Source: Erodium maritimum
Taxonomy: Eukaryota > Streptophyta > Magnoliopsida > Geraniales > Geraniaceae
Length of the DNA stretch: 64,000 bases
Direction of reading: 5' to 3'
NCBI GenBank assembly: GCA_963921825.1
Contig: OY997589.1
Coordinates: 3,534,001-3,598,000 of the forward strand
Shown: piece after piece, positions 1 to 64,000 of the stretch
How the letters are laid out: each line of letters starts with the position of its first letter
How positions within the stretch are numbered: position 1 is the first letter of the stretch
The notes under the pieces: model-generated
Databases searched by the model: none
Told to the model about the DNA's origin: nothing
The model's input: the letters and a program-made list of their open reading frames with translations, nothing else
Program-made: the position numbers and the translations under genes

Positions 1-1518
1 TGTCCAACAGATTAGTTATATGTGTCTAACTGCTCATTTTATTGATGATGATTGGGTTATCCACAAAAAGATAATTAATTTCTGCCCAATCACTTCACAT
101 AAAGGGGAAGACATAGGGAAAACTATTGAGTATTGTCTGAATTATTGTGGTCTTGATAGGATAATGACTATTACTGTTGACAATGCTAGTGCTAATGATA
201 CTGCCTTACAATACTTGAATAGGCAAAAATCATTTTTGTGTAATACAGTGTTAGATGGAAAATACATGCATATGAGGTGTATTGCACACATCATGAACTT
301 GATTGTGAGTGATGGGTTAGCACATTTAGGGGTGATTCTGTTTCTAGAAGGGCTATTGAAGGGTTAGGGAGGACGGGTAAATCTGTGGAAAGGATTAGAT
401 ATGTTGTTCGGTTTGTTAAATCCTCTCCCATGAGACTTACTAGGTTTAAGCTAGCTTGTATGCAAGTTGGATATGCAACAAAGAGGTTGTTGTCCTTGGA
501 TGTCCCAACCCGTTGGAATTCGACCTACTTGATGCTCAAGTCTGCCTCTAGGTTAGATAAAGCATTCCCCATATACAATGCACTAGACCTTGTTCTTAAT
601 GTGGAGATGGATAATAAGGTTCTCAAGGATGATTCTTTTCTAGGTAGATTAGAAGATGAGGACTGAGAAGTATGCAAATCTGTCATGAGTTTCCTTGAAC
701 TGTTTTATGAGGTCACTGTGAGGGCTTCTGGTTCATCATATGCTACTGCCAACATGATTCTAGATGAAATATATGAGATTTACATTCGTTGGTGATGGTT
801 TGGCGAGTGATAATGTTGAAATGAGAAACATGGCTATGAAAATGAGGGAGAAGTTCAATAAGTATTTCGGAGATATGTAGAAGTTGAACTTGTTTACATT
901 CATTGCACCTATATTTGATCCCCGAAAGAACTTGTGACCTATTTCATTGAGTCCATGTACCCACTGCCTGCTATTAACATACTCATACCTTTGGTGACTA
1001 AGTCTTTGAATGACTTGTATGCTCAATATGTTAGGGAAGTTGCTCCTAGTGCTGATTCAGTAACAAAATCTGCTGTTACAGCAGGTTCTGCTGCTGAAAA
1101 GCATTCAAAATATCAAAAGTTTGATGCCTATAAACGGCAGGAAACTTTGGAAGAAGGTGCAGTAAAAAATGAGTTAGAGCGGCACCTGTTAGAGAGGGAA
1201 GAAGTGGATTCTCCTAATTTCAAAGTTCTGACTTGGTGGGCAGCAAATCATCATCGATACCCTATTATATCAAAAATGGCTAGAGATGTTCTAGCCATTC
1301 CAGTCTCAACAGTGCCTAGTGAATCTGCTTTTAGTAATGGAGGTAGGATACTAGGTGATTTCACGAGTACTTTGAGTACACATATTGTGCAAGCCTTAAT
1401 TTGTACTCAAGACTGGCTCAAAAATCCACCAACTCTCTTTTCAACAATTGAATTGGAGTTTGAGATGGATGCTCTTCAAATTTTAGATGATGGTATGAAT
1501 TTTTTCTTCAAATTTTAA
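1..1518 (+). pseudogene. hAT transposase (zinc-finger BED / RICESLEEPER-like), broken
   Basis: Three open pieces (20-367, 385-666, 934-1518) read together as the middle and C-terminal parts of a plant hAT transposase. The middle piece carries LDVPTRWNSTYLML, a conserved hAT catalytic-region block. The last piece carries the hAT C-terminal dimerisation domain, with LTWWAANHHRYPIISKMARD and VPSESAFSNGGRIL. Breaks include a stop at 365-367 followed by a change of frame, in-frame TGA codons at 664-666 and 793-795, and more frame changes before 934. The N-terminal BED finger is outside the window. The family is clear; the gene is dead. A domesticated transposase would be expected to keep one open frame, which this does not. 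Confidence 0.85.
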
Positions 1519-2305
1519 CTAATTCTGTCATATGTTAAATGTGTTTAAGCAAGTGTTGGTAATTACTAACACCTTTTATTTGCAGATCTTAGTGAGACGC
1601 CCAGTCCACTTGGTAACCCGATGATACTCTAAGTCTCACCTATGGTATTGGTATACATTGAACTTTTATTTGATCCAATTCTTGTGAATTAAGTTATTTC
1701 CTTTTGTTGAGTTAATCTATTGTTGTTGTACTGACTCATTTTCATCTTTTCGTAGGTGCTTTTGAAGAATGGAGCGAGGTCGTGTTGAATGAAGTGAAGG
1801 TGTACTTTTGATGGAGTTGTAATAGACCTGTTTTTTGTAATTTTGTTTAGACAGCTCCATTCTTGTAGTGTTTGTGAACTTGATCATAAGATGAACAACT
1901 GATGTATTAGTTCTAGGGACAAGTTTTTTTCATCATTAAAGGGGGATCAAATGTTGGCTTTTTAGCCATATTTAATCCCCTTTTAATGGTTTTTCCCTGC
2001 AAAACAAAGTGTTGTGTTATTTTTATGTCTCTTTGTTATGTGATGTGATATTTGCTTGTTTAAACGTTGATTAATTAGCTTTGGGCCTGTTTTGGGCTCA
2101 TATATGTGGGCCTAAATCTGAGGCCCAATTGTAAAGTGGCTGGTTGGTTAAAACTGCTAACCAGTCGGCCACTGAATTGGGTGGTTTTATTCTGAAAGTT
2201 CGGTTTTCTAGTTGGGGCTGGTTCCAAAATATCTCAAACCGGTAATATCGGGTTGGGTTCGTGAAGTGCTCAATTGGGTGGTTAACCACCCGGTGCCCAC
2301 CCCTA
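1..2305 (+). mobile_element. hAT-superfamily DNA transposon, 3' portion, degenerate
   Basis: The window opens inside a hAT element. Transposase-like reading frames run to 1518 and are followed by about 790 bp of non-coding sequence. That ends in CGGTGCCCACCCCTA (2291-2305), which read in reverse is the TAGGGGTGGGCACC type of hAT terminal repeat. The left end lies outside the window, so inverted-repeat pairing and the 8-bp target duplication cannot be checked. Frame breaks in the coding part mean this copy cannot supply its own transposase. Confidence 0.8.
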
Positions 2306-2582
2306 ATAATTAGTGCTCCCTTAAATTAAACAAATATATCTATTTGTTTTTATTTATTTCAATAAAAATTAATTTACCCCTATTTCTACATGGACATTGG
2401 TTTTTGTAAAAAGTATATCTTAGTATAAGGGTAGAGTGACACTCTTAAAAATTTAAATGGTATATACAAGCATATGACTTATTATGGACGAGGAATATTT
2501 TATATTGCCGGTGTAAATTATCTGAGGACACAAATTGTTATAAATTGGTAGAGTATTTTGGAATCGTCCACATAGAAATAAA

Positions 2583-3065
2583 GGGTAATTCCACTTCAGT
2601 ATCTTAAATCTTTCCTATTTCATTTAGTTAGAAAACCCTAAATCTTTTTTGTGTCACTTCAGTATCCTAAATTTTTATTAATTTATTTAGAGTATCTTAA
2701 ATCTTTTTTGTATCATTTCAATACACTAAACTTTTATTAATTTCATTTTAGTACCCACTGTTAACTATCCATCTAAAACATGTGAAATGACCATAATACT
2801 CTTAACTAATAACTAAATTTAAGATAAAATTAACGGTAAGTATTAAAATAAAATTAATGAAAAATTAAGATATTGAGGTGTCAATTCTTTTTTAGAATAC
2901 TCTAAATAAATTAATAAAAATTTAAGGGATTGAAGTGACAATTATTTTTAAAAAACTCTAAATAAATTAATAAAAATTTAAAATATTAAAATGACATAAA
3001 AATAATTTAGAGTACGGTGAATAAAATACGAAATTGAAAGATTTAAAGTTCTATCATAATCCCCA
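2583..3065. repeat. AT-rich degenerate foldback (MITE-like)
   Basis: The left arm, starting near 2586 (GGGTAATTCCACTTCAGTAT), pairs imperfectly with the reverse complement of the sequence ending near 3062. Inside, TTTATTAATTTATTTAGAG recurs directly and in inverted form. It lies just upstream of the NECAP-like gene. Ends are approximate and no target duplication was recognised. Confidence 0.45.
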
Positions 3066-3178
3066 AAACACCCTTGTTGTGATTATGAAAAATTACCATT
3101 TTGACCCAACCCAAAGTGAAATTAGTCGTGTTGAAATTCCTCGGTTCTATTCCAATTCTATGTGCAGGAGCTCTGATC

Positions 3179-6100
3179 ATGGCGACGGAAGCGACGGCGT
3201 CGACCGATCGCGCAGATGTGAACGACGAGACCGACCCTGTCGAGCTTGTTCTCTTTCAAGTCCCGGAATGCTACGTTTATCTGGTACGTTTCGTCTCACA
3301 GAAATGTGGGTTTCGATCAATCTTTCTATCGATTTTGCTGGTGGGATCTTCGATTTACCTGTAAATTCCAGATCTTTCTCATCTGGGTTCCTCTGTTTCT
3401 GCATTTTAATGGCTGTTTTGGTTAATTTTTGGTACCTGGCCCTTGAAAATAAGAGGCATTGGCCTATACAGGAGAGAGTTTCAGCTGCATTGTTGAGGCT
3501 TAATTGGATAGTTTCAAGGGAAAATGTCGATTCCTAGCCCAGTCGAAAAAGTCATTTGCACATCCTAGGGCTCCACCTTTTGTGACAGATCCTAAACTAA
3601 AGGTGGTATTTTGTTACAAAAAAGTAACATAAAAGTGGTATTTTTTTTTACAAGGAACACAACTCTTTTCATAAATATTTTACACGTGGTTGTTACTTTT
3701 TGTAAATTTGTACCACTTTTTTGTTAGGATTTGTCGCAAAAGGTGGAGCATGGTTAGAATGTGCAAATGACATTTTCGTTTGGGCTAGGAATAGACGTTA
3801 TCCCTAGTTTCAATTTAGGATAAATTTGAATGAGCCTTGGGATTAGTTTTGCTCATAGGTAATTGATGATAGTTTTATATTGAAATTCACGGTGTGGAGT
3901 ATAAATTTGTGTAATTTTTTGGGTAACTTTATGAACACACCTTTGATCCTAAATACACAAGGTAAAGGTGGGGGGTTATTAGTAACACGCTGTGGATTTC
4001 GTTTATTTTGTTCCAAAAAAGCCACTAATAAATGAGAAAGGTGACAATTTTTCCTGATGAAACAATCACCTATTGAGTGTGATTCCGTGGGGTTTTGATT
4101 GGCAATTCAAGGTAACAGTGTGTAAACGATGACCCCTCATCTTCAGGGGTGTTTTTGAAAATCGAAGGTCGGTTTTCTCTAACTTGTTTTATGCGTAGAA
4201 ATGAAATGATGTGATATTGGTGGTCTGCTTATATAAGGGTTAATTGCTACAAACTACATCATGTATTGTCCAAGGGCGTAAAACTACATTATGTATTGTC
4301 CATGTCCCTAATTTTAACGGAATATTTAAATTTTTGTAAGTAAACGACTGTGGTCAAAGATAGTTTAGTCTAAAAACGTGGACAATGCGTAATGTAGTTT
4401 CTAGCAATTAACCCTTTATATAATAATGCACACCAAAACTGAGTTGCTTCAATATGATTCTCGGGGTTAAAACATCATACCAGAGTTGGATTGCTGAAGT
4501 GTGCTATGTGGATTGCTAAATACATCATGATGTTTTATTGTAATTTTGTAAATGAGCAAATATTGGTTACTGAGCACTTCCCTGATCTGCTGTATGGAAG
4601 GTTTTGAATCTATTATGATGTATAAGCTCACTTAGGTTGTATTTTTGCAGATACCCCCAAGGAAAAGTGCAGCTTCTTACAGGTTTATTTAAGGGATAAT
4701 TGCAAAAAAGTACCCTGAGGTATTCACTTTTTGCAACTTGTAACCCTATTCTTTGATAACGGCAAAAAAGTGTCATGAACTTGTCTTTTTGTTGCATTTT
4801 GTTTAATTTGTTTCGAAATGACAATGTTATACTTGGACATTTAAATTTTAAAATAACAATTAAAGAACAAAAAATTCAAATTTTCATATCCTTAGATTTC
4901 TTACTCTGTATGGTACAAAGAGAGGAAATTTGGGGATGTGAAAATTAGGATTTTTTGGGTTTTATTTATTATTTTTAAATATAAATTGTAAGGGAGAAAT
5001 CGTCATTTTTATACAAATTGCAACAAAAAAAAAGGTTCAAGGTATTTTGTTGTGATTATAAAAGAAAAGGGCTACAAGTTGCAAAAAACTGAATAAGTGA
5101 GTGTACTTTTTTGCAATTATTCCTTTATTTAACACTTGTATAGACACATTGGAGAATGATATTTATATTTGAAGTCCATTTCAGGGCCGATGAATGGAAT
5201 GTCAACAAGTGGGCTTGGGGCGGCACGTTGAAGGTCACTAGCAAAGAAGAAGAATGCATTATAAAACTCGAAGACAAGGACACAGGTATAACATTCGATC
5301 ATCAATCATCATTAGTTGTTAATATTCTTTTGGGATAATTGCAAAAAAGTATCATGAGGTAATCATTTTTTGCAACTTGAGGCCCTCTTCTTTGATAATT
5401 GCACACATGTGACTTGAACTTGTCTTTTTGCAATTTGTATGAAAATGATGATTTTACCCTTATTTATATTTAAAAAATATTAAGTAAAAAACAAAAAATC
5501 CGAAGTTTCATATCCTTAATTTTCTTCCTCTTTGTATGGTAGTAACAAAGAATAAGAAATCTAAGGGATAGGAAAATTTGGATTTTTTTGTTCTTTAATT
5601 ATTATTTTAGAAAGGTAATTTTCCAAGGGAAAAATCATCATGAAACAAATCTATACAAAGTGCAACAAAAAGACAAGGTCAAGGCACTTTATTTTGCAAT
5701 TATCAAAGAAGGCCATAAATTGCAAAAAGTGAATACTCAGGGTACTTTTGTGCAGTTATCCCAATTCTTTTATCTAACATTATTTGGGAGGACATCATTA
5801 GGTGAATTATACGCTCATGCATTTTTAAGAAAAGGAGAGCCACATCCCTTGGAGGCCGTAGTTGACAGCAGCAGGTTGACTCTTTTCTCTAACAGTCAAT
5901 CCAAAACTATGGATGCTTAAAAAAATCAGACTTTTTTTGCGAGAAATGACGAAAATGCCCCTTACCATTGTCTAAGAAAATTCCTAGTATTTTTAATAGT
6001 TTTTTCTTTTAAGGAGTCTCTTTACATCTACTCAACCGTTTTTTTACATTTTATCAAAATGTTTTGGGTAATTATAGTCGTTGTTGATATCAGGGCCAAG

Positions 6101-8205
6101 TGCATTTTCTGGCGAAAAAGAATTATGTGATGTTTTTTTAATATAGATATTATATCCCGGATGCGGAGGTTGTCTAAATAGAAATTCTTTCCTTTTCAGA
6201 TATTTCGCTCTCCGCATAGAAGAGAACGTAGGTGAGCTACTACATATACCCCATTATCATATATATACAAGGGATAATTGCAAAAAAGTACCCTGAGGTA
6301 TTCATGTTTTTCAACTTGTGGCCCTTTTCTTTGATTATTTGCAAAAAAGTACACTGAACTTGTCTTTTTTTTTGCAATTTGCATAAAAATGATGATTCTA
6401 CACTTACAATTGATATTTAAAAAATAATAAGTAAAAAACAAAAAATCCTAATTTTCGTCCTCTTTCTACCGTACAAAGTTTAAGAAATTTAAGGGATATG
6501 AAATTTGGATTCTTTTTCCTTCGATTTTTATTTTTAAAATCTAAACTTTCAAGGATAAAATCGTTATATTGAAACAAATTTATTCAAAGTGCAACAAAAA
6601 GACAAGTTCAAGGCATATTTTTGCAATTATCAAATAAGAGGGGTACTTTTTTGCAATTATCCCTATATACAAATGGTTCCTTTATCATGTCATTTGTAGT
6701 CTTATACTCCACATTCTGCAGATGGCCGTACACGGCATGCTTTCATTGGCTTGGGATTTCGAGAAAGAACCGAAGCATATGACTTTCAAGCAGCACTGCA
6801 AGATCACATGCAGTATATATATTCAAGGGATAAATGCAAAAAAAAAAAAAATCCTTGGGTATTCATTTTTTGCAAGTTGTATCCCTCTTCTTTGATAATT
6901 GCACAAAAGTGCCTTGAACTTACCTTTTTGTAGAAGTTTGTGTAAACTTGTTTCAAAATGATGATTTTACCCTTGATATTTTAAATTTAAATGATTATTA
7001 GTAAAAAACAAAAAAAATCCAGAATTTTCACCTCTTAACTTTCGCTCTTTAAATGTATAAAGGGGAAGAAAATTAAGTGTAATTAAACTTCTTGATTCTT
7101 TGTTTTTACTTCTTATTTTTGAAAGGGAAAAATCGTAATTTTGAAACAAATTCGCACAAACTGCAACCAAAAGGTAAGTTCAGGGTACTTTTTTGCAACT
7201 ATCAAAGAAGAGGGTTACGACTTACAATATAAAATGAGTACCTCTGAGTACTTTTTTTGCAATTATTCTTACATGCTATTTGCTTGTTTGTTTAGTTTTA
7301 AGGTTAATCTTCTTATACATTGCTTCAATGGAACTTAAATCCTGAAAGTCATATATACATTTCGTATTTTGTGAAGGTACCTGGAGAAAAAGAAAACTGC
7401 AGAGAAGATGGAGGAGCAGTACCAGAACACTTCATCAGTTGATTACAGTATAAAAAAAGGCGAGAAACTTGTACTCAATCTTAAGAATGTAAGACCACTC
7501 ACTTCAATGATTGCTCGGTTTTGTGAAGTCATGTCAAGATAGGATCTTGAATTCTATGTGGGATAATTGCAAAAAGTACCCTTAGTTATTCATTTTGTGC
7601 AAGTTGTAGCCGTCTTCTTCGGTAATTGCGCAAAAGTGCTTTGAACTTACCTTTTTGTTGCACATTGTGTAAATTTGTTTTAAAATGGCAATTTTACCCT
7701 TGATATTTTAAATTTAAAATATAATAAGTAAAAAAAATCCAGAATTTTCATCTGTCTTAATTTTCTTGCTAATGAGTGTACATAGAGGGGTTACCTATTA
7801 TTTCTTAAAGGGTAAAATCGTCATTTTAAAACATATTCACACAAAATGCAAGAAAAAAGGTAAGTTCATGATAAATTTTTTTTGCAACTATCAAATAAGA
7901 TGGTTTACAACTTGCAAAAAATGAATACCTCATGGTACTTTTTTGCAATTATCCCTTCTAACGTTGTACACAATCTTGTTGGTCAGGTGAGAACCGACGT
8001 TGCTGTGAAGTGTAAGTTTTTTCAGGAGATGCACGATCAACCAGTGAGCGATGGGAACGAGCCTGTGATTAGCATCAAACCTCCGCCACCTCCCCTCTCA
8101 CCTGTAGTTTCTCCTACAGCTTCACCCTCTGAATCCAAGCCAACAAAGCAAAGCATGGACCGTGTAGCTGATGATGATTTCGGTGATTTTCAGGGAGCTT
8201 TGTGA
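3179..8205 (+). CDS. NECAP: NECAP-like protein (adaptin-ear-binding coat-associated, DUF1681)
   Basis: Coding exons: 3179-3283, 4651-4682, 5185-5285, 5802-5874, 6200-6231, 6722-6812, 7377-7488 and 7987-8205. All introns are GT-AG, and the total is 765 nt, giving 254 aa. NECAPs are cytosolic endocytic accessory proteins that bind clathrin adaptors through an N-terminal PH-like domain. The protein starts MATEATASTDRADVND and then reads VELVLFQVPECYVYL, ADEWNVNKWAW, FIGLGFRERTEAYDFQAAL and SVDYSIKKGEKLVLNLKN. These are hallmarks of the plant family, from residue 23 to about 185. The tail has ISIKPPPPP and ends in DDDFGDFQGAL, an acidic phenylalanine motif of the sort used for adaptor-ear binding (inferred). 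Every exon junction keeps frame. It is convergent with the PHAX-like gene. Introns 2, 3, 5, 6 and 7 each hold a large MITE. Confidence 0.93.
3532..3792. repeat. Foldback element in NECAP-like intron 1
   Basis: Left arm CCTAGCCCAGTCGAAAAAGT and the following ATTTGCACAT are mirrored at the right by ATGTGCAAATGACATTTTCG followed by TTTGGGCTAGG. The inner parts also pair (GCTCCACCTTTT with AAAGGTGGAGC). The element is about 260 bp. It belongs to a different family from the GGGATAATTGC elements, and no convincing target duplication was found. Confidence 0.75.
3855..4185. repeat. Degenerate repeat with CCCCTCA/GTAACA motifs, NECAP-like intron 1
   Basis: Fragments such as GAGAAAGGTGACA and GATGACCCCTCATCTTCAGG recur in the foldback at 12918-13190 and in TBL intron 3 near 19650-19740. 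The three look like diverged members of one family. Ends are approximate. Confidence 0.4.
4237..4414. repeat. Short foldback MITE, 178 bp, with 9-bp target duplication
   Basis: It starts GGGTTAATTGCTACAAACTA and ends in TAGTTTCTAGCAATTAACCC, its near-exact reverse complement. Flanks CTTATATAA (4228-4236) and TTTATATAA (4415-4423) form a 9-bp target duplication with one mismatch, as expected for the Mutator superfamily. It lies in intron 1 of the NECAP-like gene. Confidence 0.85.
4693..5123. repeat. GGGATAATTGC foldback MITE in NECAP-like intron 2
   Basis: A 431-bp near-palindrome. The left arm begins GGGATAATTGCAAAAAAGTA and the right arm ends in TTTTTTGCAATTATTCC. A perfect 9-bp target duplication TTTATTTAA flanks it (4684-4692 and 5124-5132). 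The left copy touches the splice donor of exon 2 at 4683, so the element begins only 10 nt into the intron. Confidence 0.9.
5332..5762. repeat. GGGATAATTGC foldback MITE in NECAP-like intron 3
   Basis: Same family and same 431-bp length as the intron 2 copy. The arms mirror each other, for example CTTCTTTGATAATTGCA with TGCAATTATCAAAGAAG. Flanking 9-mers TATTCTTTT (5323-5331) and AATTCTTTT (5763-5771) match at eight of nine positions. Confidence 0.88.
6271..6663. repeat. GGGATAATTGC foldback MITE in NECAP-like intron 5
   Basis: Same family, 393 bp. A perfect 9-bp target duplication TATATACAA lies at 6262-6270 and 6664-6672. Arms begin GGGATAATTGC and end GCAATTATCCC. Confidence 0.9.
6827..7270. 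repeat. GGGATAATTGC foldback MITE in NECAP-like intron 6
   Basis: Same family, about 444 bp, with an expanded A-run near the left end (6838-6850). It begins about 14 nt after the exon 6 donor at 6813. The target duplication is no longer clear. Confidence 0.82.
7560..7955. repeat. GGGATAATTGC foldback MITE in NECAP-like intron 7
   Basis: Same family, 396 bp, running from GGGATAATTGCAAAAAGTAC to TTTTTTGCAATTATCCC. Flanks ATTCTATGT and TTCTAACGT resemble each other only partly. Confidence 0.85.
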
Positions 8206-8467
8206 AATTGGTATGCAAACTCGTGTCTGTGCCCGAATGTTGGTTTTGGGTTTGTGATGTCATGGATTCGATTGCTTGTTACAGATTTGATTTGTTGGGT
8301 AGTTTAAAGATTTACTTGTCTGGTGAATATATGTTGCAGAGAGAACTAGTTCAGAGAGTGAACCATTTCAGGAATTTTATTTCACCTTCTTTTTGAGATA
8401 CACTTTGACAATTGAAAATGGTTTGTTTGATGAACAGCAATTATATGTGTCCATGTCATTAAATTTG

Positions 8468-8580
8468 GGGTAAAATTATCATTTTGAAACAAATTTATAC
8501 GGATTGTAATTATCAAAAGAAAAGTTCCACGAGTTGCAAAAAGTGAATACCTTGAGGCACTTCTTTATGCAGTGATCCCT
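8468..8580. repeat. Single arm of a GGGATAATTGC MITE, 3' of the NECAP-like gene
   Basis: Only the right arm of the family is present (AAAATTATCATTTTGAAACA through AAAAAGTGAATACC to GTGATCCCTA). This is a half element. It lies between the two convergent genes and may fall within their 3' UTRs. Confidence 0.65.
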
Positions 8581-8909
8581 AGTTTAGACAATAAATGACA
8601 AAAACACCCTCACTAATCATCAAGAATGTGCCACTTTACAGTAAGTTTAACCTAGTTCCCCAAATCGTTATAGGGGTAGTTTTATCATTATTCCAAAAAT
8701 AGAGCAAAGTGAATTTTAGAGGTTGATGAAGTGACAAAACACTTGCATTTAACAAATAAGAATCCACAAGTATTGTTTTCTTCAGGAAAAGCCTTCTCGG
8801 ACTCAAAACCCAAAATGATACTATCTAAGACCAACTCAACAGCCTCGAAACCATGATTAAATCTGTAACCAAAGCAAAAATTCTCATTCAATCTTCCCAC
8901 AGCACTCCT

Positions 8910-11900
8910 CTACATTATAGATGTGTCGTCAGGACCTTCTTCTACCAAGTCAGCATATGAAACAGGAACTCTTATTCGATCATGAACAGGCCCTCGTTTA
9001 GCTTCTTCATCATTGGACCGCTCATTCTGAGTCTGTATCAGAGCCTTAACCTCAGAACCATCAGATACACTAGCCACTCTCTCTTCAGTAGCTAATTCAG
9101 AACTTTCTTTCTTTTCCACAGGTACTTGCCTAACATTTTGGGGCCTGAATTGCTTCTGCAGTTTAGCCAATAGATAACGATCAGAATCTAGTTTCAAATA
9201 TCAAGGAAGAATGATAAGGTTTTGATACAAGAGTTACAGATGAGATGGTCAGTTATAGACATACTTCAAGCTTGAACTAAAGACTTGTATTTTAAATACA
9301 AGTATTTAGAGGCTCCCATGGATGTATGATCGTGAAAACTCAGAGTCATAAGGCGCTTAATATTGTTTAGGGATAATTGTGAAAGTTGACCGTGTGGTTT
9401 ACGCTTTTTGCAAGTTGCTATTGTCTTCTAAAAACAGTTGAAACAGTGAACAAATTTTACTTGCACTGTGAATGACACGGTTAAAATTAAAGGGAAAAGT
9501 AAACATCTTTTACATAATTCAAGGGCAAATAATTTATTTGCAACAGAGAACATATATTTTTTTATCTTTCACATTAAAGGATTTATTTTTGTAAATTTTG
9601 GAAGATATGTTTAGATTTTTTTTAATTCAAGGGCAAATTCGGTATTTTATAAAAAGAAAAGAAGGGGAAGTCACGTTACCCCAAATTTATCCATTCTTGT
9701 TAAACATAACTGACAATGCAACAAAAAAAGAAATACCAAATTGCAAAAAAGGTTATCTAGAGGGTCGGTTTTTGCAATTATAGTAAATAAGAGGGCTAGT
9801 TACAAACCTCAAACTCCCTTGCCTTTTTCGTGATCTCCTTGAAGACTTTTGGATCTCGTGCTTTGATGATGTTCCATAATATGCCACCACCATTGCGATT
9901 GCGTCTGCCATCGGCGGTCATCTGACCTCCACATTCCTGAATAGCATTCACCTGCAAATGAACATTTCATGATAGTTATCAATCTCCAATTCTCTTCATT
10001 GGAAGCTCAATCGGTTTAGTCAACAGTCTTTATAGATTCAAGGGATAATTGTCAAAACATGCACTTATGTTTCGTCCACAAACGAAATAGTGCACAATGT
10101 TTTGTCCACGTCGTCTGGCTACCCTTATGAATCGTCCACGCACTTCTGTTAGAAAAGTGTAACAGCAGAACCTGAATTGACAATTTTGCCCTTTTGGTTT
10201 GAAATTCAAAAATAAGAATTTCGTCCAAAAAAATGAGTGGCTGAGGATTGTTAGGGCAATTTCGTCCAAAAAAAATTTCAGACACAAGCACATGATAGCA
10301 CGTGAGGCTACAGATTCGAATATTCTGTTATTTTTACGGACAGAAGTGCGTGGACGATTCATAAGGGTAGCCAGACGACGTGGACAAAACATTGTGCACT
10401 ATTTCGTTTGTGGACGAAACACAAGTGCATGTTTTGACAATTATCCCTAGATTCAATCAGTTACATGATATGCATACTTAAGTTCTAGCAACTCGGATGA
10501 GTTACATGCAAATATTTATTTCGCAACATTATTACTCAATCAATAAGCATATATTTCTTCATAATCTAGAATGCATAATTATCTTATGGGATAACTGCAA
10601 GAACGTACCCTGAGGTATTCATTTTTTGCAACTCGTAGCCATCTTCTTTGATAACTGCAAAAAGTACCTTGAACTTGTCTTTTTGTTGCATTTTGTATAA
10701 AAAATAACAAGTAAAAACAAAAAATCCAAATTTTATATCCCTTAATTTTAAGAGATGTAAATTTGGATTTTTTGTTCTTCAAATATTATTTTGTAAATTT
10801 TAATTTGCAAGGGTAAAATCATCATTTTGGAATAGAGTGCAACAAAAAAAGACGAGTTCATGGCATTTTATTTTTGCAATTATCAAAGAAGAGGGCTATA
10901 AATTGCAAAAAGTGTATTTTTTTGCGTTTATTCCTTAGCTTATTGGAAGGATGTTTTTTAAAAGAGTAGAGGAATTCACTAAAAACACTGGACGCGATGG
11001 GACGGGATGAGATCATCATAGTGGAGGGAGTGTTTCATCTTTGTAATACAACCGAAAAGAAAAAACCTACACAAAGACGAATGTGGTCATAGCCAATGTA
11101 TAGTGCGGAAGCAGTTGAATGGATTCTGTGACAAAATCTGCAAGGGTAGGGAAAAAATATCGGGCATCAGAACTTCAGAAGAAAATGCGGCTTTATACAG
11201 TTTGGATAAGTATAGTATGTGCTTTGTTTGTCCAAAATCAAGTGCAGTCTCACCTTTACTTGCAGGAACAAAATGAACGGTACCCTTTTCACTATGACTT
11301 ATCAATCTTAAAGGAGATTGCTAAAAGCGGCCGGGGGTCAAAATGTAAGGTCGCCTTTGCAAGAAGAGAGGAATAGAATGGAAAATATTTAAAGGAAGGG
11401 AAAGGAAGAATTGTTTACGATAAATGTGTAATGGAACTAAAAAAAGGATTGTACTGAAAGCACGATCTGATCCTAGCCGCACACATTCAAGAAAACCAAA
11501 GGAATAAAAAAGGGATAGTTGCAAAAAAGTAATCTGAGGTATCCGTTTTGTGCAACTCGTAGCCCTCTTCTTTGATAATTGAAAAAGAGTGCCTCTATAA
11601 CTTGTCTTTTTGTTGCACTTTGTATAAATTTGTCTCAAAATGACGATTTTACCCATAGAAATAATAATTAAAGAACAAAAAAATCCATATTTTCACATCC
11701 CTTGAATTGTTTACTCTTTGTATGATACAAAGAGAGAGAATAAAAAGGATATGAAAATTAGGATTTTTTGTTTTTATTTATTCATAATTTTTTGCAATTA
11801 CCAAAGGAAATGACTAAAAATTGCAAAAAATGAATACCTCAGGGTGATTTTTTGCAATAATCCTTCTAAAAATTGAAATGAACTATAAAAAAGAAGATTG

Positions 11901-12818
11901 TGGCATGAACAATCAAAGATAAACTTAGAAAAATCATATACAATACAAATTATTTAGGTGATTGTGAACATTTATCTACAATATTGGTTTGTTTAATAGT
12001 TGATGAAAGCAATTCTACATTAGAAGGAAAAAGTCCACTACCTCATTGATAAGATCGGTTAGAGCAGAAATACCCAGACAACCAACTGCAGTATATACCA
12101 TATATGATTTCTTCTCTCTCAATTGCCTACATGCATTTTGTACAAACCTGCAACTCACGAAAACTGAGAATCATTTTTTAGGGATAATTGCAGGAACTTG
12201 AGAATCATTTTATCTACGGATAATTGCAAAAACTTGCAGTGAACTATGTGTGTTTTGCAAATACTATCGGTGAACTATTTTTTCTATTTGCAATTGCAAC
12301 TGACATCAACTATTTTCTGTTTGCAAATCTACTAATGGATTTTCAAACAGAAAACAGTTGGGGGATGTCATTTCATTTGCAAAAAAATATATATAGTTCA
12401 CCGATAGTATTTGCAAAATGTGCATAGTTCACGGCAAATTTTTGCAATTACCCCTTTGATCTATAATGCAATTTCCTGGTCAATAAGGAAAAGATAAACC
12501 ACAAAGTTTCCTACTTGAGAAGAGTAAATACCTATCTATATTCGTGACATTAGGCCCTGTACCACTCTTCCTTCTCTTATTCTTCTTCTTCTTCCCTCCA
12601 CGCCTCCGGTTTTTGCTTTGAGAGTCCTGATTAACTATATTTACATCTTGATTCTGGACTTTATCTTCAGAATCTTGATTGGTTGTATTAAGGTCTTTGC
12701 TTCTGTTTTCACCGGCATCGGTTTTTTCCACAAACTCTCCTTCCTCTACATCGAGCATTTCAACATCATCTAAACCGTCATCTGAATAGATAGCTTCCAA
12801 TATGTTATCTCCTTCCAT
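8910..12818 (-). CDS. PHAX: PHAX-like protein (phosphorylated adaptor for RNA export domain)
   Basis: Coding exons on the minus strand: 12818-12532, 12147-12042, 9951-9808 and 9155-8910. The total is 783 nt, giving 260 aa, with GT-AG introns and consistent phases. In animals PHAX links capped snRNA to the export machinery; the plant protein keeps the RNA-binding domain. The N-terminus is acidic (DDVEMLDVEEGEFVEK), followed by a basic stretch RRRGGKKKKNKRRKSG (about residues 75-90) that is probably a nuclear localisation signal. The conserved RNA-binding region spans residues 97-180, with VYTAVGCLGISALTDLINE and CGGQMTADGRRNRNGGGILW. The tail ends VEEGPDDTSIM. An in-frame ATG further upstream (12857) lies beyond a splice acceptor near 12830, so 12818 is preferred. 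A 5' UTR exon near 13700-13810 with a 0.9-kb intron is inferred. Confidence 0.92.
9370..9782. repeat. Diverged GGGATAATTG foldback MITE in PHAX-like intron 3
   Basis: It starts GGGATAATTGTGAAAGTTGA and ends GTTTTTGCAATTATA. The arms pair around TTGCAAGTTGCTA and related blocks but are more diverged than in the NECAP-like introns. Flanking 9-mers do not match well. Confidence 0.65.
10042..10447. repeat. Second-family foldback MITE, long near-perfect hairpin
   Basis: A 406-bp element with arms of more than 110 bp that are almost perfectly complementary. Left arm blocks CGTCCACAAACGAAATAGTG and GTCCACGTCGTCTGGCTACC are mirrored by GGTAGCCAGACGACGTGGAC and CACTATTTCGTTTGTGGACG. Ends are GGGATAATTG...CAATTATCCC. 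A perfect 9-bp target duplication TAGATTCAA lies at 10033-10041 and 10448-10456. The interior is unrelated to the other MITEs although the ends are the same. Confidence 0.92.
10588..10934. repeat. GGGATAACTGC foldback MITE in PHAX-like intron 2
   Basis: A 347-bp copy of the main family, with arms mirrored as in the NECAP-like introns. Flanks TTATCTTAT (10579-10587) and TTAGCTTAT (10935-10943) agree at eight of nine positions. Confidence 0.85.
11512..11863. repeat. GGGATAGTTGC foldback MITE in PHAX-like intron 2
   Basis: About 352 bp, main family. The left arm is complete to the GACGATTTTACCC core. The right arm is shortened but keeps ATTACCAAAGGAAATGAC and the final TTTTTTGCAATAATCC. Confidence 0.8.
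12181..12454. repeat. Third-family foldback MITE in PHAX-like intron 1
   Basis: Left arm blocks GTGAACTATGTGTGTTTTGC and AATACTATCGGTGAACTAT are mirrored by ATAGTTCACCGATAGTATTT and the GTGCATAGTTCAC block. The outer ends are again GGGATAATTGC/GGATAATTGC and GCAATTACCCC. The left end is duplicated (12181 and 12218) around the repeated phrase GAGAATCATTTT. A diverged fragment of the same family begins at 13421. Confidence 0.75.
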
Positions 12819-12917
12819 GGAAGCACGCCTGCAATAGCTAAGAGTCAATAGCGACATAGAGTGATGACAAAAGCATGACTACAAAAATACTATCGAATAA
12901 CATTATTTACACCTCAT

Positions 12918-13190
12918 CGACAACCTATGAGTTTCAGGAACCCCTATAAGTGAGGGGCTAAGTTACTGTCACCTTCCGTTATTCATCAAAAAGCCATGGA
13001 TTCACACTGAATAGATAGTGGTTTTATCAGGAACGCATTTTCACCTTTTCAGTGCGTTCCTGATCAAAAACCCACCTTTTCATTTTTTCATGAATAACAA
13101 AAGGTGACAGTGTTACTCATAACCCCTCACATGTACAATCCGTATTTGAGAATCAAAGGTGGGTGCGTTAGTGAAGTTACCCCTGATTAA
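12918..13190. repeat. Foldback repeat in PHAX-like 5' UTR intron
   Basis: GAGGGGCTAAGTTACTGTCA and CCGTTATTCAT on the left pair with ATGAATAACAAAAGGTGACA and GTTACTCATAACCCCTC on the right. Related fragments occur in NECAP-like intron 1 and TBL intron 3. Ends are approximate. Confidence 0.6.
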
Positions 13191-13835
13191 CACTCCAACA
13201 ACACACATGTGTCTGTATGTCATCTTAAATGGAGCTTCCATCTAAAATTGCCAAAACTACATTCGTTCGATACCATTCAATGCCAACATTAGAAAATTTC
13301 AACCAGCAAGTGCAAACTCAGCTGCCTTTTCAACAATTGAATACGATGAATCAAACATAACCCAACAATTCCTGGACATTAACAACATTCCAATATGACC
13401 TAGGATAACATAAATAATAGGGATTATTGCAAAAGCCTACAGTAAACTATATGAGTTCTGCGAAAAAAAATCATCCCTTTGTAATCACCCATTTTCACCA
13501 GTAACTTTTTAAACCTTTCATGGACATTAACAAGCAAAAACGAAATCAGACCCACCAACCTAAAATTAGAGATAGCACCAGAAACATATACCAATCCATA
13601 AACCTAAAATTAGACATATATATAAGCATTCAAATATGCTAAAATCAGAGCTACAGTTTGACTATGGAGACGAATTGAAGCAAACAAAATCATAAATGGA
13701 AACATACCCAAATCGGAGGATCGTAACCTGAAGGCGGAGGAGACGGCGGCGAGTGCTTGAAATCGGCGGCAGCGGACGGTTCAGTTGAGAGGGGGGAGGA
13801 CGTTTGTGAGAGATGGAGAGGTCAGGAACAAAGGT

Positions 13836-13841
13836 TTATAG
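13836..13841 (-). promoter_or_regulatory. TATA-box candidate of the PHAX-like gene
   Basis: TATAAA on the minus strand, about 30 bp upstream of a GC-richer stretch that could be the first, untranslated exon (about 13700-13810). A donor-like CTTCAG/GTTACG or GG/GTATGT lies near 13710-13735. The exon itself is inferred from base composition and from the acceptor near 12830. Confidence 0.45.
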
Positions 13842-14102
13842 TGAAGGGGTACATAAATTAGGATTTTTCATTTTAAATTCAAATATAATTGTAATTTGAA
13901 CATTATTGAGTAGAAAAAAAATAGTTTATAATTTTTATTACTAGTTAAAAATATTAAAAGGTGATGAAATAAGATTAATCATACTCAAGACTCTAGTTTT
14001 TTTATGCTTTTCAAAAAAAAAAAATATATTAGTTGTTAATTTTTTTTTAGTGTATATTAACTGTTATTTAAATTTCACAAGACGATTTAAACAATCAGAT
14101 AA

Positions 14103-14970
14103 GAGATCGTGAGCCGATCAAGATAGTGGGCTCACGTCGAACAGTCCTACCAATAATGACCAATCCACCGTTCTTACCGCATCTTCTTCGAGACTACTAC
14201 AAATAGAATGGAAAATCACGATCCTGCCCGAGAGTCACGACCGACGACGATGCTTTTGAGGCCCCGAGTGACATTGGATACCCGTCCATATCACTCATGG
14301 GAAGGGGACCAACTCATCCGCCGAAGCGAGGACAGAGTGAGCAAAGAAATGCGCAACCTTCAGAGCAGATATACACAAGGAACGAAGGGAGGAACCCTGG
14401 TGGTATCCTTCAGTTCCTTCCCCTTCAAGGACCACATAGCCCCCTCTCCCGGCCTGAAGACCGATGAACCTAAGTGGTACGTCTCATCCCCGAAAATGGA
14501 TGGATCCTAAACCCCCACTCAGGACACCATGGACCTACAAATACTTCGACGATAGATGGCACCGAATGGATAAAGACGAGGCACGACCAGTTGCCTCGCG
14601 GGTCACCATGAGTTGTTTAGGGGCATCTCGGGGTGTTACTAAGAAGCTACACCCCAGTCCCACTAAATCAGACATGCTCTGGTTCCCAGCCTCCTCCTTC
14701 CCTGGTATATTCTTTGGTTGTCTGATGCGACACACCAGTATTAATCAAGTCGAGACAGGAGAAGTTCAAAGGATCATCCGTACTACACACAGCTGGAATA
14801 GGGACCGACCCCTTACATCTTTTCTGGATCTATCCGAGATACTAGTTATAGGATCAGTGCTCTAGCCGTCACTAGAATTGTATCTCATCTTTTTGCATTT
14901 ATTTACAACATTGTACAATCTATGCGGGTTTTCCACTTCATATCAATAAAATATTTCCATTGTGCTTAAA
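14103..14970 (+). mobile_element. Processed retrocopy of an unknown transcript, 14-nt target duplication
   Basis: The 14-mer AAACAATCAGATAA occurs at 14089-14102 and again at 14971-14984, bracketing 868 bp. The insert ends in AATAAA (14945-14950), then about 17 nt, then a short A-run, which is the layout of a cleaved and polyadenylated RNA. A long target duplication with an A-tail points to LINE-mediated retroposition. The two overlapping open frames (14208-14510, 14464-14865) resemble no family I recognise. The body has LTR-like phrases (CTACAAATAG), so the parent RNA may have been a retrotransposon transcript. Confidence 0.7.
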
Positions 14971-14984
14971 AAACAATCAGATAA

Positions 14985-15544
14985 ATTTATTATTAAAATT
15001 ATATCCTTATATGATTCGTTGTGGAGTTAACAAAATTTAAACATACGACTTTCAAAATTAAAATGTAAAAATTAAATAGAAAATGTGTAAAAACGTTGAG
15101 TTAAAATTATACAATGCTTACCAAAATACTGAAACAAAATACAATAAAGTTCTTATCATTCTTAAAACTAAATAGAATACTAAGTTACCTAAGATTTAAA
15201 TCTTTTCTTAGTTAGAAAAGCAAAACTATACAAATTACTTCAAATCCTACATAATTTGAGTCCTATCACATGAATAACAAAGCTAATTTAATCCCAACCA
15301 TCCAAGAAAACAAAATAGACAAATATGTAGGACAGCTAAATAAATAATTAATAACAAAATAGGAAAATAAAACTAATGATCCAAAAAAGCCCACATTGAC
15401 CGACCTAAAGGACAAAAAGTAAATTTTCTCTACCATAATATCTAAACAAAAATAAAATAGAACACCTGATAAAGTTGGGACTCTTATTCTTTTAGAACAG
15501 AATGACAAAAATTATATATTTAGGAACAAGTAAAAAGTGCAAAA
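14985..15544. other. AT-rich spacer between PHAX-like gene and unknown gene
   Basis: No gene or repeat recognised. The 80-codon minus-strand open frame at 15266-15508 is hydrophobic low-complexity and looks like chance. The right part probably holds the promoter of the next gene. Confidence 0.5.
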
Positions 15545-16439
15545 ACTGAGAATTGCGTTTGTTGCATCGAGTTGGCTTCTGGGTTTTCACAGTCTCTCCC
15601 AAAACGTAAGCTTCTGTTACTGAGTTCCGCAAATTTTCAATTAAACCAATTTGCCTCTCTCTCCCAGTTCTGTGTGGTTTATCACTGCTGAAACCATTAA
15701 AAAAGGGTTCATGTTTGATTTCTGATCACTTTGCAAGGTTTATCAGTTGGGTATGAATTGATTTCAAGCTGCAATTTTTGTCTGTGGTTGAAATAGCTAT
15801 GTGGGTCTGTATTGTGATTGTTTTTGCTTCATCTGCAGCACAGAGAAAGCTTAAAGTTTTCGTTTTTATTTCTCCTTTTTCATGGTTATGTTGATTTCCT
15901 TGAGTTTGGTGGAGTTTGAGGACATGGGTTGGATTTTGTTTTTTTGACTAACTAGGTTATGTATCATGAATTGCTTTAAGGGTTTGGTTTTGAGTTGGGA
16001 TTTTTTGGAAATTGGATTGGACTGTGTTGTTTATGAAGTTGGAAGATTGATAATGTTCTTGGTGATTGTCTTAAGCTGAATAGCTTCTGTATTGCTTAAT
16101 TCTTAGGGGCACATGATAATGATCTCCCACTTTTCATGTATTTATGAAGAAGGATGGTTCTTATCTTCTTTTCGACTTTAGCTTAGTGAAAAGATTAAAA
16201 TTTGTAGATTCCAAAGAGTTTTATGAGTGCTTGTAGAAACTAGGGAAAACGTCATTCACAATCCCATGGACCATCTTAAGCAATGTGTCTTGGTTCCCTT
16301 TCTGTTCACATAGATTGAGTTTGGTAGAAACTTTGAGGGGTGATTGTGCCTGAACTGCAACTTCAGTTTGATCTTTTGGGTGTCATGTAAAGAAATTCAG
16401 AACAATCTAAAATAGAATTTGTAATTGTCGTATAAATCT

Positions 16440-16590
16440 CTGTATTGATTGTGGGTCTGGGGAGAGTCATCTATCTACAATCTTCCCTATACTTTTGTAG
16501 AGAGAATGTGTCTTAACTCAAACTCGTGACCTCCTCAAGGTCACAAAGGAGTGACCTTACTGTTGGCAAGGCTCATCATGCGCAGCAAAA
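16440..16590 (-). mobile_element. AU-type tRNA-derived SINE in a 5' UTR intron
   Basis: Read on the minus strand: GGTCACTCCTTTGTGACCTT, GAGGTCACGAGTTTGAGTTA, ACAAAAGTATAGGGAAG and CTCCCCAGACCC. This order matches the angiosperm AU SINE, including a degenerate Pol III B-box at GAGTTTGAGT. The A-box end is poorly preserved. The assignment is from memory of the consensus. Confidence 0.7.
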
Positions 16591-16816
16591 TGGTCTCTAA
16601 TTAGCATAGCCTCAAAGCATAAATGATAATTATAGATGATTATTGTCGAATTGCTGTCCCGATCATACTTTCCTTCCCGATAAAATGCTATATTTTGCAG
16701 CTTATGTGCAATTTATGTTTCTGGTATGTGCTTACTCCAAAGTTTCAAAATGTTTATAGGTAATTAGTAGCAGCATCATTATTATAACAAGAAAATAGTG
16801 AAAAGAATCTTATGAG

Positions 16817-18675
16817 ATGGATCTGAAAGGGGTAAGCTGGGTTAAACATATGTACAGAAGGTGTGAAACTTTGTTACTGGAGGCTGAAGATGACGTTTTT
16901 CAGGTACAAATTTTTTTGGCAGTTCAATTCCTTTAACCTCCAAAATTACGAAACAACATGTTTCAACTGGCTCATTAGTCTTGCCACTCTTGATCATTTG
17001 TTCTAATATCATATAGTGATAATTGCAAAAAAGTACCCTAAAGTATTCATTTTTTGCAACTTGTATCCCTCTTCTTTGATAATTATAAAATGTGCCCTGA
17101 AATTGTCTTTTTGTTGCACTTTGTATAACTTTGTTTTATAATGACTATTTACTTTGTAAAAATTCCAAATTTTAGTATCCCTTACATTTCTTACTCTGTG
17201 TACAGTACAAAGAGGAAGAAAGTCAAGGGATATAAAAATATGGATTTTTTGTTGTTACTTATTATTTTTAAAATATAAACTGTAAGGGTAGGATCGTTAT
17301 TTGTATACAAATTGCAACAAAAAGACAAGTTCAGGGTATTTTTTCATAATTAACTACAAGTTGTAAACAATGTATACATCAGGGTACTTTTTTGCAATTT
17401 GTTCAAATATCTTATATTTCGTTTTATTTTTGAACAGGATGTAGTTAATTATGTTGAGAACCAGGTTCAGGCAGTTGGGGATGGTGTTAAGAAGCTCTAT
17501 TCAGACGTCATCCAAGATCAGAATGTAGTTAGTTATGTTGAGAACCAGGTTCAAGCAGTTGGGGATGGTGTTAAGAAGCTCTATTCAGATGTCGTCCAAG
17601 ATCTGCTTACTCCAACTTCAGCACCCGAAGGCTCAGATGTGCCTGCAGAAACATATATTGATGCTTGTGCAAAGGATGTGCATATAAACGTTGATGCCGA
17701 GAGAGTAATCCCAAATCTTAATGCAATCAATGTGGAAGTTGAGAACCATGGACTAAACAGTGTCAACTCTTCAACTGCATCATCTTTAGCAGATTCAATC
17801 AACGGATCGCTGAAAGAATGTTCCGAAAGAGCATCAGAGATCTGTCCATGCCTACACGAAAGTCAGGAAGCATCATGTGGTAAAATGGCTGTAACTGTTT
17901 CAGGTTGTGATGGGGTTGAAGATGTAAGCAAGCGAGAGCCTGATGTTTCGGTTGATGACCCATCTTTTCCTAAGGGTATGTTCTTGCGATCCATTGATAA
18001 CAAAGTGATAAAGGTCACGTTTTCCCCGTGTAGCGAGGATGAAAGTGACAAAGACAAGATCGACGATAAGAATGTTATTGGACTGGACTTGAAAACTATT
18101 GAGCGGCCCGATCATTTCAAACTCGAGGAAAGTTGTGTTGTGGTGAATGGAGATGAACTACATTGTGTTTCTCTAAGCAAAGGCAGAGGCAAGAGCAAAA
18201 GCAGAGCATATAAGGCACATTCTTTTTTACCTACCTTTACTCAAAACAGTTTTCTTGGAAAAAATTACCCCTAGGTGTTTCCTTTTTGCAATTTGTAGCC
18301 CTTTTATTTGATAATTGCAAAAAAATGCCCTGAAATTGTCTTTTTGTTGCACTTTTTATACAATTTGCAACGAAAAAACAGTTCATAGTACTTTGTTGCA
18401 ATTATGAAAGAAGAGGGCTACAAGTTACAAAAAGTGGATACCTGGGTACTTTTTTGCTATTTCCCTTTTATATAATTGATTATTATTCATTGATACAGGA
18501 AAAGATTCGGGATGCTCTCTCTTTGAGATTGAAGTCTGCAAGGAAGGAAGAGTACAAGCAGCTTGCAGTACTACATGCAGACAATGACGGTTCTCTGAAG
18601 CCAGAAATTACAATGAAGAACACAAGAATTTTACCAACAAATGATATTGGTGAATCTGAATGGGAGTTTCTATAG
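16817..18675 (+). CDS. Conserved plant protein of unknown function
   Basis: Coding exons: 16817-16903, 17438-18214 and 18499-18675 (1041 nt, 346 aa). An untranslated exon ending at 15605 (AAAAC/GTAAGC) is inferred. The protein begins MDLKGVSWVKHMYRRCETLL, then a 28-residue unit repeated twice in tandem (residues 30-85, core YVENQVQAVGDGVKKLYSDV). A long serine/acid-rich middle follows, then a basic GRGKSKSRAYK/EKIRDALSLR block, ending SEWEFL. This pattern belongs to a plant-only family I cannot name functionally. There are no membrane spans. Intron 2 begins with GC rather than GT, yet phase and protein continuity support it. An upstream ATG at 16812 overlaps the start. Introns 1 and 2 of the coding part each hold a MITE. 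Confidence 0.82.
17016..17407. repeat. GGGATAATTGC-family foldback MITE, first coding intron of the unknown gene
   Basis: Main-family arms (GATAATTGCAAAAAAGTACC to GGTACTTTTTTGCAATTT). Flanks TATCATATA (17007-17015) and TATCTTATA (17408-17416) agree at eight of nine positions. The element makes up about 390 of the 534 bp intron. Confidence 0.85.
18257..18470. repeat. Short GGGATAATTGC-family MITE in the GC-AG intron
   Basis: About 214 bp. It keeps both outer arms (GTAGCCCTTTTATTTGATAA mirrored by GAAAGAAGAGGGCTACAAG) and has lost the central part. It occupies most of the 284-bp intron 18215-18498. Confidence 0.8.
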
Positions 18676-19061
18676 GTTTTGGTCACTGACCCGTATAAAT
18701 AATTTTTATAGCCGCTGTGCTGAGCTTAAGTAATAGCAGGTCAATTATTAGAAAATATAATTGAATCATGCATATCCTCATGTATAGTCTAGATCATCCT
18801 TTTGGTGAGACTTCTTTGTTGTTCTTACACTTTGAGTGCCTCTCGTTGTTGATTTTGCCAATAAAGCTTCAATCTTTATTATAAGTTGGTTATTTTTCCA
18901 TTAAAGCTTCGATTTTTGTTAGAAGTGGTTGATTTTCGAAGCAGAATGCAGTTCAAGATCACTGATTCTTGTATTCAACTGCATTGCATGACCTGTTGCA
19001 ATATGATGTATGTTACTAGTTTTTAGGCATCTGTGTAAGTTCTAATACATGTTTCAAGCTA

Positions 19062-20990
19062 TTACACAGGTCTTGCAACGGGATGCGATGGAACGGGAAA
19101 GTTTTCAGACATGTTGAGGATCATGGAAGCGTAAAGCAACATGTTCCAAGAGTCTGGGACTCCCGGCAAACACCAGTGGCTGCAGTCTCCTCTCTTGGTG
19201 AGTACTAGGTTGTCTTTGCCTTGCTTTGTACTGTACACTGATGGATGTGCATCGATTCTGTACCGGGACATCTCTGTGATGTTGAGAACCATGATCGGAG
19301 TTGTCATGCTTCCTTCCTTGATCATGTGTTGTGCTGTCTGAACCATGTCAACCAGGGGTTTGTGAGATGCCGCTACTTGGGACTCAACCATGATCATGGG
19401 CTTGGACTTGTTGTGGCATGTCTCTGTCCCAAGGTGTGGGTGTGATATGCTTCGAACGATGATCTTTGTTTTGGTTGTATCGATGTTGTCATCGATCCAC
19501 TTTCCCCAAGTCTTCATAGCTGTCTTGAATGCTGATTCGACGTTCATGTCCCCTATCGGTTTGTTTTTGTACATGAACACATCCCACCTGCAGAGTTTCA
19601 CATTCAGACACTGTCACATTTCATTTATCATCAAAAGCACCCGGAAATGAGAAAGGTGACCGTCTGTTACTGATAACCCCTCACCTTTAAGCTGTGTTTT
19701 TGATAACGAAATGTTAAAGTGGGTATGTAATTAACGTTTTCCCTACATTGTGTTTTCAGAACACTTACGCTTTCATCTTCCCAATGTGCATCCACCAGTG
19801 ACCGGAGTTGAAAACCATGATGTCAGCACCAACCCATCTCTCAGCAGAGGCTGAGAGCTTGTCAAGCCTCAAGACTCTTCTGCTAGGATTGAACTCGTCG
19901 AGCTCAAGCTGAACCAGAAATGGGCTCCAAAAGAACTCCACAGAACAGTTATATTCCTACAATGTGGAACCTTGTCAAGCCTCAAAAGTCAAAACCCTTC
20001 TCAAAGACTCTGTTTATGCAGAAAAAAAGGAAGAAAAGTCAACCCTTACCTTGGCTCTGAAGATTTTGTAAACACTATTAGTGACCTCAACATGAGCTTG
20101 TGAAGAAGGAATTGCAGAGTAAAGAAGACAAGCCAGAGACTCGAACTGGTTCCTATTGAGTGAGTCTCCAACTAAGATGACCCTCTTGCCTCTCAGCCTC
20201 TCCAGCATGTCTGTACCATTGAACCTTGTACAACACAAAGACAAGAACTCATGTCATAACAAGGAACATGTTCGAGCAACACGAGACTTGTTGATCAGCA
20301 AGAAAGCGGGAAATTCCTACTAGGTTTGTATATCTGACCTCAAAATGTCTTTTTTATTAGCAAGAAAGCAGGAAAATCCTATTGGGTTTGAACCTCTGAC
20401 CTCAAAATGTCTTTTTTATCAGCAAGAATCCGGAAAAATCCTACTGAGTTTGAACCCCTGACCTCAAAATGTTTTTTTTATCAGTAAGAAATCGGGAAAA
20501 TCCTACTGGGTATAAACCTCTGACTTCAAAGAGACGAGAAGGCTCTTTGATCACCAGGTCAACCCAAGTGGACAACTCGAGACTCAATGTACTAATGATC
20601 TTACCTTGGAATCTTACACCCATTTGCCTCCCAGCTCCATTCCTCGTACTCACTGTCCGGCCTCCCGTTCCTCCGGCAGCTAACCTGCTCGCTGAGAAAC
20701 GGGCACTGCAATGCATTATACACGGGACTCGCACCCGGGTTGTAGACCCATTTGCCATCAAAGATGTTACACACCTTCTCTTCACCCCCCTTCACATCCC
20801 GTCGGGTTCCATTGCCTCCCATGCTCAATGCCCGCAACAACGTGGCCTCGTCGGGGACCTGACCTCGAAGAACGAGGAGCCTCGAGCTGTTTCGGGCGGG
20901 GTTGAAGAAGAAAACCAGGAAAATGAAGGCCAAGGGGCTTGCAAATCGGCAGAGGTACCATCTCAGAGTGATGGCTGAGAAGCTCTCCAT
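19062..20990 (-). CDS. TBL: Trichome birefringence-like / PMR5-type polysaccharide O-acyltransferase
   Basis: Exons on the minus strand: 20990-20605, 20224-20050, 19956-19769 and 19587-19062 (1275 nt, 424 aa). All introns are GT-AG and phases match. TBL proteins are Golgi type II membrane enzymes that acetylate cell-wall polysaccharides such as xylan, mannan or pectin. A signal anchor lies at residues 17-30 (ASPLAFIFLVFFF). The PMR5N region (about 73-128) has VCNIFDGKWVYN, CPFLSEQVSCRRNGRPD. The GDSL motif is VGDSLNRNQFESL at about 147-159, and the C-terminal catalytic block is DCSHWCLPGVPDSWN at about 384-398, so the Ser and Asp-His residues are intact. The length is normal. The substrate cannot be assigned from sequence alone. 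The gene is convergent with the unknown gene to its left. Confidence 0.94.
19640..19745. repeat. Repeat remnant in TBL intron 3
   Basis: GAGAAAGGTGACCG, TTACTGATAACCCCTCACCT and TGGGTATGTAATTAACG match pieces of the foldback at 12918-13190. It is one arm only. Confidence 0.45.
20293..20535. repeat. Minisatellite in TBL intron 1, about 4 x 60-62 bp
   Basis: Four consecutive units carry ATCAGCAAGAAAGCGGGAAA, then TCCTACTGGGTTTGAACC, then TCTGACCTCAAAATGTCTTT. Unit length drifts from 60 to 62 bp and the units differ at several positions each. It lies wholly within the intron 20225-20604. Confidence 0.85.
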
Positions 20991-21049
20991 AGCTGAGGCG
21001 GTGCGGTGGTGATGGTTACATTTTTGTTCGGTGCTAAAGTGTATCTGTC

Positions 21050-21056
21050 ATATATA
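21050..21056 (-). promoter_or_regulatory. TATA box of the TBL gene
   Basis: CTATATATG on the minus strand, about 60 bp upstream of the ATG at 20990, which leaves a leader of about 30 nt. Confidence 0.6.
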
Positions 21057-21060
21057 GGAC

Positions 21061-22500
21061 TGAAAAGTTGATGTGGTTACTCACTTTTTTTAACCTTGGA
21101 ATTAAGGTTACTCTTGTTATCTAGTTATGGGATGGTTTTGGGACATGTTCCTAATTGGTTTGGTTAAGTCAGTGGTTGTGCTTTTCAACATTTAATTCAT
21201 TCGACCATCAAAATCATGAAGTCCAATACTTGAATCGTCTTGGACCTTCTATAGTGGAGGTTTCTGCACGTCTAAAAGGAGCGTCGATTCGGTACTTTTC
21301 TGGAGAAAAAGATCAAAACCTACTATTCTATCAATTCGACCGCGAAAAAAATTGATGAATTCGTCGATCGTCTATTCAGGTCCTAGTCACGATTCTCCTA
21401 TAGAGAATCTCCACGTGACCTAAATAATTTAAATATACTTTCGGCCCATTTTTTCTCACAAATTGAACTCACTTTTTCTTTACTCTTCATCCAATTAAAC
21501 TGGGATTAAACCTAATCAGCCTAACCCCATTGTGGACGGCCTTAGAACACCTTAAATTGTATTACTCTAGACGGAATTGATAAGGGTATTTTAGAGGGGA
21601 AAAAAACTTGAAAAGCCAAGCTAAGGGTTAAAATCGGCATGTTCTTGGAATAACTCGAGCTGGGCTGATAGGCTGAGTGAGTAGTGAATTTTTTATACGA
21701 AATTATGTAAATTTAATTATTTAAACAAAATTATATAATAAATTAAGAATTTTTTTTGAAGAATACTTTCCTTATGAAAGAATCGATAAAAATTGAATGT
21801 AGAGGTACTTCAAAAAAGAAACTTAGATAAATTAGTAAACTTAAACAAAATTATATTAAATTTAAAAGCTTAAACAAAGTTACATAAGATTACTTTTTTT
21901 GGATATCTTGACATTTTTACTTTAGAAAAGAGGACACTTGGTGCAACATAATACGTGAAACGAAAATAATAACTGAGTATTCATCCAACACTAAGTTGAT
22001 CCTTCCGAACGATGAAATCATCGTTCACACTGTAATTGTCATCCTATTCACTCATTTGTTCGCCCAAACACCGACGATTCAATTGTTATTTTGTACCGAA
22101 ATTAATACAATTAACTCACAAGTTCACTACTTGATGGAGCACAATTGAAGTAAGTTTCTTACCAAGTCTATGTAGTTTAGCCGACTGAAATCAATGAACC
22201 ACTGTAGTTTTAATGAGGCCTAAAATTGGAGGGTACATTTATGAAGTGAATCATGCACGTGACCTAGGTCAGTTCCTAAAACAAGACATATACTACTCTT
22301 TTTTCCTATGAATATATGTGTAAGAAAGTGACATAATGTATTGAGTTTTTTAATACTAAGCAAGTCCAAGATGCTTTTAGGTGGAATAAACTGGAATCTC
22401 GATTTCTCCATATTTGGTAGAGTAGATTTTGGGGAGTACCAAGTTCGATAGGTGCCACACGTTATTATGACTACGGAGGAAATTCTAATAATGTACATCT
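21061..22500. other. Intergenic AT-rich DNA
   Basis: No gene or repeat I can support. Small open frames (21155-21355, 22220-22498) have no family features. Confidence 0.5.
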
Positions 22501-22505
22501 TTCAT

Positions 22506-23090
22506 TATTTTTTTTGAGGTAGAAACGATGATATTATAGATTTAGAATATTCTGGAGCTTGCAAATGCAGGAATCACCATACATAATAACCAAACTATCA
22601 GAATCTGAAAGACAGATGCAGAAAAGTAAATTTTGCTTTTAGGTATAATGGCGGTCGGAGGGGTGGGACTGCGGTAGCATCCAGGGATACCGATACAGTA
22701 TACTCCAACCATAAGAAACTGATCGAGCAGATCAGATGATAAACGTGTAGTGGTGGACCGATTACTCCCCCGGTGAGTCAGCGTGCGTCGTCCTCCCTTG
22801 ATTGATAATGGTAGGGCTCCTGAACGCGGGATTGCTGACCCCGAAGTGGTAGAAAAGTAACTCATCAATTGTTGGTGGTACCAATGCCACCTATACACCA
22901 GGGAGAAGGTACAGTCGACCAAACCCTCTCTGGCCCCCTCCGTACTCATTCCTGGAGGCGAGGGTGCTTGAAGCCCCCCGCCGCTGCAGATGACGCCTCA
23001 TTCGACGCCGCTGATTTTTCTTCCTCCGCAGGATCCACTTCCCTCACCGCCCTCTTATTTCCAGACAGTTAAGGATGAAACCTGTTCCGC
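22506..23090 (-). mobile_element. Minus-strand retroposon ending in poly(A)
   Basis: On the minus strand the segment ends TATCATCGTTTCTACCTC followed by eight A, at 22514-22507. This is a typical plant LINE-like 3' end. The body is markedly more GC-rich than its surroundings and carries a 135-codon open frame (22542-22949) without a recognisable domain. The 5' limit is set by the drop in GC near 23090. No target duplication was found. Confidence 0.45.
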
Positions 23091-23429
23091 TCCTCTTTAT
23101 TTTACAAGAAAATACACAATTCAGATTTCATTTATTATCAATAAACAAAAACTCCGTTAAATCTAACAAAAGACGTCAAGTTTTTTGTTGTTGCAAAACT
23201 AACCTCTAGTACCCTTGTTTTTAATGGATTGCTTTTGAGATTTTTTATTTATTTATAAAGGTGACCACTAATTTTTATAAAAAATGGTTGTTTATTGTTA
23301 ATATATGAAAAGTGACTTGTGTTATTAGGTTTTCCTTTCAATATGGATGACTCCACTTATCAATCATGTATTACGTTATTTTGTTGTTGGATAAACTAAC
23401 TACAAAATGTTTGATACTTGCATAAACTA

Positions 23430-23476
23430 ACTAAATAATTTCCTTTCCTCAAAAAAAAAAAAACTAAATAATTTCC
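23430..23476 (+). mobile_element. Extremely truncated retroposon insertion (19 bp) with 14-nt target duplication
   Basis: ACTAAATAATTTCC occurs at 23430-23443 and 23463-23476. Between the copies lie only TTTCCTC and a run of A (23444-23462). The seven non-A bases resemble the TTTCTACCTC end of the element at 22506-23090. Confidence 0.6.
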
Positions 23477-24164
23477 ATTATAACTTGATTTTTTTTCTTT
23501 GCATTTACACTAGCTGTTAGTTTTTTTTTTGTAGAACCCAGATAGTAAGGGTTAGGTTTTGGAGAAAAAATGATAGGACATAAGTGAGTATTTATACAAA
23601 ATTGTCAGGAGTATTTTAGACAATTCATGTACAAAATTCGACGGACTTATAACTAAAAGTACTTTATAATATATACAAATAAAATATTTTATACATTAGG
23701 AGCTACAAAAAAAAATGTGTAATACACAATTAGTGAAAGTGAGGTGGTCCCTTGAGTATATTCGAGACCTTGGAGACAAGTCAACTGTTTATTTACTCCA
23801 AGAGAAAATTGTAACTTAAAGAACATGTTTCATATTTAAGCTAGAAAAAAAGAAAAATACAAATGGTCTAATTTGTAGACATGGAGTGAAAAGAGAGTAA
23901 AAATATATATGGAAACGAATTGGACTCAGAGTTGTTAATTACAAACCCAAATGTATCATTGCACGTGAAGGCTTTGCAAAGGGGAAATTAGGTCATACTA
24001 AGGAAGTCCAACTTCAAAGCTCGAGATTTGGTTTAGGGATATCCAAAAGATATATATGTATGTATGAACTTCAGTGCCATTTTCTCACAAATGGAAACCT
24101 TCACTTAATGAGGTAGTCTTCGTTTGCCATTTCTTTTGATATAATTAAAGGATAGATATACCCC
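23477..24164. other. Intergenic AT-rich DNA
   Basis: Nothing recognisable on either strand. Confidence 0.5.
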
Positions 24165-24186
24165 AAAATAAACTAGGGTTATCACA

Positions 24187-24938
24187 CGATTAAGAATCAC
24201 CACAAATTCGAATTAGTGGGAAGTTCTCTCTCGTTGAGAGAACCTTAACCTAGTCACCGTCATCTTCGACGACGATTTTTCTTCTATTCCGATCATTTGA
24301 TTCCTCTAGTTTTACTCTGTTATCTTTCTAGCATACATTGTCGGTTCATCCCCCATAGGGTGTCGGCGGTGGGTCTCACGATCTTAGAACGACTTAGTTG
24401 TCTTATCCTTGATGGGATTTTGGCAGTGGGTCTCACAATTTCGGGTCGACCTAGTCGTCCTATCCCTCATGGGATTATGGTAGCGGGTCTCCCGATGTGC
24501 TACTATGGAGCTGTTTTCCGGTGAGTTGTGGAGGCCATAGGTATAATGTGGTTTGAGAAGAGGCATCAACGAAACAGAGCTTAGGAGCACCAGACATAGG
24601 TTTTGATGATCACAGGACGCCGATGAGGAGCAGCGGCACGTTCTTTGATCCTAGCCCTTCGTCTCCTAGAGTACTCCTTGGATCCATCCCAATTGAGGCA
24701 AAAGACGTATCAGATGCGTACCAGCCAATGAAAAGGGGTACATCCCCTATGTATTCACATAGGATAGTCATATTTTGTATGTCGTTTTTATGATTTTCAT
24801 TAAATCTCAACGTTGCGATGAAAAGCAGCTATTGTTATTTCAAGGTCAATATCTCGGTTCTTATGAGATATGAGACTATTCCTAACCCTTCTATTTTCTC
24901 ATACATTATTTGTAATAAAGATGGACCTCCAGTATACT
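24187..24938 (+). mobile_element. Inserted 752-bp segment between 22-nt direct repeats
   Basis: A 22-nt repeat (AAAATAAACTAGGG... to TATCACA) is identical at 24165-24186 and 24939-24960. The segment between is more GC-rich than its flanks and holds a 57-bp tandem repeat. It has an AATAAA near 24913 but no A-tail. This is probably a retroposon; a duplication made by repair of a double-strand break is the alternative. Confidence 0.5.
24350..24505. repeat. 57-bp tandem repeat, about 2.7 units
   Basis: GGGTCTCAC recurs at 24371 and 24428, and GGGTCTCCC at 24485, exactly 57 bp apart. Between them are related phrases (CGACTTAGTTGTCTTATCC / CGACCTAGTCGTCCTATCC). The period is a multiple of three, so the plus-strand open frame 24297-24524 shows a 19-residue repeat. 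Confidence 0.7.
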
Positions 24939-25569
24939 AAAATAAACTAGGGTTATCACAAAAAATATATCTTCAAATATATTTATTTTTCATGAGTGGT
25001 AGTCCTCATCTTTGGTAGTTTTTTTCGAGCGAAAGTTATACCTTTATTAAATTTTAACTTACGTAAATATATAAAAGATCAGTGGAAGGGAAGATAATTT
25101 GGAAAGAATCGTTTTAAATTAATCCTGGAAACATGATCGAGGTATAGTCGGTTTGGACATATGGGGCTAAATGTCGAGAAATAGAAACTAAAAAAACTTA
25201 AAGGCCAATAGAATCAATTCTGGCTCGACCTGATATAACGGTGCCTAACTACTACTTGGTCTTCAGGGGAGGACTATGGTATTTCGGTAAAAATTACACA
25301 ATTTGATCAGGTATCACTGTAATTGGTAGAAGAGGACGATCAACTGCAACCAATCATGATAGGGGCGGGATGCTTCTCTTCCCCGACGTCCCGCTTCCCT
25401 GCTGGTGCCTCATTGGATTTGGTGAGACTTTGTAGCAGACCTCACCTGATTGTGTGGGCCAACAAAAGCACTTGATACTGAACTTCGATCTCCATCGGTG
25501 ATAAGAATATGTGGTCCAGCTATGACTATGGTTGTGATGGCGCAGAAAGCTAGCCCGATTGAAAAAAGA

Positions 25570-25850
25570 GCCACCGCAACAGGTAGACGCGGATCACCTC
25601 TAAAGATGTCTCATCCTTCAAACATAACGGCATTGAGACTCAGAGGCGTGGAGGAGATAACCATCACAATAGGTAACCGCATATCGCCTCTGGAGATGCC
25701 CCATCCTTCAAACACAACAACGCTGAGACTCAAAGGCATGGGGGAGAGAACCACCGCAACAGGTAGCCGCATATCACCTCTAGAGATACCCTATTCTTCA
25801 AGCACAACATCGTTAAGACTTGGAGGCACGAGGGAGAAAAGCATGAGTTC
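25570..25850. repeat. 90-bp tandem repeat, 3 units, open in one frame
   Basis: AGGTAGACGC at 25581, AGGTAACCGC at 25671 and AGGTAGCCGC at 25761 mark three units of exactly 90 bp (30 codons). They lie in the plus-strand open frame 25450-25899, which shows three copies of a segment around RISPLEMPHPSNTTTLRL. I know of no matching protein family, and no splice-bounded gene is evident around it. Confidence 0.75.
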
Positions 25851-26059
25851 TTCTAGGAGCCGTACCATAAACACACAGAGATCGTATGTGGTGACATGAA
25901 TCTACGTGAAACCGACATGCCAATATCCCTAACCGTAGTGATGCCAGTAAGGAATAACACGATGAGGAAAGCCACCTCTGAGGTTTAGAGAGAACAATGT
26001 GAAAGCAATTACTTGAACATTTTGGTAAAATTAGTTTTGATGCTAAATCAAAGTGTCAG

Positions 26060-26765
26060 CATATATTTTTTTGATAAGCGCATAAAATTTTATTTAAGAA
26101 AAAAGAAAGATCCAAGCAGGATCGATCCAGAACACAACCATAACAAGAGAGCTCTCATCTGGAGTTGCGGGAACAAACCCTGACAAAGAACAATCCCCCC
26201 CCCCCCCCCCCAAAAAAAAAAAAATAAACAGACCGATGAACAATGTCATCGAACCAGAGAATAAAATGGTTCATAAGATCAACCATCGGTGACCCACTCT
26301 TTGCCTTCCGAAGTCAAGTTCGGATCATCAAAAACTTTAGTTGAATGGGCTAACTGAGCAACTTGAGTTTGTAAGCAACTTGAGCGATAGCTGTTCGGAG
26401 CAACTTGAGATATGAGTTGCTTTCTACTATCCACAGAGTTTACAAATCTCTCCCGGCTCCTAGAACGGGTTGGTTTGATTTGAACGGTATAGTAGTCCCC
26501 TAAACACTTGGGGGGGGGGGACTCACACGATTCGAAGCTCTGGACGGCTGCTTCGAATGACGACCCTTGTTCAGAGGTTGAAGAAGAGCATCCTTCCAAA
26601 GACTATTTTATTAGTCCACGACTGTTTCGCTAGTTCCCAACTGTTGTGGCAACTGACCCATTTCTGATGAAACCGACCCGTCATCCACTGGATACAGCCC
26701 AGCCTGCTTTGGGCCTGCCGAATGTAAGCATATTTATCGCCAATGATTACCAATTATTTTTGTTG
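26060..26765 (-). mobile_element. Minus-strand LINE-like 3' fragment
   Basis: On the minus strand the sequence ends TTTTATGCGCTTATC plus an A-run at 26075-26068, the same CTTATC(A)n end as the LINE at 55053-57005. Two minus-strand open frames (26279-26599, 26571-26753) have no clear domain. A poly-C/poly-A tract (26196-26225) and a G9 run near 26511 interrupt it. The upstream limit is uncertain. Confidence 0.45.
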
Positions 26766-26769
26766 ATAC

Positions 26770-27290
26770 CCACGAATCATATCATCATGACTAGTGGTAC
26801 TGATACAGAGTGCGGAACGGAGAGGAAGAATTCTTTACCGAATTCGTTGATTCAAAGTGAATACCGAATAAGATAGAAGTTGAGTAGAACTCGTTTTTTG
26901 GTTTATTTCATCAAAATCTGCATTACAATGGAGAATAACAAGTGTTTAAATAGAGAAACTAGTACCCAAAGTCCTAATACAATAAGGAAATTATTACCCA
27001 AACCCTAATTTGAAAATAAAGAAAACATGAAAAACAGGAAATAATGAACCGAACCCTAAAATATCAGTTTCGCCCCTCTAAACGATCTCGGATGGCCGAA
27101 AAACGTCTTAGCTCATGGCAAAGCGATGACTTTTGCTCAGGGGCTCGTTTCGATCCGAAAAATGCTAAGGTTTCGCTAATTTCGAAAATTGTTGCATTTT
27201 CGGATTCTCTAGCCAATTCGCCAAGATATCTTCAATATGCACTGCATCAGGTACCATACAACTTTGTAACGAGTGAACAATTTTGATGTA
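26770..27290 (-). mobile_element. LTR-like remnant, minus orientation
   Basis: On the minus strand it has a TATTTAAACACTTGTTATTC promoter-like block, a GATGAAATAAACC polyadenylation-like block and an AT-rich U5-like region, as in plant LTRs. No paired LTR, primer-binding site or pol gene was found, so the call is tentative. Confidence 0.3.
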
Positions 27291-27643
27291 ATGATGATAC
27301 TACAAGTTTGTACCTATATATGCAATTTAATGCTATTCATATTGAAGTCCGTATGTGGATCTCTAAATAAAAGGTCCGTATATGGTACAAAGAGTAAAGG
27401 AAAAAACATAAATAATGTAGCCAATTCATTCATTCCTTGTACCTTTGTATAGGAATTACAACTATAAGCATTTGGTTAATGGACGGATGTCACGTGCTCT
27501 GTTTGTGAAAATAATTCCAAAAACCAGAATTTCTCACGTGTTCCAACCTATTAGTTCGACCTACTCTATTCTTATTAAGCCAAAGTTTGTTTGGCCCATG
27601 TGAAATACCTGTTATAACCCCGAACAATCCAAACGGAATTATA

Positions 27644-28246
27644 GTGGTCGTCGATGAGTGGTTTAACCATGGTGCCTGTAAGCTATTTACCTTCAAATTA
27701 GGTATTAGGTTTAGTGTGTTAGCTGGGGTTTTCCCTTCAAATTCTCTTGGTCACTTGTAGTGTTGGCCGTCGACTTGTCAGTAATCGTCTTTCAGATTTT
27801 GTGTGAGGTTGATGGTCCTGATGAGACAAGGTATTCTACTTCCTTTGGTAGTCAGTTGATTTATTTCAATATCTTTTGAGCTTAATGGTTGAAAAATCCG
27901 GATTTTAACCGTATTAACTCGTGTGTTTCATGGGAGGAAAATCCGGGTTTTAGACTTAGTTACTGCTTTGTACTTCATGGTATAATTTTTTTGGTATTTA
28001 GACCTTTTTCATTGTCATGAGGCTAGACTGTCATGTCAACGATCAAGTTTGTATCATGTTCTAGTTGTTGCTTTCAGCATCGTACTCCTTTTGTTGGGAT
28101 TTTCATGAGGCTGAGCTGTCATGCCAATACTCGAGTCTATTTTTGGTTGTTGCCTTTATTTTCAAGTCTATAGCTAGGTCATCTTGTTACTTTTTTTTTA
28201 CCTTACGAAAGGTTCTAATTTAAATTTGCATTGCTGATCCAAAAAA
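27644..28246 (+). mobile_element. 5'-truncated retroposon with 18-nt target duplication
   Basis: Flanking 18-mers at 27626-27643 (AATCCAAACGGAATTATA) and 28247-28264 (AATCCAAACGAAACTATA) differ at two positions. The insert ends TTGCATTGCTGATCC followed by an A-run, a LINE-type 3' end. It has no coding capacity. Confidence 0.65.
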
Positions 28247-28336
28247 AATCCAAACGAAACTATATGCATTGGAAATGGTAGATTACCCTCCCCAAAAGTC
28301 CCCAACTGTGTAATTAAGTTTTTGAGAGCGTGAAAG

Positions 28337-29196
28337 AATGAAGTATCGGTTTATCTTTCGATCATATTCTCAGCTACCAAAAAACCCTAGGGGCTGCTCT
28401 GCGCAACCTCCTCCCCCCTTCCCCCTTCTTCTCCATCATTGAAGCTTCTGCCTTAAAGCGCTCCGCTACCCTTGACGGGTTCACCCATTAATGGGTTCAA
28501 CAGTACCCTTGCTAAGGTTTTCTCTCTACAACATCATTTTCTTCATCCTTTTGGCCGCCGTCCACCTTCGCAGGTCGCCGCCGTCCGTTCAAACCGTCCC
28601 ACGACCTCGCGCTACTGATCTTGCGTCGCCGGTTTGGTCCCGAGCTAGTGCCAATGGCCACCGTGGCCCTCTTGTTGCCATCCACCGGGGACCGTGCTCC
28701 ATGCGCCGTCTCCCATCTGTAGCGGGCCAGTTTATGGCATATCCATCAAAGGGGCACACCCTAGCCAGCATGGGTCCGCTCCCTCGATGAATCTGGGATC
28801 CGGGAGGAGGGACGATAGGCTGGGGCCGGATGAATCACGACGAAGAATTGACGATCCTAGAACGCTCAAATGGCACGGGGCCCAGAAGAACTGGCATCAC
28901 AGATTTGGTAGTTTGTTATTACGTTCGTGTGCTAATTTTTTTATCCTGTTTTAGGTCGAATAAAGTTTTGGCTAGATAGGACTAGGCTTTGGGATGTTTA
29001 TTTTTTTGAAACGTTGGATCAAGAATTTCTTGTGTTCGGATCTGCGAGGCAAAACAGACTACCATTATGGATCCATGAGCGCCTGACGGGCTACGGCCGG
29101 TTGGGACATAAATCTGGAATCCGGGACGTTATGTCCTGCCCTGTAAGATTGAAATGTTACAGTTAATATAATATCTAGTTCCCGTTTCAAAAAAAA
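28337..29196 (+). mobile_element. Retroposon, 860 bp, with 20-nt target duplication and poly(A)
   Basis: AGTTTTTGAGAGCGTGAAAG is identical at 28317-28336 and 29197-29216. The insert begins with a pyrimidine-rich leader (CTCCTCCCCCCTTCCCCC), has a GC-rich centre with a 99-codon open frame (28491-28790), and ends CCCGTTTC plus A9. There is no reverse transcriptase, so it must have moved in trans. Confidence 0.78.
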
Positions 29197-29216
29197 AGTT
29201 TTTGAGAGCGTGAAAG

Positions 29217-30297
29217 TCTCACTAACCTACCGTTATGTATTGTGAATTTTCATCCATAACATTTGACAAAAAATTGGTAAGAGTTTCCTATGATTTAATG
29301 CACTTATAAAGGTCCCGAAGTAGGAAAGAGGAATGATCACTAATTCACTATAGATTAAGACTTTTTTTTGTTGACTTCGTGTGCTTATGTGGACACATTT
29401 CTTTTGATCTCCCCAATAACTGGCCCAATTATGAAAGTTTGGCTAACCTCAAAAGGGTTGGTAAAAGTTAATCAAAGATTTGTAATAAAATCTACTATGT
29501 TCGTACAAGTGTTTCTACTCTAATCGGCGGCATGTTGAATGCAATGCCACTTATAGAGTGGTGCCTTTTTGCCTAATCCCCTAACCAGGGCTTCACCCAT
29601 TTCACTAATCCTCTTTCCTTTAATAGTGGGAAATGTCATCACTATTTAAACCAAAACCAAGACTAGGTTACAGAAAAAGTTGCCTGCCATAGCGGGTTTA
29701 ATTTCGTTAAACCCGACGAGTAATCTGTATTATGTAAGACTATGTACAGAACAATGACCAATCGTTCGCTTTATGGGTACAGGTCGAAATGAAAAATCTG
29801 ATACCACGTTCAAACCTGAGTAATTGAAAAGTTCGCGGTGCTCGAAATGCTTGTAAATCAATAAAAACATCTAGAGGAAATTCTAATAATATGCACTCGA
29901 ACGATACTTTTTAGCGTAAACATTCCATGTTCACTTTTTTCTTTCAAAAATTCACTTACACCTTTCGTTTATCGTTTTCATTGATTTGGACGGATAATCC
30001 CCATAAAATTTAAAGATTCCTAAAATACCCCTGCTCCCAAGCCTTAAAAACCATTCTCATATCCTAAACATCAAAAATACTAAACTACACTTAGTTGGAA
30101 GATAGATTTAAGGTTTGGGTGAGTTTTCTAGGGTTTAGGGGACCCTTATAGGGGTTTATGATTCTTAGGGATTTTCTGTCCAAATTAACCGAAATTAAGA
30201 AAAACTAACGAGAAAGGTTAACTTTTGATAATAAACAAATTATGTAAGTGCGTTTTTTGTAAAAAAAATATTAATAATGAGCACGCACAACACGGTT
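29217..30297. other. Intergenic AT-rich DNA with a weak foldback at about 29945-30255
   Basis: No gene seen. CACTTACACCTTTCGTTTAT and TTGATTTGGACGGATAATCC near 29950-30000 pair loosely with sequence near 30170-30250. This suggests an old foldback element. Confidence 0.4.
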
Positions 30298-30695
30298 ATA
30301 CTAAAAAGAAAAAACTCCAGGTACTAACTATCCCCGACTTGTACATCTCAAGAACTACGGTTGACTTTTTTGTCGATCAGAAACGCACTCCTGACTTAAT
30401 GTAATTACACAAACTAACATTTTCCGTTAGTGATGACGATGAAAGTTAGGAAAAACTCCAAGAACTAACTGCAATATGACTATTGAACTCAAAAACTAAC
30501 CGTATACTTGTTAGTTTTTTGTAGCTTTTACTAACGTTTTCCGTCATCTCTAACGGAAAATGTTAGTTCATAACGGAAAAAGTTACTTTTTAGTAAATAC
30601 CTAAGTCAACCGTGCGTTTCTGATCGGAAAAAAAGTCAACCGTAGTTCTTGAGCGGTACAACTCGACGATAGTTAGTTCCTGGTTTTACCCCTAT
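30298..30695. repeat. Foldback element upstream of the protease genes
   Basis: Left blocks AAGAACTACGGTTGACTTTT and GATCAGAAACGCA pair with TGCGTTTCTGATC and AAAAGTCAACCGTAGTTCTT. The inner block ACTAACATTTTCCGTTAG also pairs with its mirror. It ends about 215 bp before the TATA box of the first protease gene. A diverged piece occurs in that gene's intron (32217-32480). Confidence 0.82.
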
Positions 30696-30910
30696 TAAAA
30701 AATCGTTCGACAACATATTATCGGAGTTTCCTTACTACCTATATCAATGCAGATTGAAGAACGAACTTTGGTACCACGTTAAAGCTTAGTCAACCAACCT
30801 AAAAACTCAAACTTACAAATGGATATTCCAAGATGCTTATCAAACGATGACAAATCTACACCATATTGAAATCCAAGACCATCATTTCTCATAGGATCTA
30901 GTTTTCGATC

Positions 30911-30917
30911 TATATAA
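30911..30917 (+). promoter_or_regulatory. TATA box of the first protease gene
   Basis: TATATAA lies 50 bp upstream of the ATG at 30967. An in-frame ATG at 30928 is only 11 bp after this box, hence upstream of any likely transcription start, which favours 30967. Confidence 0.7.
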
Positions 30918-30966
30918 GTAGAGATCAGTGATTGTCAAACCATTATCATTTCACCACTTGATAAAG

Positions 30967-33139
30967 ATGGCTCTATTCCATGAACACCTATGCATGCAAG
31001 CAACCCTCTTCCTCATTCTATCCCTTCTCGCCATTGATGCCAGTCCTCGAAAGCTGGTCGACGAACACGAGCAATGGATGGCAAGATACGGTAAGGCTTA
31101 CAATGACCCCGTCGAGGTGGAGTTGCGTTTCAAGGTATTCAAAGAGAATGTCGAGTTCGTGGAGTCCTTCAACGGGGCGGGTCTCAAGCCATACAAGCTG
31201 AGCATCAACGAGTTCTCCGACCAAACCAATGAAGAGTTCATGGCTTCACATAATGGGTATATGAGGCCTAGTTATGGGTCAAAAACGGTGAAAGAAGGAG
31301 CCTTTCGGTTTGGGAATTTAACAGATGTGCCTTTGAGTGTGGATTGGAGAAGGTTTGGAGCTGTGACTCCAGTCAAAAACCAAGGGAAATGTGGTAAGGA
31401 CACACATCACATTATATTACTTCACATGATGCTACACATTTAGGGAGATGGGGACTTTCTAAAAATATATTATTAATCAACGGATATTATCCGTTATAAA
31501 TGGATCTTTATGTAGTAAAAAACAGTAAGAACAAAAAGACGTAACGCTAAAATTTTGGGTTTAAATATTAGATTCACATTTGTTCCAAAATTTTATAGTT
31601 GACATTACATAATACTTAAACCTGAATTTCAGTATAACATTTTTTGATTCTTGTGTTAGGGTTTTTTGTTCCTAATTTACAACGGATAGTGTTCCCTTTA
31701 ATTAAAAAACACGATATCATTGTATATCGGAGAATCTCAGAAAACTTACACGACTGTGACTTTTTTTCTCAAAACCTCACCCGTTTTTGTCTTTGATTTC
31801 ACGGACACACTTTGTAAAAAGTCAATATACTACAATTTTTTTTTTTGGAAAGCTCGTATTTTTATTTCAAGAGATTTACTCTCCAAAATAGAGAGGATCT
31901 AAAAAGTCAAAGACCAAGAAAACGATTATAAGAAAGAGCTCGAAATAAAAAAGCTTTAAAACGGGACTAACCCAAACCGTAGGAACGCAACCCACATAAA
32001 CAAAAACAACAACAAAAACACAACAACCATAAGACAAAAAACTAAAGCTCGAATCTACTTCTCGTACCACTTCAATTGTCTGATATAGCTAAGTAGTCCT
32101 TTACCGACCCGATTCTTGATAAGAACCATTGGGACCTATTCTATAATACACTACAAACTTATGATTTCGGCTATTTTGGGACAAAACTCCCTCGGTGATA
32201 CTTCACTTATACTTGGGATAAAACCAATAACTAACTATCATTAATTCGTATTCTTTAAGAACTGATGGTTGACTTATTAATCGATCAGATCATGCCTGTA
32301 GACTTAAGGTGATTCCACAAACTAACATTTTTCAGTAGAAACTAACATTTTCCATTAGAAATGACAGAAAACATTGAAAAAATAAACTCCAAAAAGTAAC
32401 AAGTCTACAGTTAGTTATTGAGTTCAATAATCATATGACAGTTAATTTTTGGTGTTTTTTCTAACGTTTTCTGTCATTTCTAAAAAAAGTATTCACTTCT
32501 CATTTTGTGTAAGCTTATTACAAAATGACGATTTTTCCCGTAGGCAGTTGCTGGGCATTCTCCGCTGTGGCGGCCGTCGAGGGAATCACCAAACTCACGA
32601 CCGGCGCACTAGTCTCTCTCTCGGAGCAAGAGCTCATGGACTGCGACAAAACAGGCAAGAACCAAGGATGCAAGGGTGGCAACACCGAGGCCGCGTTCGA
32701 GTTCATAGCAACCAACAACGGCCTAACCGCGGAAGCAAACTACCCTTACAAAGGATCCGAATCCTTTTGCGACATCATCGACCAAGCCTTGTTCCGCCAA
32801 GCCACCAACATCAGCGGCTACGAGAGCGTCCCGACCGGCGAGGACGCGCTGGAGAAAGCCGTCGCGTCCCAGCCTGTATCGGTGGCTATAGACGGCGGAG
32901 GAAGGCCTTTCCAGTTCTACTCGGGCGGGGTTTTTGACGGGGATTGCGGGACGGAGCTGAACCACGCCGTGACGGTGGTGGGTTATGGGAGTGAGGAGGA
33001 TGGTACGAAGTATTGGATCGTGAAGAACTCTTGGGGACGTGCCTGGGGCGAGGATGGGTTCATGAGGATCCGGCGAGGAGTGGAGGGTGAGGGAGCTCTT
33101 TGTGGGATCGCACTCGAGGGTTCTTACCCGGTGGTGTAA
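30967..33139 (+). CDS. Papain-like cysteine protease (C1A, senescence-associated SAG39-like type), copy 1
   Basis: Two exons, 30967-31393 and 32544-33139 (1023 nt, 340 aa), with a GT-AG phase-1 intron cutting the Gly codon before the active site. These are secretory or vacuolar endopeptidases made as zymogens. A signal peptide covers about residues 1-25. The I29 inhibitor prodomain (about 33-92) has the [15 protein letters not shown] and [11 protein letters not shown] motifs. The mature enzyme begins near VPLSVDWR (residue 121). The catalytic set is complete: Gln139, Cys145 (KCGSCWAF), His283 ([11 protein letters not shown]), Asn304 (KNSWG). The disulphide motif GCKGG is present. Length is normal. 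It is followed 0.9 kb later by a paralogue in the same orientation. Confidence 0.95.
32217..32480. repeat. Diverged foldback fragment in the protease copy 1 intron
   Basis: GATGGTTGACTTATTAATCG, CACAAACTAACATTTTTC and TTTCTAACGTTTTCTGTCAT resemble blocks of the element at 30298-30695. It is degraded. Confidence 0.5.
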
Positions 33140-34029
33140 AGTTATTGGGTTTCGTTGTTAGGTTGATAGAGCGATAAGGTAATTGTCACTAACAATCGTA
33201 ATTGGAGTGCGTATTGATCGATCGATCGTGTTTATGGGCGGGTGATCCGTCCATGAGATGTTTTGCCTCCCATCATCACCATTACTGTTGAGGTCTCTGA
33301 TCTCCGTTATCCCCTTCCCCCTCCGTCTTCTTTCCTTGCCCATGGGACGTCAAAATATCGTCTGTGACGTTCTAGTATTACAAAGATTACTAAATCATTG
33401 TTCGTTAAAACTGTTTTTTTCGTGGTCGGGGAGCATGTTACTCGATGCACAACATTGTAATTGATTTCAAATTATAAAAGTTGCACCTTTCGCTCAGAAA
33501 AAATAGTGAATTTAAAGTTTCCAAACCATGAAGACTTAACTTTATATATGAAAAGTCTTTAATTCGATCCTGAAATAATCAGATTGATGTATATTTATTA
33601 TACTTTAGATACACTCTTTACTATACCATTGAATTTTGTCGCATGATATATAAAATTGAACACTTATATTAAAAAAAATGAATTTAGATATTTCAAACTA
33701 ATAGATAAAATATTTATACCAATTTAATTATTTTTATCGACCATATATCTTCTAGCGGCATATTACATATAAATACTTTGCAATACAAGGAATGGACCAT
33801 ATGTTGTCATCATATTCGTGAACCATATTTTTTGTTTTATTCCGAGACTTTAATTCTCTCTACCGTCATTGCATAAGTTGCTTCATCCAAATGATCATGT
33901 CTTCGGTTCATTTATTTCATTCATATCCAATCCACTATCAATCTCTCGACGATCCTAAACCGACACAAGTTCATAGTTCAAAGATAAAAAGATGACCACA
34001 AAGATCGCACAACCGATCACGAACCTCAC
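33140..34029. other. Spacer between the tandem protease genes
   Basis: It should contain the 3' UTR of copy 1 and the promoter of copy 2. Nothing else recognised. Confidence 0.5.
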
Positions 34030-34037
34030 TATATAAA
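34030..34037 (+). promoter_or_regulatory. TATA box of the second protease gene
   Basis: TATATAAA, 38 bp before the ATG at 34075. The leader would therefore be very short, about 10-15 nt. Confidence 0.65.
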
Positions 34038-34074
34038 CCTCTCCACACCCGGAGGGTCTCCTCAAACCAAAGAC

Positions 34075-35706
34075 ATGTCTCGAGTACGTAAAGCCCTATT
34101 CATCTCGGCCTCCTTCTTGCTCGTTTTCGCGCTACGCGCTTGCGAGTCTAGTCCTCGCAAGCTCATCGACGATGCCAATGCTCGTGCGCTGCACAAGCAA
34201 TGGATGTCGGAGTATGGCAAGTCCTACCGCGATGCTGAGGAGAAGGAGGCGCGGTTCAGGATATTTAAGAGTAATCTCGAGCTTATAGAGTCGTTTAATG
34301 CTGCCGATGAGAAGCCTTACAAGTTGAGGCTCAATGAGTTCGCGGACCAGACTAATGAAGAGTTCAAGGCTACGCGGCACGGGTACCGGAGGCCTGTTGG
34401 GGCGAGGAACGACGATGTTTCGTCTTTTCGGTATGGGAATGTGACCGTTGTGCCTAGTAGTGTGGATTGGAGAAGGTCGGGAGCGGTTACAAACGTAAAG
34501 AACCAGGGACACTGCAGTAAGTGAATTTTGTTTAAAACGAGTTACTTATATCATGTCGGATTTCAGTAACTAAAATTCAACTTTGTTAGGTGAATAATTT
34601 CGCATAAGACGAATAAATAATAGTTTCTCACGTAGTAGTTTCTCACGTCCCTATTAATAAGCGATAACAGGACATTTGCATATGGGTCGAAATTTATGGA
34701 GTCAAAGCACCGGGGAACCCGCAATCACATACCTAACAGTCAAGCATATTAGGGAAGTGTGAAGCGTGAGTATGCCCGAGTGTGCAGGATCCTTCCTTTA
34801 GAGTCCAAGTTAACACGTGTGAGGATCGCACGTGAGGGGAAATATTAAAATATGTGTTCCACGAATAGATCACCTGATAAGTATATTTATATATGTATCC
34901 ATTAGTTTGAGTTTTTGAATTGAATTGAACCTTAACAGACCATAAGCTTTCTTTAATACTTTCTCATGTTCATGGGTCAAAACAGATTCATTAGACCTTT
35001 GCTTCTAAGATTATTTAAAATTTAATGAAACTTTCACATATAAATGATCAATCTTATTAACTACGTTCTTTTATTATGCTAAAACTCATTTGCGTTTTTT
35101 GTTTCTGGAAAACTAGGTAGTTGTTGGGCATTCTCCGCGGTAGCAGCAACAGAAGGAATCACAAAGATAACAACCGACAACCTAGTCTCCCTCTCCGAGC
35201 AAGAGCTCGTGGACTGCGACCGAACAATCTACACGCAAGGATGCAACGGGGGATACATGGAGCACGCATACGAGTTCATAGCAAACAACCGGGGACTCAC
35301 CACCGAGGCAAACTACCCTTACAAGGGCTACGTATGGTTGTGCGACCCCATCAAGGAGCAGTCCCGCGAAGCAAGCATAAGGGGCTACGAGGGAGTCCCC
35401 GTCAGCGAGGACTCCCTCATGAAAGCGGTGATGCACCAACCGGTATCGGTGGCTCTCGATACCGGGGGACACCCGTTCCAGTTCTACTCGCACGGGGTCT
35501 TCACCGGGGACTGCGGGGTTCAGCTGAACCACGCCGTGACCGTGGTCGGGTATGGTAGTGCTGAGGATGGTACGATGTATTGGATCGTGAAGAACTCTTG
35601 GGGGGATGGTTGGGGGGAGGGAGGGTACATAAGGATGCAACGGGGTGTTACGGCTAAGGAGGGTTTGTGCGGTATTGCTCTTTATGGATCTTATCCGGTT
35701 GTGTAG
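34075..35706 (+). CDS. Papain-like cysteine protease (C1A, SAG39-like type), copy 2
   Basis: Two exons, 34075-34516 and 35117-35706 (1032 nt, 343 aa). The intron sits at the same place and phase as in copy 1. A signal peptide ([15 protein letters not shown]) leads into an I29 prodomain with [15 protein letters not shown] and [11 protein letters not shown]. The mature part starts near VPSSVDWR. Catalytic residues are intact: Gln144, Cys150, His286, Asn307 (KNSWG). GCNGG is present. One oddity is that the active-site motif reads HCSSCWAF where the family has CGSCWAF. The Gly next to the oxyanion hole is therefore Ser, with its codon split by the intron. It arose with copy 1 by tandem duplication; the introns are unrelated in sequence. 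Confidence 0.95.
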
Positions 35707-35770
35707 TGGGAAATATGTAGAACATGTGGAGGAATAGTGAAGTTAATAATAAGAACTTGTAAGAACTCTA

Positions 35771-35860
35771 TTAGGGCTTCTCTAGTGGTCAAGGGAGTTA
35801 CTTTTCTTCGGATCACACGTTCGAATCCTAATGGAGTAATAATTTGTTGTTATGCGATTT
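35771..35860 (+). mobile_element. tRNA-related SINE head
   Basis: CTCTAGTGGTCAAGGGAG resembles a Pol III A-box region and ACGTTCGAATCCTAATGGAG carries the B-box GTTCGAATCC, about 35 bp apart as in a tRNA. It does not fold as an intact tRNA. The SINE body may extend to about 35960. It lies just downstream of protease copy 2. Confidence 0.55.
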
Positions 35861-36279
35861 ATGAGTCTATGCACGAAATATGGATGCAATGGTTTGCTTT
35901 GCAAAGCTCGTAGCCTATATAAGATTAATGAGAACATAAGTCTATATTCTATTTCGTGTATATATGAAACCTATATGTTTCTTCTTATGAATGATTCTAT
36001 TAAGAGGTTCTAACATTTAGAAAAAATTTCATTTTAATCCCCTACTAGATATTTAATTTTAAAATGATACATTGACATAATTTTTTTGTATTTTCAGACC
36101 TAAACCAAATATTTAATAACACTTTCATACCTAGCTGTTAATTTTCTGTTAGATTAGGATGAAAAATAGAAAAAAAGTCCATAATACTCCTTACTAACAT
36201 TTAAATTTCATAATAATGCAACCAAGTGATGAAATGTCAATAATACCCCTTACAAACAATCAAATTTTCAAAATCATGC

Positions 36280-36410
36280 CAATGATTTTCAAAAATTATT
36301 TTATTTTATAAAAAACAGTTTTTTTTAATAAAATCATATTTTGATTTTCAAAAATTATTTTATTTTATAAAAAACAGTTTTTTTTAATAAAATCATATTT
36401 TAATTTTAAA
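36280..36410. repeat. About 61-bp tandem duplication in AT-rich spacer
   Basis: The phrase TTTTCAAAAATTATTTTATT, followed by TATAAAAAACAGTTTTTTTT, is repeated twice back to back. The surrounding 35870-37005 is very AT-rich (TATATATAAAACAGA repeats) with no gene. Confidence 0.75.
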
Positions 36411-37015
36411 AAATCAGTTTATTTTTTAAAATTTTCAATTTTTTAATCAAATTATTTTTTGAAATATATATAAAACAGATTTTAATTTTAAAAAATATAT
36501 ATAAAACAGATTTTGACTTAAAAAAAAATCAGATTTTAACTTTTTAGAGTTATTGTTTATTTATTTATCATTTTACTACCCAAATATATATAAAATCAGA
36601 CTTTTTTTAACAATATATAAAAACCAGTTTATTTTATCATTATTTTAAACTAATATCTATTAATTTTGTTTTTTTTCCATTGTTCTTCATCACTCCTCCA
36701 TCTTCCATCTTCATCACACTACCATCTTCCATCTTCATTTGTATTTAGAATTGTAAAAGTCGATATTAAGTATAAAAAAAACCGACCACCATAAAATAAT
36801 TTCTAAGAACTAAGTAGCGTCTGTCTTGGGATTTTCACGATTTTTTTCTTCTTTTAATCAGCGACTTCGATTTCATCTCAAAGCCCCAAAAATAATAGGG
36901 TGCAGAAGATTTGCGAACGAAAAATAGTTGGGGATGTTTTTGAAAAAAATTAAAATAACTCATCAATATAAAATGCACATATTTCACCCCAAATATTATA
37001 TTTACCTATGGAGAA

Positions 37016-38835
37016 GAGGAGAAATCTAATAGAAACTTCTCTTATCCTAAAAACTGTGTGAACCAATCCTAGCCACACACCCTTTAGATCCAACATTCAC
37101 CATAATGACACATCATCACCCCAATTCAACTAAAACTCACGCCACTTTCTTACTTTTTCACACAAGCAAGGACATAATTGTAATAGCATGGTGCCATGTG
37201 GACACGTGTCCATTTTTTTGTTCAACAATTCGTTAATTTAATCATTCCTGCTTCGTTTCAACTCCGATTAGCTTCAAATTTGCGCCAATATTTTTCTTTT
37301 TCCAAGGGCTTTAAATCAAGATCAGTCATGAATATATTTTGAAGCACGAAAATAAAAATTTATATTGGGGTGATAAAAACAATGTTAAGTGTTGACAAAT
37401 CTTCACTAATAATTTTTTTATATCGCGGTATCAAACTAGTGCTAAATAGTGTTTAGTGTTGATAAAACTAGTGCTTAGTATTCATAAAAAATATGTGATG
37501 ATGTGATAAAAATCATGTTCGATTTTGGAAAATGAGGTGATAAAACTAATGTTTAGTGTTGATAAACCCAGTGTATATTGTTGATAAACCCAGTGTATAG
37601 TGTTGATAAAAATTACTCAGACTTAACTTTTTTTTAAAATCAGCCCCGAAGTAAGGGTAATAACCTAGAGTTTAGTGTTGATAAAAAAAACATGTGATGG
37701 GATGATAAAAACACATGTAATTTAATGATAAACATAGTGTTTAGTGTTGATAAAACTAGTGCTTAGTGTTCATAAAAAACATGTGATGATGTGATAAAAA
37801 TCATGTTCGATTTTGGAAAATGAGGTGATAAAACTAGTGTTCAGTGTTGATAAATCCAATGTATAGTGTTGATAAACCCAATGTATAATGTTGATAAAAA
37901 TTACCCAGACTTAACTTTAAAAAAAAAATCAACCCCGAAATAAGGGTGATGACCTAGAGTTTAGTGTTGATAAAAAAAACATGTGATGGGATGATAAAAA
38001 CACATGTAATTTAATGATAAACATAGTGTTTAGTGTTGATAAAATTAGTGCTTAGTGTTCATAAAAAACATGTGATGATGTGATAAAAATCATGTTCGAT
38101 TTTGAAAAATGAGGTGATAAAACTAGTGTTCAATGTTGATAAACCCAGTGTATAGTGTTCATAAACCCAGTGTATAGTGTTGATAAAAATTACCAAGACT
38201 TAACTTTTAAAAAAAATCATCCCCGAAATAAGGGTGATAACCTAGAGTTTAGTGTTGATAAAAAAAACATGTGATGGGATGATAAAAACACATGTAATTT
38301 AATGATAAACATAGTGTTTAGTGTTGATAAAACTAGTGCTTAATGTTCATAAAAAACATGTGATGATGTGATAAAAATCATGTTCGATTTTGGAAAATGA
38401 AGTGATAAATCCAGTGTATAGTGTTGATAAATCCAGTGTATAGTGTTGATAAACCCAGTGTATAGTGTTGATAAAAATTACCAGACTTAACTTTTTTTTA
38501 AAAAAATCAATCCCAAAATTAATTTTTTTCGTGCTTCAAAATATATTCATGACTGATCTTGATAGAAAGCCCTTGAAAAAAAAAACTAATGGCGCAAGTT
38601 TGAAGCCAATCGGAGATCAAACGAAGCGGGAAAAATTAAATTAGTGAATTGGTAAAAAAAAATATATGATGGTTTTACTAAAAAACCCTTACCCCTTACT
38701 AAAAAGTGATGTTTTTTTTGCAGTCAACAAGTCAACAAATCTATTGCATCTCATCCATCCATTCTTAAAATGAATGGCTTGGATTGGTTCACACAATTTT
38801 TACGTTAAGGAGTGGTTTCTATTTGATTTTTCCTC
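37016..38835. mobile_element. Mutator-like (MULE-type) non-autonomous element with long inverted repeats
   Basis: The 10-mer CTATGGAGAA occurs at 37006-37015 and 38836-38845. The left end begins GAGGAGAAATCTAATAGAAA; the right end, reversed, begins GAGGAAAAATCAAATAGAAA. The inverted repeats continue inwards for about 330 bp with gaps; shared blocks include TGTGTGAACCAATCC and GATCAGTCATGAATATATTT. A 9-10 bp duplication plus long terminal repeats fits the Mutator superfamily. There is no transposase; the centre is a tandem array. Confidence 0.88.
37440..38500. repeat. 288-bp tandem array (about 3.7 units) inside the MULE-type element
   Basis: GTGCTTAGTGTTCATAAA or close variants recur near 37471, 37760, 38048 and 38335, giving periods of about 287-289 bp. 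Each unit also contains 21-22 bp sub-repeats of the form CCAGTGTATAGTGTTGATAAA. Confidence 0.85.
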
Positions 38836-38929
38836 CTATGGAGAAATAAATAAATGGTTGAAGACTTTGTTTTGGCGCTATATGATCTTACGAAGGACAT
38901 GTTAGTCTAATTGAATGTATTTTTCTTTT

Positions 38930-39040
38930 TGATCAGCAAAAACAACAATTTTATTCAACCAACAATACACTTCAAAGGAGAATTACAATCGAGGGAAGAA
39001 GAAGGAATGAAAGCAGCAAGGCAGAATAATTTGCTTAGAG
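38930..39040 (-). mobile_element. Minus-strand retroposon 3' end
   Basis: On the minus strand it reads GGTTGAATAAAATTGTTGT then TTTTTGCTGATCAAAAAG. This has a polyadenylation signal and a GCTGATC(A)n end like that of the element at 27644-28246. It runs straight into the SINE-like copy at 39046. Confidence 0.45.
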
Positions 39041-39045
39041 ATTGT

Positions 39046-39231
39046 AACATCCCGCCGTCCCACACAGGGCCCCACGCGCGGCGATGTTAGGTCTACAACC
39101 CAATACACCCCAACCCCTCTGGTGTACTGTCCACAGACAAATACCAACCTAGGTTGTTGGTGAGACTTGAACCCAAGACCTCACCCTTTATAGCATTTCC
39201 TTGAGTGATGCTATCACCAATTGAGCTGTGT
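39046..39231 (-). mobile_element. tRNA-derived SINE-like sequence, minus copy of an inverted pair
   Basis: On the minus strand: CAGCTCAATTGGTGATAGCA (A-box type) and GGGTTCAAGTCTCACCAAC (B-box type), then a 120-bp body ending GGCGGGATGTTACA. A second, nearly identical copy in the opposite orientation is at 41051-41237. Confidence 0.65.
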
Positions 39232-39274
39232 TTTTGTTCGCGAAACAAAACCCTTTTAAAACAAAGCGGGCTTT

Positions 39275-39330
39275 ACAGTCTATCCCCCTTAAAAGAATTT
39301 CGTCCTCGAAATTTAACACAGACGCGTTCC
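39275..39330 (-). mobile_element. Ty3-like retrotransposon 3' signature (polypurine tract / LTR start)
   Basis: On the minus strand AATTTCGAGGACGAAATTCT is followed by TTTTAAGGGGGATAGACTGT, the usual arrangement at the end of plant Ty3 pol, then the polypurine tract and the LTR start. No intact pol is found in the neighbouring 39331-41050. Confidence 0.55.
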
Positions 39331-41050
39331 ACTTGATCCGATCTCAGAAAACATTCGATTAAAACTCCCAAATCATCACCCCTCAGCACACGGGAACACT
39401 TACACCAGTTAGTCGATACCGAAATCCTCCATCGGTAGAGACGTAGCTCCTAAATTCACCGCTTGGTTGAGACATCCTATAATGGAACCGTCCGTCGGTG
39501 TAGGTGTCATACCCAAGCCCTTCTCACATCGCACTTAAAATGGATTCAGCTTACAGACACTACTCCACGGACACTCACTCGTTTAACCAAGTATTTCACA
39601 CCCAACGATAAAAGAAGTCCACGTCCTGTTACTCGGACTTCCGTCATCGGTCACCAGACGTGGTCACGCCCTGACCAACCACCCACGATACACAACACTA
39701 AAGGTACTACTAGTAGCTGTCCCTCATGCCCCGAACGGCTTAGATACCTCGCGCTTCCGCGTCAACTCTGCGCAGTTTTCAATCGTCCACGATCACGCGA
39801 CCCTTCAGTCGCTCCTCGAGCAACTCAGGACCACACAGATCACTATTAGGCCTCAAGTGTGCCCTGCTTGGGCAATTGACCCTACCTACCATTCAACGCT
39901 TCATACGGTGTCATAGTGTTACTGGCCTGAAAGTGATGTGGTAGTCGTACTCGGCGGTCTGTTTCCGGATACTTCGTGACGTACTCCCACTTCTACCATA
40001 CACTGCACACACTCGTCAGCGACAACGTACTTGATCGGGGTGTCAAACGAGTTTTCAGCTCGGGAAAGAAATGCTCATCCTCATCAATTCGCACAAGTTC
40101 CGCTCTCTTGCTTGCCAAAGCAGTCAACAGAGATCAAACACAAGGTCAAAACCACAATTATCGTCACCCCTGGTATCCCAGAACAATGGACCGGCTCCCT
40201 ATGGCTCGACTTGATCACACCCTACCGAAATACCTCCTCGGTCTAGGGGTCTTCCCGGAACACACATCGGGCAATTCAAGTTCGCCTACCGGACCAGCAT
40301 GCCTTCGATCAGGTATCTTCCCGTCACTCAGGATCTATAACACACATGCAATACTATGCAACCCACACCACGGCGAACACATCACCCCAAAGACGTTCAT
40401 CGACACAACTCACCAAGCACATCTCGTTGGTCTAGATATCTTATACTAAGATCGCTCGTAGGCATAGGTCTCCCACCGGATGTCTGGGTCGAGGTATCTA
40501 CAGCGGGACCGCCACCGATTTCGATACCGAACTGAAACACACCCACAACTAATCTTACCGGACATAGACGTATGTTCGAATCACAAAGCCTTGGTCATGA
40601 TATCCCATACCGAAATACAGCTTCTCTTGGAACATACATCAAGAGAGTCTCCCGCATCACAATGCCAAAACACGTCGCACGTCCCTGGGATGATACGACA
40701 TTAAAGATTCATCAAGGTTCTACTCTTAAACCTCCACGTCTCCTCACGTGTAAAGAAAATCGAAGAGTGTGATGCTTGTGGGTTATGGGCCCACCACGCT
40801 TCTGCTGCGCCACTCTGATCTCATAGCCACTCGGTCACCACTCCTGACTGGCTGACGACTTACTAGTGTTGTTGCGGCGCTTCGCAACTCAGGCACTCGT
40901 CTCCGGTGTTCCGATTGTCGATCGTGTAAACACACAGGCCCACGTTCTAACGCGACGGGACCTACCGATGCTCTTGGTCCTATCGGCCTCATACCGTCAG
41001 ATAGAGCCTGTGGCCGGAAGAACCCTGCGGTTCTCCGTCCCTCGATTCCC
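39331..41050. other. GC-richer segment between inverted SINEs, no intact gene
   Basis: Base composition is more balanced than in the surroundings. Short phrases such as CATCGGTAGAGACGTAGCTCC, CCGTCGGTGTAGGTGTCATA and CCTCGGTCTAGGGGTCTTCC recur loosely, as in old local duplication. Open frames of 128 and 157 codons (39463-39849, 39976-40449) show no domain. It is probably the degenerate body of a retroelement. Confidence 0.4.
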
Positions 41051-41237
41051 GAATTGGTGATATCATCACTCAAGGAAATGATATAAAGGGTGAGGTCTTG
41101 AGTTCAAGTCTCAGCAACAACCTAGGTTGGTATTTGCCTGTGGACAATACACCAGAGGGGTTGGGGTGTATTGGGATGCAGACCTAACATCGCCGCGCGT
41201 GGGGCCCTGTGTGGGATGGCGGGGTGTTACAAAAAAG
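41051..41237 (+). mobile_element. tRNA-derived SINE-like sequence, plus copy of the inverted pair
   Basis: GAATTGGTGATATCATCACT, TTGAGTTCAAGTCTCAGCAA and the body ending GGCGGGGTGTTACAAAAAA match the 39046-39231 copy in reverse. The first satellite sequence begins directly after its A-tail. Confidence 0.65.
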
Positions 41238-42879
41238 TGAATTTTTTAGCCCAATCCTATTTTGTTAGAACATACCCACTATTTTTATGCGTAGCTGCAG
41301 CATACCCACTATTTTTATCCGGTTAAAAAATTATTATCTGGTTAAAACATGCATGGACAATGAGAATATGCATATCTACGCAAACCCACTATTTTTAGGC
41401 CAATCCTATTTCGTTAGGTCAATGAAGAATAGATTTTTCGGTTTTTCACCAATTTCGGCATACTATAGTATGTCAGAACCGGCAAAAAAGTGAAAAAAAT
41501 TATTATCGGGTTAAAACATGCATGGAGAATGATAATATGCATATCTACGCATACCCACTATATTTTTAGGAAAAACCGAGTTCGTTAGCTCAATGAAAAA
41601 TAGATTTTTCGGTTTTTCACCGATTTCGGCATACTATAGTATGTCAGAACCGGCAAAAAAAGTGAAAAAAACTATTATCCGGTTAAAACATGCATGGAGA
41701 ATGAGAATATGCATATCTACGCATACCCAATATTTTCAGGCCAATCCGAGTTTGTTAGCTCAATGAAAACAAAGATTTTTCGGTTTCCACCGATTTCAGC
41801 ATACTATAGTATGTCAGAACCGGAAAAAAAGTGAAAAAAATTATTACCAGGTTAAAACATGCATGGAAAATGAGAATATGCATATCTACTTATATCCACT
41901 ATTTTTATGCCAATCCGAGTTCGTTAGGTCAATGAAAATGAGATTTATCGGTTTTTCACCGTTTTCGGCATACTATAGTATGTCAGAACCGGAAAAAAAG
42001 TGAAAAAAAATTATTATCGGGTTAAAACATGCATGGAGAATGAGAATATGCATATCTACGGATACCCACTATTTTTAGGCCAATCCGAGTTCGTTAACTC
42101 CATGACAATTAGATTTTTCGGTTTTTCACCGTTTTCGGCATACTATATTATGTCAGAACCGGCAAAAAAGTGAAAAAAAAATTATTATCGGGTTAAAACA
42201 TGCATGGAGAATGAGAATATGCATAGATACGCATACCCACTATTTTTAGGCCAATCCGAGTTTGTTAGGTCAATGAAAATGAGATTTTTTGGTTTATCAC
42301 CGTTTACGGCATACAATAGTATGTCAGAACCGGAAAAAAAGTGAAAAAAATTATTATCGGGTTAAACATTCATGGAGAATGAGAATATGCATATCTACGC
42401 ATACCCACTATTTTTTTGTCATTCCGAGTTCGTTAGGTCAATGAAAAATAGATTTTTCGGTTTTTCACCGATTTCGACATACTATAATATGTCAGAACCG
42501 GAAAAAAGTAAAAAAAAATATATTATCGGGTTAAAACATTGATGGATAATGAGAATATGCATATCTACGCATACCCACTATTTTTAGGCCAATCCTAGTT
42601 CGTTAGGTCAATGAAAAATAGATTTTTCGGGTTTTCACCGTTTTCGGCATACTTATAGTATGTCAGAACCGGAAAAAAAGTGACAAAAATTCTTATCGGG
42701 TTAAAACATGCATGGAGAATGAGAATATGCATATCTACGCATACTCTGTACTTTTAGGCCAATACGAGTTCGTTAGCTAAATGAAAAATAGATTTTTCGG
42801 TTTCCACCGATTTCGGCATACTATAGTATGTCAGAACTGGCAAAATAGTGAAAAAAATTATTATTGGGTTAAAACATGC

Positions 42880-44330
42880 ATGGAGAATGAGAATATGCAT
42901 ATCTACGCATACCCACTATTTTTAGGCCAATCCGAGTTCGTTAGCTCAATGAAAAAAAACATTTTTCGGTTTCTCACCGATTTCGGCATACTATAGTATG
43001 TCAGGACTGGCAAAATAGTGAAATTTTTTTATTATCGGGTTAACACAAGCATGGGGAATGAGAATATGCATATCTACGCGTACACACTATTTTTAGGTCA
43101 TTCCGAGTTCGTTAGGTCAATGAAAAACGGAGTTTTCGTTTTTTTCACCGTTTTCGGCATACTATAGTGTGTCAGAACCGGCAAAAAAGTGAAAAAAAAA
43201 TTATTATCGGTTTAAATGATGCATGGATAATGAGAATATGCATATCTACGCATACCCGCTATTTTCAGGTCAATCCGAGTTCGTTAGGTCAATGAAAAAA
43301 AGATTTTTCGGTTTTCACCGTTTTCGGCATACTATAATAATTCAGAACCGGGAAATAAGTGGAAAATATTTTTATTATCGGGTTAAAACATGGATGAAGA
43401 ACAAGATTGTGCATATCTATGCATACCCACTACTTTTAGGCCAATCCGAATTCGTTAGGTCAATGAAAAATAGATTTTTCGGTTTTTCACCGTTTTCGGC
43501 ATACTATATAGTATGTCAGAACCGGAAAAAAAGTGAAAAAAATTATTATCGGTTTAAAACATGCATGGAGAATGAGAATATGCATATCTACGCATACCCG
43601 CTATTTTTAGGTCATTCCGAGTTCGTTAGGTCAATGAAAAACAGATTTTTCGGTTTTTCCCCGATTTCGGCATACTATAGTATGTCAGAACCGGAAAAAA
43701 AGTAAAAAAAAAAATTATTATCGGGTTAAAACATGCATGGATAATGAGAATGTTCATATCTACGCATACCCACTATTTTTAGGCCAATCCTTGTTCGTTA
43801 GGTCAAAGAAAAATAGATTTTTCGGTTTTTCACCGATTTCGGCATACTATAGTATGTCACAACCGGAAAAAAAGTTAAAAAAAATTATTATCGGGTTAAA
43901 ACATGCATGGAGAATGAAAATATGCATATCTACGTATACCCACTTATTTTAGGTCATTCCGAGTTCGTTACGTCAATGAGAAATAGATTTTTCGGTTTGT
44001 CACTGATTTCGGCATAGTATGTCAGAACCGGAAAAAAAGTGAAAAAAATTATTATTGGGTTAAAACATGCATGGATAATGAGAATATGCATATCTACGTA
44101 TACCCACTATTTTTAGGCCAATCCTAGTTCGTTAGGTCAATGAAAAATAGATTTTTCGGTTTTTCACCGTTTTGGGCATACTATAGTATGTCTGAACCGG
44201 AAAAAAAGTGAAAAGAAATTATTATCAGGTTAAAACATGCATGGAGAATGAGCATATGCATATCTACGCATACCCACTATTTTTAGGCCAATCCGAGTTC
44301 GTTAGCTCTATGAAAAATAGATTTTTCGGG
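42880..44330 (+). repeat. Satellite block duplicated at 50330-51780
   Basis: A run of about 8-9 monomers with shared private variants (GCATGGGGAATGAGAATATG, GAACAAGATTGTGCATATCT, a TATATAG insertion) reappears 7450 bp downstream almost unchanged. The match ends abruptly near 44330/51780. Confidence 0.85.
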
Positions 44331-47300
44331 TTTTCACCGATTTCTGCATACTATAGTATGTCGGAACTGACAAAAACGTGAAAAAAATTAGTATCGGGTT
44401 AAAACATGCATGGAGAATTAGAATATGCATGTCTACGCATACCCACTATTTTTAGGACATTCCGAGTTCGTTAGGTCAATGAAAAACAGATTTTTCGGAT
44501 TTTCACCGTTTTCGGCATACTATAGTATGTCAGAACCGGAAAAAAACTGTAAAGAAATTATTATCGGGTTAAAACATGCATGGAGAATGAGAATATGCAT
44601 ATCTACGCATACCCACTATTTTTTAGGCCAATCCGAGTTCGTTAGCTCTATGAAAAATAGAGTTTTCGGTTTTTCACCAATTTCGGCATTCTATAGTATG
44701 TCAGAACCGGCAAAGAAGTGAAAAACAATTATTATCGGGTTAAAACATGCATGTAGAATGAGAATATGCATTTCTACGCATTACCACTATTTTTTGGTCA
44801 TTCCGAGTTTGTTAGGTGAATGAGAAACAGATTTTTCGGTTTTTCACCGTTTTGGGTATACTATAGTATGTCAGAACCGGCAAAAAAGTGAAAAAAACTT
44901 ATTATCGGGTTAAAACATTGATGGATACTGAGAATATGCATATCTACGCATATCCACTATTTTTGGGCCAATCCGAGTTCGTTAGGTCAATGAAAATGAG
45001 ATTTTTCGGTTTTTCACCGTTTTCGGCATACTATACTATGTCAGAACCGGCAAAGAAGTGAAAAAAAATTATTATTGGGTTAAAACATGCATGGAGAATG
45101 AGAATATGCATGTCTACGCATACCCACTATTTTTAGGTAATTCCGAGTTCGTTAGGTGAATGAGAAACAGATTTTTCGGTTTTTCACCGATTTCGGCATA
45201 CTATAGTATGTCAAAACCGGAAAAAAAGAAAAAAAATTATTATCGGGTTAAAACATGCATGGATAATGAGAATATGCATATCTACGCATACCCACTATTT
45301 TTAGGCCAATCCTAGTTCGTTAGGTCAAAGAAAAATAGATTTTTCGGGTTTTCACCGTTTTCGGCATACTATAGTATGTCAGAACCAGAAAAAAAGTGAA
45401 AAAAAAATTATAATCGGGTTAAAACATGCATAGAGAATGAGAATATGCATATCTACGTATACCCACTTATTTTAGGTCATTCCGAGTTCGTTAGTTCAAT
45501 GAAAAATAGATTTTTCGGTTTTTCACTGATTTCGGCATAGTATGTCAGAACCGGAAAAAAAGTGAAAAAAATTATTATTGGGTAAAACATTCATGAATAA
45601 TGAGAATATGGATTTCTACGTATACCCACTATTTTTTGGTCATTCCGAGTTCGTTAGGTCAATGAAAAATATATTTTTCGGTTTTTCACTGATTTCGGCA
45701 TACAATAGTATGTCAGAACCGGAAAAAAAGTGAAAAAAATTATTATTGGGTTAAAACATGCATGGATAATGAGAATATGCATTTCTACGCATACCCACTT
45801 ATTTTAGGCCAATCCTAGTTCGTTAGGTCAATGAAAAATAGATTTTTCGGTTTTTCACCGTTTTCGGCATACTATAGTATGTCAGAACCGGCAAATAAGT
45901 GGGAAAATATTATTATCGGGTTAAAACATGCATGGAGAATGAGAATATGCATATCTACGCATACCCACTATTTTTAGGCCAATCCGAGTTCGTTAGCTCT
46001 ATGAAAATGAGATTTTTCGGTTTTTCACCGTTTTCGGCATACTATAGTATGTCACAACCGGAAAAAAAGTGAAAAAAAATTATTATCGGGTTAAAACATG
46101 CATGGAGAATGAAAATATGCATATCAACGTATACCCACTTATTTTAGGTCATTCCGAGTTCGTTACGTCAATGAGAAATAGATTTTTCGGTTTTTCACTG
46201 ATTTCGGCATAGTATGTCAGAACCGGAAAAAAAGTGAAAAAAAATTATTATTGGGTTAAAACATGCATGGATAATGAGAATATGCATATCTATGCATACC
46301 CTCTATTTTTAGGCCAATCCTAGTTCGTTAGGTCAATGAAAATGATATTTTTCGGTTTATCACAGTTTTCAGCATACTATAGTATGTCAGAACCGGCAAA
46401 AAAGTGAAAAAAATTATTATCGGGTTAAACAGGCATGGATAATGAGAATATGCATATCTACGCATACCCGCTATTTTTAGGTCATTCCGAGTTCGTTAGG
46501 TCAATGAAAAACCGGTTTTTCGGTTTTTCACCGATTTCGGCATACTATAGTATGTCAGACCGGAAAAAAAGAAAAAATTTTATTATCGGGTTAAAACATG
46601 CATGGATAATGAGAATATGCATATATACGCATACCCACTATTTTTAGGCCAATCCTAGTTCGTTAGGTCAATGAAAAATAGATTTTTCGGTTTTTCACCG
46701 TTTTCGGCATACTATAGTATGTCAGAACAGGAAAAAAAGAGACAAAAATTATTAGTGGGTTAAAACATGCATGGAGAATGAGAATATGCATATCTACGCA
46801 TACCCACTATTTTTAGGCCATTACGAGTTCGTTAGGTCAATGAAAATGAGATTTTTTGGTTTTTAACCGTTTTCAGCCTACTATAGTATGTCAGAACCGG
46901 CAAAAAAGTGAACAAAAATTATTATCGTGTTAAAAACATGCATGGAGAATGAGAATATGCATATCTACGCATACCCAGTATTTTTAGGCCAATCCGGATT
47001 TGTTAGGTCAATGAAAATGAGATTTTTCGGTTTATCATAGTTTTCGGCATACTATAGTATGTCAGAAACGGCAAAAAAGTGAAAAAAAAATTATTATTAG
47101 GTTAAAACATGCATGGATAATGAGAATATACATATCTACGCATACCCACTATTTTTAGGTCATTCCGAGTTCGTTAGGTCAATGAAAAACTGATTTTTCG
47201 GTTTTTCACCGTTTTCGGCATTCTATAGTATGTCGGAACCGGCAAAAATGTGAAAAAAAACTTGTTATCGGGTTAAAACATGGATGAATAATGAGAATAT

Positions 47301-48894
47301 GCGTATCTACGCATATCCACTATTTTTAGGCCAATCTGAGTTCGTTAGGTCAATGAAAATGAGATTTTTCGGTTTTCCACCGTTTTCGACATACTATACT
47401 ATGTCAGAACCGGCAAAAAAGTGAAAAAAAATATTATCGGGGTAAAACATGCATGGATAATTAGAATATGCATATCTACGCATACCCACTATTTTTAGGC
47501 CAATCTGATTTTGTTAGGTCAATGACAATGAGATTTTTCGGTTTATCACCGTTTTCGACATACTAAAGTATGTCAGAACCGGCAAAAAAGTGAAAAAAAA
47601 TTATTATCGGGTTAAAACATGCATGGAGAATGAGAATATGCATATCTACGCATACACAGTATTTTTAGGCCAATCCGAGTTTGTTAGGTCAATGACCATG
47701 AGATTTTTCGGTTTATCACCGTTTTCGACATACTATAGTATGTCAGAACCGTCAAAAAGTGAAAAAAATTATTATCGGGTTAAAACATGCATGGAGAATG
47801 AGAATATGCATATCTACGCATACCCGCTATTTTTAGGTCATTCCGAGTTCGTTAGGTCAATGAAAAACTGATTTTTCGATTATTCACCGATTTCGGCATA
47901 CTATAGTATGTTAGAACCGGAAAAAAACTAAAAAAAAATTATTATCGGGTTAAAAAATGCATGGATAATGAGAATATGCATATCTACGCATACCCATTAT
48001 TTTTAGGCCAATGCTAGTTCGTTAGGTCAATGAAAAATAGATTTTTCGGTTTTTCACCGATTTCGGCATACTATAGTATGTCAGAACCGGCAAAAAAGTG
48101 AAAAAAATTATTATCGGCTTAAAACATGCATTGAGAATGAGAATATGCATATATACGCATAACCACTATTTTTAGGCCAATCAGAGTTCGTTAGCTCTAT
48201 GAGAAATAGATTTTTCGGTTTTTCACTGATTTCGGCATACTATATAGTATGTCTGAACCGGCAAAAAAGTGAAAAAAATTATGAACGGGTTAAAACATGC
48301 ATGAAGAATGAGAATATGTATATCTACGCATACCCTCTATTTTTAGGTTATTCCGAGTTCGTTAGGTCAATGAAAAACAGATTTTTCTGTTTTTCACCGA
48401 TTTCGGCATACTATAGTATGTAAGAACTGGAAAAAAAGTAAAAAAAATTGCTATCGGGTTAAAACATGCATGGATAATGAGAATACGCATATCTACGCAT
48501 ACCCACTATTTTTAGGCCAATCCTAGTTCGTTAGGTCAAAGAAAAATAGATTTTTCGGGTTTTCACCGTTTTCGGCATACTATAGTATTTCAGAACCGGA
48601 AAAAAATTGAAAAGAAATTATAATCGGGTTAAAACATGCATGGAGAATGAGAATATGCATATCTACGTATACCCACTTATTTTAGGTCATTCCGAGTTCG
48701 TTAGGTCAATGAAAAATAGATTTTTCGGTTTTTCACTGATTTCGGCATTAGTATGTCAGAACCGGAAAAAAAGTGAAAAAAAATTATTATCAGGTTAAAA
48801 CATGCATGGATAATGACAATATGCATTTCTACGCATACCCACTTATTTTAGGCCAATCCTAGTTCGTTAGGTCAACGAAAAATAGATTTTTCGG

Positions 48895-50120
48895 TTTTTC
48901 ACCGTTTTCGGCCTACTATAGTATGTCAGAACCGGAAAAAAAGTTAAATGAAATTACTATCGGGTTAAAACATGCATGGAGAATGAGAATTTGCAGATCT
49001 ACGCATACCTACTATTTTTAGGCCAATCCGATTTCGTTAGCTCTATGAAAAATAGATTTTTCGGTTTTTCACCGATTTCGGCATACTATAGTATGTCAGA
49101 ACCGGCAAAAAAGTAAAAAAAATTATTATTGGGTTAAAACATGCATGGATAATGAGAATATGCATTTCTACGCATACCCATTATTTTTAGGCCAATCCTA
49201 GTTCGTTAGGTCAATGAAAAATAGATTTTTCGGTTTTTTACCGTTTTCGAAATACTATAGTATGTCAGAACCGGAAAAAAAGTGAAATTAAATTATTATC
49301 GGGTTAAAACATGCATGGAGAATGAGAATATGCATATCTACGCATACCCACTATTTTTAGGCCAATCCGAGTTCGTTAGCTCTATGAAAAATAGATTTTT
49401 CAGTTTTTCACCGATTTCGGCATACTATAGTATGTCAGAACCGGCAAAAAATCGAAAAAAATTTATTATCGGTTTAACAAATGCATGGAGAATGAGAATA
49501 TGCATGTCTACGCATACCCACTATTTTTAGGTCATTCCGAGTTCGTTAGGTCAATGAAAAATAGATTTTTCGGTTTTTCACCGATTTCGGCATACTATAG
49601 TTTGTTAGAACCGGCAAAAAAGTTAAAAAAAATTAATATCGGGTTAAAACATGCATGGAGAATGATAATATGCATATCTACACATACCCACTATGTTTAG
49701 GCCAATCCGAGTTTGTTAGGTCAATGAAAATGAGATTTTTCGGTTTATCACCGTTTTCGGCATATTCTAGTATGTCAGAACCGGCAAAAAAGTGAAAAAA
49801 AATTATTATCGGGTTAAACATGCATGGAGAATGAGAATATGCATATCTACGCATACCCGCTATGTTTAGGTCATTCCGAGTTCGTTAGGTCAATGAAAAA
49901 CAGATTTTTCGGTTTTTCACCGATTTCGGCTTACTATAGTATGTCAGAACCGGAAAAAAATTAAAAAAAATTATTATCGGGTTAAACATGCATGGAGAAT
50001 GAGAATATGCATATCTATGTATACCCACTTATTTTAGGTCATTCCGAGTTCGTTAGGTTAATGAAAAATAGATTTTTCGGTTTTTGACTGATTTCGGCAT
50101 ACTATAGTATGTCAGAACCG
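48895..50120 (+). repeat. Satellite block duplicated at 51780-53005
   Basis: Private variants such as GAATTTGCAGATCTACGCAT and AAATCGAAAAAAATTTATTA recur at an offset of 2885 bp, which is 17 monomers. The copy starts exactly where the copy of the 42880-44330 block stops. Confidence 0.85.
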
Positions 50121-53100
50121 GAAAAAAAGTAAAAAAAATTATTATTGGGTTAAAACATGCATGGATAATGAGAATATGCATTTCTACGCATACCCATTAT
50201 TTTTAGGCCAATCCTAGTTCGTTAGGTCAATGAAAAATAGATTTTTCGGTTTTTTACCGTTTTCGAAATACTATAGTATGTCAGAACCGGAAAAAAAGTG
50301 AAATTAAATTATTATCGGGTTAAAACATGCATGGAGAATGAGAATATGCATATCTACGCATACCCACTATTTTTAGGCCAATCCGAGTTCGTTAGCTCAA
50401 TGAAAAAAAACATTTTTCGGTTTCTCACCGATTTCGGCATACTATAGTATGTCAGGACTGGCAAAATAGTGAAATTTTTTTATTATCGGGTTAACACAAG
50501 CATGGGGAATGAGAATATGCATATCTACGCGTACACACTATTTTTAGGTCATTCCGAGTTCGTTAGGTCAATGAAAAACGGAGTTTTCGTTTTTTTCACC
50601 GTTTTCGGCATACTATAGTGTGTCAGAACCGGCAAAAAAGTGAAAAAAAATTATTATCGGTTTAAATGATGCATGGATAATGAGAATATGCATATCTACG
50701 CATACCCGCTATTTTCAGGTCAATCCGAGTTCGTTAGGTCAATGAAAAAAAGATTTTTCGGTTTTCACCATTTTCGGCATACTATAATAATTCAGAACCG
50801 GGAAATAAGTGGAAAATATTTTTATTATCGGGTTAAAACATGGATGAAGAACAAGATTGTGCATATCTATGCATACCCACTACTTTTAGGCCAATCCGAA
50901 TTCGTTAGGTCAATGAAAAATAGATTTTTCGGTTTTTCACCGTTTTCGGCATACTATATAGTATGTCAGAACCGGAAAAAAAGTGAAAAAAATTATTATC
51001 GGTTTAAAACATGCATGGAGAATGAGAATATGCATATCTACGCATACCCGCTATTTTTAGGTCATTCCGAGTTCGTTAGGTCAATGAAAAACAGATTTTT
51101 CGGTTTTTCCCCGATTTCGGCATACTATAGTATGTCAGAACCGGAAAAAAAGTAAAAAAAAAAATTATTATCGGGTTAAAACATGCATGGATAATGAGAA
51201 TGTTCATATCTACGCATACCCACTATTTTTAGGCCAATCCTTGTTCGTTAGGTCAAAGAAAAATAGATTTTTCGGTTTTTCACCGTTTTCGGCATACTAT
51301 AGTATGTCACAACCGGAAAAAAAGTTAAAAAAAATTATTATCGGGTTAAAACATGCATGGAGAATGAAAATATGCATATCTACGTATACCCACTTATTTT
51401 AGGTCATTCCGAGTTCGTTACGTCAATGAGAAATAGATTTTTCGGTTTGTCACTGATTTCGGCATAGTATGTCAGAACCGGAAAAAAAGTGAAAAAAATT
51501 ATTATTGGGTTAAAACATGCATGGATAATGAGAATATGCATATCTACGTATACCCACTATTTTTAGTCCAATCCTAGTTCGTTAGGTCAATGAAAAATAG
51601 ATTTTTCGGTTTTTCACCGTTTTGGGCATACTATAGTATGTCTGAACCGGAAAAAAAGTGAAAAGAAATTATTATCAGGTTAAAACATGCATGGAGAATG
51701 AGCATATGCATATCTACGCATACCCACTATTTTTAGGCCAATCCGAGTTCGTTAGCTCTATGAAAAATAGATTTTTCGGTTTTTCACCGTTTTCGGCCTA
51801 CTATAGTATGTCAGAACCGGAAAAAAAGTTAAATGAAATTACTATCGGGTTAAAACATGCATGGAGAATGAGAATTTGCAGATCTACGCATACCTACTAT
51901 TTTTAGGCCAATCCGAGTTCGTTAGCTCTATGAAAAATAGATTTTTCGGTTTTTCACCGATTTCGGCATACTATAGTATGTCAGAACCGGCAAAAAAGTA
52001 AAAAAAATTATTATTGGGTTAAAACATGCATGGATAATGAGAATATGCATTTCTACGCATACCCATTATTTTTAGTCCAATCCTAGTTCGTTAGGTCAAT
52101 GAAAAATAGATTTTTCGGTTTTTTACCGTTTTCGAAATACTATAGTATGTCAGAACCGGAAAAAAAGTGAAATTAAATTATTATCGGGTTAAAACATGCA
52201 TGGAGAATGAGAATATGCATATCTACGCATACCCACTATTTTTAGGCCAATCCGAGTTCGTTAGCTCTATGAAAAATAGATTTTTCAGTTTTTCACCGAT
52301 TTCGGCATACTATAGTATGTCAGAACCGGCAAAAAATCGAAAAAAATTTATTATTGGTTTAACAAATGCATGGAGAATGAGAATATGCATGTCTACGCAT
52401 ACCCACTATTTTTAGGTCATTCCGAGTTCGTTAGGTCAATGAAAAATAGATTTTTCGGTTTTTCACCGATTTCGGCATACTATAGTTTGTTAGAACCGGC
52501 AAAAAAGTGAAAAAAAATTAATATCGGGTTAAAACATGCATGGAGAATGATAATATGCATATCTACACATACCCACTATGTTTAGGCCAATCCGAGTTTG
52601 TTAGGTCAATGAAAATGAGATTTTTCGGTTTATCACCGTTTTCGGCATATTCTAGTATGTCAGAACCGGCAAAAAAGTGAAAAAAATTATTATCGGGTTA
52701 AACATGCATGGAGAATGAGAATATGCATATCTACGCATACCCGCTATGTTTAGGTCATTCCGAGTTCGTTAGGTCAATGAAAAACAGATTTTTCGGTTTT
52801 TCACCGATTTCGGCTTACTATAGTATGTCAGAACCGGAAAAAAATTAAAAAAAATTATTATCGTGTTAAACATGCATGGAGAATGAGAATATGCATATCT
52901 ATGTATACCCACTTATTTTAGGTCATTCCGAGTTCGTTAGGTTAATGAAAAATAGATTTTTCGGTTTTTGACTGATTTCGGCATACTATAGTATGTCAGA
53001 ACCGGAAAAAAAGTGAAAAAAATTATTATTGGGTTAAAACATGCATGGATAATGAGAATATGCATTTCTACGCATACCCACTTATTTTAGGCCAATCCTA

Positions 53101-55052
53101 GTTCGTTAGGTCAATGAAAAATAGATTTTTCGGTTTTTCACCGTTTTCGGCATACTATAGTATGTCAGAACCGGAAAAAAAGTGAAATGAAATTACTATC
53201 GGGTTAAAACATGCATGGAGAATGAGAATATGCATATCTACGCATACCCGCTATTTTTAGGTCATTCCGAGTTCGTTAGGTCAATGAAAAACAGATTTTT
53301 TGGTTTTTCACCGATTTCGGCATCAAAACCGGAAAAAAAGAAAAAAAAATTATTATCGGGTTAAAACATGCATGGATAATGAGAATATGCATATCTACGC
53401 ATACCCACTATTTTTAGGCCAATCCTAGTTCGTTAGGTCAAAGAAAAATAGATTTTTCGGGTTTTCACCGTTTTCGGCATACTATAGTATTTCAGAACCG
53501 GAAAAAAAGTGAAAAAATAATTATAATCGGGTTAAAACATGCATGGAGAATGAGAATATGCATATCTACGTATACCCACTTATTTTAGGTCATTCCGAGT
53601 TCGTTAGGTCAATGAAAAATAGATTTTTCGGTTTTTCACTGAATTCGGCATTAGTATGTCAGAACCGTAAAAAAAGTGAAAAAAAATTATTATTGGGTTA
53701 AAACATGCATGGATAATGACAATATGCATTTCTACGCATACCCACTTATTTTAGGCCAATCCTAGTTCGTTAGGTCAATGAAAAATAGATTTTTCGGTTT
53801 TTCACCGTTTTCGGCACACTATAGTATGTCAGAACCGGAAAAAAAGTGAAATGAAATTACTATCGGGTTAAAACATGCATGGAGAATGAGAATATGCATA
53901 TCTACGCATACCCACTATTATTAGGCCAATCCGAGTACGTTAGCTCTACGAAAAATAGATTTTTCGGTTTTTCACCGATTTCGGCATTCTATAGTATGTC
54001 AGAACCGGCAAAAAAGTGAAAAAAAATTATTATCGTTTTAAAACATGTATGGAGAATATGCATGTCTACGCATAACCACTTTTTTTAGGTCATTCCGAGT
54101 TCGTTAGGTCAGTGAAAAATAGATTTTTCGGTTTTTCACCGATTTCGGCATACTATAGTATGTCAGAACCGGCAAAAAAGTGAAAAAAAATTATTATCGG
54201 GTTAAAACATGCTTGGAGAATGAGAATATGCATATCTACGCATACCCACTATGTTTAGGCCAATCCGTGTTTGTTAGGTCAATGAAAATGAGATTTTTCG
54301 GCATACTATAGTATGTCAGAACCGGCAAAAAATTGAAAAAAATTATTATCGGGTTAAACAGGCATGGAGAATGAGAATATGCATATCTACGCATACTCGC
54401 TATTTTTATGTCATTCCGAGTTCGTTAGGTCAATGAAAAACAGATTTTTCGGTTTTTCACCGATTTCGGCATACTACAGTATGTCAAAACCGGAAAAAAA
54501 AATATATTATCGGGTTAAAACATGCATGGATAATGAGAATATGCATATCTACGCATACCCACTATTTTTAGGCCTATCCTAGTTCGTTAGGTCAATGAAA
54601 AATAGATTTTTCGGTTTTTCACCGTTTTCGACATACTATAGTATGTCAGAACCGGAAAAAAAGTGACAAAAATTATTATCGGGTTAAAACATATATGGAG
54701 AATTAGAATATGCATATCTAATCATACCCACTATTTTTAGGCCAATCCGAGTTCGTTAGCTCAATGAAAAATAGATTTTTCGGTTTCTCACCGATTTCGG
54801 CATACTATAGTATGTCAGGACTGGCAAAATAGTGAATTTTTTTTATTATCAGGTTAAAACATGCATGGGGAAGGAAAATATGCATATCTACGCATACCCA
54901 CTGTTTTTAGGAAATTCCGAGTTCGTTAGGTCAATGAAAAACAGTGTTTTCGGTTTTTCACCATTTTCGGCATACTATAGTGTGTCAGAACTGGCAAAAA
55001 AGTGAAAAAAATTTATTATCGGTTTAAATGATGCATGGATAATGAGAATATG

Positions 55053-57005
55053 GAAATAATAGTATCTCTTACAATGAGTCTGTTGAAACGATCTCCGCGC
55101 CGGAACAGGAAATCCTGCATCATCGATGAGATGGTTGCCTTTTGCTCTGGTATGTTATCGCTCTATGCAGAGTTTCTGGCTATTCTCCCAGCGAAGGTCC
55201 AGTCCACGGATGGCCCAATCACCGGTGGTGTTGCACGGAAGCGTCGGAGCAGGAGTCCGGTTGTTGATCGGAAGCGTCGGAGCAGGAGTCCGGTTGTTGC
55301 ATCCAAGAAGAAACAGGGCCAGCCAGGTGAGATCGATTCTATCCCGGTTTTATTCCCTTGGCTGGTCCAAAGGAAAAGGATGGAGCGTGCTCAGACAGAT
55401 CACTGGGTCGCCGGCGAAGACGTCCGGTTCAGTACGTGACGAGCGACACGGAGTTATACGTTCGGAATCTACCTTATCCGGCGTCTGAGGAGTAGTTCCG
55501 GGACGAGCTCTCAAAGTTTGGCGAAATCGATTCTCTTTCGCTGGTGAAGAAAGCTAACAGGATGGGTCGGTTTTTTGGTTTCGTCCGTTTCACGTCGTCC
55601 TCGGCAGCGTCTCAGGCTGTTAAGACTCTAAACGGTGCTTTAGTGAGAGGACATGTGCTATTCGCGGCGTTTTCTCAGCACCCTTTGGTCTCTCCGGCGA
55701 CCGAGCCAGTCGGGAACAGGAAACAGAGCATAAGCTCTGTTTCACATATCGAACCGACTCTCCTCCCCGGTGAGCTAGCCCGATCAGTTGGCAAGGTGAT
55801 GGAGTCTCCTACAGGGCTACAGCCTCGATTGGATATTTCTTCTCGGCGACATACGGCTTCTCCGGCGACTGGACCTGACCGGACTGAAAAACAGAGCATG
55901 GCCCCTGTTTCATGTGCTGCTCCGGTTCCTTGTTTTGGTGAGCTTGCATGGTCAGTTGCTATTGCGACGGGATCTCCTGGAGGGTTAGAGACACTTCCCT
56001 CTCCGGTACAAACCTCGGGGACGACTGAACCGGTCTCCGTTGAGTTACCAGTTTCTTCTTCCCCCGGTTCAGGATTTGGGTCCGTGTTTTCAGGGATTGC
56101 TGATCACGGGAATTCGAATTCGAAAGCTTGTGGTGATCCAGTGGTGAGCGCACCTGATATCTCGGCTGGATTAACTTCGCCAGTTGACTTGGACGGCGTC
56201 TCTACAGTGGATCTGAGCTGCGCCAAAGGTGGACTGGTTGGGCCTCGGATTCCTTTGGGCCAGGAAGTCTCTCTTGGCGGGCCTGGTTTAATTCGGGCTG
56301 CTGATGGCCTGGTTGGAACAGGTCTGCCTTGTGGGCTCCCTGGGCCTGCGTTTGTTCCGTCAGATAAGACACATTCGATGGCTCGAGAGGACCCGAGCCT
56401 GGACACCATTTTTAAGCGAATGGAGACTGATCTGAGCCCCTCAGTTAGGGGCTCGGTTGTCCCACCTTCGGAGCTCGGTTTCCAAGGAAGTCCGTGGAAG
56501 GAAGCCTTGCAAAAACCGGCATCGGTGGCTGTGCGCAGAAAACGTGGTCGTCCAAAGAAGGGCCTGGAGAAGGTGATTGCACAACCAGTGACAGTGTATC
56601 AGACGAGGGCCAGGACTTCTGCGGATAAAGGGGATAACAAGGGTCGTCTCTTGGTGGACGTAGACAAGATTGATAGCTCGGGCAACTGGAGCTACAATAC
56701 GAAGGTGGGTAGGAAAGCTGTTGATCTCTGCTTCTTAGCTTCCGAGGGAGAGAAGGACAGGGATATTTTGGAACCGACTTCTGACCAAGTATTATCCCCT
56801 GTTCCGGTTTCAAACCGTTTTAATTGTTTGAACCCGACAAGGAATTAGGCAAGATGTTTGTACGTTTTGTTTTTTTCGGGTTCTGTTTTTTGCTCTTTGT
56901 AGCTGTACTAGTTAAAGGAAAAGACCTCTTTGGATCTTTTCTTGCTTTGTTCTATTTCTTTTTAGAACATTTTCTCAATAAATTTTTAGCTTATCAAAAA
57001 AAAAA
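55053..57005 (+). mobile_element. ORF1-only LINE inserted in the satellite
   Basis: The satellite is split at GATAATGAGAATATG (55038-55052) and resumes after GATAATGATAATATG (57006-57020), a 15-nt target duplication with one difference. The next satellite base follows in register. The insert has a 21-nt leader, one ORF1-type region, a 157-nt 3' UTR with AATAAA and an end of the form GCTTATC plus a run of about 10 A. There is no endonuclease or reverse transcriptase region, and no room for one. Confidence 0.9.
55074..56848 (+). pseudogene. LINE ORF1 protein (RRM, basic repeats, AT-hook), broken
   Basis: It begins at ATG 55074 (MSLLKRSPRRNRKSC). A duplicated basic segment RKRRSRSPVV follows, then an RRM with SDTELYVRNLPYP, KFGEIDSLSLVKKANR and GRFFGFVRF. 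The C-terminal part is Ser/Pro/Gly-rich with an AT-hook-like RRKRGRPKKG encoded at 56533-56562. There are two lesions. A frameshift between about 55340 and 55400 moves from the frame of 55074 to the frame of the RRM. A TAG at 55493-55495 stands where the relative at 59980 has TGG. Downstream the frame is open to 56848. In plant L1-like elements ORF1 binds the element RNA. Confidence 0.85.
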
Positions 57006-59936
57006 GATAATGATAATATGCATATCTACGCATACCCGCTATATTTAGGTCAATCCGAGTTCGTTAGGTCAATGAAAAAAAGATTTTTTTGGTTTTCATC
57101 GTTTTCGGCATACTATAATTATTCAGAACCGGCAAATAAGTGGGAAAAAAAATTGTTATCAGGTTAAAACATGGATGGAGAACAAGATTGCGCATATCTA
57201 TGCATACCCACTACTTTTAGTCCAATCCGAGTTCGTTAGGTCAATGAAAATGAGATTTTTCGGTTTATCACCATTTTTGGCATACTAGTATGTCAGAACC
57301 GACAAAAAAGTGAAAATAATTATTATCGGGTTAAAACATGCATGGAGAATGAGAATATGCATATCTACGCATACCCGCTATTTTTAGGTCATTCCGAGTT
57401 CGTTAGGTTAATGAAAAATAGATTTTTCGGTTTTTCCCCGAATTCGGCATACTATAGTATGTCAGAACCGGAAAAAAAGTAAAAAAAAAAATTATTATCG
57501 GGTTAAAACATGCATGGATAATGAGAATGTGCATACGTACGCATACCCACTATTTTTAGGCCAATCCTTGTTCGTTAGGTCAAAGAAAAATAGATTTTTC
57601 GGTTTTTCACCGTTTTCGGCATACTATAGTATGTCACAACCGGAAAAAAAGTTAAAAAAAATTATTATCGGGTTAAAACATGCATGGAGAATGAAAATAT
57701 GCATATCTACGTATACCCACTTATTTTAGGTCATTCCGAGTTCGTTACGTCAATGAGAAATAGATTTTTCGGTTTGTCACTGATTTCGGCATAGTATGTC
57801 AGAACCGGAAAAAAAGTGAAAAAAATTATTATTGGGTTAAAACATGCATGGATAATGAGAATATGCATATCTACGTATACCCACTATTTTTAGTCCAATC
57901 CTAGTTCGTTAGGTCAATGAAAAATAGATTTTTCGGTTTTTCACCGTTTTGGGCATACTATAGTATGTCTGAACCGGAAAAAAAGTGAAAAGAAATTATT
58001 ATCAGGTTAAAACATGCATGGAGAATGAGCATATGCATATCTACGCATACCCACTATTTTTAGGCCATTCCGAGTTCGTTAGGTCAATGAAAAACAGATT
58101 TTTCGGTTTTTCACCGATTTCGGCATACTGTATGTTAGAACCGGAAAAAAAGAAAAAAAAATTATTATCGGGTTAAAACATGGATGGAGAACAAGATTAT
58201 GCATATCTATGCATACCCACTACTTTTAGGCCAATCCGACTTCGTTAGCTCAATGAAAAATATATTTTTCGGTTTCTCATCGATTTCGGCATACTATAGT
58301 ATGTCAAGACTGGCAAAAAAGTGAAAACAAATATTATCGGATTAAAACATTCATGGGGATTGAGAATATGCTTATCTACGCATACCCACTATTTTTAGGT
58401 CATTCCGAGTTCGTTAGGTCAATGAAATACAGATTTTTCGGTTTTTCACCGTTTTCGGCATACTATAGTATGTCAAAACCATGCATGGATAATGAGAATA
58501 TGCATATCTACGCATACCCACTATTTTTAGGCCAATCCTAGTTCGTTAGGTCAATGAAAAATAGATTTTTCGGTTTTTCACCGTTTTCGGCATACTATAG
58601 TATGTCAGAACAAGAAAAAAAGTGACAAATTATTATTGGGTTAAAACATGCATGGAGAATGAGAATATGCATATCTACGCATACCCACTATTTTTCAGTC
58701 ATTCCGAGTTCGTTGGGTCAATGAAAAACAGATTTTTCGGTTTTTCACCGTTTTCGGCATACTATAGTATGTCGGAACCGGCAAAAAAGTGAAAAAAACT
58801 TATTATCGGGTTAAAACATGGATGGATAATGAGAATATGCGTATCTATGCATATCCACTATTTTTAGGCCAATACGAGTTCGTTAGGTCAATGAAAATGA
58901 GATTTTTTTGGTTTTTCACCGTTTTCGGCATACTATACTATGTCAGAACCGGCAAAAAAGTGAAAAAAAAATTATTATCGGGTTAAAACATGCATGGATA
59001 ATGAGAATATGAATATCTACGCATATCCACTATTTTTAGGCCAATCCGAGTTCGTTAGGTCTATGAAAAATAGATTTTTCGGTTTTTCACCGTTTTCAGC
59101 ATACTATAGTATGTCAGAATCGGCAAAAAATTGAAAAAAAATTATTATCGGGTTAAATCATGCATGGAGAATGAGAATATGCATATCTACGCATACCCGC
59201 TATTTTTAGGTCATTACGAGTTCGTTAGGTCAATGAAAAACAGATTTTTCGGTTTTTCACCGATTTCGGCATACTATAGTATTTCAGAACTGGGAAAAAA
59301 GTAAAAAAAAATTATTATCGGGTTAAAACATGCATGATTAATGAGAATATGCATATCTACGCATACCCATTATTTTTAGGCCAATCCTAGTTCGTTAGTT
59401 CAAAGAAAAATAGATTTTTCGGTTTTTCACCGTTTTCGGCATACTATATGTCAGAACCGGAAAAAAAGTGAAAAGAAATTATTATCGGGTTAAAACATGC
59501 ATGGAGAATGAGAATATGCATATCTACGCATACCCACTATTTTTAGGCCAATCCGAGTTCGTTAGCTCTATGAAAATGAGATTTTTCGGTTTTTCACCGT
59601 ATTCGGCATACTATAGTATGTCAGAACCGGAAAAGAAGTGAAAAAAATTTATTATCGGGTTAAAACATGCATGGAGAATGAGAATATGCATGTCTACGCA
59701 TACCCACTATTTTTAGGTCATTCCGAGTTCGTTAGGTCAATGAAAAACAGATTTTTCGGTTTTTCACCGATTTCGGCATACTATAGTATGTCAGAGCCGG
59801 AAAAAAAGTAAAAAAGAATAATTATCGGGTTAAAACATGCATGGAGAATGAGAATATGCATATCTACGCATACCCACTATTTTTAGGCCAATCCTAGTTC
59901 GTTAGGTCAATGAAAAATAGATTTTTAAACACAGTC
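57006..59936 (+). repeat. Satellite array, monomer about 170 bp (right block)
   Basis: It is the continuation of the same array. Units near 57060-57200 and 57480-58060 carry the same private variants as 43290-43440, 43700-44285 and 51150-51735. One monomer is shortened near 58480. The array stops mid-monomer at about 59936, where a LINE begins. Confidence 0.96.
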
Positions 59937-61064
59937 CAATTTGTATCTTATTCATTGACTTTATTAAAAACGGTTCGTAATGGTGAAACCCAACCAATCT
60001 CGCCAGAGATACACCGGAAACCTTGTTGAGTTCGCTGGGTTTTGTTCATGTTTGATGGCGCTTTACAAAGACTTTAAGTCTCTTGTAGCCCCGGTAAAGC
60101 CACGCCACAAGGTTCACTCAAGAGATGGCGACCAGAATGAGATGCGGCGTCAGGGGTCGAAGCTCAGGGCCGAAACACAGAGGCCGGATCCAGTTGCAAA
60201 GAAGCCGGAGGCAGAGACCGTTCCTTTGAACGATGGAAAGAGGCCGGATCCTGTTGCAAAGAAGCCGGATTCAGAGACCGTTCTTTTGAACGTTGGATCA
60301 AAGACCACCGAAGTTGCCATGGGCAGAGCAATGGCTCGCCGTCGACGTCGTCCGATCCAATATGAGGTGAGTGACACGGAGCTCTACATTCGCAACCTAC
60401 CGTATCCCCTGCCGGAAGAGTGGATTCGAGAAAAGCTATCGGAGTTCGGCGACGTTAGCTCCGTTTCACTAGTGAAGAAGGCGAACAGGGCAGGGCGCTT
60501 CTTCGGTTTTGTCCGGTTTTCGACACCGTTGGCTGCATCCCGAGCTCTTGAATCACTACATGGGTTTCAGTTGAAGGGGCATATCCTGTTCGTGACTCTC
60601 TCTCGGCGGCGTGTTGTTTCTCTGGCGATTTATTCAGTCGGTAACGGAAAACAGAGCATCGCCTCTGCCATTTGTGAAGACACGGTTTCAGATGGTCTTG
60701 ATCATATTGAAGACGATGGTTTGGTTAGTTCCAGAGGGGTAAGCACAGTCTTTCCTGTGACAGCACTGCGGCCGGAAATTCAGAAGTCCGGCGAACCGGT
60801 GTCGTCAGCTCACGACGCTGGCGAGATTTGGTGTTCTTCCCCTTCCCCCAAATCCGGAGTTGATCCCTTGTATTCAGGGATCTCGGTAGCTGATCGCGGA
60901 TTCGTATTTTCGAATCGCACTTGTGTTGATCCCTCTGCGATCACGCCGCGAATCATGGACGAGTTATCGTCTTTGATTGCGAAACCGTTTGGTGAAGATG
61001 GGCAGGTTAATGGGCCTCATGAAGTCGCAGGCAGTAATGGGCTATTGGGCCAAGTTACTAATCA
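59937..61064 (+). mobile_element. Second RRM-type LINE, 5' part, at the satellite edge
   Basis: The satellite breaks off after AATAGATTTTT, and a 43-bp leader precedes an ORF1 related to that of the inserted LINE. Its 3' part is missing because LTR-like sequence begins near 61065. This suggests a LINE inserted into the satellite and was later interrupted itself. The right-hand target duplication is not in the window. Confidence 0.7.
59980..61064 (+). CDS. LINE ORF1 protein with RRM, C-terminally truncated
   Basis: It is open from ATG 59980; the frame continues to a stop at 61174-61176, but the last 35-40 codons appear to derive from the neighbouring LTR-like sequence. Residues 68-100 carry two copies of RPDPVAKKP separated by 20 residues. 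Arg-rich MARRRRRPIQYE follows, then an RRM at about 133-208 with ELYIRNLPYP, EEWIREKLSEFG, LVKKANRAGRFFGFVRF and LKGHILFVTLSRRR. The rest is low in recognisable structure. It matches the 55074 ORF1 in order of parts. No AT-hook was seen in the part that remains. Confidence 0.75.
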
Positions 61065-62666
61065 TAAAAACCTTCAAAAGAGCATTTACACATGCAAATC
61101 CACTAGTTTCATTAGACTCTTTAGCCTATCCACTAAGCAATCAACAACCAAGCATGTGATCCTAACACGCAACTAATCCGAGGGCTTTGCCAAGGCTCCT
61201 CTACCAGACAATCAAATCCCAAGTATTGAAAGCGAATTACACTAGTGAATGGCATCCTAATCGGTCACCACTAGACACTTCTGGTTATTAGAAATTGAAA
61301 GACGATTATGCTAGTTATTCGCATCCTATAGGCATTTCTAGGACCTTTTCCAATTTTATTAATCCTAACATGCATACTAAACATCATAAACGAGAGGTTA
61401 AGGCTTTCCCTACCTCAAGGTCCTCCTCTTCAACACTTTGATGAAGCCCGGTGATCACCACTTTGCTCTTCACTCGGGTCCCGGCGTGATCCTTGCTCCT
61501 CTAGCTCGATCCCCAAAGTCTTGGACACAAAGAAACGATAATTTGACTCCACTTAAACAGCAAGAAAAGCTCCCAAAACCCTTCCAAAGTTCAGCTCAAA
61601 ACCAAGGTGCAAAACCTTCGAGAAACCCCCAAGAAACCCTCACCCTGGTCGGTCACGGACCTGGTCACGGATCCGTGAGGCTACCCATCACGGTTACCAT
61701 CACGGAGCCGTGACGAGTGCCGTCACGGACTCCCTCACGGAGCCGAGACGTCGCCCGTCACGGGATCCGTCACGGACCCGTGGCGCACCAGGGCAGTTTC
61801 GCCCTTCTTCAACCTCCAGCTCCTTTTCTCCGAAAAACCACCTTCAAACCCAGAATTTTACCCCTTCCAACTCCCAAAACAGTCCAAATCCTTCAATACT
61901 CCTCTACCCATGGTAGGAATCAACACACAAACAACTTCCCAAAGATTCATCAAATCAAACCCAACTCAAAATCCCCAACAAACCAATGATTTCCCAACAA
62001 AAACCCAACCAAGCTTCTCATCAACAACATCCCCCACCATTTCTACTCAAACCCAACATCATCTAGCAATTTCACCCAAAACCCATGAAAATAGATGAAG
62101 AGAAATGAGGATTAGAGAGTTCCATTACCTCTAGAATGTTGAGATGAAGAAGATGCTAGTGATTTTGAGGGTGGATGGCTAGAGGAAGACTCCAAGTGGC
62201 CTCTTCTTCCTTGATTTTCCTTCAAACCTCCATGGGAGCTCTTCTCCTTTGCTCCTCCTCCAATTTTCGGCTACACAAGGTAAAATGGGTTGAATTTGCT
62301 ATTCCAATCTCATATAATACCTAGATGTAGCAAAGACCTAAAAGCCCTTGAGCTAGATTCTCTTGTAGTAGCTTTTGGGAGGGTAAAAGGGACTATGACT
62401 ATCCCTTTTTCTCTCTTTCAACCAAAAGAAGACAAGTGTCCACCTAGGTCATTTAATTTTCCAAAATGATTTCCAGCACTTTAAAATAAAGCTTTGAGTC
62501 GATAAAAAGTCTTGTGTTGACAAAAATTGACTTTATCCAATATTATACTCAAACGAAAGGGATTTCTTCCCTGAAGCCAACCGTGATAATGGCTAATTCG
62601 TTTGGGTTCCGGAAAAGTCCCGAGTGACTTCTTGAGTCATCGGTTCGACCGGAAGCGGGTCTTACA
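61065..62666 (-). mobile_element. LTR-like retrotransposon segment, minus orientation
   Basis: Read on the minus strand the segment begins TGTAAGACCCGCTTCCGG at 62666, a usual plant Ty3 LTR start. It has long AT-rich and CT-rich parts and no coding domain. No polypurine tract precedes the start, so it may be a solo LTR. The left limit is set where the LINE ORF1 loses its character and is uncertain by some tens of bases. Confidence 0.45.
61645..61790. repeat. Cluster of short TCACGGA/TCCGTGA inverted repeats
   Basis: About ten copies of CACGGA or TCCGTG occur in 140 bp (GGTCACGGATCCGTGAGG, CATCACGGAGCCGTGACG, GTCACGGGATCCGTCACGG). The result is many small overlapping palindromes inside the LTR-like segment. 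Confidence 0.75.
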
Positions 62667-62874
62667 GTAGTAATAGCCGGACTCTCGGAGCTGGGGAGCT
62701 GTTGAGGGTTTAGCTAGTTTTAGAGACGTACACCTTTTTTCTTTTCTTGTTGGACTTGTGTACATTACTGGTTGAGCCACGACTCTTGACTTTTAGTGTA
62801 AAACCCGCGTCGCGTTCAAAAGTGTATTAAATTGCAACCCGGAAACCCTAAGGTAGGTTTTTGAAACGAGTGCA
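62667..62874. other. Unassigned spacer
   Basis: No gene. LTR-like wording but no diagnostic end; it finishes with an A-run of about 20 (62875-62893). Confidence 0.35.
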
Positions 62875-62904
62875 AAAAAAAAAAAAAAAAAAATTAAAAG
62901 GCTG

Positions 62905-63000
62905 GACCGGGCGGGCCAGACCCGGCCCACTGCTACAGGACCGGCCCAAAATCCAACCTATATAAGGTTGGATTAGGGTTCTGAAACCCTAACCCTCTCC
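62905..63000 (+). promoter_or_regulatory. Promoter-like block: site II, TATA and telo-box motifs
   Basis: It has GGCCCACT and GGCCCAAAA (site II type), then CCTATATAAGG near 62957-62967, then the telo-box AAACCCTAA near 62984-62992 and a CT-rich start. In plants this set marks housekeeping promoters, but plant LTRs can carry similar sets. No coding exon is identified downstream. Confidence 0.45.
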
Positions 63001-64000
63001 CTCTCTTCGTCTCCTTCAGCCGCCCCTCACCCTCGTCGTCCTCTCTGCTTCGCCGTCCGGTCGCCATCACCGGCCACACCTCGCATCGCCGGCCACCGCT
63101 CCCGAGTCCGACAACCACCATCTCCCTCGCCTCTCCCTCTCTGGTCCGACCCTCTCGCCGGAGCCCTCACCCACGCCGTCTCTTCTCCGTCCAGAACCGG
63201 TTCCCCTCACCGTCCGCTCCTTCTCCTCCGTCCGATTCTCCGACCACGCCACCGTCCCGACCTCCCTGCCTCTCCCTTCTCCTTCGTCTTCCTCGCCGAA
63301 CCAGCACCGTCCACCACCGTTTCCGGCCACCCTCGCCCCGAGCTCCCCACGCCATCTTCCCTGTCTCCGGCCACCACCGTTCCTCTCGATTCCGGCCGTC
63401 CCGAGCCCGAGCTCGGCCACCACCGTCCCTCTCGATTCCGGCCGTCCCGAGCCCGAGCTCGGCCGTCCCCGACCACCACCACCACCGCTCTCCACCGCCC
63501 GCCACCGTCCTCTTTTTCCCTTCGGTGAGAGATCTCACCACGGATTTTGGTCGCCGGCGATGGCTTCGCCGGTGGCCGGATCCGTTTCCATAACGTCTTC
63601 CCGTTTATTATTCTATCCCGTATTTACCCTAAATCTGATCGGTTTTGTGCTGTTCGTTTCGAGAAATTTTGGATCGGTTGAAATCGATTAATATCTGTTA
63701 AACCTGTTAATGAACTCGATTAATATTTGGTCAAACCTGATAAATGAAATCGATTAATTTAGAATCGGATTTGAAGTTAAAAAAAGGGAAGTAAAACAAA
63801 ACAAAACAGTTTGGATTTGATTAAGGTTTGAAGGAAAAGAATTTGAAAATCAGATTGGAGTAAAAGACGGTTTTTGGAGTTGATTCGGTTGAGATCGAAA
63901 TCACGGTTTTGGAAAGAAAAGGGTTGTAAAATGGAAAATCAAATTTAAGGAAAAAGGTTTTAAAATGAAAAGGAATTAAAGGCGTTTCGGTTTTAAAAAC
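63001..64000. other. CCG/CT-rich leader-like region followed by AT-rich sequence
   Basis: The plus strand from 63001 to about 63558 is strongly pyrimidine- and CCG-rich and has no ATG. The first ATG at 63560 opens only a short frame. From about 63600 the composition becomes AT-rich and intron-like (ATCGATTAATAT repeats). A 46-bp unit (TCCGGCCGTCCCGAGCCCGA) is duplicated at 63389-63465. Minus-strand Gly/Arg open frames are by-products of the composition. Confidence 0.5.

Follow-up and report, generated by a model that had tools for sequence, protein, structure and literature searches.

Mutator-type foldback MITEs crowd the introns of neighbouring genes in Erodium maritimum

The window (the whole 64-kb stretch of DNA analysed here) carries a swarm of foldback elements in and beside three neighbouring genes. 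They are of an already known kind, the Mutator-type foldback MITEs; their crowding is striking. Between positions 4237 and 18470 we counted 14 elements or pieces (A1, B1–B5, B6, C1, D1, B7, B8, E1, B9 and B10; Table 1), which confirms an earlier note on this DNA that had reported at least a dozen between 4.2 and 18.5 kb. One more element overlooked there, G1, lies just outside the swarm interval. Several families with ends of the GGG type are present at the locus. The main one, family B, has ten copies in the window, nine of which went into the B profile used for matching. Scanning the window against Rfam and for tRNAs gave no hits.

Foldback elements and their host genes

The genes are one with the domain PF07933 (DUF1681 in Pfam), which we take to be NECAP, a PHAX gene and a third gene without a name. 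None of the 15 elements overlaps any of their 15 coding exons, as the earlier note had claimed (some exon edges are approximate by 1–2 bp, and PHAX exon 1 was extended by up to 12 bp too far). Zero overlap has P = 0.014 under uniform insertion, which gives modest support, from this single locus, to an avoidance of exons.

Table 1. Genes and foldback elements in the window, with second copies of three families elsewhere (TSD, target-site duplication; TIR, terminal inverted repeat)
Feature	Position	Strand	Remarks
NECAP (DUF1681) gene	3179..8205	+	spliced open frame, GT-AG introns; PF07933, E 2.9e-51
NECAP, 8 exons	3179-3283, 4651-4682, 5185-5285, 5802-5874, 6200-6231, 6722-6812, 7377-7488, 7987-8205	+	
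PHAX (RNA export adapter) gene	8914..12818	-	PF10258, E 2.4e-23; splice edges by eye
PHAX exons, about	12532-12818, 12042-12147, 9808-9951, 8914-9155	-	
Gene 3, no name	16817..18672	+	open frames; no Pfam match
Gene 3 exons, about	16817-16903, 17438-18210, 18499-18672	+	edges by eye
G1 foldback	3518..3804	.	NECAP intron 1; ends GGGAAAATG / GGGATAACG; TSD TAGTTTCAA 9/9; TIR 21/24
A1 178-bp foldback	4237..4414	.	NECAP intron 1; GGGTTAATTGCTA ends; TSD 8/9; tandem module in arm
B1 near-palindrome	4693..5123	.	NECAP intron 2 (4683-5184); TSD TTTATTTAA 9/9
B2	5332..5762	.	NECAP intron 3; TSD 8/9; empty site is paralog intron 3 by alignment
B3	6271..6663	.	NECAP intron 5; TSD TATATACAA 9/9
B4	6827..7269	.	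NECAP intron 6; B-profile match over full length; TSD only 6/9
B5	7560..7955	.	NECAP intron 7; full-length match; GGGATAATTGC at both ends; TSD gone
B6 121-bp fragment	8459..8579	.	3' of NECAP stop codon; nhmmer E 5.6e-13
C1 decayed GGGATAATTGTG element	9370..9782	.	PHAX intron 3; 50-nt arms 72% complementary; no TSD; weak
D1 foldback	10042..10447	.	PHAX intron 2; TSD TAGATTCAA 9/9
B7	10588..10934	.	PHAX intron 2; TSD 8/9
B8	11512..11864	.	PHAX intron 2; full-length match; no clear TSD
E1 238-bp foldback	12217..12454	.	PHAX intron 1; TSD 8/9; 81% self-complementary over 236 bp
B9	17016..17401	.	gene 3, first coding intron; nhmmer E 2.3e-95
B10, internally deleted	18256..18464	.	gene 3 intron 2; nhmmer E 6.3e-29 and 4e-24; 76% self-complementary
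Second A copy	L012, 921-1103		TSD 9/9
Second G copy	L026, 1917-2161		TSD 9/9
Second D copy	L019, 465-870		TSD 9/9; inserted into a B copy

Five B copies occupy five separate short NECAP introns, B1 starting 10 bp past the 5' splice site of its intron and B4 14 bp past that of its own; the two long introns hold none. In a simulation of uniform insertion, devised after this pattern was noticed, the probability was 0.0029 for all-different introns, 0.0216 for empty long introns and 0.00000, as printed, for both jointly (200,000 runs).

The proposal that the pre-mRNAs contain long hairpins agrees with folding of the sense RNA, in which hairpins are predicted for 13 of 14 elements tested. The arms of D1 show 94% complementarity across 125 nt, a stretch that includes flanking bases. 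The weakest member, C1, is absent from the self-complementary pairs listed, and its RNA hairpin (z = -1.0) is no better than those of shuffles. A GGGATTATTGC remnant was seen at position 13420.

Target-site duplications and structure of family B

The three 9-bp duplications described in the earlier note as perfect (B1, B3 and D1) are exact, and the several others given there as 8/9 are four, A1, B2, B7 and E1. A convincing duplication is absent at B5, B6, B8, B9, B10 and C1. The whole window was also scanned without a set end sequence for inverted repeats (at least 18/24, with 3 of the first 4 bases) flush with a 9-bp duplication of at least 8/9. This gave six elements, every one starting with GGG and all at 3.5–10.5 kb; B7 and E1 lie under the inverted-repeat threshold. 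Of the 11 exact flush 7-bp repeats, six were one-base-shifted registers of the same elements, two were pairs within B1 and B9 and three were satellite pairs. Exact flush repeats of 8 bp (three), 10 bp (two) and 12 bp (one) comprised one pair inside E1 and otherwise satellite.

The Mutator-type duplication also holds outside the window. From 20 other loci we took 30 B copies whose two ends are both present (full-length copies in all, 32); these loci had the 20 highest scores among 39 other places that match B1, which makes the sample less diverged than average. A 9-bp duplication with at most one mismatch was found in 16 of the 30, compared with none at 7 bp, none at 8 bp, one at 10 bp and one at 11 bp. 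The other 14 copies were below 8/9 at 9 bp. Among mismatched flank pairs, used as control, 8/9 was reached in 4 of 870.

For the other families, 317,574 bases were searched and full-length hits alone were counted. Including the window copy, duplications of at least 8/9 flank 2/3 hits of A, 2/2 of G, 2/2 of D, 1/1 of E and 0/1 of C. The second D element has TTATAAAAA on each side, a perfect 9-bp duplication, and its excision restores a B copy that aligns to the consensus end to end. The target consensus from 24 duplications (16 from the 20 loci and eight from the window, five families) is AT-rich, TWNWWWYWA.

Long terminal inverted repeats with an initial G characterize Mutator/MULE elements. 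The B consensus (438 bp) has GGG ends, reads as a palindrome from end to end (90%) and contains two tandem modules per arm. Such modules scored as high in 0/100 shuffles for B, G1, A1 and D1 and in 1/100 for E1; C1 (5/100) and the remnant at 13420 (38/100) failed. With a longest stop-free run of 66 aa, family B is short, noncoding, present in high copy number and near genes, as is typical of MITEs, and its classed copies sit in introns. B termini with up to three mismatches number 3,486 in the genome (reversed-pattern control, 0), which scales to roughly 4,500 copies. A recent burst of one family is not supported: several families are present, and B copies differ from their consensus by 6–18% and match one another at a median identity of 81.6%.

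Genome distribution and the NECAP paralog

Exact B-end 27-mers were mapped on contigs C1–C4 for the tests of distal bias and clustering. Less than 10 Mb from a contig end lie 76 of 89, against an expected share of 0.197. The best B1 matches are similarly placed (36/39 within 10 Mb versus 8.9 expected, one place on contig C9 left out). After removal of one terminus, the second end of one element, eight neighbouring pairs were less than 5 kb apart, against 0.56 for jittered positions (never more than 5 in 5,000 trials); part of this may be gene clustering, since the jitter control models no gene-sized islands. Copies that lie close together are no more closely related than distant ones (shared derived bases in excess, 2.31 versus 2.02 in permutations, P = 0.18).

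Similar crowding is seen at other places in the genome and does not have the look of local hopping. Because swarms recur and neighbours show no special kinship, the insertions are mainly independent. An FtsZ gene (L010), an SPX-EXS gene (L027) and an ALMT gene (L026) each carry two B copies between their exons. A stretch of contig C1 (L041) was chosen for its two exact B ends 2.4 kb apart; two ORFs in it had no Pfam match, which leaves the gene that surrounds these B copies without a name. As 21 of 30 scanned ORFs near B copies lack a Pfam match, intron or spacer could be assigned at only a minority of the 20 loci. The longest ORFs across 22 emptied insertion sites (median 63.5 aa, versus 66.5 in noncoding sequence and 178 in exons) fit noncoding DNA, a test that does not separate intron from spacer.

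At C2:11.04 Mb lies a NECAP paralog in which all eight exons are matched (exon 8 partly, 66%) and which has no B match. Its introns 2, 3, 6 and 7 align with the emptied NECAP introns above all 200 shuffles each (single-base shuffles, conserved splice-site edges included; intron 7 as aligned overran its acceptor into exon 8). The alignment of intron 5 was not above shuffles. Minus the element and one duplication, the NECAP introns measure 62–112 bp and are GT-AG. NECAP with five intronic palindromic transposons and a B-free paralog with the same introns form a clean natural contrast, which could show how intronic hairpins affect splicing, expression and small RNAs, and whether introns are chosen by a MULE or are just where its insertions survive.

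Origin of the crowding and related systems

Very probably, these are non-autonomous Mutator-type foldback MITEs with 9-bp staggered insertion, a distal bias and repeated independent insertion into introns. A MULE transposase acting in trans would recognize the GGGATAATTGC end and possibly the repeated modules behind it, and would move the palindromic element as a unit, making a staggered cut of 9 bp at AT-rich TWNWWWYWA targets to insert it. Distal chromosome arms are favoured, and the clustering would have built up over a long time through many separate hits on introns of the same genes. Exon-breaking copies are missing, presumably through purging, and intronic copies would persist because splice sites are kept; at NECAP intron 2, the duplicated 9 bp left the donor, 10 bp from B1, intact. 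MULE domains are abundant in the genome (1,627 candidates, 150 places scored). An autonomous partner was not found: among the 3 of 150 scored places that were read, none had terminal repeats with a 9-bp duplication, and none matched B. A literature search for the end motif gave no transposon paper by title, and an exact 23-base end had 0 matches in viral contigs.

The same account minus intron targeting, with insertion at any point of open, gene-rich chromatin in distal regions and survival only in introns and spacers, we place slightly on the probable side; the two confidences overlap. It draws on the strong distal bias, the AT-rich targets and the roughly 105 kb right of the cluster (satellite included) that lack any B piece. 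The B-free paralog with the same introns points to the neighbourhood rather than the gene and so fits as well. Against it stands the one-per-intron pattern in the short NECAP introns, for which the test is post hoc. A further reading, in which introns themselves attract B, perhaps through R-loops or co-transcriptional chromatin in expressed multi-intron distal genes, with about one copy per short intron, seems to us unlikely. If true, B would be an intron-filling transposon lengthening existing introns gene by gene, whereas introners make new ones.

Local hopping or tandem duplication of a single founder in the region is quite improbable. Many copies are only a few kb apart, and B4 and B5 are mutual nearest copies among 45 (84%), but the readable duplications differ between copies, the nearest relative of 6/8 window copies is in another locus, and pairs within a locus are no more similar (0.790) than pairs between loci (0.808); the sample of 45 copies already points to neighbours not grouping. 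Almost no weight is left for introners, which would match one B per short NECAP intron, but the element ends are not splice sites and the paralog keeps the intron positions without B, refuting such an origin for introns 2, 3, 6 and 7; nor for another superfamily such as hAT, a transposase remnant of which lies in the first 1.5 kb of the window, but whose 8-bp duplication fits 0/30 copies and is refuted by the 9-bp register; the ends here also begin with GGG.

As Mutator-type foldback MITEs, the elements compare by description with three known systems. MuTAnT of Medicago truncatula is described as a 292-bp Mutator-like foldback MITE with four similar segments, often near genes and, within transcribed regions, in introns or UTRs only (PMC4486113). 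It shares foldback structure, similar segments, G-rich ends, 9-nt duplications and intronic location with the elements here, but its insertions go mostly into (TA)n microsatellites, its copies number 218 and a putative autonomous element is known for it (PMC4486113), whereas ours have AT-rich targets with few and short TA runs and copies in the thousands. In 3/38 copies (two being B3 and B4) a TA run of 8–9 nt comes within 30 nt of an end, and runs of at least 12 nt occur in none, so that MuTAnT-like (TA)n insertion does not apply. FARE of Arabidopsis, with long palindromic repeats at both ends and now placed with MULEs, is alike in its palindromic ends and class (PMC4486113). Tm1 Mutator/Foldback elements of root-knot nematodes differ in their animal host, other end motifs, known encoded transposase and, as reported, no clear target consensus, but resemble the elements here in composite modular terminal repeats, mostly 9-bp duplications and MITE-like members (PMC3169594).

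Foldback elements and their host genes

Fifteen foldback elements or pieces were found at 3518–18464 of the window, which confirms the swarm that an earlier note had placed at 4.2–18.5 kb. Ten of them, including one 121-bp fragment, belong to the main family, B (B1–B10). Elements A1, C1, D1 and E1 have a (G/C)GG(A/T)TAATTG-like tip in common with B and differ from it in the remainder, and the tips of element G1 are GGGAAAATG and GGGATAACG. G1 is newly found: it was one of six matches in a scan of the 64 kb which was blind to end sequence and sought inverted repeats directly flanked by a 9-bp duplication (at least 8/9). All six have GGG ends and lie at 3.5–10.5 kb. The window (C2:3534001–3598000) comes from an assembly that totals 763 Mb in 40 contigs, of which C1–C8 measure 69–159 Mb each. 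The window's gene content suggests a flowering plant; its three genes and other features are listed in the table.

Features of the window
Feature	Position	Strand	Remarks
Gene 1, NECAP-like	within 3.2–18.7 kb		eight exons; PF07933 (DUF1681), E 2.9e-51
Gene 2, PHAX	within 3.2–18.7 kb	minus	PF10258, E 2.4e-23
Gene 3	within 3.2–18.7 kb	plus	no Pfam match
Gene 3 coding exon	17435–17603	plus	in-frame 84-bp tandem duplication (94% matches), giving an extra 28-residue repeat
Gene 3 intron 2, host of B10	18211–18498	plus	apparent GC donor, not GT (AAG/GCACAT), judged by eye solely from frame continuity
Element G1	3518–3804		
Broken hAT transposase	1–1518		ORF 919–1518 with dimerisation domain PF05699
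Self-complementary stretches	2604–3046, 12950–13130, 30317–30683		ends inspected by eye; no family given
288-bp tandem repeat	37446–38519		3.7 copies; 22–23-bp subunits
170-bp satellite	41325–55052, 57009–59926		higher period of about 339 bp
RRM-domain ORFs	55496–56848, 59968–61176		adjoin the satellite

The B consensus, built from 40 copies, is 438 bp long and self-complementary from end to end (90% over 449 columns); no stop-free run in it exceeds 66 aa. A 49-bp module occurs twice in each arm, at a spacing of about 60 bp. A tandem repeat in the arm was significant in A1, D1 and G1 (0/100 shuffles as high) and in E1 (1/100), and not significant in element C1 and the remnant at 13420. As RNA, the consensus is predicted to form a hairpin of -297 kcal/mol. 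The presence of long hairpins in the pre-mRNAs, as proposed in the earlier note, agrees with predicted sense-strand folding in 13 of the 14 window elements tested (z -8.9 to -29.1, 12 shuffles each), element C1 being no better than shuffles (z -1.0). By analogy, the consequence would be a known effect of such elements: according to a review, MuDR-type MITEs are the origin of many near-gene inverted repeats in Arabidopsis, and these repeats produce 24-nt siRNAs (PMC12595863).

Target duplications and the NECAP paralog

Beyond the window, we fetched the 20 best-scoring of the 39 other genome places scored against B1. Among the 32 full-length B copies in these places, both ends could be recognised in 30, and 16 of the 30 are flanked by a 9-bp duplication that is perfect or has a single mismatch. 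The same copies gave 0, 0, 1 and 1 at 7, 8, 10 and 11 bp, and with flanks swapped between copies an 8/9 match arose in 4/870. The target consensus, from 24 duplications of B and four other families, is T-W-N-W-W-W-Y-W-A; a TA run of at least 8 nt lies within 30 nt of only 3/38 B copies. At one fetched locus (L019), a D element nested in a B copy is flanked on both sides by TTATAAAAA. This is a direct before-and-after of insertion, and D is younger than its host copy.

The NECAP gene has five B copies, one each in introns 2, 3, 5, 6 and 7, which measure 62–112 bp when emptied. Uniform insertion struck five different NECAP introns in 0.0029 of simulation runs, a test picked post hoc. B1 and B4 start 10 and 14 bp, respectively, downstream of a 5' splice site, and the donor is preserved by the B1 duplication. 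A paralog at C2:11.04 Mb (L045) matched all eight exons, exon 8 partly, and no B match was found in it. Alignment of the emptied NECAP introns with those of the paralog beat 200/200 single-base shuffles for introns 2, 3, 6 and 7, the last being the loosest comparison because the paralog intron as used overruns its acceptor. The intron-3 alignment spans the B2 target site; paralog intron 5 (966 bp) did not align to its emptied counterpart. Intron 4 of the paralog (minus strand) contains a different foldback of 303 bp with ends GGGTTAATTTCC and flanks TTGATTTCA / TTGGTTTTA (7/9 matching), so the paralog is free of B only, not of all such elements.

Copy number, distribution and kinship

Exact occurrences of the 27-base B end number 170 in the genome, rising to 3,486 when as many as three mismatches are allowed; its reversed sequence occurs not once at either level. 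Scaling by the 21/54 termini that fall within three mismatches, in copies not picked by B1 similarity, gives roughly 4,500 B copies, about 6 per Mb on this rough estimate, compared with ten in 14 kb of the window. On contigs C1–C4, 76/89 exact B ends are found in the terminal 10 Mb of a contig (expected share 0.197). A scan of 184 kb surrounding the window found 25 B pieces, all at 3491–3553 kb and none in the next 105 kb. Farther than 10 Mb from a contig end, C2 and C3 have one exact end each and C4 none. Contig C1, at 158.6 Mb about twice the size of C2–C8, has mid-contig exact ends at 36.5, 52.3, 62.0, 72.9, 73.9, 76.5 and 83.1 Mb. Since B marks chromosome ends on the other contigs, two chromosomes may have fused end to end here and left these sites as a trace.

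Swarms recur elsewhere. Numerous additional B pieces lie in the flanks of the 20 fetched loci, and four copies, of which three are full-length, lie in a 2.4-kb stretch of contig C1 chosen for its two exact B ends. Eight neighbouring B pairs are less than 5 kb apart, compared with 0.56 when positions are jittered by as much as 500 kb. Genes for FtsZ, SPX-EXS and ALMT each have two B copies between exons; 21/30 ORFs tested at the fetched loci had no Pfam match. Copies at the same locus are no closer kin than copies at different loci, B4 and B5 being a possible exception, which argues that a swarm represents mainly many independent arrivals.

Age, proposed mechanism and similar known elements

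B copies are 82–94% identical to the consensus, with a pairwise median of 81.6% and maximum of 89.2%. The burst suggested in the earlier note is thus unsupported as a recent event; from these identities B looks like an old, star-like family, and an ancient burst is possible. We propose that Mutator-type foldback MITEs are mobilised in trans by a putative transposase and insert into AT-rich sites in distal chromatin; selection would then remove exon copies, intron copies being retained. MULE domains are plentiful in the genome (150 scored of 1,627 candidates), and ends matching B were not found at the three MULE loci read. No published report of the family was found in the open-licence literature, mostly searched other than by sequence. 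MuTAnT of Medicago has a layout like that of B, likewise makes a 9-nt duplication and lies in introns or UTRs, but differs in its target, TA repeats (PMC4486113), and Tm1 resembles B in its modular ends (PMC3169594).
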